From: Isosphaeraceae bacterium
Lineage (GTDB): Bacteria; Planctomycetota; Planctomycetia; Isosphaerales; Isosphaeraceae
Reading direction: 5' to 3'
NCBI GenBank assembly: GCA_025356475.1
Contig: JANXSX010000094.1
Coordinates: forward strand, 1-40,559
DNA: 40,559 nt
Shown piece after piece: positions 1 to 40,559 of this stretch (positions are counted from its first letter, which is position 1; every line of letters begins with the position of its first letter). A program made the position numbers and the translations under genes. The notes under the pieces were generated by a model. The model did not search any database and was not told the DNA's origin. It saw nothing but the letters and a program-made list of their open reading frames with translations.

Positions 1-375
1 TGGTTCGGAGTTCATCTGCGAGGTATTGTCGGGCTGGTTGAGCCGAGCGGGATCAGAGTCGATCCAGGTGGCCCCCGGGAGCCCGTGGCAGAACGGATAC
101 ATCGAATCGTTTCACGGCAAGTTGCGAGACGAGTTCCTGGATCGTGTGGAATTCGAGTCAGTATCTGACGCGCTTGCCAAGGCGCGATGGCATCGTCGGG
201 AGTACAACACAGTCCGGCCGCACAGTTCGCTCGGTTACAAAACGCCGAAGGAGTTCAGTGCTTTATGTGACGGAAAGGAAGCGGAGACGCAACCCTCGAA
301 GATTACAAAATCGCATACGAACAAACGTTGATGTGTCTTCCATTTGGGGTGGACCAGAAATCGGGGAGCATGTCA
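1..375 (+). mobile_element. right end of an IS3-family insertion sequence (truncated by window edge)
   Basis: The window opens inside the transposase gene of an IS3-type element and leaves it at about 375. After the transposase stop codon (329-331) there is a short non-coding tail. The stretch 349-375 read on the minus strand starts TGACATGCTCCCCG, which fits the TGA start usual for IS3-family terminal repeats, so 375 is my proposed element boundary. The left end and any target duplication lie outside the window, so the boundary is inferred. Confidence 0.55.
2..331 (+). CDS. IS3-family transposase (OrfB), C-terminal part
   Basis: This is the C-terminal third of an rve-type DDE integrase that joins IS3 element ends to target DNA. 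The frame is open from base 2 with no start codon needed, beginning GSEF, which in the family directly follows the second catalytic Asp (DNGSEF); that Asp is just outside the window. The block GSPWQNGYIESFHGKLRDEF carries the third catalytic Glu (in YIESF), and the block YNTVRPHSSLGYKTP is the usual end of the integrase fold. The protein ends with a short basic tail. It is 5'-truncated by the window edge, not visibly broken inside. Function by family is certain; whether the copy is intact cannot be told. Confidence 0.9.
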   Translation, partial: GSEFICEVLSGWLSRAGSESIQVAPGSPWQNGYIESFHGKLRDEFLDRVEFESVSDALAKARWHRREYNTVRPHSSLGYKTPKEFSALCDGKEAETQPSKITKSHTNKR

Positions 376-574
376 AGCTCACGTTCGGAGCGGAGACGGG
401 CCAGGCGGTCGTAGAGTCGGACCAACCGGCCGCAGGCGAGGCGAATGGGTGGGGATGGGCCCCGGATCGGGCTGGGCCTTGGGGCGTCCGGTCCAGGTCT
501 CTCTAACATCGTGCTTCCTGCTCGCCTCAACTGAAGGCCCGGCGAGGGACCGCACTCGCCGGGCCCGTCGGCGG

Positions 575-1366
575 TCAGGCGGCGGCGGTAGCCCGGGGGG
601 CTGAGTCGACGTAATCCTGACTGAAGCCTTCGGAATCGGACTTGGCCCGGGCCATGAAATAGATTAGGAGGCCGTAGCCGGCCTTAGCGGTGATATCGGC
701 CATCGTATAGCCGACCTGCAAGGCCACCTGGCCGGTCGGGCTCTTGGTGCCGGTCACGGTGACGATCGCGTAGGCAATCGGGTAGAACGACCATGTCGCC
801 AGAAGGACTACACGGGCCAGACTGACCAGGCTGCGGACGGCCACGGGCTGGGTCTGAAGCGACTTCGTGAGTTGGGTGAACAGAACGGCGAGCAAATAGA
901 GGAAGGGGACCATACTCGCGCCCCAGAAGATCCAGCGGGTTGTGGGGTTGGACGAGATCTCGCCCGGGTAGCCTAGCCCGATCATGAGGACCGCAGCGAT
1001 CACCAGCCTGGCGAGCAAGCTACGCCCCTCAGCCTTCGGTAGGGCCAGGACCGCGATCAGCTCGACCATCAGGAGCGGGACGGTCAGGATCCAGTCAGCG
1101 TAACGGTAGGCGTCGTTAAACGGGGTGGCAGTGGGCTTGAAGAGGTCGCCGCTGAGGGCGTAGGCCAGGTGCCAGCTCTCATAAATCCGCAGGTAGTGAT
1201 ATCCGGCAATCGAGACAACAAGGCCCGAGACCAGCAGCGCCGGTCGATACTTCGGGGCGACTGACGATCGCGACAGGAAGAAGAAGAGCGCCGAGGCGCC
1301 CATCGCCGCGATCGTGAAGGAGAACATGTTCGAGACGGTGCTGAACTGCGCGACGGAAAGGTCCAC
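575..1366 (-). CDS. proton-pumping microbial rhodopsin (proteorhodopsin/xanthorhodopsin-like)
   Basis: Seven-helix retinal protein, predicted light-driven outward H+ pump in the inner membrane. From the chosen GTG start (263 aa) the helix-C block has R88, D91 (proton acceptor), T95 and E102 (proton donor): a DTE motif, as in proteorhodopsins. Leu99 sits at the spectral-tuning site, where Leu predicts green absorption. H57 in helix B matches the His that pairs with the acceptor Asp. Helix G has D224 and K228, the Schiff-base lysine, in ADITAK. The D-E loop reads GYPGE, which resembles xanthorhodopsin/Gloeobacter-type pumps. The GTG at 1366 has AGGAG 8 bases upstream and gives a normal length; the frame stays open to 1450 (291 aa), but that extension is basic and unlike a rhodopsin N-terminus. 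The gene is divergent from blh and crtY, which supply its retinal. Pump activity is inferred from the motifs. Confidence 0.95.
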   Translation of the reverse strand: MDLSVAQFSTVSNMFSFTIAAMGASALFFFLSRSSVAPKYRPALLVSGLVVSIAGYHYLRIYESWHLAYALSGDLFKPTATPFNDAYRYADWILTVPLLMVELIAVLALPKAEGRSLLARLVIAAVLMIGLGYPGEISSNPTTRWIFWGASMVPFLYLLAVLFTQLTKSLQTQPVAVRSLVSLARVVLLATWSFYPIAYAIVTVTGTKSPTGQVALQVGYTMADITAKAGYGLLIYFMARAKSDSEGFSQDYVDSAPRATAAA

Positions 1367-1752
1367 GGTCGGTTCTCCTGCCCCGCCGACATCTCGTCGC
1401 TTCCCCGGCCTAGGCCGGGTCGTTCGCTTGGGCACACTCGCACTCGGCACACGCCGAGATCATAACAACGAGGCACTTGCGAGCGGGGGAGGCTCGACCT
1501 CGGTCCGAAAAGGCCGTCTCTTGGGGTTGAGCGAGAGCCTCTCGGACGCCAAAGCCTCCGGTACGCCGGAAATGTCGGAAGGAATAATTTGTTTTGTAGA
1601 CAAGTCATGCGACAATTCAAGGAAACAGACGGCAAATCCCGCAATCGCCCGCGAATCGGTTGGATCGCGCCCCGACATCTCGACGATTGGCACTGAAAGA
1701 TATATACAGAAAGAAGCTATTTCTTGGGGTTATTACAACGGAAGCCTGCGCG
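1367..1752. other. divergent intergenic region between rhodopsin and blh
   Basis: About 390 bp with no convincing gene. It must hold the promoters for the rhodopsin (minus) and for blh-crtY (plus). At 1594-1603 there is an imperfect palindrome TTGTAGACAA in an AT-richer stretch, a candidate operator. An AT-rich patch GATATATAC lies near 1698-1706. I could not assign -35/-10 boxes with confidence. Confidence 0.5.
1594..1603. promoter_or_regulatory. candidate operator, palindrome TTGT-N2-ACAA
   Basis: TTGTAGACAA has matching half-sites TTGT and ACAA around a 2-base centre. It lies in the control region shared by rhodopsin and blh. A similar TTGT-N-ACAA site is at 5428-5436 upstream of the CarH-like regulator. 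Binding by that regulator is a guess from position and symmetry only. Confidence 0.25.
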
Positions 1753-2799
1753 ATGGATGCCCGAAGGCTCGTAGTACTTGTGACGTTTATCGGGTGGACC
1801 GCCTGTTTGGGATCGATCGCGTTGACGCTCACCATGCCGGTGGTGTCGGGCCTTCCGGCTGTTCAGTGGTCGCCCTGGCTGCTCGGGCTGCTCGTCCTTG
1901 GGATCTCGCACGGGGCGTTCGACCACCGGGTCGGGGTGGAGCTGCGAACGCAATATGGGGACTGCCCGGACGCGTCCGTGGGTGCGGGTTTCTACGCCGC
2001 CTATCTGACGGCGGCGCTGACGGTATTAATGGTCTGGTTCGCTTCGCCGATCGCGGCGTCAGCATGCTTCCTGGCGGTCGCCGCAACCCACTTCGGACAA
2101 GGCGACCTGTACTGGAGCCGGCGATTCGGCCTGTCGGCCTGGTCGGGCTCGGTGGGATATCGGGCCTCGCTCCTGCTGGCCCGCTCGGCGTTGCCGATCG
2201 CATTGCCGCTTTGGGCGTGGCCAAGCGAGTTTTCAGACGCGGCCGACGCGCTGGCAAATCGCCTCTTCGGTCGGGCGAGCTGGTCGGTCCCTCCGCAGAC
2301 GATCGCAGCGGGCCTGATCGCGCTGATGGCGGTCGTCGGTCTCCAGGTGGCCTGGTCTGCGTGGCTCGCGTGGGGTATGGATGGTCCGACGCGTCGTGCA
2401 GCGGCTGTGGACATCGCCGAGACGTTGTTGTTGGTCGCCATGTTCGCGGTCGTCCCGCCTGTCCTGGCCCTGGGGGTCTACTTCAACGCCTGGCACTCAC
2501 TGCGGCACATAGCCCGGTTGCTTCTGATCGCGGCTCCGACCCGTGAGCTGGTCGCCTCGGGCCGATTGCTCGCGGCCTTCTGGGAGTTTCAGAAGCGCTC
2601 GTTGCCGATGACGTGCGGGGCCCTAGCGCTGGCCTCGGGCCTGGGCTTCTTCGTCGGTCGCTCCCGGATGTCGGTCGCTGATCTTGGTGCCCTAGTCCTG
2701 GTTGCGCTCAGCGCCCTAACACTCCCGCACGTCCTAGTGGTCACGTGGATGGACGCCCGGCAGGGCGTCTGGTCGACGGGGCCCAGGCGGACCTTGTGA
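1753..2799 (+). CDS. blh: beta-carotene 15,15'-dioxygenase, Brp/Blh family
   Basis: Membrane enzyme that cleaves beta-carotene with O2 into two retinal molecules, the chromophore of the neighbouring rhodopsin. The 348-aa protein is hydrophobic throughout (many membrane helices) and carries the family's His-rich iron-binding signatures in order: SHGAFDH near residue 54, THFGQGD near 115, FNAWHSLRH near 245, and LPHVLVVTWMD near the C-terminus. The start ATG at 1753 has GGAAG 8 bases upstream; the frame is open from 1660 but the extra residues are not family-like. crtY starts 10 bp after the stop, so the two are almost certainly one transcript. The family assignment is strong; enzyme activity is inferred from family. 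Confidence 0.93.
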   Translation: MDARRLVVLVTFIGWTACLGSIALTLTMPVVSGLPAVQWSPWLLGLLVLGISHGAFDHRVGVELRTQYGDCPDASVGAGFYAAYLTAALTVLMVWFASPIAASACFLAVAATHFGQGDLYWSRRFGLSAWSGSVGYRASLLLARSALPIALPLWAWPSEFSDAADALANRLFGRASWSVPPQTIAAGLIALMAVVGLQVAWSAWLAWGMDGPTRRAAAVDIAETLLLVAMFAVVPPVLALGVYFNAWHSLRHIARLLLIAAPTRELVASGRLLAAFWEFQKRSLPMTCGALALASGLGFFVGRSRMSVADLGALVLVALSALTLPHVLVVTWMDARQGVWSTGPRRTL

Positions 2800-2809
2800 G
2801 GACTCGATC

Positions 2810-4126
2810 ATGTCTCCGACAAAGAGTTCGAGGGCGAGACGCGACGTCGTTCGGCGTAATTCGAGCCGCCGCGAGACGACCTATCCCTGCATAATCCTGG
2901 GGGCAGGGTGCGCCGGGTTGAGCCTGGTGTGGAACCTGCTCGAGCTTGGATTCGACGAACCGATCCTTGTGGTCGACCGTCGCCACCGGTTCGAGAACGA
3001 CCGGACCTGGTGCCTCTGGGACGTCGAGCCGACCCCGTTTTCCGACCTCGCCACGCACTCCTGGACGCGCTGGGTGGTGCATGACGGCCATCACGAGGCG
3101 GTCGCCGCCTGCCCCGAGTACCCGTATTTGCGAATTCGATCAGCCGACGTCTATCGCCGGGTTCTTGCCCGCTTGGCCTCGGCACCCAACGTCACTCTCG
3201 CCCTGGGGTGCCCGATCCTGGGCGTTCGCGAGACGGCCGATCGGGTAGAGGTCGCCACGTCCGGCGGCGAATTCGCCGGCCTCCGCGTATTCGACAGCTC
3301 GCGGCGAGGTCACCAGATCGCGTCGGTCGGCACGGGCCGCCGCCCGGCGTCGTTACTCCAGCACTTCTTCGGTCGAACGATCCGTGTCGACCGCCCGACG
3401 TTCGACCCGTCGACCCCGTCGCTGATGGACTTCCGGGCGTCGCAGGCCGACGGCCCCCACTTCGTCTATCTGCTGCCTCTTTCGGAGACCGAGGCGTTGG
3501 TCGAAAACACCTACCTCTTCCCGTTCACCCCCTCTGCCGATCGGCACCGGCGTGAGATCGCTGAGTACCTCTGCATGCGCTACGGGCTGCACCCGGGGAG
3601 CTGCGAGGTGCTGGAGGAGGAGTCGGGGGCGATCACGATGACCACGGCCTCGATCCCGGACGCGACGGGCTCGCGGGTCACGCCGATCGGCCTGGCCGGT
3701 GGTGCGGCGCGTCCTTCGAGCGGCTACGCGTTCCTGCGAATCCAGAGACAGGCCCGGGCCCTGGCTCTGCGGGTCGCGGCCGGGGACGATTCAGGTGAGG
3801 GGGGAGCCCTCCGCCCGCTCGGGTCACGCAAGTATCATTTCTTCGACGCCGTGTTCCTCCGAGCCCTGGCCGATCGACCCGATCTGGCCCCTCGAATCTT
3901 CGCCCAGATGTTCGAGCGGGCCGAGCCCGCCGCCGTGGTCCGGTTCCTGGGCGAGCGGAGTACGCTGCTCGACGACCTGCGGATCGTGGCGGCCCTCCCT
4001 AAGTGGCCGTTCCTCACGGCGGCCGTCCGCTCGGCCCCGGATTGGCTACCTCCGCCGCTCGGACAGCACCCGAGCGGTGGCGGCCCGATCCCACCCGCCC
4101 GCAGGTCGACCCTTGGCGAGGCCTGA
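2810..4126 (+). CDS. crtY: lycopene beta-cyclase, CrtY type
   Basis: Flavoprotein that converts lycopene to beta-carotene, the substrate of Blh. The 438-aa chain starts with a basic segment and then a Rossmann dinucleotide-binding motif, ILGAGCAGLSLVWNLLE (about residues 28-44), followed by the acidic strand end VVDRR. The block NDRTWCLWD (near residue 64) is the CrtY-type cyclase signature. A second conserved block FVYLLPLSETEALVENTYL lies near residue 223. The start ATG at 2810 follows GAGG by 8 bases. Gap to blh is 10 bp, so crtY is the second gene of the retinal operon. The upstream carotenoid genes (crtE, crtB, crtI) are not in this window, so the cell must encode them elsewhere. Confidence 0.92.
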   Translation: MSPTKSSRARRDVVRRNSSRRETTYPCIILGAGCAGLSLVWNLLELGFDEPILVVDRRHRFENDRTWCLWDVEPTPFSDLATHSWTRWVVHDGHHEAVAACPEYPYLRIRSADVYRRVLARLASAPNVTLALGCPILGVRETADRVEVATSGGEFAGLRVFDSSRRGHQIASVGTGRRPASLLQHFFGRTIRVDRPTFDPSTPSLMDFRASQADGPHFVYLLPLSETEALVENTYLFPFTPSADRHRREIAEYLCMRYGLHPGSCEVLEEESGAITMTTASIPDATGSRVTPIGLAGGAARPSSGYAFLRIQRQARALALRVAAGDDSGEGGALRPLGSRKYHFFDAVFLRALADRPDLAPRIFAQMFERAEPAAVVRFLGERSTLLDDLRIVAALPKWPFLTAAVRSAPDWLPPPLGQHPSGGGPIPPARRSTLGEA

Positions 4127-4208
4127 CCGGCTGAGGTCGCGAAGTGCGGCGTACTATGACTGGGTCCGCCCATGCGAAGGCCGAGCGATCCGGCGCGAGG
4201 TTTGTTAC

Positions 4209-4239
4209 CCTTGCGAGCAAGAAAACTGCAAGGATTTTT
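4209..4239 (+). terminator. probable terminator of blh-crtY
   Basis: CCTTGC (4209-4214) pairs with GCAAGG (4228-4233) and is followed by ATTTTT. It lies 83 bp after the crtY stop, in the convergent gap before the CarH-like gene. The 6-bp stem is short, so confidence is moderate. Confidence 0.45.
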
Positions 4240-4396
4240 CCTAGCGCTCGGCAGTTGGTGCGCGTGTTCGGATTCGTCCGGGGTTGCTTAAGGCCTCTAA
4301 GACAACCCAAACTACAAGTTCAGGGCGTAGATTGCCTTTTCAAACAGCGATCTTTACCCAAATTCGCGCACCATCTGCCGAACGCTAGAGGGTCTT

Positions 4397-5341
4397 TTAC
4401 CGCACCAGATCCTCAGCGGGTGCCCGGCGGCTCCGCGATTCCATCTCGGCCTGAAACGCGATGATCGAATCGGCGATCGGTCCGAAGAGGGGGATCAAAC
4501 CATGCTTGCGCGCCAAACCTTGATAATTCAAGATGCTTCGACCACCCACGAAGACCGGTACGTCACGAATGAGTGAGAGTTCTTTGAACCGCTTGTTGAT
4601 ATTACGGGAAAGGACGAATGAGAGCCCGATCGCGTCCGGCTTCCAGGCGAGAGCGGCCTTCTGATATTCGGACACAGGAAGATCCACGCCGAGATCTAGC
4701 GCCCGCCAACCGGCGAGTTCGACCAGGACGCCGAACATCAACGCTCCCCCCTGGTGACGGTCACCTTGCACGGTCCCCACCAAAACGATCCGCTTCGGGT
4801 TGGGATTGGCTCTCTGCGCCGTTTCGAGCATGTGGTCGAGCTTCCTCCGCAGGAAGCCGGTTACGGTCCTCTCCTGGTAGATCGAGCAGTCGCGGCGGTA
4901 CCAGCGGTCACCGATATCCGTCATTGCTGGGTTGATTACAGTCGTGATCAAGTCGAGCTGGCTCATTTGTTTGGCCAGCTTATCATAGATCTGGTCGGCA
5001 CCTTCGAGATCCGCGCTGGCGAGGCGATCGACCAGGATCTCGAACATCGCCCGTTCCGCACCCTCAAAGCGGGGTTCGGATTGGACGGCATCGAGTACGA
5101 GTTGACCGGACCGAACCGACTCGATCAGGTTGCCGATCGGCTCGCCACCCCGTGCCAAATCCGCGACCTTGCGGATGACGTGAACCTGATCGGCAGAAAA
5201 GCGGCGGTGTCCGGAAGGGGATCGGGCCGGCACGGGAAACCCATAACGGCGTTCCCAAACTCGCAACGCGTGGCAACTGACCCCCGTGAGCTTGCTGACC
5301 GCCGCAATGGAATAAGAAGCGTCACACGCAATTTTGCTCAT
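4397..5341 (-). CDS. MerR-type regulator with cobalamin-binding domain (CarH/LitR-like)
   Basis: Predicted DNA-binding repressor that senses adenosylcobalamin and, in the family, light; known homologues control carotenoid genes. Residues about 10-76 are a MerR winged helix (SKLTGVSCHALRVWERRYG, then SGHRRFS). Residues about 95-175 form the helical cap, with W147 and E157 spaced as the conserved Trp and Glu that contact the adenosyl group in CarH. Residues about 184-300 are a Rossmann cobalamin-binding domain with GDRHQGG (D194, H196, G199: DxHxxG, base-on His ligand). Odd: the residue after the Trp is Tyr148 and the one after E157 is Arg158, where Thermus CarH has His132 and His142. The gene is convergent with crtY and faces the rhodopsin cassette, so that cassette is its obvious target. 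The start ATG has GGAGA 10 bases upstream. Confidence 0.9.
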   Translation of the reverse strand: MSKIACDASYSIAAVSKLTGVSCHALRVWERRYGFPVPARSPSGHRRFSADQVHVIRKVADLARGGEPIGNLIESVRSGQLVLDAVQSEPRFEGAERAMFEILVDRLASADLEGADQIYDKLAKQMSQLDLITTVINPAMTDIGDRWYRRDCSIYQERTVTGFLRRKLDHMLETAQRANPNPKRIVLVGTVQGDRHQGGALMFGVLVELAGWRALDLGVDLPVSEYQKAALAWKPDAIGLSFVLSRNINKRFKELSLIRDVPVFVGGRSILNYQGLARKHGLIPLFGPIADSIIAFQAEMESRSRRAPAEDLVR

Positions 5342-5427
5342 GACGCGACCGTCTCCAGGCTCGGCGATTTACGGGATCCGACTTGTGATCGGAGGGACGG
5401 AAGAGAGCGGCGTACCCTCGCAATTAT

Positions 5428-5436
5428 TGTCACAAA
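5428..5436. promoter_or_regulatory. candidate operator, palindrome TTGT-N-ACAA upstream of the CarH-like gene
   Basis: TTGTCACAA is a 9-base palindrome 87 bp upstream of the regulator start codon. It resembles the palindrome at 1594-1603 in the rhodopsin/blh control region. Autoregulation is plausible but not shown. Confidence 0.25.
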
Positions 5437-5492
5437 ACCCCGCGTATGCCAGAGAGTAGGGACTCAATAACAAGAGGATTGAAGAGTCCGAT

Positions 5493-5512
5493 CCTTCCCC
5501 TTCGGGAGAAGG
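5493..5512. terminator. stem-loop after the helicase gene
   Basis: CCTTCCCC (5493-5500) and GGAGAAGG (5505-5512) pair with one mismatch around a TTCG loop. It lies 27 bp downstream of the sngC stop on the minus strand. There is no long T run, so it may be a weak terminator or a transcript-end stabiliser. Confidence 0.35.
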
Positions 5513-5538
5513 GTGGAACACAACACAGGTTCTTAATC

Positions 5539-7731
5539 CTAAACGAACCCTATGATCACTTCTTGAGCCCCCTTCAAATCAAGGGCCCTTGAAGCGGTAA
5601 CCTTGGTTTGCAACGCGAGCGACAAGAACGGTTCATACTTCTCAGCATCCGTTCCGACAAGGTCGCTGGCGATCGCCTCAGGTGTGGGAAGATTCCCCGC
5701 CAACTCGCGATAACCGGCAACTACCTGCTTTTCTGTACACTTCTCGAATCGAAGGGCCGGGCCGTCGATGGCGACATGGAACCGGCTACCCATCTTACCC
5801 AGGGCCATGAGAGTCATATGCGTGCGCGATCCTGCCCAGGGGAACCAGAGCAGACTCGACCCATCGTTGACGAAACCGCTCCTGCCCAGACCTGCTGCGG
5901 TGGCTGAGCTACGCGCTGTAGTCAACATCCGCTGGGCGGTTTCATCGAGATAGACCGGCATATCTTTGCGTATGAGTAAGCTTTGCATCATCTTGTGAAC
6001 GATTTTATGGATATCCCCACTGACCCCCGGTTGAAACTGCGGGGACCGTCCCCCAGGGGAGGGTTCGACCTCGATCGACTTCCGTTCGGAATCGACTTGT
6101 AAGATCTTCCACCGCTTGCCCGCAAGGATCAGGTACCCTTCGAGCTTCATCCATCCATCAACGGCCACTTGACCAATGGAGCGCCCTGCGCAGCTTACGC
6201 GGTAATCCTCTGGCACCTGAAACGAGACATAGAATTGATGGCTCCGAACAATTTTCTCCCCCTTGATCCCCAGGATCAACAACCCTTCATATGATTGCTC
6301 GATCAGGTCGGCAGCACCAAGGTCGCGTAACACTTGCACAAATATGGACTTGCCCACATGAGGGAATCCACCCGACTCGACCAATGCTGCATAAGCTTCG
6401 GCGGCTGCGACTCCACTCCGTTCAGCGATCAGGCTGAGTATCTGCTGCACGAGTGTGGACAGGTGAAGTTGACTCAGGTCGGGAGGCTCGATTTGCTTGG
6501 GCTTCGCCAGCATCAACTCGACGGTTGCAACCCCTCGCAGGAAACCTGGGAAGATCTGATTGACAAGTGTCGATTCTTTCGATGGACTAAACTCTTCCAG
6601 GAACATCCGCAGGATCGACGGTGCCCCCGACTTGCGACCACTCCGGCCTACTCGTTGAACCAATGAGTTTACGGAGAATGGCGCATCGATCTGACCAACC
6701 ATTTCTACCTCGCCCACATCAATGCCCATCTCCAGAGTGCTGGAGCAGAATGTGGCAGTCGGACGGTTCGACTTCAAGTCCTGCTCGGTATCCTCACGCT
6801 CGGCACGCGAAAGCGAGCCGTGATGGATTCGGAAGTTGTTCGCCTTGTGCAGCCGCTCCGACTCTCGTCGAGCGTAGTCGGCACAAAGCTCCAACGTCAC
6901 CTTACGATTCCCAAAGATCAGGGCGGTCTTGCCATCAAAACGCGTATAGACTTCTGATTCTAAACTTGTGTCCATATCCTCGTCAGTGGGCTTGCTGGGC
7001 TTGGTCAAGAACCCATGAACCCGGATCTTGAGTTCGCGCTCGTCACCCGAACCTTGGATGAGGCAGACCTGGCGGTCTGTCCGGGCTTTGAGCCACTGAC
7101 AGGCCAGATCCATATCCCCCAAGGTGGCCGAGAGGCCGACTCTGCGGGGCCTCCCTCCCGCGATTTTCGTGATCCTCGCCATCAAGCTGTGCAGATGCGC
7201 TCCACGCTCGCTGCCGAAGAAGGCGTGCATCTCATCGACGATGATGAACTTCAAATCACCAAACAGATGAGCAAGCTTTCTGGGATGGTTGACGAACAGT
7301 GACTCGATCGATTCAGGAGTGATCAGGAGCACTCCCGAAGGCTTGTCCAACAGAGCGGACTTGGCACCGGAACCGACATCTCCATGCCAGCGATAGACTG
7401 GGATCTCAAGCAGTTCACAGAGGTTCTCGACCCTCCGAAACTGATCGTTAATCAGCGCTTTGAGCGGGCAAATGTACAGGGCTTGGACGCCGGGATCGAA
7501 CGACCCGGCCAGGGTTGAGAGTATCGGCAGGAACGCTGCTTCGGTCTTGCCCCCGGCGGTCGCTGCCGAGACCACGACGTCGCCCCCACCGTCGAGAATC
7601 GTCTGGATCGCATCGATCTGGATCGGTTTCAGGCTCTTCCAGCCCATCTTGTGCAGGGTCTCGCGCACCTTCAGGTGGAGCCGATCAAAAGCTTGTGCCG
7701 ACCCTTCGTTTGTCCGAATATGATCACTCAT
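5539..7731 (-). CDS. sngC: Shango defence helicase SngC (Lhr/BrxHI-like superfamily 2)
   Basis: ATP-dependent superfamily-2 helicase, predicted to unwind or move along nucleic acid as the effector of an anti-phage system. The 730-aa chain has the Q-like region KPIQIDAIQ (near 35), Walker A ATAGGKT (57-63), motif II DEMH (166-169), motif III SAT (201-203), a TLEMGIDV block (about 332-339) and motif VI QRVGRSGR (359-366). The remaining ~350 residues are a C-terminal extension without motifs I recognise. The nearest families are Lhr-like and the BrxHI helicase of type 2 BREX. It is the last of three tightly packed genes; the start ATG lies 5 bp after the sngB stop. The combination with a TerB protein and a BrxD-like ATPase identifies Shango; the helicase alone would not. 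Confidence 0.85.
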   Translation of the reverse strand: MSDHIRTNEGSAQAFDRLHLKVRETLHKMGWKSLKPIQIDAIQTILDGGGDVVVSAATAGGKTEAAFLPILSTLAGSFDPGVQALYICPLKALINDQFRRVENLCELLEIPVYRWHGDVGSGAKSALLDKPSGVLLITPESIESLFVNHPRKLAHLFGDLKFIIVDEMHAFFGSERGAHLHSLMARITKIAGGRPRRVGLSATLGDMDLACQWLKARTDRQVCLIQGSGDERELKIRVHGFLTKPSKPTDEDMDTSLESEVYTRFDGKTALIFGNRKVTLELCADYARRESERLHKANNFRIHHGSLSRAEREDTEQDLKSNRPTATFCSSTLEMGIDVGEVEMVGQIDAPFSVNSLVQRVGRSGRKSGAPSILRMFLEEFSPSKESTLVNQIFPGFLRGVATVELMLAKPKQIEPPDLSQLHLSTLVQQILSLIAERSGVAAAEAYAALVESGGFPHVGKSIFVQVLRDLGAADLIEQSYEGLLILGIKGEKIVRSHQFYVSFQVPEDYRVSCAGRSIGQVAVDGWMKLEGYLILAGKRWKILQVDSERKSIEVEPSPGGRSPQFQPGVSGDIHKIVHKMMQSLLIRKDMPVYLDETAQRMLTTARSSATAAGLGRSGFVNDGSSLLWFPWAGSRTHMTLMALGKMGSRFHVAIDGPALRFEKCTEKQVVAGYRELAGNLPTPEAIASDLVGTDAEKYEPFLSLALQTKVTASRALDLKGAQEVIIGFV

Positions 7732-7736
7732 GAGTA

Positions 7737-9176
7737 TTAGAGCTTGAATGAGGTCAGATCGTCATCTCGGTCTGGCTTGACGATCGCTGTGGGTGGGGTT
7801 TCGCTCTTGCTAACTGGCTCTTCGGGCTCTGCCTCGGGGTCGGGAGTTGCTTCCATTTTGGTCGATTTGAGCATGGTCCGCCAGTCGAAACCGGGGTTCT
7901 GTTCCAGGACCGAGAGCAGGCCGACGAACCCCTTGACCGAGTCACGTGGGGTCCGAAAATACTCGGCTCCGAGGGTTCCCTGGCAATGAACCATGAACGC
8001 CTTCATGCCTTCATCATCAATGAGATACTTGCTGGGATCGCCTGACGCGAAGACTTCTCGAATGTTCCGGAGCATCACGAAAAGTTCCTCGGGGGTCAAG
8101 TTCGCGAGCCGGATCACCGGGCCTGAAAGGTCCTTCAGGCCCCCTGCCGAGAAGCTATTATCCGCCAGCCGGGTTGCGAGCGCTTCATAGCTGAAGAGAC
8201 CACGGCGGCGGTCTTCCAGGAAGGTATCGGTCCCACCGAATAGGAAGCCGATGCCCGTCGCTCCGCCTTGCAACGTGTCATTGAGGATCCGCAACAGGGC
8301 TTCATAGTTGGCGTTGCGAGCCTGAGAACTCTGAAGACGGTGCGAGAGGACGCCCATCTCATCAATGTTCACCAACAGCCCGGAATAGCCCGCCATGCGG
8401 ACGAACACCGCAAACAGCTTCAAATAGTCATAGAATTGACTATCCTCAATGATGGAGCGAACCCCAAGATCGGCCTTGGCCTCGGTCTTGGTCCGATACT
8501 CGGCGCGAAGCCAACGCAGCGCCGAGCTTGTCAGCAACTCTTTGCTCTGTTGATACCCTTCGACATACTTACCGATCACATTGGCGAAGTCATGTCCACT
8601 CACGAGATCTTCGAGTGGCTTCAACTGATCATTCACCGCCTTGACGACATCCGAATCCACCCCACCCGTGGCCCGGACCTTTTGATCGAGGTCGGAAACC
8701 CATCGCTCAACCACGCTTGTCAGCGCTCCTCCATCCGGCTTGGCTTTAGTGGCGAGGTTCTGCATCAGCTCTGCGTAAAGGGCTCGCGCCTGGCCACCAC
8801 TCCCATGGAGACGATGATCGGTGGTGATATCTGCTTGCGCAACCACAAACTTCTGTTCCAACGCGGCAACTCTCGAAAGGTTCAGGAAGAAGCTCTTGCC
8901 GGCACCATAGCGGCCGATAATGAACCGGATGCTCGCCGACCCGTCTTTGACCCGATTCAGATCGGTCAGGATCGCAGCGACTTCATCGAGTCGTCCAACT
9001 TGCAAATGACGAATACCGATCCGAGGCACCACCCCCGCGCGAAGTGATTGAAGGATCGCGTCACGCTCACGCGGCTTGATCGGATTCGCCCCGACCGATG
9101 GGGCTGACGACGCGGACGCAGGGGTAGAGCTTGGAACGATGGGTGCTTGATCGTGACTCATTGCGATTCGACTCAC
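7737..9176 (-). CDS. sngB: Shango ATPase SngB (BrxC/BrxD, DUF2791 family)
   Basis: P-loop ATPase related to BREX BrxD. From the GTG start (479 aa) a disordered Ser/Pro-rich N-terminus (about 10-32) leads to the family block LRAGVVPRIGIRHLQVGR (45-62), Walker A GRYGAGKS (88-95) and Walker B VNIDE (269-273). After about residue 440 the tail is Pro/Glu-rich and probably unfolded. The GTG start abuts the sngA stop codon (TAAGTG); an in-frame ATG 15 bases later (9161) is an equally good start. Overlap-style packing with sngA and sngC implies translational coupling and a shared complex. In BREX, BrxD works with a Lhr-like helicase, so SngB probably loads or controls SngC. That role is inferred. Confidence 0.85.
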   Translation of the reverse strand: MSRIAMSHDQAPIVPSSTPASASSAPSVGANPIKPRERDAILQSLRAGVVPRIGIRHLQVGRLDEVAAILTDLNRVKDGSASIRFIIGRYGAGKSFFLNLSRVAALEQKFVVAQADITTDHRLHGSGGQARALYAELMQNLATKAKPDGGALTSVVERWVSDLDQKVRATGGVDSDVVKAVNDQLKPLEDLVSGHDFANVIGKYVEGYQQSKELLTSSALRWLRAEYRTKTEAKADLGVRSIIEDSQFYDYLKLFAVFVRMAGYSGLLVNIDEMGVLSHRLQSSQARNANYEALLRILNDTLQGGATGIGFLFGGTDTFLEDRRRGLFSYEALATRLADNSFSAGGLKDLSGPVIRLANLTPEELFVMLRNIREVFASGDPSKYLIDDEGMKAFMVHCQGTLGAEYFRTPRDSVKGFVGLLSVLEQNPGFDWRTMLKSTKMEATPDPEAEPEEPVSKSETPPTAIVKPDRDDDLTSFKL

Positions 9177-11465
9177 TTACGTTGAGATCAGTTCGGCATG
9201 GACGATCAGGCGGTTGTCCTGCTCTTCCAGTATCGGATCACCAAATGTATCTATCGCCCATTCATTGACGATATCGAGCATCGCCGAGGGCATCAAGCCC
9301 GCCCGCTTGACGATCGCATCGAACTCGGAACGGGGCCACTCAGGCTTGGTCACGAGTTCTGCGAGTGTCCCATGATACCGTGTTTCGAGCCCCATGAAGC
9401 GAAGGTCGTCTGGATTCGAGACCGGGGCCGGAACAGACGAAGGGCCGGCATCCTCGGCTTCATCCTCCGGCTCGGCTTCATCCATCACTTCAGCCAGCCT
9501 ACGAGAGACTTCACGGGTCTCGCTGACAATCTGGCGGAGGAGATCCTCATCGAGCGTGAGGCTCGCCGGAGGTGTGAATTCGGTCGTGCTCGCGGTGACC
9601 TGGGGATCGGTATCGAGCCGACCGGCGACCAGTCGGTCGAGCACGGCAGGGGCGAGATTGAGTGCCTTATAGGCCGATCGAAGTGCGACAAGCTCTTTGG
9701 TGTTGATCGGACCATTTGAGGCGGCGACGCTAACAAGAAACGTACCGAGAGCCTCACGCTGAGGGGCCGTCAAGGCCGCGACCAGCTTTGGGCCAAGCCC
9801 AACGAGACCACGGGGCTGCTCGATAAGGACCTTCTCAAGTGCCTCTAGCCGTTGGGTATCTTCGGAGTTCAACAGGTACTCCGTTTCAAGTGCATGAGCA
9901 ATATGATCAACTTCATGCTCATCAATGGTTCCATCGGCGGCAGCGATGAAGACCCCCAGCTCCAGGACAAATGAGGCGGCGGCGTAGTTGGGGTCGCGAG
10001 GCATCACCAAGGCTGACATCGCAGTGGGATACACGGCGACGAGATCATCCCACGCGTACAGCCGATGAGTGTTCCGTGCGTCGGGCTCGATGGCCAGCCG
10101 CAACGCCTGGGCGGTCTCGGCTAGAGACTCCCCTTGCTTCGCGGTCAGCTTCTTGCGTGGCTCAATCTTTTGGATCTCGGCAAGCTCACGGATCTGGACG
10201 AGAACCACGCCGGATTTGGCGGTTTTTCTGGCGATCAAGGCATCCCACAAAGGTTTGTCCGGATGTTCAAGCCCAACTCTGAGGTCGTCGGGGAGTGCCT
10301 CAAACTTGACACGATCGAGGACTTCGCCAGACCGGGCCCGGGCTCGGGTCAGTGGCTTCAAGAGCTCAATCGATTCCGTCCAGAGCTCGATCATCGGCTT
10401 GAACTGACCCGAAAGTGCTAGCACGTTTGGGATTCGGACCGGATAGAATGTCTTACCTGATGGCGGCGTCATGACGCTGACGTTTGCAGGTTCGTAGTGG
10501 ATCGGCAATTCGCGTTTGCTCGCTCTCAGGAGCAGACCGTCGCCGTACTTGTCGCGGTACCGCTTGCTGAACAGGGTCGCGAACTCGATGAGGCTACGTT
10601 CCAGAACCACCATCCGTGGGGATCCGACAACACTCTTGGCGATCCGATGCGCCAGCAACGCGGGGAGCGGTTGCCTCCGTTTCACGAAACCCGCAAGCGT
10701 GACACTGAGCAGGGCATCATCACGATCAATTCGGTCGATCTCAAAGATTGGCACGATCGCCTCAGCCAACGCTGCATCCTGCCCATGAACGGCCATAAGA
10801 TAGCTCAGAAACCCGGTCAGCCAACGATCGAACGCTCCCGAGGATTTGTTCATCTTCAGGAGCCGTACAACCTCATTGGCGATCAGCGGAAGATCCTGGC
10901 CATCGATCAAGGCCCGTCGCTCCAACCCTAGGAAGAACAAGAAGGCATATCCAACATCGTTTAACGGTTCAACCCGGCCGGTACTCATCCACTCCAAATA
11001 GTTGGCCCGTTGGTCAGGTGAGATCAAGGCGTATTTGGGCGATGTACCGAGCCGACCCCGCACATCCGACTTGGGCTGGCCAACCTCAAGGCTACGATCA
11101 ATGCACGAGACTTCCAATTCAAGGGGTCTGGATTCGGACCAATACGCGAGCGGATCGTTGATTGTGTAGTCGGCCACACGGAGCACGTCTCCAACGCCGC
11201 ACCACAGGCTGGGAGCCGTCCGGGCTTTGGGAACGAGACGTCCTGCGATCCACCGAGCTAGGCTCCACAACAGGCCCCCAATCAGTTGCACATACGATGG
11301 CGAAGCCCCCTTGCCTCGTCTGGGCGTTCGGCTATGCAGCGTCCGACGACGGGAGGACTGATTGTTCCAAGCGACCGCCACCAGAAATAAGGCGACCAGA
11401 ATCGAGACAAGAACATCCGTGATGGTCGCCAATGGGAGTTGGTTCGCAGCTTGCAGTAAGGTCAT
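9177..11465 (-). CDS. sngA: Shango TerB-domain protein SngA with N-terminal membrane anchor
   Basis: First gene of the three-gene Shango anti-phage operon. From the ATG at 11465 (762 aa) there is one predicted membrane helix (residues about 13-33), a basic linker, a TerB-N-like domain (about 105-330, with SPDQRANYLEWMSTGR), a middle region, a TerB domain (about 495-610, with the acidic metal-binding-type loop AADGTIDEHE), an acidic linker (about 663-675), and a TerB-C-like domain to the end. The frame is open to 11717 (846 aa), but those 84 residues are unlike a protein N-terminus and would precede the membrane helix, so I prefer 11465; no clear ribosome site supports either. TerB proteins are linked by published comparative genomics to stress and DNA-processing systems. 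The exact role in Shango is not known to me. Confidence 0.8.
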   Translation of the reverse strand: MTLLQAANQLPLATITDVLVSILVALFLVAVAWNNQSSRRRTLHSRTPRRGKGASPSYVQLIGGLLWSLARWIAGRLVPKARTAPSLWCGVGDVLRVADYTINDPLAYWSESRPLELEVSCIDRSLEVGQPKSDVRGRLGTSPKYALISPDQRANYLEWMSTGRVEPLNDVGYAFLFFLGLERRALIDGQDLPLIANEVVRLLKMNKSSGAFDRWLTGFLSYLMAVHGQDAALAEAIVPIFEIDRIDRDDALLSVTLAGFVKRRQPLPALLAHRIAKSVVGSPRMVVLERSLIEFATLFSKRYRDKYGDGLLLRASKRELPIHYEPANVSVMTPPSGKTFYPVRIPNVLALSGQFKPMIELWTESIELLKPLTRARARSGEVLDRVKFEALPDDLRVGLEHPDKPLWDALIARKTAKSGVVLVQIRELAEIQKIEPRKKLTAKQGESLAETAQALRLAIEPDARNTHRLYAWDDLVAVYPTAMSALVMPRDPNYAAASFVLELGVFIAAADGTIDEHEVDHIAHALETEYLLNSEDTQRLEALEKVLIEQPRGLVGLGPKLVAALTAPQREALGTFLVSVAASNGPINTKELVALRSAYKALNLAPAVLDRLVAGRLDTDPQVTASTTEFTPPASLTLDEDLLRQIVSETREVSRRLAEVMDEAEPEDEAEDAGPSSVPAPVSNPDDLRFMGLETRYHGTLAELVTKPEWPRSEFDAIVKRAGLMPSAMLDIVNEWAIDTFGDPILEEQDNRLIVHAELIST

Positions 11466-11870
11466 ATGCGAAAAACCGTGCGGGTGAAGATCCAAGGGAG
11501 GCCATGCTTGCTTGGCATGATCGTCGAGACTGAAGATTTTCCGGTCCGACCGAAATAGTGACGTATGCTTGTTTTCAGCCGAGTTTCCCGAGGTCCCGTG
11601 CGGCGAACCTCGGAGACGAGCATCCTGGCGAAATCGAGTGATGGTAGCTCGAATTTTGCAGGATAACAAGCTCGGTGTCATCTCGCGAACCTTCGGGAAT
11701 CTTTCACCCGAAGCCAATTCTGTGGCCTAGATTCCAGTGGTGGGTTGATTCGATCACGATTCAACCCCCCTCGATCACCGTCCACGTCCAATTCGAGCCG
11801 GATTGATTCTCTCGGATTCTGGACGGTTCCGCCACCTGTTCACCGCTACGTCTTACATGGAGCAACACCG
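11466..11870. other. divergent intergenic region between sngA and the matrixin gene
   Basis: About 400 bp that should contain the promoter of the Shango operon (minus) and of the secreted protease gene (plus). It stays open in the sngA frame up to 11717, but that looks like chance. I see no repeat, RNA gene or clear promoter box. Confidence 0.4.
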
Positions 11871-13307
11871 ATGATCTCAGCTTTGCTCGGCCTCCGCAAA
11901 CCACGACGATCCAAAGGTATCAACCGAGCGATCGAACCAAAAATTGATGCTCTCGAAGACCGGATGCTCCTCTACGCCGCGATCGGCGGGAGCTGGGTCT
12001 ACCCGCAACGGATCACCTATAGCCTCATGCCCGACGGGACCCCCCTTGAAGGTGGGACAGGGGCTGCGACGAGCAACCTGTTCTCGACCCTGAACGCCAA
12101 ATTCCCCAACGTCGACTGGACACCACAGATCCAGCGGGCGGCGGCGATATGGTCGACGGTGACGAACATCAATCTTGTCATGGTCAGCGATAACGGCATG
12201 ACTTTGGGGACAGGGTCCTACCAACAGGGCGATCCGAACGTCGGTGATATCCGGATCGGTGGCACGACGAGCGTAATGACCAGTTCGCAACTGGCGATGA
12301 CCTACAAGCTGCCACCGAGTAATGGAGGCTCTCTGGCAGGCGATATCCTCTTGAATGACAATCAAGATTGGCAGATCAACTCGAATTATGACTTGCAAAC
12401 AGTGATGATTCATGAGTTTGGTCATGCCTTGGGGCTCGACCACTCCGCCTACTCAACCGCTGCGATGTACGCGACGTACAACAACATCAAGCAAACAGTG
12501 ACTTCAGATGATATCTCGGGCATCCAATCGCTTTACTCGGGGGCACGTACTTCGGACGCCTATGAAGGGGCAGCCCCCGGCAACTATAACGCCGCGACCG
12601 CGACGAACATCAACTCCTATCTCAACGCGAGCAACAATCAAATCATGCTCCCCCAAACGAATACGGGGGCTTATCCCGATATCAGTACGTCCACCGATAA
12701 TGACTGGTACAAAGTGACGGTTCCGTCCACCGGCACCCTATCCGGCTCGATGGTCGTCCAGATGCAGTCGGCAGGCCTCAGCTCGTTGAGCCCCCGCATC
12801 CAGGTTTACAACTCGAGCCTTCAGACGCTCGCCCTCGCGACATCCCCCAATACTTTTGGCTCGACCGTCAGCGTGACGATCAGCAATGTAACTGCCGGGC
12901 AGACCTACTACGTCCGATCCATCGCAGCGAATACCGGTGCTACCGCGATCGGGGTATACGGCCTCACGGTCAACTTCGGGACCTCCGCCACCAATCCGGC
13001 CCCCATTCCCACGACGACGGTCCTCGCCCAGCCGGATCGGGGGAGTGGATCCAGTAGTGAAATGATCGACTTCTTCTCGGTCGGTCATCACCGAAGTGAG
13101 GATGCCGCCAGGTTGGCCCCGACGGTACGGCTCTTCAGTCTGTCCGATTCCTCGGTCGGCTTCGACTCAATCGTCTATTTGCCAACGGTCGGGATCACGA
13201 ACTTCAATGCTGACGGCAGCATCGGCAAATTGAACGCAGTGGACTCAGTCTTGAACGCTTGGAAAACGTCCAAGACCAGGAATTTCGACACCAACTCGGA
13301 CGCATGA
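11871..13307 (+). CDS. secreted matrixin-type zinc metalloprotease
   Basis: Predicted exported peptidase. From the ATG at 11871 (478 aa; GGAG 8 bases upstream) the N-terminus is basic and carries LEDRMLL (residues 28-34), the LExR-xLL motif common at the start of large secreted planctomycete proteins. A metzincin catalytic domain follows, with HEFGHALGLDH (181-191: three zinc His and the catalytic Glu) and a Met-turn candidate at Met199 in AAMY. Residues about 275-400 look like a beta-sandwich pre-peptidase domain (DNDWYKVTVPSTGTL). The C-terminal ~75 residues have no motif I know. The frame is open from 11745 but without a suitable start. The next gene carries the same N-terminal motif, so the two may be exported by one route; substrates are unknown. 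Confidence 0.85.
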   Translation: MISALLGLRKPRRSKGINRAIEPKIDALEDRMLLYAAIGGSWVYPQRITYSLMPDGTPLEGGTGAATSNLFSTLNAKFPNVDWTPQIQRAAAIWSTVTNINLVMVSDNGMTLGTGSYQQGDPNVGDIRIGGTTSVMTSSQLAMTYKLPPSNGGSLAGDILLNDNQDWQINSNYDLQTVMIHEFGHALGLDHSAYSTAAMYATYNNIKQTVTSDDISGIQSLYSGARTSDAYEGAAPGNYNAATATNINSYLNASNNQIMLPQTNTGAYPDISTSTDNDWYKVTVPSTGTLSGSMVVQMQSAGLSSLSPRIQVYNSSLQTLALATSPNTFGSTVSVTISNVTAGQTYYVRSIAANTGATAIGVYGLTVNFGTSATNPAPIPTTTVLAQPDRGSGSSSEMIDFFSVGHHRSEDAARLAPTVRLFSLSDSSVGFDSIVYLPTVGITNFNADGSIGKLNAVDSVLNAWKTSKTRNFDTNSDA

Positions 13308-13469
13308 CGCGCTGAGATCCCGACACATTCGCCGGGATTGTCAGAAACGGTGAGCTATTTATTGCTTGGGGAGGGCAACACCTCCCCTCGCTTTCTTTCG
13401 CTCGAAACCAGTAGCGGTCGCTCTGCACCTATCGTAATTCGATCACCTCTGACAATCGGCGCGAACGCC

Positions 13470-16049
13470 ATGAATTCAACTATGGCTCAACCTACATATT
13501 GCCGTCGCCTTCGACAAGGGATCCTCCGTCCTAACCTCGAAGCTCTTGAATCACGTCTGCCGTTGTCGGGTCCTGGCTCTCTCGGACCCGTCCCGTTCTC
13601 GGTCGGTGGGGGAGACTCCCCGGCCGACCAGAGTGGGCAGAACATTCCTGTCCCCGTCAGCTTCGCAGCAATCAGCTCGAATCCGGCAGATGGTTCGGAT
13701 TTGACGACAACACCTAGTGTTATCACTATTGGATTCAACCATCCCATCGATCCCTGGTCGGTCGGCGCTGGCAACGATCTGATTCTGGTCCAGGTGGTTG
13801 ATGGTCAAGAAATCCCTTTCAACCCCATCCTGGTAATCTCCTCGACAGTTCTCAGCGACGATGGTCTGAGGATGGCGCTTAGCTTCACAACGAATACCGG
13901 AAGCCCATATGTCCTGCCTCGGGGAACGTATCGGGTCGAGGTGAATCCTTACACCGGGCTGCAAAGCCTGGATGGCAACTTCCTGATCTCGGATCCGAAT
14001 GCACCGACGACAGTAATCTCGACCTTTCATCTCAGCGAGAAAGGGGTAACACTTGGCGATGCGACTCCGATCACACTCCAGCATGGAATCGTCCAGACAA
14101 GCACAAGCTCACTCGACTTTGTGAACAATCCTTACGACGTGAAACTGTTCAAGATCGACCTGCCCGAGGGCCAAACCTGGCGGCTTGGGGCCGAGGTCTT
14201 CGCGAGGCGCACTGGACTGCACCTCGACACGGGTTTCTCACTCTTTGATGTCACCGGTCATCTTGTTCAGTCTGATCAGGCGGGGAACGTCTTCAACCCG
14301 AACGAATCTCGCGCCGGGAATGACCCGTTCTTCTTTGTCGGATTGAGACCTGGCACCTATTATGTCGGGATCTCCTCACAGGCGAATTTCGGTGATACGA
14401 CAGCAGGAATCGGCTACAACCCGATCACGGGATTCGCAGGCAGTGTCCCCAATAATCACGAGGCGGGGGGTGCGTTCCGCCTCAACCTTGTTGCAGATGC
14501 CGTTGGCGTCCCTATATCCGTAACTCGGTTCCAGGTCGACTACGCCGACACCACGAGTTCACAGCCGACGGGGCTGACGATTGGCTTCTCCAGTGCGGTT
14601 CAGCTCTCAAGTTTACATGCCGACCAATTCGGTCAAATCCAAGGCCTTGAGTTGGCAGATCAAGACGGGCACTCGTGGCCATTGAACGCGGTCAAGTATG
14701 ATCAGACACATGCAACCCTAACTCTGTTATTCAATAATCCGTTGCCGGTCGGTCATTATCATCTTGAGACCGACCTGAACCGTGGTTTGGTGGACCTTGC
14801 GGGGAATTCGCCGGTAGGGCAGGGGGGGGCCTCGCTCCTGGGAAGTTTCGAGGTTGCACAGGCTGGCCATGCTCAACCGACCAGGCTTGAACATGCGTTG
14901 GACTTCGGGCCATTCTTGCCGGGCCAGGCTAGCCCGAGCGGGACACTGAATCTGAGCGACGGCGAGACCCAAACGATCCGGGTCGTCGTGACCGTTCCGA
15001 TGGCGTCTTATGCGTTCGACACGAACTTTAGCGATGGCAATCTCACACTCACGAGGACAAATCCGGATGGGACGGAGACGAAGCTCCCCGACCCGCTGTT
15101 GACCAAATTTCCCAACACGACCGTGATGAATCTAAGTGCAGGCGTTTATACAATTCATCTTCACATGACTGGCCAGGGGACCCATTCTGTAGCCTGGACG
15201 TTGAAGCTCGCATCAGTAAGCTTCGACTCCCTGATCGCGAACGTCGTTGGCCAGGATTCTGCGCTTGGTTTCCGTCTGGTCTCGATGGTCACGCCCACAG
15301 ACTCGACGCCCGGCGGTACATTCCCCTCGCCTTGGACGGGTGGTTCGGCCTTCAACTCACCAGGCAGCTTCTCGTCCCCATCGACGGAGGGACACGCAGG
15401 ATCAACCTCCATCACCAGTTCGACCGCAGGTGTATCGGGCTTCTTTCCAACGGCGGCCAACTCGCTGGTTGGCCATCCCTTGAATGACACCGAGCATCTT
15501 GGCGTGGTTGGCCCAACTACCAATTCAGGCTCGACCGCACTGGCCTTCAACGGGGCGGGGCTGGTTCAAGGGGTAGGGGTCGGTCAGTCGATCTCAGAAC
15601 GCTTCTACACCGGTGACAAGTCGCTCGATACCGTAAACGCCAAGGTCGTTACAAGCGACGATACGTCTGGTGCTGTCACTGCCAACGAGGAGCCCGATCA
15701 CGCGGTGCGGTCTGCCGACGATCAGGTTCTAGCCAAAGTCTCATGGGTCGATCGATTCGGCAACGCCATCAACCGCTGGACGGGTCGAAGATCGACAATC
15801 CTCTCCGACGATGACCCGATGATCGAAGGCGAACTCCCTGCCAGCGAGGCGATTGAGCCCTCCGAAGAGGGCCGAATCCAAACTGCTGATCTCTCAGCCC
15901 CCTTCGGGATCGGCTTCGTCGCCTATCTCGTCACCCGATACCGGCACCAACTGACCAAGTTCCTCAACCGTGGGAAGAAGATTCCTAAATGGGGCAATTT
16001 GCCCGGACGACCGATGGGTCGTCCCAAGAGGGCCACCGTCCGGTTCTGA
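13470..16049 (+). CDS. large secreted protein with LExR-xLL motif and Ig-like domains
   Basis: An 859-aa exported protein of unknown job. The N-terminus is basic with LESRLPLSG (residues 26-34), matching the LExR-xLL export motif of the upstream protease. Residues about 55-155 resemble an SbsA/Big_5-type Ig-like domain (SSNPADGSDLTTTPSVITIGF), followed by a pre-peptidase-like region (DVKLFKIDLPEGQTWRLGAEV, then GTYYVGISS) and a second Ig-like domain near 345-455. A low-complexity Ser/Gly/Thr segment occupies about 615-690. Near the C-terminus a short hydrophobic run (APFGIGFVAYLV) is followed by a basic tail, which may anchor it in a membrane. The ATG at 13470 is chosen because the motif then lies at the usual distance; ATG 13482 is possible. 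No catalytic motif was seen. Confidence 0.75.
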   Translation: MNSTMAQPTYCRRLRQGILRPNLEALESRLPLSGPGSLGPVPFSVGGGDSPADQSGQNIPVPVSFAAISSNPADGSDLTTTPSVITIGFNHPIDPWSVGAGNDLILVQVVDGQEIPFNPILVISSTVLSDDGLRMALSFTTNTGSPYVLPRGTYRVEVNPYTGLQSLDGNFLISDPNAPTTVISTFHLSEKGVTLGDATPITLQHGIVQTSTSSLDFVNNPYDVKLFKIDLPEGQTWRLGAEVFARRTGLHLDTGFSLFDVTGHLVQSDQAGNVFNPNESRAGNDPFFFVGLRPGTYYVGISSQANFGDTTAGIGYNPITGFAGSVPNNHEAGGAFRLNLVADAVGVPISVTRFQVDYADTTSSQPTGLTIGFSSAVQLSSLHADQFGQIQGLELADQDGHSWPLNAVKYDQTHATLTLLFNNPLPVGHYHLETDLNRGLVDLAGNSPVGQGGASLLGSFEVAQAGHAQPTRLEHALDFGPFLPGQASPSGTLNLSDGETQTIRVVVTVPMASYAFDTNFSDGNLTLTRTNPDGTETKLPDPLLTKFPNTTVMNLSAGVYTIHLHMTGQGTHSVAWTLKLASVSFDSLIANVVGQDSALGFRLVSMVTPTDSTPGGTFPSPWTGGSAFNSPGSFSSPSTEGHAGSTSITSSTAGVSGFFPTAANSLVGHPLNDTEHLGVVGPTTNSGSTALAFNGAGLVQGVGVGQSISERFYTGDKSLDTVNAKVVTSDDTSGAVTANEEPDHAVRSADDQVLAKVSWVDRFGNAINRWTGRRSTILSDDDPMIEGELPASEAIEPSEEGRIQTADLSAPFGIGFVAYLVTRYRHQLTKFLNRGKKIPKWGNLPGRPMGRPKRATVRF

Positions 16050-16075
16050 GGGCTTTACTGCTCAAAAACGCGAAA

Positions 16076-16115
16076 GGACGAGGCGACGGCAAAACCGTTG
16101 CCTCGTCCGTTTTGT
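16076..16115. terminator. strong bidirectional terminator between the Ig-like protein gene and pyrE
   Basis: GGACGAGGC (16076-16084) pairs perfectly with GCCTCGTCC (16100-16108); the stem continues through a G-T pair and ACGG/CCGT around an AAAA-containing loop. GTTTTG follows on the plus strand and GTTTTTG on the minus strand. The position between convergent genes fits a shared terminator. Confidence 0.8.
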
Positions 16116-16132
16116 GCAGATAGCGTGCCCGT

Positions 16133-16708
16133 TCAGATCGGTGGCAAGGGCTCGACCCCGAGGTCACGGATCGTGACCAGAGAGACGAACTCGTGGCCCT
16201 TCTCGGCGAAGGCCGCGATTGCCCCTTCGAGCCGATCGAGCACAACGATGATACAGGCGACCTTACAGCCGAACGCCTCAACGGCCGCGACCGCCTGGAG
16301 CGATGAACCCCCCGTGGTGGCCACATCATCAAGAATCGCGACTGTCATCCCAGGCGTCAGAGGCCCTTCAACCAGCTTGCCCGTGCCGTGCCCCTTCGCT
16401 TCCTTGCGGACCAAGAAACCACGTAATCCTGCACTCTGCCCATGTAAGCCCGCGACCGCCAAGGTGGCACCGACGATGGGGTCGGCCCCCATGGTCAGAC
16501 CTCCGACTGCCTCGACTTTGGGGTAGTTGGCCAAGATCTCCAGGACACCCGCCGCAATGACGCTCGCCCCTTCCGCCGAAAGCGTGACCGTTCGCCCATC
16601 GACGTAGTAGTGCGACGTCCGACCGCTCGCCAACGTGAAAGTACCCGTCCGAAGGGCGTCTCGTTTGAGCAAGGCGATCAACCGAGCCCGATCATATCCT
16701 GTCGCCAT
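16133..16708 (-). CDS. pyrE: orotate phosphoribosyltransferase
   Basis: Converts orotate and PRPP to orotidine 5'-monophosphate in pyrimidine synthesis, cytoplasmic. From the ATG at 16708 (191 aa, usual size) it has the substrate-binding FTLASGRTSHYYVDGR block (about 24-39), a GGLTMGADPI block, the loop RKEAKGHGTG (about 107-116) with the catalytic Lys region, and the PRPP-binding motif VAILDDVATTGGSS (about 128-141). GAGG precedes the ATG by about 6 bases; the frame is open to 16813 but the extra residues are not family-like. Single gene flanked by convergent and divergent neighbours. Confidence 0.95.
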   Translation of the reverse strand: MATGYDRARLIALLKRDALRTGTFTLASGRTSHYYVDGRTVTLSAEGASVIAAGVLEILANYPKVEAVGGLTMGADPIVGATLAVAGLHGQSAGLRGFLVRKEAKGHGTGKLVEGPLTPGMTVAILDDVATTGGSSLQAVAAVEAFGCKVACIIVVLDRLEGAIAAFAEKGHEFVSLVTIRDLGVEPLPPI

Positions 16709-17076
16709 GAATGCCTCAGTTTCCAAAGTCGTCACTTGAAGAGTGGAAACCGCAACCCGATGGTGTGCGTCCTCAGACCCCGCCTGCGTTCTAGGCCTAT
16801 CCCCTTCGAGCATACCAGGAGAGGCTCTCCAGCCTCAAATTCGAGGGTCTCTCCAGGCAAGATTTCCACGAAATCGATCGACACCAACGTGGATCAAATC
16901 GCCCACAAAATCGTTCAGATCGCCCTTCCCAATCGTCCAAGTGGGCGGATTGGAATCGAGTCGGGTGGATTTTGTCTAAGATATTTTGTAATTATTTTCT
17001 GCAAACCCCTTTCCTTGGGAGGTTGTCTAAGTTATTATTAAAACGTCCAAACCGACCACACGAGTTAAATCGTTCC
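16709..17076. other. AT-rich control region between pyrE and the second cobalamin-type regulator
   Basis: About 370 bp without a gene. The right third (16970-17045) is much richer in A and T than its surroundings and holds two copies of TTGTCTAAG (see the repeat entry). It probably contains the promoter and operator of the downstream regulator and, on the left, the pyrE promoter. Confidence 0.5.
16972..17031 (+). repeat. direct repeats TTGTCTAAG, 51 bp apart
   Basis: TTGTCTAAG occurs at 16972-16980 and 17023-17031; the match extends as TTGTCTAAGnTAT. The 51-bp spacing is about five helical turns, so both copies face the same side of the DNA. They lie 46-105 bp upstream of the regulator's ATG in an AT-rich stretch, as expected for operators of an autoregulated multimeric protein. 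Function is inferred. Confidence 0.5.
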
Positions 17077-17997
17077 ATGGCCAATCGTGAGACACTCTTG
17101 AAGACGCAGCAGGTCGCAACGGCCTTAGGCGTCGGTGTAAGCACGATTAAGCGGTGGGTCGATGCTGGGGAACTGAAAGCAACAAGGACGGTGGGCAAGC
17201 ATAGGCTCATCTCGTTGAGCGAGGCGCTCCGGTTTGCTGGCAAGGCGGGTCATTCCACTGCGGCGTTAGAGCTGCTTGGTCTGGAACTGGCGAATCCGAT
17301 CTTGGGCATGCCTCACATTGACCAGGATCTCTGCGATCGCTTGGTTGAGGCTCTTCGACAAGGACGCTCAACGGATGCACGGCAACTGATCCACCAGGGT
17401 TATATTGCGGGTGAAGGGGCTGTCGGTCTGAGCGATAACCTGATCCGTCCGGTGATGGAGCAAATTGGTCACGGTTGGATGATGGGTTCGCTTGATGTTT
17501 TTCAAGAACATGAAGCAACACAAGTTCTGATTTCGACGATCACAGAACTAATCATCCAGGTCACCAAAACCCAACTCGACCGAAACTGTCTGGCAATAGG
17601 TGCAGCTCCTGAAGGTGATCACTACAGCCTGGCAGGTCTGTTAGGGCAACTTGTTTTGTGTGAGCAAGGGTGGGAAGTACGCAACCTTGGATCGAATCTG
17701 CCACTTCGCTCATTGGCGTTAGCAGTCGAAGAATACCGACCTCGGATGGTATTCCTTTCGGTGAGTTACATTACAGATACCGATAGCTTCATTACAGAGT
17801 ATGGACTCTTTTACGAGGTAGCGTCCAGGATGGACGTTGCTGTGATGCTGGGGGGTCGGGCTTTGTGGTCCGACCTACGTACGAAGCTGGTTTACGCCAG
17901 TTTCGGAGATCGTATGGCCCATCTCGCTGAGTTTGCCCGCCGGCTCTTGCCGTCGTCAGCCAGCCCACGAGTTGCGAGCCAGTCCAGCGCCATTTGA
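17077..17997 (+). CDS. HTH regulator with cobalamin-binding-type sensor domain
   Basis: A 306-aa predicted transcription regulator. Residues about 8-52 form an excisionase/MerR-like helix-turn-helix (TQQVATALGVGVSTIKRWVD, then VGKHRLISLSEALRF). Residues about 85-165 are a helical cap with W134, E144 and H145 spaced as the CarH Trp, Glu and His. Residues about 172-295 look like a Rossmann cobalamin-binding domain (PEGDHYSLAG with H182, then LGSNLP and ALGG-like MLGGRALW). The His is kept but the DxHxxG pattern is not exact: Gly replaces the acidic residue two before, Leu the Gly three after. So B12 binding is less certain than for the protein at 4397-5341. A sigma factor gene follows 72 bp later on the same strand, suggesting a sensor-sigma pair. 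Confidence 0.8.
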   Translation: MANRETLLKTQQVATALGVGVSTIKRWVDAGELKATRTVGKHRLISLSEALRFAGKAGHSTAALELLGLELANPILGMPHIDQDLCDRLVEALRQGRSTDARQLIHQGYIAGEGAVGLSDNLIRPVMEQIGHGWMMGSLDVFQEHEATQVLISTITELIIQVTKTQLDRNCLAIGAAPEGDHYSLAGLLGQLVLCEQGWEVRNLGSNLPLRSLALAVEEYRPRMVFLSVSYITDTDSFITEYGLFYEVASRMDVAVMLGGRALWSDLRTKLVYASFGDRMAHLAEFARRLLPSSASPRVASQSSAI

Positions 17998-18069
17998 ACG
18001 ATGGATCGGGGTACTTGGCAACAGTCCTCGTAACCCGCGAAAGCGTGGCGAGGCGGAAGGAACGGCACG

Positions 18070-19026
18070 ATGCGGACCATGCGACGAGCCGGTGACGCGG
18101 ACGGCTTCACCACACTCGATGGCGTCGAAACTCAGGTTCTGGGTGCGAAACGCGAGCGAGAATTGCTCAAGTCGTTGGGTGAGTGCAAACGAAAGATGGC
18201 CGATGCACTCGCCGTGATGCCAGGGGGCGAACAGAGCCCAACCCAAGGGCTGGCTCAGTCCATCGCCATGTACTCTGCTGGCCACGGCCCGACCGAAGCC
18301 AACCTTGGTGCTGTGTTCAACCGATATTGCGAGTTGCGCGGTCAGTTGGCGATGGCAAACATGCGACTTGTTGCACATGTCGCAAAACGTTTCCGAGACC
18401 GAGGCCTGAACTATTCGGATTTGATTCAGGAAGGCTTCTGCGGCCTGCTCGAAGCGATCGACCGCTTCGACCTCACTCACGAAACCAAGCTCGCGACCTA
18501 CGCGACTTGGTGGATTCGCCAGGCGATGCAACGAGCGGTCGCTGCGGGGGCCTACCCAGTCCGTCTCAGCCCTCGGCACCTCCGGCAGCTCGCCCAGAAC
18601 CAGGATGAACTCGACTGCGGTACGCTTCCCGCAAAAACCCAGGGAACGGCCCCAGCCTCCGCCGAGATGATCCACCGGATCCATGCCGCAACGCGGCCCA
18701 CCATCTCGCTCGACGCCACAATGGATAGCGATTCCAGCTTCACGATGCTCCAGACCATGAGTGACCCTGAAGGGGATCGCACGGGTGATGTGGACATGGA
18801 TGAAACAATCGGTAAGTTGATGGATTCGCTTCGACCTCGCGAGCAAGAAGTGCTCGCCCTCCGCTTCGGCCTTGGTGGCAAGACCAAGCTTTCGCTCAGT
18901 CAGGTTGGCAAAGTCTTGCTCGTGAGCAAGGAACGGGTCCGCCAGATTCAGGACCGAGCCCTCGAAAAGTTGCGGATCGTCGCCGCCGAGCACAACATGG
19001 AAGACTCGCTCGCTTTCGGCCTGTAA
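18070..19026 (+). CDS. sigma-70 family RNA polymerase sigma factor (group 2/3 type)
   Basis: A 318-aa primary-like sigma factor that directs RNA polymerase to a promoter set. Region 2 is clear: NMRLVAHVAKRF (2.1), DLIQEGFCGLLEAIDRFD (2.2), then KLATYATWWIRQAMQRAV (2.3-2.4), followed by a region 3 start. Region 4 at the C-terminus has LRPREQEVLALRFGL (4.1) and an HTH ending ERVRQIQDRALEKLR (4.2). The N-terminal acidic domain of RpoD is missing, so it is an alternative factor, not the housekeeping one. The start ATG has AAGGA 8 bases upstream. It lies 72 bp after a cobalamin-type regulator, which may control its expression or activity. Its regulon cannot be told from here. Confidence 0.92.
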   Translation: MRTMRRAGDADGFTTLDGVETQVLGAKRERELLKSLGECKRKMADALAVMPGGEQSPTQGLAQSIAMYSAGHGPTEANLGAVFNRYCELRGQLAMANMRLVAHVAKRFRDRGLNYSDLIQEGFCGLLEAIDRFDLTHETKLATYATWWIRQAMQRAVAAGAYPVRLSPRHLRQLAQNQDELDCGTLPAKTQGTAPASAEMIHRIHAATRPTISLDATMDSDSSFTMLQTMSDPEGDRTGDVDMDETIGKLMDSLRPREQEVLALRFGLGGKTKLSLSQVGKVLLVSKERVRQIQDRALEKLRIVAAEHNMEDSLAFGL

Positions 19027-19036
19027 TCGTAGTGAT

Positions 19037-19069
19037 TGCAACCCAGGCCATGTCCTGGTCAGGGTTGCA
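19037..19069. terminator. stem-loop between convergent sigma factor and TPR protease genes
   Basis: TGCAACCC (19037-19044) pairs exactly with GGGTTGCA (19062-19069), and the inner GGCCA/TGGTC extends the stem with one G-T pair. It sits in the 57-bp gap between the two convergent genes. No T run follows, so it may act as a bidirectional barrier rather than a classic terminator. Confidence 0.6.
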
Positions 19070-19083
19070 GTCCGTGGGCGGAT

Positions 19084-21921
19084 CTACTCGCCTTTGCCGA
19101 TCTTCGCCCGCAACGCAAACGCTTCAGGTTGCTCGGGATCACGCTTGAGAATCCCATCAAGTGTGTCGATGGCCGCCTTGCGATCGCCCGAGTCAAGTTG
19201 TGCCTGAGCCATCCGAACCCGAATTAAGTCGGGGCCTTTGGGCTTGAGAGTCAAGGCAACTTGATATTCTGCGATCGCTTTTGCGTATTTCTTCTCACCG
19301 ACCAAGGCATCGGCAATCACCGAGTGGCCGATCGGATCTTTGACATCAATGTAAATGCATTCATATCCCCAATGTAATGCCTCTTCGTAATGCTCGGCGG
19401 CGAGATGACGTTCGGCCAACGTTTTGCGGATCGCGAAGTCATCCGCATCATTAGCTGCGATCGCTGCGAGATCGTCAAGGAACTTGGCTGGTTCCTTCTG
19501 GCGAAGGTGGACGCGTGCGAGACCGGCAATCCACTTGGTCGAATAGGGATCGTCCTTACGCGCGATCTCATAGAGCTTTTCCGCCTGGTCAAGCTGACCA
19601 GCCTTCATCGTCAACTCGGCGAGTAGATCGACCACCCGCTCGTTGGGCTTCGTTGCGTTGAAGGCAGGCTCGATCACCGCCATTGCCCCATCCGAGTCGC
19701 CGATACTGAGCAAGAGTCGCGCCTTCACATAAGCCGCGAGTGGGTGGTTGGGCTGGAGTTCAAGCGCCTTGTCCGCCAGCGGGCGAGCTTCTTGAAGGTC
19801 ACGTCTGGCAAAGTGCTCGTATGCGACTTTGGCATTCAGGTCGGCGTCATCGGGCTTCGCTTTAAGCTGCTTGAGAAGCTCCGAAAACTTGACGGGCTCC
19901 TCTTCGTCGACCCGAACACGGATCGTCTTGAGCACATCGTCAAGGAATGTCAGATACTTCGCTTCGAAGTCCGCTTTATCGACGTTGAAGCAATCTTTGA
20001 TCGCTCCTTCGGTTGTGAGACCTCGCCGGTAAGCCCGGAGCATCTTCAGGTGCGCATCAGGGCCGAAACGCTTGACCATGTATTGCCCGTAGAGTTGGGC
20101 CTGGCAATAGGCCATCTGGCGATCGTCGGCTTCTTTGGGCCGGATGAACCCAAGGTTGATCGTATCAAGGTTGAGCAGTTTCCGGGTGGGGACGCGTTCG
20201 AGCAGGAGCTTATTCCAGGGCTGGGGCCTGGGGGCCTGTTCGCTCTCAACGGCAAGGCATTCGGTATACCAGTGAGGGATATTGAAGTCTGTCTGCTGTA
20301 AGTTAATGACATGGGTCATCTCATGCTTCATGACTCGCGCCCAGTTGAACGGCTTCTTGGTCGATGTTGGGCTCGCCAGGGCAAAGATCTTGCCGGTGCA
20401 GGCGCCGATTGTGGGGATGAAAGGGAGCGCCACGGTCCTACCGCTGAACTTCTCGTGATCCTTCATAATCTCGATCTTGGTCAATCCGGCAGGCTCATAG
20501 CCTAAGGTCTTGACCAGTTCGGGATGAACTTTTTCCATGTATTCGGCCATATAACCGGCCAGAAGTTCGTCCTGCTTGGCATCGAACAGGAACGTATAGT
20601 GTTCTGTGTTGAGTTCTTTATAGGTTGCGAGATGCTTGAGGATCTTCATCATGTTGTCGGCCCGAACGTTGAACGGGTCGGCGGCAAAAGCGGTGTCGAA
20701 TAGGTTGCGAGCCTCGGTTTCACGACCGATCTGCATGTAGAGCATCCCCAGGCCAATCTTCGACTCTGCGCGGCTGGGGTCAGCCTGGGCACCGAGCAGA
20801 AAGGCTCGTTCCGCAGATGGATACTTGCGACGGTCGGCCAGTCGCTCTCCGAGCGTTGCGTAGAACTGGACCGGCTTGGGGTTATTCTCCAACGCGAACG
20901 CCTCGACCGTAGCGGCCTCATTCGGCTTCACCAGTAGTCGATAGCTCGCCGCCAAGCGGGCCAGGGCATCCTCATCCTTGGGGTTCTCGGCAACCGCTTT
21001 CCTGGCGGCAGCTAAGGCGTCGGCGAACTTCTCGTCAGAGATGTTCAGGTCGGCCAGAAGAACAAGTGCGGGGATGTAGTGGGGATTGACTTCCAAGGCA
21101 CGTTCGGCCTTGGTCCTTCCCGAAGCGAGTTTGAAGCCTTGGAGATCGGCCTGGCCCAAGGTCACGAGGACCTCGGGGGCACTCGGGTTGATCTTCATCG
21201 ACCGGGCCAGCTCTTTCTTAGCAGACCCTTCGAGGTATCCGGAGAGGAAGAGTTTGCCTTGTAGCCAGGTGGCCTTCCAGCAGTTGGGATCGGCCTTGAT
21301 CGCCCCTTCGTAGAGTTCGTTGATCACATCATTGAGCGACTCGCTGAGTTCCTCGCCACGGGCACTGGCTCGGTAGTAGGCTTCCGCCGCCTGGCCGATG
21401 ATCAGCAGAGAGTCGGCATTCTTGGCATACTTGCCGTTATTGGCGTTATAGAGCCCAACGATCGCTTTGGAGGCAGCGACCGCCTTCTCAAAATCACCGT
21501 GAGCCTGCAGGATTCGGACCGCAAGCCATCGAGCCGCCAGATGATCGGGATTCACCTTGAGAGCGGCCTGGGCGTTGGCATCCGCTTCAACCCAGTTCCC
21601 ACGCCCAAACTGAAGCTCGCCGATCGCCGCCAGGAGGTCGGGATTCTCAGGCTGATCTTTGGCGACGGCGTCGAGGGTTTCGAGGGCCTTTTCCGTCTCG
21701 CCTTGGGTCGCGAGACACTCGGCTCTCCCGAGCGCGATGGCGGTCTGTTCGGGCTTTCCTGCGAACTTGGCGTCGGACTTGAATTTATCGAAGGCCTCGA
21801 GAGCCTCGGCTGTCTTGCCGACCTGGGCGAGCTTCTTGGCGTCGGCCAGCGAGTCGGCAGCGACCGCCAGACCTGTCAAACCGACGATGAGGACCCATCC
21901 TCTGAGGAACACTCGCCGCAT
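19084..21921 (-). CDS. secreted TPR protein with gluzincin (Peptidase MA-like) domain
   Basis: A 945-aa predicted exported peptidase. The ATG at 21921 has AAGGAG 7 bases upstream and gives a good Sec signal peptide (about residues 1-21, ending AVA). Residues about 25-450 are consecutive TPR units. Next comes a zinc peptidase domain with HEMTH (H533, E534, H537) and WYTECLA with E554 as the third zinc ligand, the pattern of the Peptidase MA family. A second TPR block runs from about 690 to the end. So a protease is set between two protein-interaction arrays. The frame runs open to 22038, but that extension lacks a signal peptide at the start. Substrate unknown. Confidence 0.85.
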   Translation of the reverse strand: MRRVFLRGWVLIVGLTGLAVAADSLADAKKLAQVGKTAEALEAFDKFKSDAKFAGKPEQTAIALGRAECLATQGETEKALETLDAVAKDQPENPDLLAAIGELQFGRGNWVEADANAQAALKVNPDHLAARWLAVRILQAHGDFEKAVAASKAIVGLYNANNGKYAKNADSLLIIGQAAEAYYRASARGEELSESLNDVINELYEGAIKADPNCWKATWLQGKLFLSGYLEGSAKKELARSMKINPSAPEVLVTLGQADLQGFKLASGRTKAERALEVNPHYIPALVLLADLNISDEKFADALAAARKAVAENPKDEDALARLAASYRLLVKPNEAATVEAFALENNPKPVQFYATLGERLADRRKYPSAERAFLLGAQADPSRAESKIGLGMLYMQIGRETEARNLFDTAFAADPFNVRADNMMKILKHLATYKELNTEHYTFLFDAKQDELLAGYMAEYMEKVHPELVKTLGYEPAGLTKIEIMKDHEKFSGRTVALPFIPTIGACTGKIFALASPTSTKKPFNWARVMKHEMTHVINLQQTDFNIPHWYTECLAVESEQAPRPQPWNKLLLERVPTRKLLNLDTINLGFIRPKEADDRQMAYCQAQLYGQYMVKRFGPDAHLKMLRAYRRGLTTEGAIKDCFNVDKADFEAKYLTFLDDVLKTIRVRVDEEEPVKFSELLKQLKAKPDDADLNAKVAYEHFARRDLQEARPLADKALELQPNHPLAAYVKARLLLSIGDSDGAMAVIEPAFNATKPNERVVDLLAELTMKAGQLDQAEKLYEIARKDDPYSTKWIAGLARVHLRQKEPAKFLDDLAAIAANDADDFAIRKTLAERHLAAEHYEEALHWGYECIYIDVKDPIGHSVIADALVGEKKYAKAIAEYQVALTLKPKGPDLIRVRMAQAQLDSGDRKAAIDTLDGILKRDPEQPEAFALRAKIGKGE

Positions 21922-22145
21922 GCCAGTCTCCTTATGTGACCCGATCCCAAAGCCCGGGCGGTGGCGCACTTCCTCATTCAAGGTAGCAGAGCCGAGCCCG
22001 ACCGGGCTAGTCTCCGCCCAACGGTGGTCTTCTTCCATTAACGAAAACTTAGAATCGGTTCACGCTGAGTTCAGGACCACCTGCTATTGTGCCTACCGAC
22101 GATCCCGAGTGGGATTGCGATGCGAACACTTTTGGGAGGATTCCG

Positions 22146-22595
22146 ATGCGTTCATTCCTGCGTCTGTCGATGGCGACCCTGATCGCCGGCTTTGTGGTCT
22201 CTTCGACTCAGGCCCAAGAGGTCCCGATCGACAAGATTCCGGCCGCGATCATGAAAACCGTCAAGGAGAAGTTCCCCAAGGCCAAGATCATCAAGGCTGA
22301 TAAAGAAGTTGAAGACGGCAAGACGGTCTTCGAACTCGAAATGACCGAAGACGGCAAGAGCGTTGACGTCAACTTCACCCCCGAAGGCAAGATTCTTGTC
22401 ATCGAGCGAGAGATCGCCGCCGCCAAACTCCCCAAGGCCGTGAGTGCCGCCGTGACCAAGAAGCACCCCCAAGGTAAGATCACCAAGGTCGAAGAGGTGA
22501 CCGAGAACGACGTTGTGAGCTACGAGGTGTTTGTCAACGATGGTGGCAAAGACTTCGAACTCGCATTCGACGCCGATGGTAAGATTAAGTCATAG
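22146..22595 (+). CDS. periplasmic PepSY-like domain protein
   Basis: A 149-aa small exported protein. A signal peptide (about 1-23, ending STQAQ) is followed by two similar halves of the PepSY-like fold: IDKIPAAIMKTVKEKFPKAK (about 27-46) and a second beginning LPKAVSAAVTKKHPQGK (about 98-114), each followed by a charged beta-strand region. It is Lys- and Asp/Glu-rich. GGAGG precedes the ATG at 22146 by about 6 bases. Directly downstream on the same strand are a two-component system and a copper ATPase; PepSY-like proteins often sit beside such OmpR-type systems. A role as periplasmic sensor partner or metal-binding protein is inferred. Confidence 0.8.
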   Translation: MRSFLRLSMATLIAGFVVSSTQAQEVPIDKIPAAIMKTVKEKFPKAKIIKADKEVEDGKTVFELEMTEDGKSVDVNFTPEGKILVIEREIAAAKLPKAVSAAVTKKHPQGKITKVEEVTENDVVSYEVFVNDGGKDFELAFDADGKIKS

Positions 22596-22637
22596 TTGGA
22601 AGCCAAAAGCTGAGCATCTCTGACCTTTCGCCACTTC

Positions 22638-22661
22638 GAGGGGGTCAGGCCTGGCCCCCTC
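22638..22661 (+). terminator. GC-rich hairpin between PepSY gene and response regulator
   Basis: GAGGGGG (22638-22644) pairs with CCCCCTC (22655-22661), and the inner TCAGG/CCTGG extends the stem. It ends 13 bp before the response-regulator ATG and overlaps its leader. It could end PepSY transcripts partly or set the ratio between PepSY and regulator. Confidence 0.5.
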
Positions 22662-22674
22662 CGAGGTTCGAGTC

Positions 22675-23361
22675 ATGTCGCTTCGCCTACTCGTGATCGA
22701 AGATGAGCCTGAGATCGCCGACTTCTTGATCCGAGGTCTTCGCGAAGAAGGTTATGTCATCGAACACGCTGCCGACGGAGCGAGCGGCTGGCACATGCTC
22801 AAGTCCGGTCCCTGGGACCTCGTCCTGCTCGACTGGTGGTTGCCCGGCGAGGAGGGGGTGTCGATCTTGGCCCGATACCGCCAGTCGGGGGGGGATTCCC
22901 CAGTCCTCTTCCTGACCGCTCGCGACGCGATTTCCGACCGGGTCCGTGGCCTTGACGCCGGGGCCGACGATTACTTGACCAAGCCATTCTCGTTTGAAGA
23001 ACTGTTGGCACGTGTCCGTGCTCTCGTGCGGCGGCGGCAGTCGAACCGGTCGCTTGTCCTGACGCACGGCGACCTTGAACTCGACTTGGTCTCCGGGCGC
23101 GCCAAACGGGCAGGGCAGACCCTCGACCTCACCGCCAAAGAGCACGCCTTACTGGCACTCTTTCTCCGGCATCCCGATCAGGTTCTCTCGCGAACACGCA
23201 TTTATGAGCAAGTGTGGGACGATCGATACGATGGGCTCTCGAACACACTCGAAGTTCACGTGATGGAACTGCGCAGGAAGCTGGAAACGAGTGGACCTCG
23301 TGTGATCCAAACGATACGTGGGCGAGGCTACCTCCTGGCGAACAGCGAGGTGCAGCCATGA
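22675..23361 (+). CDS. OmpR/PhoB-family response regulator
   Basis: A 228-aa two-component regulator. The receiver domain (about 1-118) has the acidic pocket IEDE (8-11), the phosphate-accepting D53 (LLLDWWLPG region) and the conserved Lys in DYLTKPF (near 103). The C-terminal winged helix (about 130-222) contains LTAKEHALLALFLRHPDQVLS-like sequence and the recognition region LEVHVMELRRKL followed by IRGRGYLL. The nearest groups are CusR/QseB-type regulators. GAGG lies 8 bases before the ATG. It overlaps the kinase gene by 4 bp (ATGA), so the two are translated together. With a CopA gene next, copper is the likely signal. Confidence 0.93.
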   Translation: MSLRLLVIEDEPEIADFLIRGLREEGYVIEHAADGASGWHMLKSGPWDLVLLDWWLPGEEGVSILARYRQSGGDSPVLFLTARDAISDRVRGLDAGADDYLTKPFSFEELLARVRALVRRRQSNRSLVLTHGDLELDLVSGRAKRAGQTLDLTAKEHALLALFLRHPDQVLSRTRIYEQVWDDRYDGLSNTLEVHVMELRRKLETSGPRVIQTIRGRGYLLANSEVQP

Positions 23362-24719
23362 GCCTGACCACTCGCCTCTCGGCGTTCTTCTTGCTCGCTC
23401 TCGCTGTGGTTCTGGCCAGCTTTTCGGCGGTCCTCCTTGTGCTGGCGAGTCTTTACCTCGATCGTCAGGTCGAGACCCAGGCGGCTAGCTCACTCGACAT
23501 TCTCACCAGCGCTGCCGAAGTGGGTGATGATGGGTCCGTCGAATGGGAGCCCAACGATCGGATGATGACGCTCGGTCGTGACGCTGGACCTGATGGGGTC
23601 CGCTGGACTGTGACCGATGACTCTGATCACGTTCTTGATCGCTCCCGCGAACAGGGGATCCTATCAACCGATTGGCATCAGACGCGTCGACACCTGGGGC
23701 CAGATTCACGCGGGTTGACTCTCAACGTCAGAGTCCCGCTCAGACAGACTCGCGACGCTCGAAGACTCTTGATCCTCGCCGTCTCGACGCTGAGCCTCAC
23801 CGTCTGGTTGCTCTGCGCGGTCCTCTCACGGCGGTTCTGCCGGAGGGCGCTTGCCCCCGTCTTGCGCATGGCATCCGAAGCGCGGGGCATGACTGCCGAC
23901 GATCAGGGGGGGCGACTTACCGAGCCCGATCAGGGCGACGAACTCGGCGAACTCGGTCGATCGTTCAATGACCTATTGACGAGGCGTCATGAAGCGTTCG
24001 CTCGGCAGAGCCGGTTTACCCGAGACGCTTCCCACCAACTTCGGACCCCGTTGGCCGCGATGCTCGGGCAGGTCGAAGTCGCGCTGCGGCGGGACCGACC
24101 AGTTGAGGAATATCAACGGGTGCTTCGACTCGTTGGCCATCGTACCGAGCATATGAAGCGAATTGTCGAACTGATGCTCTTTCTGGCACGAGCCGACGTC
24201 GATGCATCGCGGCCCGACCTTGAGATTCTTGAACTCAACAACTGGTTCCATGATGCCATGCTTCGACATGCGTCTCACCCACGCGTGCTCGACTTCAAGA
24301 TCTCTCAAACCGCAACGGAATTGATGATTCGCGGCTCCAGCCTCATGCTCGACGAGTTGCTCGATAACCTGCTGGATAACGCCGCGAAATACAGCGAACC
24401 GGGGACTTCGATCGAGCTTAGGCTTGGGATCGATTCTGCGGGACGACCGTTCCTTCGTGTCAGCGACTTTGGGGTGGGGATCACTGCTCAGGAGATCCCA
24501 TTCCTCTTTGAGCCATTCCACCGGGGTCAGGAGTCGCGGCGTCTAGGGGTTCCCGGGGTTGGCCTGGGATTGAGTGTGGCGCGGCGGATCACCGAGTCGC
24601 TGGGGGCGACCATTGAGGTCGAAACCCAGTGGCGAACCGGCACGTGTTTCTCCGTGATCTTTCCAAACGTCCAAATGTGTGAGCTGCCAACGGAGGCCGA
24701 GGTCTCCGTCCCGACTTGA
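23358..24719 (+). CDS. sensor histidine kinase, partner of the OmpR-type regulator
   Basis: A 453-aa membrane kinase. One N-terminal membrane helix (about 7-33), a periplasmic sensor region of about 115 residues, a second helix (about 134-156), and a HAMP-like linker lead to the dimerisation domain with ASHQLRTPLA (phospho-acceptor H226). The ATPase domain has the N box LLDNLLDNAAKYSE, the G1 box DFGVGI and the G2 box GVGLGLSVARRI. ATG 23358 overlaps the regulator stop by 4 bp, which fixes the start although the frame is open further upstream. Its closest type is CusS/QseC-like; copper as signal is inferred from copA 40 bp downstream. Confidence 0.92.
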   Translation: MSLTTRLSAFFLLALAVVLASFSAVLLVLASLYLDRQVETQAASSLDILTSAAEVGDDGSVEWEPNDRMMTLGRDAGPDGVRWTVTDDSDHVLDRSREQGILSTDWHQTRRHLGPDSRGLTLNVRVPLRQTRDARRLLILAVSTLSLTVWLLCAVLSRRFCRRALAPVLRMASEARGMTADDQGGRLTEPDQGDELGELGRSFNDLLTRRHEAFARQSRFTRDASHQLRTPLAAMLGQVEVALRRDRPVEEYQRVLRLVGHRTEHMKRIVELMLFLARADVDASRPDLEILELNNWFHDAMLRHASHPRVLDFKISQTATELMIRGSSLMLDELLDNLLDNAAKYSEPGTSIELRLGIDSAGRPFLRVSDFGVGITAQEIPFLFEPFHRGQESRRLGVPGVGLGLSVARRITESLGATIEVETQWRTGTCFSVIFPNVQMCELPTEAEVSVPT

Positions 24720-24758
24720 GTTGTCCTGTACAATGGTCTCAGGTCGAAGGAGGCCACG

Positions 24759-27281
24759 ATGACTCACCTGGAACTTTCCGTGTCGGGGATGACGTGCGGG
24801 CACTGCGTCGCAACGGTCAAGAAGGGACTCGAAGCGGTATCGGGGGTCAATTCAGTCGTTGTGGACCTGGCGCAAGGTCGCGCAACGATCGACGGCGACC
24901 AACTCGACGAGACTAAGCTTCGCGAGGCGATTGAGGTCGCTGGGTACCACTCAGGATCTGCCACAGATGGGCCGATTGCCCCGCCGATGCAGGTTTATTC
25001 CGTCGGGGGGCCCGGCCCCAATCGACTCGCAGTTCTTGCGTCTGTTCCCACTCCAGAACCGACCCCGGTTGACAAGCCGCCACCACCTCAACCTGTTGAA
25101 GAAGAGTGGAACCTGGCGATCGGCGGAATGCACTGCGCGAGCTGCGTGGGACGCGTCGAGAATGCTCTGGAAGGGGTGCCCGGGGTCTCGCAGGCAAGTG
25201 TGAATCTCGCGACGGAGCGGGCCAGTGTGACGGTTGATCCCTCGATCGTCCGCGAACCGGCACTTGAGGCAGCCGTGGCCCTGGCGGGTTATGAAGCGAG
25301 GCGTTCCGAGATCCTGCCCGGAGAAGGAGCCGAGTCGCTCCGCCAAGAGCGAGCGACGGCAATCGCCTTCTGGCGACGACGGCTTGCAGTCGGCGTGGTA
25401 CTGACGATCCCGCTGATTGTCCTCGGTTACGGGCCGATGCTCGCCCCAGGCTGGTTCGAACACAACGTCGTTGCTTGGACGATGTTCGTACTCGCGACCA
25501 TTGTGCAGATCTATCTCGGTTGGCCTTATGTTCTGGGAGCATGGCAACGTCTCCGTCAGTATTCCAGCAATATGGATACGTTGATCGCGCTCGGGACTTC
25601 GACCGCGTATGGATATAGTCTTGTCAAACTTCTCACAGGTCATGCACACGACGCCCACTTCTTCATGGATTCCGGCGTGATCCTGACCATGATCACCTTG
25701 GGGAAGTACCTGGAAGTTCGGTCGAAGGGCTCGGCGGGCGCGGCGATTGAGCGGTTGCTCGACCTTGCTCCCAAGACGGCCCGAGTGATCCGAGCCGGAG
25801 TCGAGAGCGATCTTCCACTCCACGAAGTCCAGCCGGGAGAGCGGATTCGCGTTCGGCCCGGCGAGTCGATCCCGGTCGATGGTGATGTCCTGGAAGGCTC
25901 TTCGTCGGTCGATGAGTCGATGCTCTCCGGTGAGCCGATTCCGGTGGAGAAGGGGCCTGGTGATCGGGTGGTCGGTGCGACCCGAAACGGCGATGGGACC
26001 TTGGTAATCGAAGCACGACGGCTGGGCAACGAATCGGCCCTGGAAGGGATCGTCCGACTGGTCCGAGACGCCCAAAGTTCGAAGGCGGGCGTTCAGCGAT
26101 TGGCCGACCGGATCGCATCGGTTTTCGTCCCGGTCGTTCTGGTCATTGCCGTCCTAACCCTTCTCTCCTGGGGTTTCCTTAAAGAGGATTGGAACTTCGC
26201 ATGTTTGAATGCGGCGGCAGTCTTGATCATTGCCTGTCCGTGTGCTCTCGGACTAGCGACCCCCATGGCGGTTGCCGTCGCGACAGGCCGAGGCGCAAAA
26301 GCTGGTCTTTTGATTCGCGATGCGTCGACTTATGAACGCATGGACCAACTTCGGGCCGTTGTGCTCGACAAGACGGGAACCGTGACCGAAGGCAAGCCGG
26401 TCGTCGTGGCTGTTCATCCCGAACCAGGTTGGGATCGGGATAACTTGTTGAAGTTTGCCGCAGGTGCAGAGTCGGCAAGTGAACACCCCCTGGCTCGTGC
26501 ATTCATGCCTTATCGTGACCAACGCGAAGTGACCGGGTTTCAGGCAGTTCGCGGACAAGGCGTGACCGCCAATGTGGGGGGGCGACTCGTCAAAGTCGGC
26601 TCATGGCAGTTCGTGGGCCATTCCACTCCTCAGCCCGATCTGGGACCCGCAGCGGCGGACCAACCCCACCTCTTCGTCACAATCGATGGGGAGCTGGCGG
26701 GCTCAGTCTCGTTGTCGGACCCGGTCAAGCCAAGCTCTCGCGAGGCGATTGGCTCCCTCCGAGCGCTCGGGGTTGAGGTGTTTCTCCTCACCGGAGACGC
26801 TTCCGCAGCCGGCAAGTCGGTCGCGAAGGAGGTGGGAATCGCGGACGATCACGTCGATTCCAGAGTCATGCCCGACGGCAAGGCCGCTCGGCTGTCCGCA
26901 CTGAGAACCCGACTCGGCGGTCGGGTCGCGATGGTCGGCGACGGCCTGAACGATGCTCCTGCCCTTGCCGCCGCCGATATTGGTATCGCCCTCGGAACCG
27001 GGACCGACCTGGCAAAGGCCGTGGCCGACGTGGTCATCATCGGCAGCGACCTTCGGGGAGTGCCCCGGGCTCTTCGGCTAGGCCGGGCCACCTTGCGAGC
27101 GATCCGCCAGAATCTGTTCTGGGCATTCGCCTACAACGCGGTTGGAATCCCGGTGGCAGCGCTCGGCTTCTTCGGCACCTATGGCCCGATGGTCGCGGCG
27201 CTGGCGATGTCGTTCAGTTCCGTGACCGTGATGATCCGGTCCGGAATGCTAGCAGGGGTTAATCTCGATCTCAAAACCTGA
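24759..27281 (+). CDS. copA: copper-exporting P1B-type ATPase with two metal-binding domains
   Basis: Pumps Cu+ out of the cytoplasm at the cost of ATP. The 840-aa chain has an N-terminal HMA domain with GMTCGHC (C13, C16), a Pro-rich linker, a second HMA with GGMHCASC (C126, C129), eight predicted membrane helices, the actuator motif SGEPIPV, the transport motif CPC (C493-P-C495), the phosphorylation motif DKTGT (D537), SEHPLA in the nucleotide domain, and [10 protein letters not shown] at the hinge. CPC plus two CxxC domains point to Cu+ or Ag+. AAGGAGG precedes the ATG by 5 bases, an unusually strong site. It starts 40 bp after the kinase gene; a TGTACAAT stretch at 24727-24734 may be its own promoter element. 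Ends 3 bp from a convergent gene. Confidence 0.95.
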
Positions 27282-27284
27282 CCG

Positions 27285-28094
27285 TCAGAGATATCTCCAC
27301 TCCCCGGTCGCAACAACATAGAGGCCAAGCGTAAGATTCGCTACGGCATGGCTGATCACACAGGCTGAAACACTCTTGGTCTTCCAGACCAGCCATGCCC
27401 AGAGGAGACCGGTAATCAGCGCGGGGAGCCACTCGGGGTGCGAGGCGGCGAAGAGCCCCGACGTCGTCGCGACGGCAATCATGCTCGCCTTGCCGATCGC
27501 AACCTTCTTGAAATCTTGATCAATCACCCAGCGCCACATGAACGAACGCCAAAAGAGTTCTTCGATCAGTGGAACAAGTGCGACTAAACCAATGAATCTC
27601 ATGATCAGGTAGGCCACTTTCCCACCCGTGGAGTAGACTCCGGGATCGAACGCTGATCGACTCCCAGAGGCGCCGAATGGGGATGGGAACCATTTCATCG
27701 AAGCGGCCAGCTTGGTGACAGCGCCGTCGAGACCGGCGATTTCCAGCCCCTTGGTCACAACCAACTCCAGACCAACCCATTGAATCGTAACGAACAGCCC
27801 GAGCAAAATCGCGACAGCAAGCTCTTTGGGGCAGGGCAACGGCTTCAGATCAACCCAAGCCGCCCTGCTCATCCAGGCCACGATCGAGACGATAACGAGC
27901 TTAATTCCGTAGAGGATGGGATAATAGGTGGGGTGCGTTTTCTCACCATCCAGCGGTAACAGACCTTCGAACGCAGTGAGTACCATAAATGCAACCAACG
28001 GGGCCACATAAGGCAACCAGTCGAGGCTGGGGTCGGGAACTTTGGGAACGATGTCTTTCGGCGTTTCAGTCGCGGTCATTGGCAGGGCATCCAT
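27285..28094 (-). CDS. CPBP-family intramembrane metalloprotease (CAAX protease-related)
   Basis: A 269-aa integral membrane protein with about seven to eight helices. It carries the three CPBP/Rce1 glutamate-histidine motifs: EELFWR (E178, E179, R183), FAASHPEW (H219) and HAVAN (H249, N253), which form the active site in this family. The size and the block around WRSFMWRW resemble the CAAX protease-related proteins found with exosortase systems. A second ATG lies 5 codons in (28079). It converges on copA with a 3-bp gap and is divergent from the methyltransferase gene, whose start region overlaps its own. Whether it cleaves lipid-modified proteins or bacteriocin-like peptides cannot be told. 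Confidence 0.85.
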   Translation of the reverse strand: MDALPMTATETPKDIVPKVPDPSLDWLPYVAPLVAFMVLTAFEGLLPLDGEKTHPTYYPILYGIKLVIVSIVAWMSRAAWVDLKPLPCPKELAVAILLGLFVTIQWVGLELVVTKGLEIAGLDGAVTKLAASMKWFPSPFGASGSRSAFDPGVYSTGGKVAYLIMRFIGLVALVPLIEELFWRSFMWRWVIDQDFKKVAIGKASMIAVATTSGLFAASHPEWLPALITGLLWAWLVWKTKSVSACVISHAVANLTLGLYVVATGEWRYL

Positions 28095-28735
28095 CGTCGG
28101 GTAAGGAAAAGTTCATATCCGAGCCGAGCGCAAGCTCACTTTCCGTCAGCCCGTTTGGTCCGGAGTTGGACCACTATTGGGCTCGACTTAGCCCTACGGA
28201 ACGGGCCATGAAGCTCGATGCCGAGGGGCTGTACTCGCTGGCGATCCAGGCAGTTGCGATGCCAATTGCCGCACGAATCCCCGGCAAGATCGTGATCGAT
28301 GCCTTCTGTGGTTCGGGCGGATTCAGCATCGCGCTGGCTCGGGCCGGTAAACAGGTGATCGCAATCGACACGAATGCCGAACGACTGGCAATGGCTGAGT
28401 TTAACAGCACGCTCTGGGAATTGCCCAAGCCGATCCGTTTTATCCACGGTGATTCCCGGCAATGGATCCCCATCCTACCCGCAGACGCGGTCTTGCTCGA
28501 CCCCCCCTGGGGAGGGACTGATTACAAGACTCGTGGAGTCTTCCGGCTCGAAGATTTTGCCGTCGATGGCGCTCGACTGATTGAGAAGGGGCTGGCCAAC
28601 GCCCCTTTCGTGGCGCTGAGAGTGCCGGTAACTTTCGACATGGTCCAGCTCAAGGAGCTGCGGCTCCCCTACGAGGTCGAGGAGAACCGCTTCGAAGGCA
28701 AGCTTCTCCACAAAATGATCTACTTTGGGGGTTGA
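28079..28735 (+). CDS. TGS1-like class I methyltransferase
   Basis: Predicted SAM-dependent methyltransferase of the trimethylguanosine-synthase fold; eukaryotic members methylate RNA cap guanines, while bacterial substrates are unknown. It has the SAM-binding loop VIDAFCGSGGFSIAL, the acidic strand end AIDTNAERLAMA, and the catalytic DPPWGG. The conserved N-terminal part (ELDHYWARL through MKLDAEGLYSLA) starts well before the only good ATG (28208, preceded by GGAAC), so I extend it to the TTG at 28079, which overlaps the divergent protease gene. The real start is uncertain. Its last 16 bp overlap the convergent beta-propeller gene. Confidence 0.75.
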   Translation: MAGHPSSGKEKFISEPSASSLSVSPFGPELDHYWARLSPTERAMKLDAEGLYSLAIQAVAMPIAARIPGKIVIDAFCGSGGFSIALARAGKQVIAIDTNAERLAMAEFNSTLWELPKPIRFIHGDSRQWIPILPADAVLLDPPWGGTDYKTRGVFRLEDFAVDGARLIEKGLANAPFVALRVPVTFDMVQLKELRLPYEVEENRFEGKLLHKMIYFGG

Positions 28736-30084
28736 GTGGCCGTGGGGGGCAGGGCGGGGCCTGGCCTCCGGCTCACGAAGGCGATCAACTTGCCATCGGG
28801 CGACCAGGCGGGGTCGCGCTCGCAATCGGCAGCGTCCAGCAGGGGTCTGACGATCCCGCTCCCAAGTTCCAAGAGGAGAATCGTTCCCTCGGGGCGTCCC
28901 TTGATACCGCTGAATGCGACCCAGCCGCCGTCGGGACTGGGGCTGGCGTCGTCCTCGCGACGACGCCCGTTCGTCAGCCGAGCCACAACCCCTCGACCGT
29001 CGGTCGGTACGGTGTACAGGTCCCAGCGGTTGCCGCGATCACTCAAGAAGAGGACCTGTCCGGTCGTTCTCGACCAGTTCGGCTGGGTATCCAGGGCGGG
29101 GTCATCGGTCAGCCTCACCAGGCCAAGCCCGTCGACCGATCGGACGTAGATATCCCAGTTCTGCTCGCGGCGACCGACGAACGCCAACCGATCGTCGGTG
29201 ACTGCGTAGCGCGGCCAGATGCCGCGGGCGAGGACATCGACCTGACCGGCGCGTGGGCCAGTGAGTGTGACTGACTCGATCCGCTCATCGTTCCGGCCGG
29301 GATTGTTCCAATCCACTGCGTCCGCCGACCGACCGCTCGCCATGTAGGCGATCTTCGAACCATCGGCCGACCAGGTCGGTGCGACGCCGCCAGCCACAGC
29401 AATCGAAGGCCCGCCTGTAGCCGGAATGACCCGGATGATCGGGTCTCGACCGGTGGGGTCAAAGGCGGTGAAGGCCAGCAAGCTGCCGTCGGGGGACCAG
29501 GCTGGATAAGCTGCCCGGACGTAACCACCATCCGGGAGCGCGACCGCACCAAGGCCCTTACCGTCGGGACCGACCACGAACACGCCTGAGAGTTCGCCTC
29601 GATAAGGCATCGGCGGCGAGACGGGCCGGACCTGGGCAGGCTTGGTCACATCGGGTAAGACCATCCGGGTCAAACTCAACTGGTGGACCCGTTCGGAAAG
29701 GCCTGTCATCCGGTCGCGAGGGCGCTCCCGGACGAGAACGATGAGTCGATCGTCCTCAGGGTGGAACTGAATACTGACCGAGAGCGTCCCCGCGACGAAG
29801 TCGGCGGTTGACCAAGCAATCAGCCCGTTCGGTAGCGCATATCGAGGCCGTTCGACCTTGCCCGAGCCCCAGACTCGCTGATGGTCCTGACCGTCAAGCT
29901 CATAAGCGATTGCGATTGGATCGCCCGAAGCTCCCGCCGGACGGACTTCGAGTTCGGTCAATCGGCTCGGCCAATCGAACCCTCGATCGGCAACCTTCCA
30001 ACGTCCGATTGGGTCCGAACCATCGGCGAATTGTGTGAGAAACGCCAACCAGACGAGCCCACCGACTGACCACACCCGGAACAT
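28720..30084 (-). CDS. secreted TolB-like beta-propeller (PD40 repeat) protein
   Basis: A 454-aa exported protein. From the ATG at 30084 (AGGA 5 bases upstream) there is a signal peptide (about 1-20). The C-terminal half holds at least five PD40/WD40-like strands of the form xPxWSPDGxxLAF: AYPAWSPDGSLLAF, APTWSADGSKIAY, TQPNWSRTTGQVLF, DDASPSPDGGWVAF and RDPAWSPDGKLIAF. Such propellers bind proteins or sugars in the cell envelope. The N-terminal ~150 residues are beta-rich without a known motif. No Tol-Pal genes lie nearby, so a Tol role is not supported; the exact job is unknown. Confidence 0.8.
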   Translation of the reverse strand: MFRVWSVGGLVWLAFLTQFADGSDPIGRWKVADRGFDWPSRLTELEVRPAGASGDPIAIAYELDGQDHQRVWGSGKVERPRYALPNGLIAWSTADFVAGTLSVSIQFHPEDDRLIVLVRERPRDRMTGLSERVHQLSLTRMVLPDVTKPAQVRPVSPPMPYRGELSGVFVVGPDGKGLGAVALPDGGYVRAAYPAWSPDGSLLAFTAFDPTGRDPIIRVIPATGGPSIAVAGGVAPTWSADGSKIAYMASGRSADAVDWNNPGRNDERIESVTLTGPRAGQVDVLARGIWPRYAVTDDRLAFVGRREQNWDIYVRSVDGLGLVRLTDDPALDTQPNWSRTTGQVLFLSDRGNRWDLYTVPTDGRGVVARLTNGRRREDDASPSPDGGWVAFSGIKGRPEGTILLLELGSGIVRPLLDAADCERDPAWSPDGKLIAFVSRRPGPALPPTATQPPK

Positions 30085-30172
30085 GGTGATCCTGCCTTCG
30101 ATCCTGAGCAAGAAACGGATACGCAGGAGAATTCGTCGGAGGCTAGCAGATCTTGGGAGAACCCCCCGTCGC

Positions 30173-31603
30173 TCAAGCCAGGATCGACTTCACGACCTTG
30201 CCCGAGTTGACCGTGAGGCGTTCGTCGCGACCATCGCGGAGATAGGTCAGCCGGAGGTGATCCATACCCATCAAGTGCAAGATGGTGGCGTGGATATCGT
30301 GGACATGGACCTTGTCCTCAACCGCATTGAGACCGAACTCATCGGTAGCCCCGTAGGTGAGGCCTGGCTTGGTCCCCCCTCCCGCAAAGAACATGCTAAA
30401 GCCATAAGGGTTATGGTCGCGACCGTCGGTCCCCTCAGTCATGGGGGTCCGGCCGAACTCGCCTCCCCAGATGACCAAGGTGTCTTCGAGTAGGCCCCGC
30501 CTCTTGAGGTCGGTGATCAACCCGGCCACCGGCTGATCTGAGCGGGCACAGAGCTTGGTGTGGTTCCCTTCAAGGTCGCGGTGGGCATCCCACTGGCTCC
30601 CTGAGCCACAGTAGAGTTGAACGAACCGGACCCCGCGTTCAAGAAGTCGCCGCGAACGCAAACACATGGCACCAAAATCTTTGCAGCGATCGTCGTCCAT
30701 TCCGTACAGGGTTTTCGTCTCGGGTGTTTCGTGCGAGAGATCGACCGCCTCGGGAGCGTGCGACTGCATGCGATAGGCCAGCTCGTACGCGGCGATCCGG
30801 GCGGCAAGGCGGGTGTCATCGCTCCGAGAGTCGGCATGCATCCGGTCGAAGTCGGCGATCAGGTCGAGCTTGGCCCGCTGCTGGCGATCTGTGACGCTTC
30901 CTGGCGGGGCGAGGTGCAAGATCGGTGGGCCAGAGTTGCGGAAAGGAGTTCCCTGAAAGGTCGCTGGGAGCCAGGCGTTGCCCCAGTTGCGAGGCCCACC
31001 GATCGGCTCGGCCGCATCGTTCATGACCACGAACGCGGGGAGGTCTTGGTTCTCGGTCCCAAGCCCATAAGTGACCCACGCGCCCAGGCTGGGGCGACCG
31101 GCCAGGATGCTCCCTGTATTCATCTGGCAGACGCTACCGACATGGTTCACCCCATCGGCATGGCATGACCTGACGAGCGTGATGTCATCGGCAATCTTGG
31201 CAATGTGGGGGTACCAGTCCGAGACCCAAGTGCCACTTTCACCCTGTTGGGCAAACTTGCGTTTCGACGCGAATAGGTTGTTGCCGCCGACCCCCATCGG
31301 AGTGAAGACCTTGCCAAAGCTGGCCGGTAGCGGCTTGCCTGCGTGTTTGGTTAGCTCGGGCTTAGGGTCGAACAGATCGATATGGCTCGGCCCCCCTTCC
31401 ATAAACAGGAAGATGCAGCGTTTGGCCTTGGGGGCAAAATGGGGCGGCCTGGGCGAGAGAGGTGAGAGCGGATCGATGTCGGGTGCGGCCGCCCGAGAGT
31501 CCCCACTCATCATTGAGGAAAGCGCAATTCCACCGAAACCGAGACCAGCCTTCTGAAGGAAGTCTCGCCGGGAGGTGACCCATTCAGTATGCGGAATCGG
31601 CAT
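30173..31603 (-). CDS. DUF1501 protein (Tat-exported, sulfatase-like fold)
   Basis: A 476-aa protein of a family abundant in planctomycetes. The N-terminus has the twin-arginine signal SRRDFLQKAGLGFGG followed by a hydrophobic run and ARAAAP-type end, so it is folded before export. Family blocks include KRCIFLFMEGGPSHIDLFDPK, VNHVGSVCQMNTGS, RFVQLYCGSGSQWDAHRD and VIWGGEFGRTPM, which resemble metal-binding parts of alkaline-phosphatase-like enzymes. Upstream on the same strand lies a DUF1549/DUF1553 gene, its usual partner; the 131-bp gap allows one operon. The family is thought to serve polymer breakdown at the cell surface, but no activity is established here. Confidence 0.9.
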   Translation of the reverse strand: MPIPHTEWVTSRRDFLQKAGLGFGGIALSSMMSGDSRAAAPDIDPLSPLSPRPPHFAPKAKRCIFLFMEGGPSHIDLFDPKPELTKHAGKPLPASFGKVFTPMGVGGNNLFASKRKFAQQGESGTWVSDWYPHIAKIADDITLVRSCHADGVNHVGSVCQMNTGSILAGRPSLGAWVTYGLGTENQDLPAFVVMNDAAEPIGGPRNWGNAWLPATFQGTPFRNSGPPILHLAPPGSVTDRQQRAKLDLIADFDRMHADSRSDDTRLAARIAAYELAYRMQSHAPEAVDLSHETPETKTLYGMDDDRCKDFGAMCLRSRRLLERGVRFVQLYCGSGSQWDAHRDLEGNHTKLCARSDQPVAGLITDLKRRGLLEDTLVIWGGEFGRTPMTEGTDGRDHNPYGFSMFFAGGGTKPGLTYGATDEFGLNAVEDKVHVHDIHATILHLMGMDHLRLTYLRDGRDERLTVNSGKVVKSILA

Positions 31604-31734
31604 GGGATGCCTTCAAGTTTTAGGTCCGGGAGGAGGGAATCAGAGCCGTTCCAACTTCGTCGGGTATCGTCTCGTCGTGAAAATGAGGACGAGCGTAACG
31701 AGGACTCGCCAGGCGCATATCCCTCTCGCCGCGA

Positions 31735-33951
31735 TTAATCCACAAACACGAACTCGTTCAAGTTGAGCAAGACGTGGCAGAAATCCACCAGGGCCGCTCC
31801 CTGCGTCGGGTCGTAGCCGTCGGGTAGCGGGCTTGGCAAGCTCGGGGCTTTGCCAGAGAGCAGGGCGGGTTGCTCTTCCAGGAAGGTGACCGCTCGCGTT
31901 CGCTCGATCTCGGACGGTTGCCGTCCCAGAGCGAGTCGATAGGCTTGTGTCACCAGCGCTTTGGGATCGTTGCGATCGGTCACTGTCAGCACACGACCCG
32001 CCATCGCCTTGGCCTGGTCGAGGACCAGGTCCGAGTTGAGCAGCATCAGAGCCTGGGGAGCATTCACCGAGATGTTTCGCTCGGGACAGGTCACGTTGCT
32101 ATCGGGAGCGTCGAAGGCATCGAAGAGCGGATACTTGAGGTTACGACGGACAAAGACATAGAGGCTCCGCCGGTTGCGGTCGGAAGCTTTTGCGGACCGG
32201 ACCCAACCGCCTCGGGTCTCCATGCCTGGTGGCAGGTCGGGGAAGACACTCGGCCCACCAACCGCCGTGTTCAACTCGCCGCTTGAGGCGAGTAGGGCGT
32301 CACGCACCGCTTCGCCTTCGAGTCGATGCCGGGGCATCCGACTAAAGAGGGCGTTCTCGGGGTCGTCCTCGATCGTCTTCGCAGAGGCGGTACTGGCCTG
32401 TTGATAAGTGGAACTGGTCACCATCAGCCGGTGCATCGCCTTGAGACTCCACCCTTGGCGGATGAGCTCCGTTGCAAGCCAGTCGAGAAGCTCGGGATGG
32501 CTGGGAGGGCTCCCTTGCGTTCCGAAATCGCTCGGCGTCGCGACGATCCCACGACCGAAATGGCCTTGCCAGAGGCGGTTGACGATCACCCGGGCGGTGA
32601 GCGGATTCTTCGAGTCGGTCAGCCAGTTTGCCAACGCCGTTCGCCGTCCCGAGGTCGGGCCAGTGGAGTCTGTCCACTCCGAACGGCCTGCGATTACCGA
32701 GAGGAAGCCGGGCTCGACCTCTTCGCCGGGATTGTAGAAATTCCCCTTACGCATCAAGCGAACGACAGGGGCATTCGGCCCCATATCGACCATACCCGTG
32801 GCGACCGGGAGCGGGCTCGGAGCCTGGGCTTCGAGCCCCTTCATTACCGAGGAACGAGCATCCCAAACCAACTTGTCGGCGGGGACCATTGCCGATCGCA
32901 TGGCCTTGGCGTCGACCGTCATCGACTTGGCGTGCTTCTTGAGAAGGTCCTCCTGAAAAGCCGACCGCTCTTCAGGCTTGGTCTCGAACGCATCGAGAAC
33001 CTCCTTGGGGAGTTTAGCGAGCTTGTCCTTCAACAAGCTGGCGACGTATGGCTGTTCGACAGTCGCGATCGCGGCCTGAGCCCGACGCATGGTCGCCTGG
33101 TGTTCAACCTCGATCGTTGCCTGGATCGCCTTTTGTGCAGAGCTTGCGAGTGGGAAGTTGTCGAGCGGGGCAAACGAGCCAAACAGGGCTTCGAACCGGT
33201 AATAATCTTTCTGGCTGAGCGGGTCATACTTATGGTCGTGGCAACGGGCACACGCCAAGGTCAGACCAAGGAAAACCGACGCTGTGGTGTCGGTGACATC
33301 CTCCAGCATGAGCTGACGATTCTGGCCAGGGATCTTATTGTTGTCCTCAAACGGGAAGTGCCGATTGAAGGCGGTCGCGATGAAGGCGTCTGGATCTTCA
33401 GGAGCGATCTCGTCGCCGGCGAGCTGGAGGCCGACGAACTTGTCGTAAGGCAGATCCTGGTTGAGCGCTTTGACCACCCAATCGCGGTAACGCCAAGCGT
33501 TGGGGCGAGTTACGTCTGCTTTGAAACCATCGCTCTCAGCGAACCGAGCGAGGTCGAGCCATTGTCTCGCCCACCGCTCTCCGTAGGACGGACTGGCCAG
33601 CAAGCGGTCGACCACGTGCTCGATAGCCGCAGGCGAGGAGTCGCTCAGGAAGGCATCAACCTCGTGAAGCGTCGGGGGGAGGCCCGTGAGGTCAAATGTC
33701 AGGCGGCGAATCAAGGCCACCTTCTCCACTGGGGGAGTGGGCGCGAGTTTGAAGGACTCCAAACTCTGCAAGATGAACGCGTCAATCGGGTTACGAACCC
33801 AGGATCCTTGTCCTACCTGAGGAACCGTGGGACGCTTGGGTGCAACGAAGGCCCAGTGTTGTTTCTGCTCGGCAGTCCAGGTCGGTTCAGGCGCATCGGC
33901 AGCGATCAAACCCAACGCGCACACCAGAAGAGCGAGACAGGCCAGTCGCAT
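31735..33951 (-). CDS. DUF1549 and DUF1553 (PSCyt2/PSD1) protein
   Basis: A 738-aa exported protein of the planctomycete PSCyt2/PSD1 type. From the ATG at 33951 (GAGGG 7 bases upstream) a signal peptide (about 1-18, ending IAAD) is followed directly by DUF1549 (WVRNPIDAFILQSLE through ARFAESDGFKAD and CARCHDHKYDPLSQKDYY) and then DUF1553 (RRTALANWLTDSKNPLTAR, RLWQGHFGRGIVATPSDFG, then NRRSLYVFVRRN). The N-terminal cytochrome c domain seen in larger members is absent, though CARCHDHK retains one CxxCH. It precedes the DUF1501 gene, the usual pairing. Function is not established; surface polymer use is the usual guess. Confidence 0.9.
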   Translation of the reverse strand: MRLACLALLVCALGLIAADAPEPTWTAEQKQHWAFVAPKRPTVPQVGQGSWVRNPIDAFILQSLESFKLAPTPPVEKVALIRRLTFDLTGLPPTLHEVDAFLSDSSPAAIEHVVDRLLASPSYGERWARQWLDLARFAESDGFKADVTRPNAWRYRDWVVKALNQDLPYDKFVGLQLAGDEIAPEDPDAFIATAFNRHFPFEDNNKIPGQNRQLMLEDVTDTTASVFLGLTLACARCHDHKYDPLSQKDYYRFEALFGSFAPLDNFPLASSAQKAIQATIEVEHQATMRRAQAAIATVEQPYVASLLKDKLAKLPKEVLDAFETKPEERSAFQEDLLKKHAKSMTVDAKAMRSAMVPADKLVWDARSSVMKGLEAQAPSPLPVATGMVDMGPNAPVVRLMRKGNFYNPGEEVEPGFLSVIAGRSEWTDSTGPTSGRRTALANWLTDSKNPLTARVIVNRLWQGHFGRGIVATPSDFGTQGSPPSHPELLDWLATELIRQGWSLKAMHRLMVTSSTYQQASTASAKTIEDDPENALFSRMPRHRLEGEAVRDALLASSGELNTAVGGPSVFPDLPPGMETRGGWVRSAKASDRNRRSLYVFVRRNLKYPLFDAFDAPDSNVTCPERNISVNAPQALMLLNSDLVLDQAKAMAGRVLTVTDRNDPKALVTQAYRLALGRQPSEIERTRAVTFLEEQPALLSGKAPSLPSPLPDGYDPTQGAALVDFCHVLLNLNEFVFVD

Positions 33952-34054
33952 AGGACATCCCTCGCAGAGCACGGGCAATCGATTTCGTCTACGTTGTCTA
34001 ACGATAGTTTAATCGACCGATCCGTCGAATGCCAGTGGGAATGCACTCTTGATT

Positions 34055-34100
34055 TCGAAAAAGATAGAGCCCGAAGTCGTCTTAGGACGACCCCGGGCTC
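34055..34100 (-). terminator. strong terminator of the lipoprotein-DUF1559 operon
   Basis: GAGCCCG (34067-34073) pairs with CGGGCTC (34094-34100), and GTCGTC/GACGAC extends the stem inside a 2-base internal loop. On the minus strand it is followed by a TATCTTTTTC run. It lies 47 bp after the DUF1559 stop. Confidence 0.85.
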
Positions 34101-34146
34101 GTTGTGTCAGCTCAGCCGACCGTTCGCGTGGCGACTCGTTCGTCGC

Positions 34147-35223
34147 TCAGTACGAGTCCGCCGACAGCACTTCGCTACCGTTCAACGAGACGAGACCGCG
34201 AAGGGTCACAACGTTGACGGTATCTTTGAGGAAGCGGACCGAACCGTCGCCGAAGAGGACGTTGACCCCACCTGGGTGGAAGCTGAACATCTCATCATTG
34301 GCACCAGCGTTATTACCGGCAGTCGGGCCGGACTGGAGGAACGGCGAGGCCTCGTTCATTGGGCGGAACTTGTTGTTGGGACCACCTGAGACGCCGAAGC
34401 CACCATCGGGCTCAGCCCAACGCCAGTAACGTCGGTAAATCCCCGCACCACCAGCCGCTCCGGCACCGATTGTGGGACGGGCGTTGACGCCGTCGTAGTA
34501 ACCCTCTTTGTACGGGCTGAGGAAGCGGGCATCGCGACCAGCATCTTCCGCAATCGCGATCGTATTGCTGGTTCCGTCAGTCGCTTCAGCGATTCGTGTC
34601 TGGCTCGCCTTGAGCAAGCCGTTGACGCGGGAAGTCTTGAGGCGGTAAGGGACAGCGGTACCAGGATTCGATGCAACTCCAAGGGGATTGATATCGGTGT
34701 AAACGGTCGCACCGTAGTCAGCCACGCCGTAGCCACCGAAGGCATTGCTTCTGGCATCATTGGGGTCGGAACCATCGCGACCGCCACTTGGGGTACGAGT
34801 CGCTGAGGGGCAAAGGAAGAAGTTGAGAACCGTGGAACAGCCGGTCATGTTCATGCCGGTCGCTTCGTTGTAGTCCGCATTGAAGTTCAGGGCGTTGAAC
34901 GAGTTGCCCCCTTCGGCGTAGGGCAAAATGCGGGCCAGCGTGCCCCATCCACCGTCGACGAACTGGGTGGCCGGAGGAGAAAGGGCAAAGTTAGTGGACT
35001 CACCACCGGGGGGGAACGAACCGGTCGAGCTCTCGTAGTTGTGCAGCGACAATCCGATTTGCTTCAGGTTGTTGGTACACTGAATACGACGGGCGGCTTC
35101 GCGAGCAGCCTGCACGGCCGGCAGAAGCAGCGCGATTAAAACGGCGATAATCGCGATGACGACGAGCAGTTCGATCAGGGTGAAGCCCTGACGGCGTGAA
35201 CGAGACTTCAAAACAGCATTCAT
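34147..35223 (-). CDS. DUF1559 protein with type IV prepilin-like N-terminus
   Basis: A 358-aa protein of the large planctomycete DUF1559 (SBP_bac_10) group. From the ATG at 35223 (AGGAG 10 bases upstream) a basic leader ends in the prepilin peptidase site [19 protein letters not shown], giving cleavage after Gly and one long hydrophobic helix as in pseudopilins. The family block [20 protein letters not shown] follows. Near the C-terminus, [18 protein letters not shown] is the typical H-x-G-G-x-N-x-x-F-x-D-G-S-V ending. It lies after a small lipoprotein gene, its usual companion, and ends at a strong terminator. Proposed to assemble at the cell surface or cross the envelope; the exact role is unknown. 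Confidence 0.92.
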
Positions 35224-35261
35224 CGAGCGGGAACTCCTGAGGATCGGAAACTCTGCAAGAA

Positions 35262-35282
35262 ATGATGACGACAAGTCATCAT
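35262..35282 (-). promoter_or_regulatory. hairpin in the gap between lipoprotein and DUF1559 genes
   Basis: ATGATGAC (35262-35269) and GTCATCAT (35275-35282) are a perfect 8-bp inverted repeat around GACAA. It lies in the untranslated stretch 39-59 bp upstream of the DUF1559 ATG. It may be a transcript-stabilising or attenuating stem, or an operator. Confidence 0.45.
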
Positions 35283-35307
35283 AGGAGCCAGGACACCGAA
35301 GTCAAAA

Positions 35308-35763
35308 TCACTTGAGTTGAAATGTTGGCACATCATTCGTGCCAGCCTTGACAGAAACTTTCAGTTCTGACGTCTCTTCATCAAGATATTTCGTGTTAAA
35401 AATAGTCACTTTGGTTTTTTTGCCGACAGTTCCTTCGGCACTAGGTGGCTCAATCCGAACGCGATAATCGCCTTCAGACGCTCCATCAGCGTCAGCACTG
35501 GTTTCCAGTTTGTATGAGCCATCCGAACCGATGTTGCCCGATGCCTGAAGCACAGACTTTCCACCACTGGGCACGAAAACGACCCGACCACCCGTCAACG
35601 GCTGACCATTCGCAAGGAGAACTTTCCCTGTCACAGGATGTTTGGTAACGTTCGGGACGACATTGTCGTCACCGCAGCCAGACAGAAGAATACCCAGCGA
35701 GACTGTCACGAATGAGAACTGCTTAACGTTGAACTTAGGAAGTGAGATGAGCGTGTATCGCAT
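35308..35763 (-). CDS. small lipoprotein with carboxypeptidase-regulatory-like domain
   Basis: A 151-aa predicted lipoprotein. The leader ends in the lipobox LLSGC, followed by GDDN, so the Cys is lipidated. The mature part is one beta-sandwich of the carboxypeptidase-regulatory type: VTGKVLLANGQPLTGGRVVF, then GSYKLETSADADGASEGDYR, as in the small proteins usually coded next to DUF1559 genes in planctomycetes. The start is taken as ATG 35763; the leader is longer than usual (about 30 residues before the Cys) and the ribosome site is weak, so a later start is possible. First gene of a two-gene unit with the DUF1559 protein 84 bp on. Confidence 0.75.
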   Translation of the reverse strand: MRYTLISLPKFNVKQFSFVTVSLGILLSGCGDDNVVPNVTKHPVTGKVLLANGQPLTGGRVVFVPSGGKSVLQASGNIGSDGSYKLETSADADGASEGDYRVRIEPPSAEGTVGKKTKVTIFNTKYLDEETSELKVSVKAGTNDVPTFQLK

Positions 35764-36235
35764 ACAACCTATCGGGTAGAAGTCAAACCATGAGCTGCAC
35801 AGGTGGCACGACCCACCTGCGAAAGCTGGGCTTTGGCTCAAACAGGAATTTTACTCTAAGTAAGATAATATCCTACCATCGAGTGATCACAGTTTTCAAG
35901 TCGTAATAAAAACCGTTATCTAATCTAACTATAGGCCGCACATTAATCGAAGGTAAAGCCGCTACTCATGATCATACGGTTGGACTGCGAGATCGAACTC
36001 GATCGTAGAGCAGTCACACAAATGATAGAGACCGCAGCCAATATTGACAGTGAATGTTTCGTGAAGTTTTGTTGATCGTTCAAAGTAGTTCAATTTCACG
36101 CCTTATAAAGCTTCTGCGATCACGTCTTTTCCTTGAATCTCTGGGGAAACTGCACTGGCAATCTCAAAGCTGGTGTTCATTAAAGCTGAAATTGCTGCGT
36201 GTTGAATTTGCGGAACAGGCCAAAATCGCGTTCAT
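35764..36235. other. AT-rich intergenic region between lipoprotein gene and dnaE 3' end
   Basis: About 470 bp, visibly richer in A and T than the genes around it. No coding sequence is convincing. It should hold the promoter of the lipoprotein-DUF1559 unit (minus strand) and the 3' end of the dnaE transcript. Runs such as TAAGATAATATCC (about 35861-35873) could be promoter parts. No RNA gene was recognised. Confidence 0.4.
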
Positions 36236-39200
36236 TCAATCGACTTCTTCCTCGTCTTCGGTCAGATCGGGAACAAGAACCGGGGTGGCCGCGATGGGTT
36301 GGCTAGGAGCAGCGCCTCGTTGACCGACGAGTCGGACGTTGTCGGGACCGAGTGTCGCTTTGAGGTCGGCGATTAGTGTCGCGTCGTGGCGCACTTTGTA
36401 TGAGGGGCCCGCCTTATAGATCAGCCGGTGGGCTCCTTCGAGTCCGAATATCTCGAAGTAGAGGTCGAGGTTGCCATGGAAGTTGCGGACCATGCGTTGG
36501 AGCCGTTCGAGATCCTCCGTCGCCTGGATCCCCTTCTGGAGGCGGATCAAAACTCCACGAGCGAGTTCGGCTTCACCCCGCTCCATCGGTATGATCCGCG
36601 TGATCACTAGCTCGGCGGGTTCGCGTCGTCGATCGAGAGTTCCCTTCACGAATGCAATGAGATCGTTCTTGAGCATAGCCTCATGCTTTGCAAACTCCTC
36701 GGGCCAGAGCATGGCCGGGACACTTCCACTCAGGTCCTCGAACGTCAGCTTTGCCATCCGGGTCAGGCCCGATCGGCTCTTCTGGACCGACTTGATTTGT
36801 ACGCCCGTGATCATGCCTCCGAGGGTGACCTCCGACTTCTCGGCGACTGTGGCGAGCGACGCAACCTGGTGGCTAGAAAGGGCTGTTAACATCGCAGCAT
36901 GCCGGGTCAAAGGATGACTTGACATGTAGAAACCGAGAGCCTTCTTCTCATCGGCGAGTCGTTCCGCTTCAGGAAGTTCGGGGACATCGGGGAGAGAGAT
37001 TATGGGGCCATCGCCGCTCTGATCTTCGTCGCCTCCGAAAAGGCTCATCTGGCCCCGCTTCTTGTCTTCTTGGGCCGACTGGCCCGCCTGGGCGGCCCTG
37101 GGCAGGATCGCGAGAAGTTGCGACCGTCGACCACCGAAGGTGTCAAATGCCCCTGCCTTGATCAAGGTCTCGACGCAGGCCTGACCGACCACCGAGAGGG
37201 TCACCCTTTCGAAGAAATCGACCAGACTGGTGAATTTGCCCGCAGTCTGCCTCGCTTTTTCGATCGCCTCAACCGCCTTGAATCCCACCCCCTTGATCGC
37301 CGCCAAGCCGAAGTGGATCTGTCGCTCTTCCCCAACCCGGAAGTTCGAACCACCCTGATTGATGTTAGGCGGGAGGACCTCGATCCCCATGCGTCGACAA
37401 TCTTCAATATGATCAACAAAGAACTTTTCGCGCTCGGCCCCGTCCATTTCACTGGAGAGAACTGCCGCCATGAACTCGGTCGGATAGTGGGCCTTGAGGT
37501 AGGCTGTCTGGAACAACACTAACGCATATGCCGCTGAGTGCGATTTATTGAAACCATAACCTCCGAATTTCTCGATCAGTCCGAAGATCTCGGCGGCCTG
37601 TTTGGAGTCTAGCCCTTTATCCACCGCCCCCGCCACGAACTGCTTGAGCCCCTGAGCAATGACATCGCTCTTTTTCTTAGAAATCGCCTTGATCGTCGCA
37701 TAGGCTTGAGACAGGCCAATCCCCCCTAGCCGGTTTAAGATCCGCATGACCTGTTCCTGGTAGACCATGACTCCATAGGTCTCTTCCAAGACATCACGCA
37801 TCACCGGATGATTGTAGGTTGGGATCTCACGGCCGTGCTTTCGATTGACATAAGCATCAACCATACCGCCATTGAGCGGACCTGGGCGATAGAGCGCGAT
37901 GATCGCGATCAAGTCGCCGAATCGGTCGGGCTTCATCTTGACGAGCAGGTCGCGAATACCCGCTCCTTCGAGCTGAAAGACCCCTTTCGCCCCTCCCTTT
38001 TGCAGCAGGTCGTAGGTCAGTTGGTCGTCGAGGGGCAATGCGTTCAGGTCAATGGGTCGGTCGGGGTATCGTTCATTGATCAGCCGAATCGCCGTCGCAA
38101 GGCTGGTGAGGTTCCGTAGGCCGAGGAAGTCCATCTTGAGGAGGCCTAGCTTGCCGACGGCGTTCATGTCGAACTGCACGGTGACGTCGCCTTCCTGCAA
38201 GGTGAGGGGGACGAACTCGTCGAGGGGTTTGTCCGTGATGATGATGCCCGCGGCGTGTTTGCCGGTGTTGCGGACCATGCCTTCAAGGACGCGGGCGGAC
38301 TCGAAGATTTTTTTGGCGACGGGATTGCGGTCGAGCTCGGTGCGGAGCTCGGCGGATTTCTCGACGGCTTTTTCGAGGGTCATCTCGAGCTCGTCGGGGA
38401 TCATCTTGGCGAGGCGGTCGGCGTCGGCGTAGGGGAGGCTGTTGACGCGGGAGACGTCGCGGATCACGGCCTTTGCGCCGAGCGTGCCGTAGGTGATGAT
38501 GTTGGCGACGCAGTCGTTGCCGTATTTCTGGCGGACGTAGTCGATGACCTCGACGCGGCGGCGCATGCAGAAATCGATGTCGAAGTCGGGCGGGGAAACG
38601 CGCTCGGGATTCAGGAAACGCTCGAAGAGGAGTTTGAAGCGGAGCGGATCGAGATTGGTGATGCCGAGAACGTAGGCGACGAGACAGCCTGCGCCCGAAC
38701 CGCGACCGGGGCCGACGGGAATGTTTTTAGTGCGGGCCCAGGCGATGAAATCCCAGACGACGAGGAAGTAGTCCACGAAGCCGGTGAGGCCGATGATCGC
38801 GAGTTCGTAGTGGAGGCGGAGAACGAGTTCTTCGTGCTGGGTGAGGCCGGTGTAGTCGGGCGGCGTCGGTTTCTGGCCGGGGGCGGGCGTGAGGAGCGGC
38901 GCGAGGCGGGTGGCGACTACGGGATGCGTGGCGATTTCGGCGGGGTCGAAGCCGTAGCGTTGGGTGAGGCCCACGGCGCAGAGTTCGGCGAGGTAGGCGA
39001 GGGGAGCGAGTTGGCGCGAAGTGATCTCGACGGGGAGCGGGTAGCGCGGGTAACGCTCGGAGCCTTTCGGAAAAGGGATCGTGAGGTCGCACATATCTGC
39101 GACGAGTTGGGTGTTGTCGAGGGAGTCGGGGCGCTCGCCGAAGATCGTGAGCATCTCTTCGCGGGACTTCAGGTAGAACTGGGAACCGGTGAACTTCATG

Positions 39201-39988
39201 CGGTTCTCCTCCTCGATTTTCGCGCCGGTCTGGATGCACAACATGGCGTCGTGCGGGGCGGCATCGGAGTGGTTAACGTAGTGAACGTCGTTTGTGCAGA
39301 TGACCTTGAGGCCGAACTCCTCGGCGAGTTTGAGGAGGTCGGGGATGATTTTAACCTGCTCGGGAATGCCGTGGTCCTGAATTTCTACGAAGTAATTTTC
39401 GCGTCCGAAGATTTCGACGAAGCGACCGCAGGCTTTGCGGGCTTCTTCGTAGCGGTCGTGAAGCAAGTGCTGAGGGACGATGGCGGCGAGGCAGCCGGTG
39501 AAGCCGATGAGGCCGTCGGCGTATTTGGCGAGGGTTTCGAGGTCGGCACGGGGCTTGTAGTAAAAACCCTTGAGGTGGGCGTCGGAGACGAGCTTGAGGA
39601 GATTTTGGTAGCCGGTGAGATTTTTCGCCAGCAGGCCCATATGGTAGTAACTCTTTCCGTCCTCGGATTTGCCGGTCTTTTCGAGCCGGGAGCTCTCGAC
39701 TATGTAGATCTCGCAACCGATCAGGGGCTTGATGCCTTTGGATTTAGCGGCGTTGTAGAACTCGATTGCGCCAAACATGTTGCCGTGATCGGTGAGGGCG
39801 AGGGCCTTCATGCCCATGTCACACGCGCGCTGCATCAGGCGGTCGATCCGGCAGGCGCCGTCGAGCAGGCTGTAATCGGTGTGGACGTGGAGGTGGACGA
39901 AGTTCGAATCGGCAGACGGCACGACGGCTAGCCAACCCTGAGCGGATGGCTTCGCAAGCCCCAAGCGGACGCACCGGAAAAAAGCCAT
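36236..39988 (-). CDS. dnaE: DNA polymerase III alpha subunit, apparently chimeric
   Basis: Replicative DNA polymerase catalytic subunit. The 1250-aa frame reads: PHP domain (HLHVHTDYSLLDG near 32), palm with PDFDIDF (D470, D472) and the third catalytic Asp D620 in KMDFLGLRN, fingers with the FNKSHSAAYA block, a helix-hairpin-helix region, an OB fold (VTLGGMITGVQIK) and a C-terminal domain. The true start may be GTG 39922 (VPSADSNFVHLHVH), since the first 22 residues are not family-like. Odd: the part above about 38,190 uses codons ending almost only in C or G, with CGC, CTC and AAA, while the part below about 38,090 uses the mixed planctomycete pattern with CGA, CTG and ATT. The switch falls at the conserved D620 block. 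The product is therefore probably a join of two organisms' genes. Confidence 0.9.
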   Translation of the reverse strand: MAFFRCVRLGLAKPSAQGWLAVVPSADSNFVHLHVHTDYSLLDGACRIDRLMQRACDMGMKALALTDHGNMFGAIEFYNAAKSKGIKPLIGCEIYIVESSRLEKTGKSEDGKSYYHMGLLAKNLTGYQNLLKLVSDAHLKGFYYKPRADLETLAKYADGLIGFTGCLAAIVPQHLLHDRYEEARKACGRFVEIFGRENYFVEIQDHGIPEQVKIIPDLLKLAEEFGLKVICTNDVHYVNHSDAAPHDAMLCIQTGAKIEEENRMKFTGSQFYLKSREEMLTIFGERPDSLDNTQLVADMCDLTIPFPKGSERYPRYPLPVEITSRQLAPLAYLAELCAVGLTQRYGFDPAEIATHPVVATRLAPLLTPAPGQKPTPPDYTGLTQHEELVLRLHYELAIIGLTGFVDYFLVVWDFIAWARTKNIPVGPGRGSGAGCLVAYVLGITNLDPLRFKLLFERFLNPERVSPPDFDIDFCMRRRVEVIDYVRQKYGNDCVANIITYGTLGAKAVIRDVSRVNSLPYADADRLAKMIPDELEMTLEKAVEKSAELRTELDRNPVAKKIFESARVLEGMVRNTGKHAAGIIITDKPLDEFVPLTLQEGDVTVQFDMNAVGKLGLLKMDFLGLRNLTSLATAIRLINERYPDRPIDLNALPLDDQLTYDLLQKGGAKGVFQLEGAGIRDLLVKMKPDRFGDLIAIIALYRPGPLNGGMVDAYVNRKHGREIPTYNHPVMRDVLEETYGVMVYQEQVMRILNRLGGIGLSQAYATIKAISKKKSDVIAQGLKQFVAGAVDKGLDSKQAAEIFGLIEKFGGYGFNKSHSAAYALVLFQTAYLKAHYPTEFMAAVLSSEMDGAEREKFFVDHIEDCRRMGIEVLPPNINQGGSNFRVGEERQIHFGLAAIKGVGFKAVEAIEKARQTAGKFTSLVDFFERVTLSVVGQACVETLIKAGAFDTFGGRRSQLLAILPRAAQAGQSAQEDKKRGQMSLFGGDEDQSGDGPIISLPDVPELPEAERLADEKKALGFYMSSHPLTRHAAMLTALSSHQVASLATVAEKSEVTLGGMITGVQIKSVQKSRSGLTRMAKLTFEDLSGSVPAMLWPEEFAKHEAMLKNDLIAFVKGTLDRRREPAELVITRIIPMERGEAELARGVLIRLQKGIQATEDLERLQRMVRNFHGNLDLYFEIFGLEGAHRLIYKAGPSYKVRHDATLIADLKATLGPDNVRLVGQRGAAPSQPIAATPVLVPDLTEDEEEVD
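38090..38190. other. junction between planctomycete-like and Opitutales-like DNA
   Basis: Left of this bracket, codon use in dnaE matches the rest of the window; right of it, codon use becomes strongly C/G-ending and the plus strand loses stop codons for over 550 codons. The bracket codes for the most conserved polymerase block (GLLKMDFLGLRN), where two unrelated genomes could share a run of identical bases long enough to mislead an assembler. The exact base cannot be fixed by eye. Confidence 0.65.
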
Positions 39989-40053
39989 TGACGTGCCGGA
40001 CGCGGTTTGGCCTATTCCTCAGTTTTTCCCCGTAAACTTACGTCATTTTCACC

Positions 40054-40251
40054 ATGTCCATCGAAATCAAGATCCGTAAAAACGAGCCCGTTGATCGCGC
40101 CCTGCGCCGCCTTAAGAAAAAGCTCGAGCGCGAAAACATCATCAAGGATGTCCGCGCAAAACGTTATAACGAGAAGCCCACCGAGCGCCGTCGCCGCAAA
40201 GTCAAGGTCATGGCCTTCACCCAGATGCTGCGCGACCGCCACTCCAAGTAA
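40054..40251 (+). CDS. rpsU: 30S ribosomal protein S21
   Basis: A 65-aa basic ribosomal protein of the small subunit. It starts SIEIKIRKNEPVDRALRRLK and has the family's Lys/Arg-rich tail (RRRRKVKVMAFTQML); length is normal. No Shine-Dalgarno sequence is visible before the ATG, though the leader is short (65 bp from the divergent dnaE). The sequence and codon use fit Opitutales. A strong terminator follows. Confidence 0.93.
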   Translation: MSIEIKIRKNEPVDRALRRLKKKLERENIIKDVRAKRYNEKPTERRRRKVKVMAFTQMLRDRHSK

Positions 40252-40277
40252 TCGGCTTCGGTCCGTCTCTTTCCACG

Positions 40278-40315
40278 ACCGCGTCAGCCGAAGTCATTCG
40301 GTGACGCGGTTTTTT
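40278..40315 (+). terminator. rho-independent terminator of rpsU
   Basis: ACCGCGTCA (40278-40286) pairs perfectly with TGACGCGGT (40302-40310); CCGAA/TTCGG extends the stem past a single bulged G. A run of six T follows. It begins 26 bp after the rpsU stop codon. Confidence 0.92.
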
Positions 40316-40359
40316 GTGGTTGTGCGCCACAATTTGTCTGCGCTTTTGAAAGTCGCCGT

Positions 40360-40559
40360 ATGGCAAAGCCCATTCTCGCTTTATCAACCAGTTGGAATTC
40401 GTTCCGTCACACCGACGGAATGGAGATGCTTCGTGAAATCGCCGGTCTCGGTTTCACGCATGCGGAGCTTAGTCATGGTATTCGCATAGTGCTCCTGCCC
40501 GGAGTTATCCGCGCGGTCGAGGAGGGGATCATCAAGATCAGTTCCACGCATAATTTTTG
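40360..40559 (+). CDS. sugar-phosphate isomerase/epimerase-like TIM-barrel protein, N-terminal fragment
   Basis: The frame starts at ATG 40360 and runs off the window edge after 66 codons. It reads LALSTSWNSFRHTDGMEMLR, then EIAGLGFTHAELSHGI and later ISSTHNF, which fits the first strands and helices of the xylose-isomerase-like TIM-barrel family (AP endonuclease 2 superfamily). The substrate cannot be told from the fragment. It belongs to the Opitutales-like right end. Confidence 0.7.
   Translation, partial: MAKPILALSTSWNSFRHTDGMEMLREIAGLGFTHAELSHGIRIVLLPGVIRAVEEGIIKISSTHNF

Follow-up and report, generated by a model that had tools for sequence, protein, structure and literature searches.

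The window analysed here, a 40,559-nucleotide stretch of an Isosphaeraceae contig, carries a genuine retinal phototrophy cassette of an already known kind, in which a rhodopsin gene is divergent from blh and crtY. The best explanation for the locus overall, to which we give a probability of about 80%, is that this pump unit was acquired and now lies beside a native MerR-type regulator with a cobalamin-binding domain that is not dedicated to it. The nearest named relatives of the host genome (5.9 Mb in 232 contigs, 99.98% complete and 1.6% contaminated) are also Isosphaeraceae, and 45 genomes of this family were compared for the presence or absence of rhodopsin and crtY and for the kind of crtI. 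Profile searches found all four genes of the original prediction intact within positions 575-5341. The divergence of a DTE-motif rhodopsin gene from blh and crtY was likewise confirmed, with D-T-E and the retinal lysine present.

The rhodopsin gene is on the reverse strand. Its reading frame was first given as 575-1450 (291 amino acid residues), but the true start is likely the GTG at 1366 (575-1366, 263 residues), which is preferred because AGGAG lies upstream in the sequence and because it agrees with the start of the relatives. The protein matches PF01036 (E 5e-38) and is predicted to be an outward proton pump of the xanthorhodopsin clade; its best matches are the Salinibacter xanthorhodopsin (PDB 3ddl, E 6e-80), psXR and Gloeobacter rhodopsin. 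The features expected of a xanthorhodopsin-type pump, namely the rhodopsin fold, the DTE motif (D91-T95-E102) and the retinal lysine (K228), are all present, together with L99 and with W148 at the fenestration site. An AlphaFold model (mean pLDDT 88) superposed on Gloeobacter rhodopsin, Kin4B8, psXR and xanthorhodopsin with 1.0-1.6 A rmsd (1.0-1.1 A for Gloeobacter rhodopsin and Kin4B8). These four pumps, including the xanthorhodopsin of Salinibacter ruber, are about 50-56% identical to the window rhodopsin over the seven helices and share with it the DTE motif, the green-type Leu and the fold, whereas the window rhodopsin differs from them in having Trp for Gly156 and YADW for YVDW. Gly156 has been described as the residue forming the carotenoid-binding fenestration (PMC13093654; for its role see also PMC13043013). 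The window rhodopsin thus lacks the glycine that marks an antenna-binding xanthorhodopsin; the position is occupied by Trp in seven family rhodopsins (that of the window and six relatives) and by Phe in one, and bacteriorhodopsin also has Trp there. Judging from these residues and the model, the window rhodopsin is expected to be a proton pump without a carotenoid antenna.

The two genes on the other side of the divergent promoter region (1367-1752), which is common to rhodopsin and blh, are both on the forward strand. The first, blh (1753-2799, likely starting at the ATG at 1753), encodes a putative beta-carotene 15,15'-dioxygenase for retinal formation. Its product matches PF15461 (E 1e-56) and scores 170.1 bits against NCBIfam TIGR03753 (curated cut-off, 95.25), and residues H53, H113, H248, H252 and H326 are shared by no fewer than 17 of the 18 relatives compared; both the profile score above cut-off and the conserved histidines are those of a Brp/Blh dioxygenase. 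Only 10 bp separate the end of blh from crtY (2810-4126), the product of which matches the lycopene cyclase profile PF05834 (E 3e-55, 188 bits against a cut-off of 23.4) and falls below the narrower NCBIfam equivalog cut-offs TIGR01789/01790. The activities of both enzymes are predicted from these matches. No 8-mer was common to at least four of the rhodopsin-blh intergenic regions in the seven genomes compared.

The divergent rhodopsin/blh-crtY arrangement also occurs in six other Isosphaeraceae genomes from five genera (G007, G036, G004, G012, G041 and G039). Two further genomes (G005 and G044) have blh and crtY adjacent at contig ends and the rhodopsin gene on another contig, so the blh-crtY pair is found in eight other genomes of the family. 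We regard rhodopsin, blh and crtY as forming a single unit, both in function and in inheritance. The linkage of rhodopsin with blh is well known. Two Acidobacteria MAGs (L048 and L064) have the same rhodopsin-blh-crtY gene order as Isosphaeraceae, with blh and crtY placed as the sister group to those of the family (SH-aLRT 99); unlike in Isosphaeraceae, their cassette genes are all on the same strand and their rhodopsin is of the Gly156 (fenestrated) type. Both the tree and Gly156 hinted at a separate origin of the rhodopsins of Acidobacteria and Isosphaeraceae, which was not significant (AU; P = 0.11, the joint clade not being rejected). A similar case by its description is OTU-83 of Mushroom Spring, an Isosphaera-like member of Planctomycetes for which a xanthorhodopsin-like gene and a beta-carotene cleaving enzyme were reported in 2017 (PMC5459899); the passages describing it mention neither a crtY linkage nor a regulator. 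Planctomycete rhodopsins from cyanobacterial mats were reported in 2026 (PMC13043013).

The cassette would need lycopene from elsewhere in the genome, and the absence of a lycopene pathway had been named as grounds for refuting the original prediction. This objection fails: crtE, crtI and crtB were all found in the genome bin, on a single contig (C163), in the order crtE-like polyprenyl synthase, crtI, crtB-like gene and a weak crtC-like hydratase gene. The same crtE-I-B-C order occurs in relatives both with and without rhodopsin. CrtI scores 636 bits against TIGR02734 (cut-off, 238). The genome has three squalene/phytoene-synthase genes, two of which are hpnC and hpnD, adjoining hpnE on another contig (C91); the third is the crtB-like gene. 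Its product is below every CrtB equivalog cut-off, and its role as phytoene synthase is assigned because of its place in the crt cluster. The prediction that this planctomycete has a complete cassette for retinal phototrophy is thus borne out, and the phototrophy reading stands because the three-gene unit is conserved and crtE, crtI and crtB are present in the genome.

The distribution within the family points in the same direction. Rhodopsin is found in 9 of the 45 genomes, crtY of the cassette type in 10 and crtI of the window kind in 15, the copies in the other genomes being 74-84% identical to that of the window genome. Most of the remaining genomes have a tandem pair of crtI-like genes with only about 35% identity to it. 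From what is known of these families, we take the window-kind crtI to encode a C40 enzyme and the tandem pair presumably a C30 enzyme. Rhodopsin was present in nine of the 15 genomes with the C40-type crtI and in none of the 30 without it (Fisher; P = 6e-6, kinship ignored), and crtY was present in all nine rhodopsin genomes versus one of the 36 others, this lone crtY genome being 85% complete. The simplest interpretation is that crtY functions in supplying retinal and that only lycopene-making genomes retain the cassette.

The original prediction also held that a CarH/LitR-like regulator follows crtY. The gene in question (4397-5341, reverse strand) does encode a CarH-related MerR-B12 protein, but it is convergent with crtY and separated from it by a multi-copy element of about 150 bp, and the two do not form an operon. 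This MITE-like element (4240-4391) has terminal inverted repeats of about 25 bp and about 30 copies in the genome. The regulator has the domains MerR_1, B12-binding_2 and B12-binding with the cobalamin motif DRHQGG, that is, the MerR DNA-binding domain and the cobalamin-binding domain with DxHxxG expected of CarH; its score against the NCBIfam CarH model NF052513 is 128.3 bits, below the cut-off of 400. W-x9-EH is a signature of light-responsive cobalamin domains (PMC9304148), and the light-response signature has been given as GxxW, EH, GxxH and GxxxP (PMC11796333). The regulator keeps GxxW, GxxH and GxxxP and has ER for EH (W147-x9-E157-R158), so that the signature is incomplete; EH is present in five of its orthologs. 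The residue after W is Tyr, not His, which alone is not disqualifying because a photoreceptor with Tyr after W has been reported (PMC11796333). Thermus thermophilus CarH (5c8d, 3whp) is like the regulator in its MerR domain, cobalamin-binding bundle and Rossmann domain, and the W, the E and the lower-ligand His are kept, whereas His142 is replaced by Arg and His132 by Tyr; the relatives of the regulator, unlike T. thermophilus CarH, show no linkage to a crt locus. We also looked for a tandem pair of 11-bp CarH-type operator repeats (nnnnTnnACAn) and found none in 1451-1752 or elsewhere in the promoter region from 1367, upstream of the regulator or around crtE; the plasticity of such operators has been described (PMC9304148). 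A palindrome-like sequence, TTGT-N-GACAA, seen in two genomes was considered as a regulon motif and rejected, since it gave 11 genome hits versus 7 for the reversed control.

Orthologs of the regulator (47-58% identity) are found in 16 other genomes of the family, once in each, with an additional fragment in one genome. In none of the 16 does the ortholog lie beside rhodopsin, and 11 of them have no rhodopsin at all. For example, the two genes are far apart on the single contig of G004 (75 kb versus 2.99 Mb) and on one contig of G012 (4.31 versus 5.13 Mb). At 14 of the 15 ortholog loci compared, the neighbours match genes on the right-hand side of the window; at 11 of the 15 the ortholog is directly divergent from a matrixin-like gene, the window homolog of which (11745-13307) is followed by a gene for a CopC/Big_5-domain protein (13338-16049), both on the forward strand. 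Between the regulator and these ancestral neighbours a Shango anti-phage system is inserted on the reverse strand (5539-11717; SngC 5539-7731, SngB 7737-9176, SngA 9177-11717). The regulator is therefore considered to be in its ancestral place, because the right-hand neighbours in the window recur at the ortholog loci; it is probably a native gene and not part of the cassette. Its adjacency to the cassette seems to stem from an insertion unique to this genome.

Base composition separates the cassette from the regulator. In comparison with 174 ORFs of at least 250 amino acid residues from 18 stretches of 20 kb of the host genome (mean GC3 0.66, sd 0.05), the GC3 values of rhodopsin (0.83), blh (0.81) and crtY (0.83) were above those of all 174, and that of the regulator (0.70) was at the 78th percentile. 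High GC3 in the cassette could partly reflect expression level. The cassette appears to have arrived later, and the regulator to be the long-standing resident, because GC3 is outlying for the former and ordinary for the latter. The cassette is flanked on the right by the MITE and on the left by the end of an IS3 element, which carries the C-terminal part of a transposase gene at the contig edge (2-331, forward strand; PF13683, E 5e-25; NF033516) and extends to about 377; copies of parts of 200-382 (89-92%) are repeated on other contigs of the genome. The cassette was probably acquired horizontally from a relative, and we infer both the direction and the recency of the transfer.

The sharp change of composition at the MITE might also be produced if a foreign piece had been joined to the contig at this multi-copy element by an assembly or binning error, as MITE copies are found at the ends of several other contigs, the assembly is in 232 contigs and the left edge of the contig is inside an IS. 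We regard such a chimera as very unlikely, because the window MITE shares at most 49 consecutive identical bases with the copies examined and because the left flank belongs to an IS family found elsewhere in the genome; moreover, no other copy is more than 94% similar to the window MITE, the genome has the completeness and low contamination given above, and the C40 crt locus is present in it. Comparably little weight is given to the rhodopsin being a sensor or a degenerate relic that does not yield energy. The pump function is a prediction, and to our knowledge there is no characterised planctomycete member of the Trp-bearing rhodopsin clade; however, the DTE motif, the Schiff-base lysine, the His and the counter-ion residues are intact in all eight Isosphaeraceae family members compared, no transducer gene is present beside rhodopsin, and the cassette with both retinal enzymes is conserved across several genera.

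The linked regulator had been put forward as the light sensor of the cassette, which would imply that a CarH/LitR-like protein bound to AdoCbl represses the rhodopsin-blh promoters in the dark and releases them in the light. Its CarH-like domains, three retained signature elements and position adjoining the cassette are in favor, as are rhodopsin genes with a divergent MerR-B12 neighbour elsewhere, namely in Planctomycetes bacterium Poly30 and in an Acidobacteriota MAG. We nevertheless consider a dedicated sensor unlikely: the orthologs are never linked to rhodopsin and are mostly in rhodopsin-free genomes, G005 has rhodopsin and no ortholog, its synteny with the matrixin genes is native, its composition is native and unlike that of the cassette, ER replaces EH as the one missing element of four, and no tandem TnnACA repeats were seen in the rhodopsin-blh promoter region. 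In all likelihood the regulator has no dedicated role in the cassette and would not regulate it. We found no report in the open-access literature of rhodopsin linkage with a MerR/cobalamin regulator in planctomycetes. The direct linkage proposed as a novelty occurs in this genome alone, and it probably has no significance for the cassette. The Poly30 and Acidobacteriota pairs, with distantly related regulators (24-27%) that are likewise deviant at the lower-ligand site, are more convincing pairings, and because of them MerR-B12/rhodopsin coupling may exist elsewhere. A regulatory role in trans is conceivable because the ortholog is present in six of nine rhodopsin genomes versus 11 of 36 others (P = 0.06). 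That the native regulator came to control rhodopsin and the synthesis of retinal after the cassette landed, or did so already in trans, nonetheless seems improbable; if true, MerR-B12 regulators would repeatedly act as light/B12 switches for such cassettes, an idea suggested by the divergent pairs of Poly30 and the Acidobacteriota MAG.

Under our preferred explanation, an acquired pump unit beside an undedicated native regulator, the chromosomal crtE-crtI-crtB locus would provide lycopene, CrtY would divert it to beta-carotene, and Blh would cleave beta-carotene to retinal. Retinal would bind the rhodopsin lysine, and green light would then drive outward proton pumping, presumably without a carotenoid antenna. 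The unit probably came from a donor of higher GC in the fairly recent past, landing near mobile elements beside the MerR-B12 gene, whose ancestral partners are the matrixin-like gene and the genes around it. A position next to a plausible light sensor can thus mislead, and synteny and composition tell cassette and regulator apart. For the family, these results suggest that a compact rhodopsin/blh-crtY unit is the form in which retinal phototrophy travels among Isosphaeraceae, and that it would need only lycopene synthesis from its host, consistent with its confinement to the minority of the family with the C40-type crtI.

The CarH-like MerR-B12 regulator (4397-5341) and the matrixin-like gene (11745-13307) are a conserved pair. 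They lie next to each other in divergent orientation in 11 of 15 Isosphaeraceae loci (the corresponding stretch of the window is 4397-16049), and some members have the full light-response signature of cobalamin domains (GxxW, EH, GxxH and GxxxP). In the window, the insertion of a complete Shango anti-phage system (SngA, SngB and SngC; 5539-11717) splits the regulator from its ancestral neighbours, the matrixin-like gene and a gene for a CopC/Big_5-domain protein (13338-16049). Another MerR-like protein, encoded at 16972-17997, also carries B12-binding domains and is conserved close to the first regulator in several relatives; it has W-x9-EH but an altered lower-ligand motif (EGDHYSL). The MITE-like element at 4240-4391 is about 150 bp long and is bounded by terminal inverted repeats of ~25 bp; about 30 copies were found in the window's genome, and the element forms the end of several contigs.

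MerR-B12 proteins are encoded divergently from a rhodopsin in Planctomycetes bacterium Poly30 (locus L036, 6994-8013) and in an Acidobacteriota MAG (locus L035, 6815-7771); in the MAG, crtI-like, crtY and blh genes follow downstream. The 45 Isosphaeraceae genomes divide into those with a single crtI of the kind in the window's genome and the rest, most of which carry two distant crtI/crtN-like genes in tandem.

In G007, an Isosphaeraceae genome with the divergent rhodopsin/blh-crtY arrangement, there is an additional, frame-broken blh-crtY pair (locus L128, 4226-6111). The crtY of this broken pair shares 84-87% identity with the window crtY and is nearer to it than is the intact copy of G007. 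The 810-aa ORF adjoining the broken pair appeared photolyase-like by eye. In two Acidobacteria MAGs (loci L048 and L064), a blh-crtY pair as in the window accompanies a fenestrated rhodopsin (Gly156), and the pump may have been swapped there while the retinal-supply genes were retained.

Follow-up and report, generated by a model that had tools for sequence, protein, structure and literature searches.

CarH and class I LitR proteins are AdoCbl photoreceptor repressors. In Streptomyces coelicolor, LitR is coupled to a sigma factor of the ECF type, LitS. CarH is defined by the motif Wx9EH together with an axial-His motif (PMC8156234), its operator is made of 11-bp repeats, TnnACA (PMC9304148), and CarA is described as keeping the His motif and having lost the Trp of Wx9EH (PMC9304148). 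Published work also gives GxxW, EH, GxxH, and GxxxP as the signature of light-responsive CBDs (PMC11796333), describes BldC as binding 9-bp direct repeats AATTxxxxC head to tail (PMC5859096), and counts phrB and folE among the light-induced genes of the Pseudomonas class II LitR system (PMC9758184, which also cites the LitS paper by title).

Here, we describe a gene pair from an Isosphaeraceae bacterium in which a regulator related to these proteins stands directly upstream of a sigma factor gene. Coupling of a B12-type regulator to a sigma factor is known already; what is new is the type of sigma factor, the period of the operator, and the loss of the axial His. An earlier note on this DNA had supposed that the unit might be undescribed, and searches of open-access literature (most subscription papers lie outside that scope) brought up no description of such a sensor-sigma unit, or of any B12-type light regulator, in Planctomycetes.

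Gene layout and conservation of the pair

The window—the whole stretch of 40,559 nucleotides analysed, which is contig C120 of a 5.9 Mb genome—carries the sensor gene and the sigma-70 gene on the same strand, 72 bp apart, according to the window annotation and a domain profile search:

16133 to 16813, reverse strand: divergent phosphoribosyltransferase (pyrE-like) open frame, from the domain profile search
17077 to 17997, forward strand: sensor gene, 306 aa, with HTH_17 (7-49), a four-helix B12-binding_2 domain (86-155), and a Rossmann B12-binding-like domain (174-262)
18070 to 19026, forward strand: sigma-70 family factor, 318 aa, with regions 2 and 4 detected and a long N-terminal part and linker
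4397 to 5341, reverse strand: the window's other MerR-B12 regulator, CarH-like, with the GDRH axial motif kept and ER in place of EH; an internal control outside the unit

Coordinates and domains confirm what had been proposed earlier, a sensor with HTH and B12-type domains 72 bp before a sigma-70 gene, and the regulator at 4397-5341 makes it the second cobalamin-type sensor of the window, as also stated. The sensor had been taken to begin at 16972, but the TTG there is simply where the open frame first offers a start codon; the starts of relatives align with the ATG at 17077.

Pfam detected regions 2 and 4 of the sigma factor and, at E values up to 1, neither region 1.2 nor region 3; RpoD models align across the stretch between regions 2 and 4. 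Aligned over 236 aa with the RpoD of the same genome (L151), which has all regions, the protein shows 34% identity, and its AF2 model is weak (pLDDT 68.5). The arrangement resembles LitR-LitS in that a light-type MerR regulator is coupled to a sigma factor; it differs in that LitS is an ECF sigma, whereas the protein found here is RpoD-like in regions 2 and 4. Its length of 318 aa and a score of 160.9 bits with an RpoD-type C-terminal model uphold the distinction from LitS drawn previously and indicate that it is not an ECF sigma. The assignment to "group 2/3" may hold: regions 2 and 4 and a length much greater than that of an ECF sigma support it, whereas the lack of Pfam matches to regions 1.2 or 3 does not, and by sequence group 3 appears likeliest.

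We surveyed 45 Isosphaeraceae genomes, the window's own included, and found the sensor in 35 of them, at 38 loci (eight weak paralogue rows with 27-34% identity and the second row of a single frame in G012 were left out of this count). A sigma factor of the same family adjoins the sensor at 36 of the 38 loci, directly downstream on the same strand in 33 and divergently in three (one in G002, two in G009); the two loci with no neighbouring sigma are in G013 and G014:C202. The earlier note had staked its proposal on the genes being neighbours in relatives, and this they are. Because the 27 tandem sensors of the sensor tree form a single clade (support 100/99), the unit has been inherited together. 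The sigma gene was the only conserved operon partner seen in the family comparison, and a homologue of the divergent phosphoribosyltransferase frame lies upstream at 14 of 20 loci compared. The earlier note had guessed the family to be Isosphaeraceae; the relatives that the sensor profile recovered bear this out, among them Tautonia sociabilis, Aquisphaera insulae, and MAGs carrying the label Isosphaeraceae.

The sensor is missing from ten of the 45 genomes, seven of which still encode a sigma factor (E up to 1e-70). In G011 (L171, 2084-4111), the phosphoribosyltransferase and sigma genes are still neighbours and both sensor and operator are gone; judged by its sequence, this is a natural loss of the sensor with the sigma retained, so the sigma would not be strictly dependent on the sensor.

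Promoter and operator

The region upstream of the sensor gene contains the following elements, all given on the forward strand:

16908 to 16926, forward strand: distal operator-like site, AAATCGTTC AGATCGCCC T, with three core mismatches, 132 bp upstream of the proximal operator
16972 to 16980, forward strand: first copy of TTGTCTAAG, exact, not conserved
17010 to 17015, forward strand: -35-like element TTTCCT, with CCCC in front, 17 bp before the -10 (family TTnYCn)
17023 to 17031, forward strand: second copy of TTGTCTAAG, exact, inside the promoter spacer, not conserved
17033 to 17038, forward strand: -10-like element TATTAT (family consensus TAnnAT)
17040 to 17058, forward strand: proximal operator, made of the 9-bp direct repeats AAAACGTCC AAACCGACC and a closing A, immediately 3' of the -10
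17067 to 17075, forward strand: additional half-site AAATCGTTC, which keeps the 9-bp register and lies just ahead of the ATG

Across the family, TAnnAT is followed by five bases and then by CGTYCAAAnCGTYCA, so that the layout amounts to two 9-bp repeats AAAnCGTYC. In the window, the repeats AAAACGTCC-AAACCGACC occupy 17040-17057 in 9-bp tandem, the core CGTCCAAACCGACCA (17044-17058) has one mismatch against the family pattern, and half-sites at the place matching that before the ATG also occur in L003, L004, and L012. The operator lies directly 3' of the -10 in all 23 aligned loci (of 29), where the invariance of TAnnAT itself is by construction, the alignment having been anchored on it; L007 and L008, near copies of L006, and L027, L028, L029, and L031, whose elements were judged unfitting, were left out. 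A scan for the canonical sigma-70 promoter consensus found none, the -35-like element included.

In the 45 genomes, the 15-mer CGTYCAAAnCGTYCA has 43 exact matches, compared with seven for the reversed pattern, and 31 of the 43 lie no more than 700 bp upstream of a sensor, every one in the orientation of the gene. When tandem CGTYC was counted by period, 23 of the 29 upstream regions had it at period 9 and one at period 13; periods 7, 8, 10, 11, and 12 gave none, and stretches of equal size within the genes had none at any of these periods. Six of the 29 loci have no exact period-9 pair. At 13 sigma loci without a sensor, no operator was found with up to one mismatch, and the operator therefore goes with the sensor. 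Its position directly after the -10 would fit use by a repressor.

The 12 exact matches away from a sensor were considered as a wider direct regulon in Isosphaeraceae, and this was rejected. None of the nine inspected (L037, L038, L047, L048, L049, L052, L053, L058, and L060) has a -10 in front, several appear to fall within coding frames, and with seven matches in the reversed control we take them as background.

A good distal copy of the operator is present in many relatives, mostly 95-155 bp upstream. Across 14 Isosphaeraceae values, the proximal-distal spacing tends towards whole helical turns, with R 0.75 at a fitted period of 11.25 bp (simulated p 0.0015, fitting included) and p 0.045 at a period of 10.5 bp. 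The values were entered by hand, the register was chosen where repeats are triple, and kinship was treated only by dropping near-equal values within a genus; we read the spacing as no more than a hint of looping.

The earlier note had instead pointed to the two TTGTCTAAG repeats before the sensor gene and asked whether they are conserved. Both copies are indeed exact and lie 51 bp apart, but TTGTCTAAG is absent, even with one mismatch, within 300 bp of the sensor start at all 28 related loci; the AAAnCGTYC operator is conserved in its place, and TTGTCTAAG is thus not the relevant signal. The repetition also looks like chance: when the 257-bp intergenic stretch was simulated with a first-order Markov model, 19% of the versions held a repeated 9-mer, as did 43 of 157 tiles of the same length cut from the window. 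We rejected TTGTCTAAG as an operator and, its two exact copies notwithstanding, give that reading almost no credence.

Sensor protein and its axial position

The operator sets the sensor apart from CarH and class I LitR: its period is 9 rather than 11 bp, and tandem repeats of the CarH type (nnnnTnnACAn) were found in none of the 29 upstream regions. Both the layout of the repeats, AAAnCGTYC here and AATTxxxxC in BldC, and the DNA-binding domain recall BldC, to whose structure (PDB 6ama) the sensor HTH aligns with an E value of 5.6e-4. Residues R26, W27, and H42 of the sensor are spaced as R30, W31, and H46 of BldC; R26 and H42 are invariant in A1 and A4, and W27 is nearly so in A4. The NCBIfam models for CarH and BldC score the sensor at 56.9 bits (cut-off 400) and 30.8 bits (cut-off 77), and BldC differs in having no sensory domain. 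These likenesses suggest that the sensor may bind the 9-bp repeats head to tail in the manner of BldC.

The AF2 model of the sensor (pLDDT 93.3) predicts a CarH-like fold, matching CtMerR of Chloracidobacterium first (8JBT, 8JBS; Foldseek E 1.4e-15) and T. thermophilus CarH (5c8e) next; CtMerR is the best match by sequence, too (phmmer E 3.5e-31). The Rossmann B12-binding domain, which Pfam scores at 25.4 bits, under its cut-off of 32.1, is present in the model, and the sensor thus lacks the feature that marks LitR classes II-V, namely absence of this domain. With CarH and class I LitR, it shares the HTH, four-helix bundle, and Rossmann domain, Wx9EH, and a promoter-overlapping site (PMC9304148, PMC8156234).

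The difference lies at the axial position. Tyr183 occupies the place of the axial His in the window's sensor, and among the 29 Isosphaeraceae sensors counted this residue is Tyr in 27, Ser in two, and His in none; in 56 other relatives, it is Tyr in 42, Ser in six, and His in two (fragments and distant rows L124, L139, L140, L141, L144, L146, and L147, as well as near copies, were dropped). The motif D/ExHx2G/P...SxT/V...GG is accordingly incomplete, its His present in 0 of 29. Wx9EH (W134-H145) is kept, with W134, E144, and H145 in 29 of 29, and with S228 and GG counted in, each of these is retained in 26 to 29 of 29. Of the published light signature, GxxW (G131/W134, 29/29), EH (E144/H145, 29/29), and GxxxP (G205, 27/29; P209, 29/29) are found, and GxxH is not, because the Co-ligating His is lost. 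The other regulator of the window keeps GDRH, so the loss of His is specific.

Wx9EH without the axial His makes the sensor, by sequence, a third motif combination. CtMerR, its best match, keeps His204 as lower ligand (PMC11796333); CarA and class II LitR likewise have B12 domains with lost or unused parts, but CarA shows the reverse pattern, His motif without Trp (PMC9304148), and class II LitR is described in PMC9758184 as without the Rossmann domain that the sensor has. The term "cobalamin-type" used earlier is therefore apt for the predicted CarH-like fold and less so for the ligand, since absence of the axial His in 29 of 29 makes cobalamin binding doubtful. In the putative pocket there may be cobalamin, either with Tyr or with no residue as its lower ligand, a different corrinoid, or no ligand at all.

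Wider distribution, proposed mechanism, and alternatives

A profile search found relatives of the sensor (E up to 1e-25) in 67 of 343 genomes across the phylum. Many of those inspected keep the operator upstream and have no neighbouring sigma; other relatives form divergent pairs with sigma genes, which represent two or more additional lineages, and the operator often lies between the paired genes. In the sigma tree, the proteins of the f2 genomes (L070-L073, L075, L081) and those of L112, L117, L119, L126, L127, L130, and L132 grouped apart from the Isosphaeraceae clade, each separate group on a well supported branch, although long branches and midpoint rooting make the deep placements unsure.

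In relatives elsewhere in the phylum, the operator persists next to genes for photolyase or fasciclin, next to folE, or next to other sigma genes. Among neighbours of relatives (121 of 141 listed proteins scanned), sigma factors were counted 11 times, fasciclin nine times, and GTP cyclohydrolase and amine oxidase twice each. Photolyase genes adjoin the relatives in L063, L088, and, outside the phylum, L137 (Myxococcaceae), and two family sensors (G009:C426 and G014:C202) have a photolyase gene within a few kb on the same contig. Such neighbours, together with the light induction of phrB and folE in Pseudomonas, lead us to favour light or photo-oxidative stress as the signal, the link being one of association. 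At 30 Isosphaeraceae photolyase loci, no operator was found with up to one mismatch (two mismatches gave nine matches, against two for the reversed control), so any control there would be indirect; a sigma-specific promoter that would support indirect control was not found.

In L137, the sensor relative has an operator-like site (one mismatch) upstream and the photolyase gene downstream, and horizontal transfer of the system is possible. One Isosphaeraceae MAG has a Mn-catalase gene (L118, 4117-4998) close to a relative of the sensor, which fits oxidative stress.

We consider it probable, though well short of assured, that the pair is an autoregulated repressor-sigma operon responding to light or photo-oxidative stress. 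The sensor would oligomerise head to tail through its BldC-like HTH on the 9-bp repeats that its own promoter carries immediately 3' of the -10, would bind the second operator copy upstream as well, and would so block transcription of sensor and sigma. A signal received through the CarH-like domain, most likely light or photo-oxidative damage, would release it, and the freed operon would make the sigma factor, which would drive response genes elsewhere in the genome. The pairing, operator, promoter position, 9-bp period, and missing axial His are read from sequence and the CarH-like fold from a model; repression, release by light, and the targets of the sigma are the inferred steps.

The loss of the axial His in 29 of 29 sensors also accommodates a B12-independent repressor in the style of CarA or class II LitR, in which the domain only oligomerises and a partner (an antirepressor or LOV protein) or a chemical signal brings release; according to PMC9758184 and PMC8156234, CarA does not need B12 for its action, and a LOV protein releases class II LitR. 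We regard this as a tenable second choice that is rather less than an even bet, since 26 to 29 of the 29 sensors retain each of W134, E144, H145, S228, and GG, unlike Trp-less CarA, class II proteins have no Rossmann B12 domain (PMC9758184), and the sigma is the only conserved operon partner seen in the family. Retention of the B12 fold would suit a sensor of corrinoid level rather than light, reporting B12 supply while the sigma adjusts metabolism; this we think unlikely, given that relatives have photolyase, fasciclin, folE, and Mn-catalase as their neighbours and not B12 genes and that the window has no Rfam match such as a cobalamin riboswitch. Quite unlikely, too, is that the sensor is an anti-sigma factor acting directly on the sigma protein, with the operator setting only the level of the sensor: close pairing with several sigma lineages speaks for it, but many relatives have sensor and operator with no adjoining sigma, and the sensor HTH is complete.

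Taken as a repressor-sigma operon, the unit suggests a light or photo-damage response so far undescribed in Planctomycetes, which would gain a concrete switch for light or photo-stress whose operator is defined. A chemical question arises as well: with Tyr in place of the cobalt-ligating His, can a pocket of the CarH type work while its remaining light-signature residues are retained? A bolder version, which we hold to be fairly improbable, is that of a new class of corrinoid photoreceptor with Tyr (or no residue) for the axial His, which controls a non-ECF sigma by way of a BldC-like 9-bp repeat filament and has been coupled several times in evolution to separate sigma lineages across Planctomycetota.

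Two sensor relatives stand side by side in one genome (L066, 2534-3460; G088:C96:20542-22280). Elsewhere in the window, the CarH-like regulator at 4397-5341 (reverse strand) lies near beta-carotene dioxygenase-like and lycopene cyclase genes (1660-2799 and 2810-4126, forward strand), and a protein at 7737-9176 (reverse strand) matches the BREX BrxD model at 172.1 bits, under the cut-off of 350, with a DEAD-box helicase (5539-7731) adjoining it.
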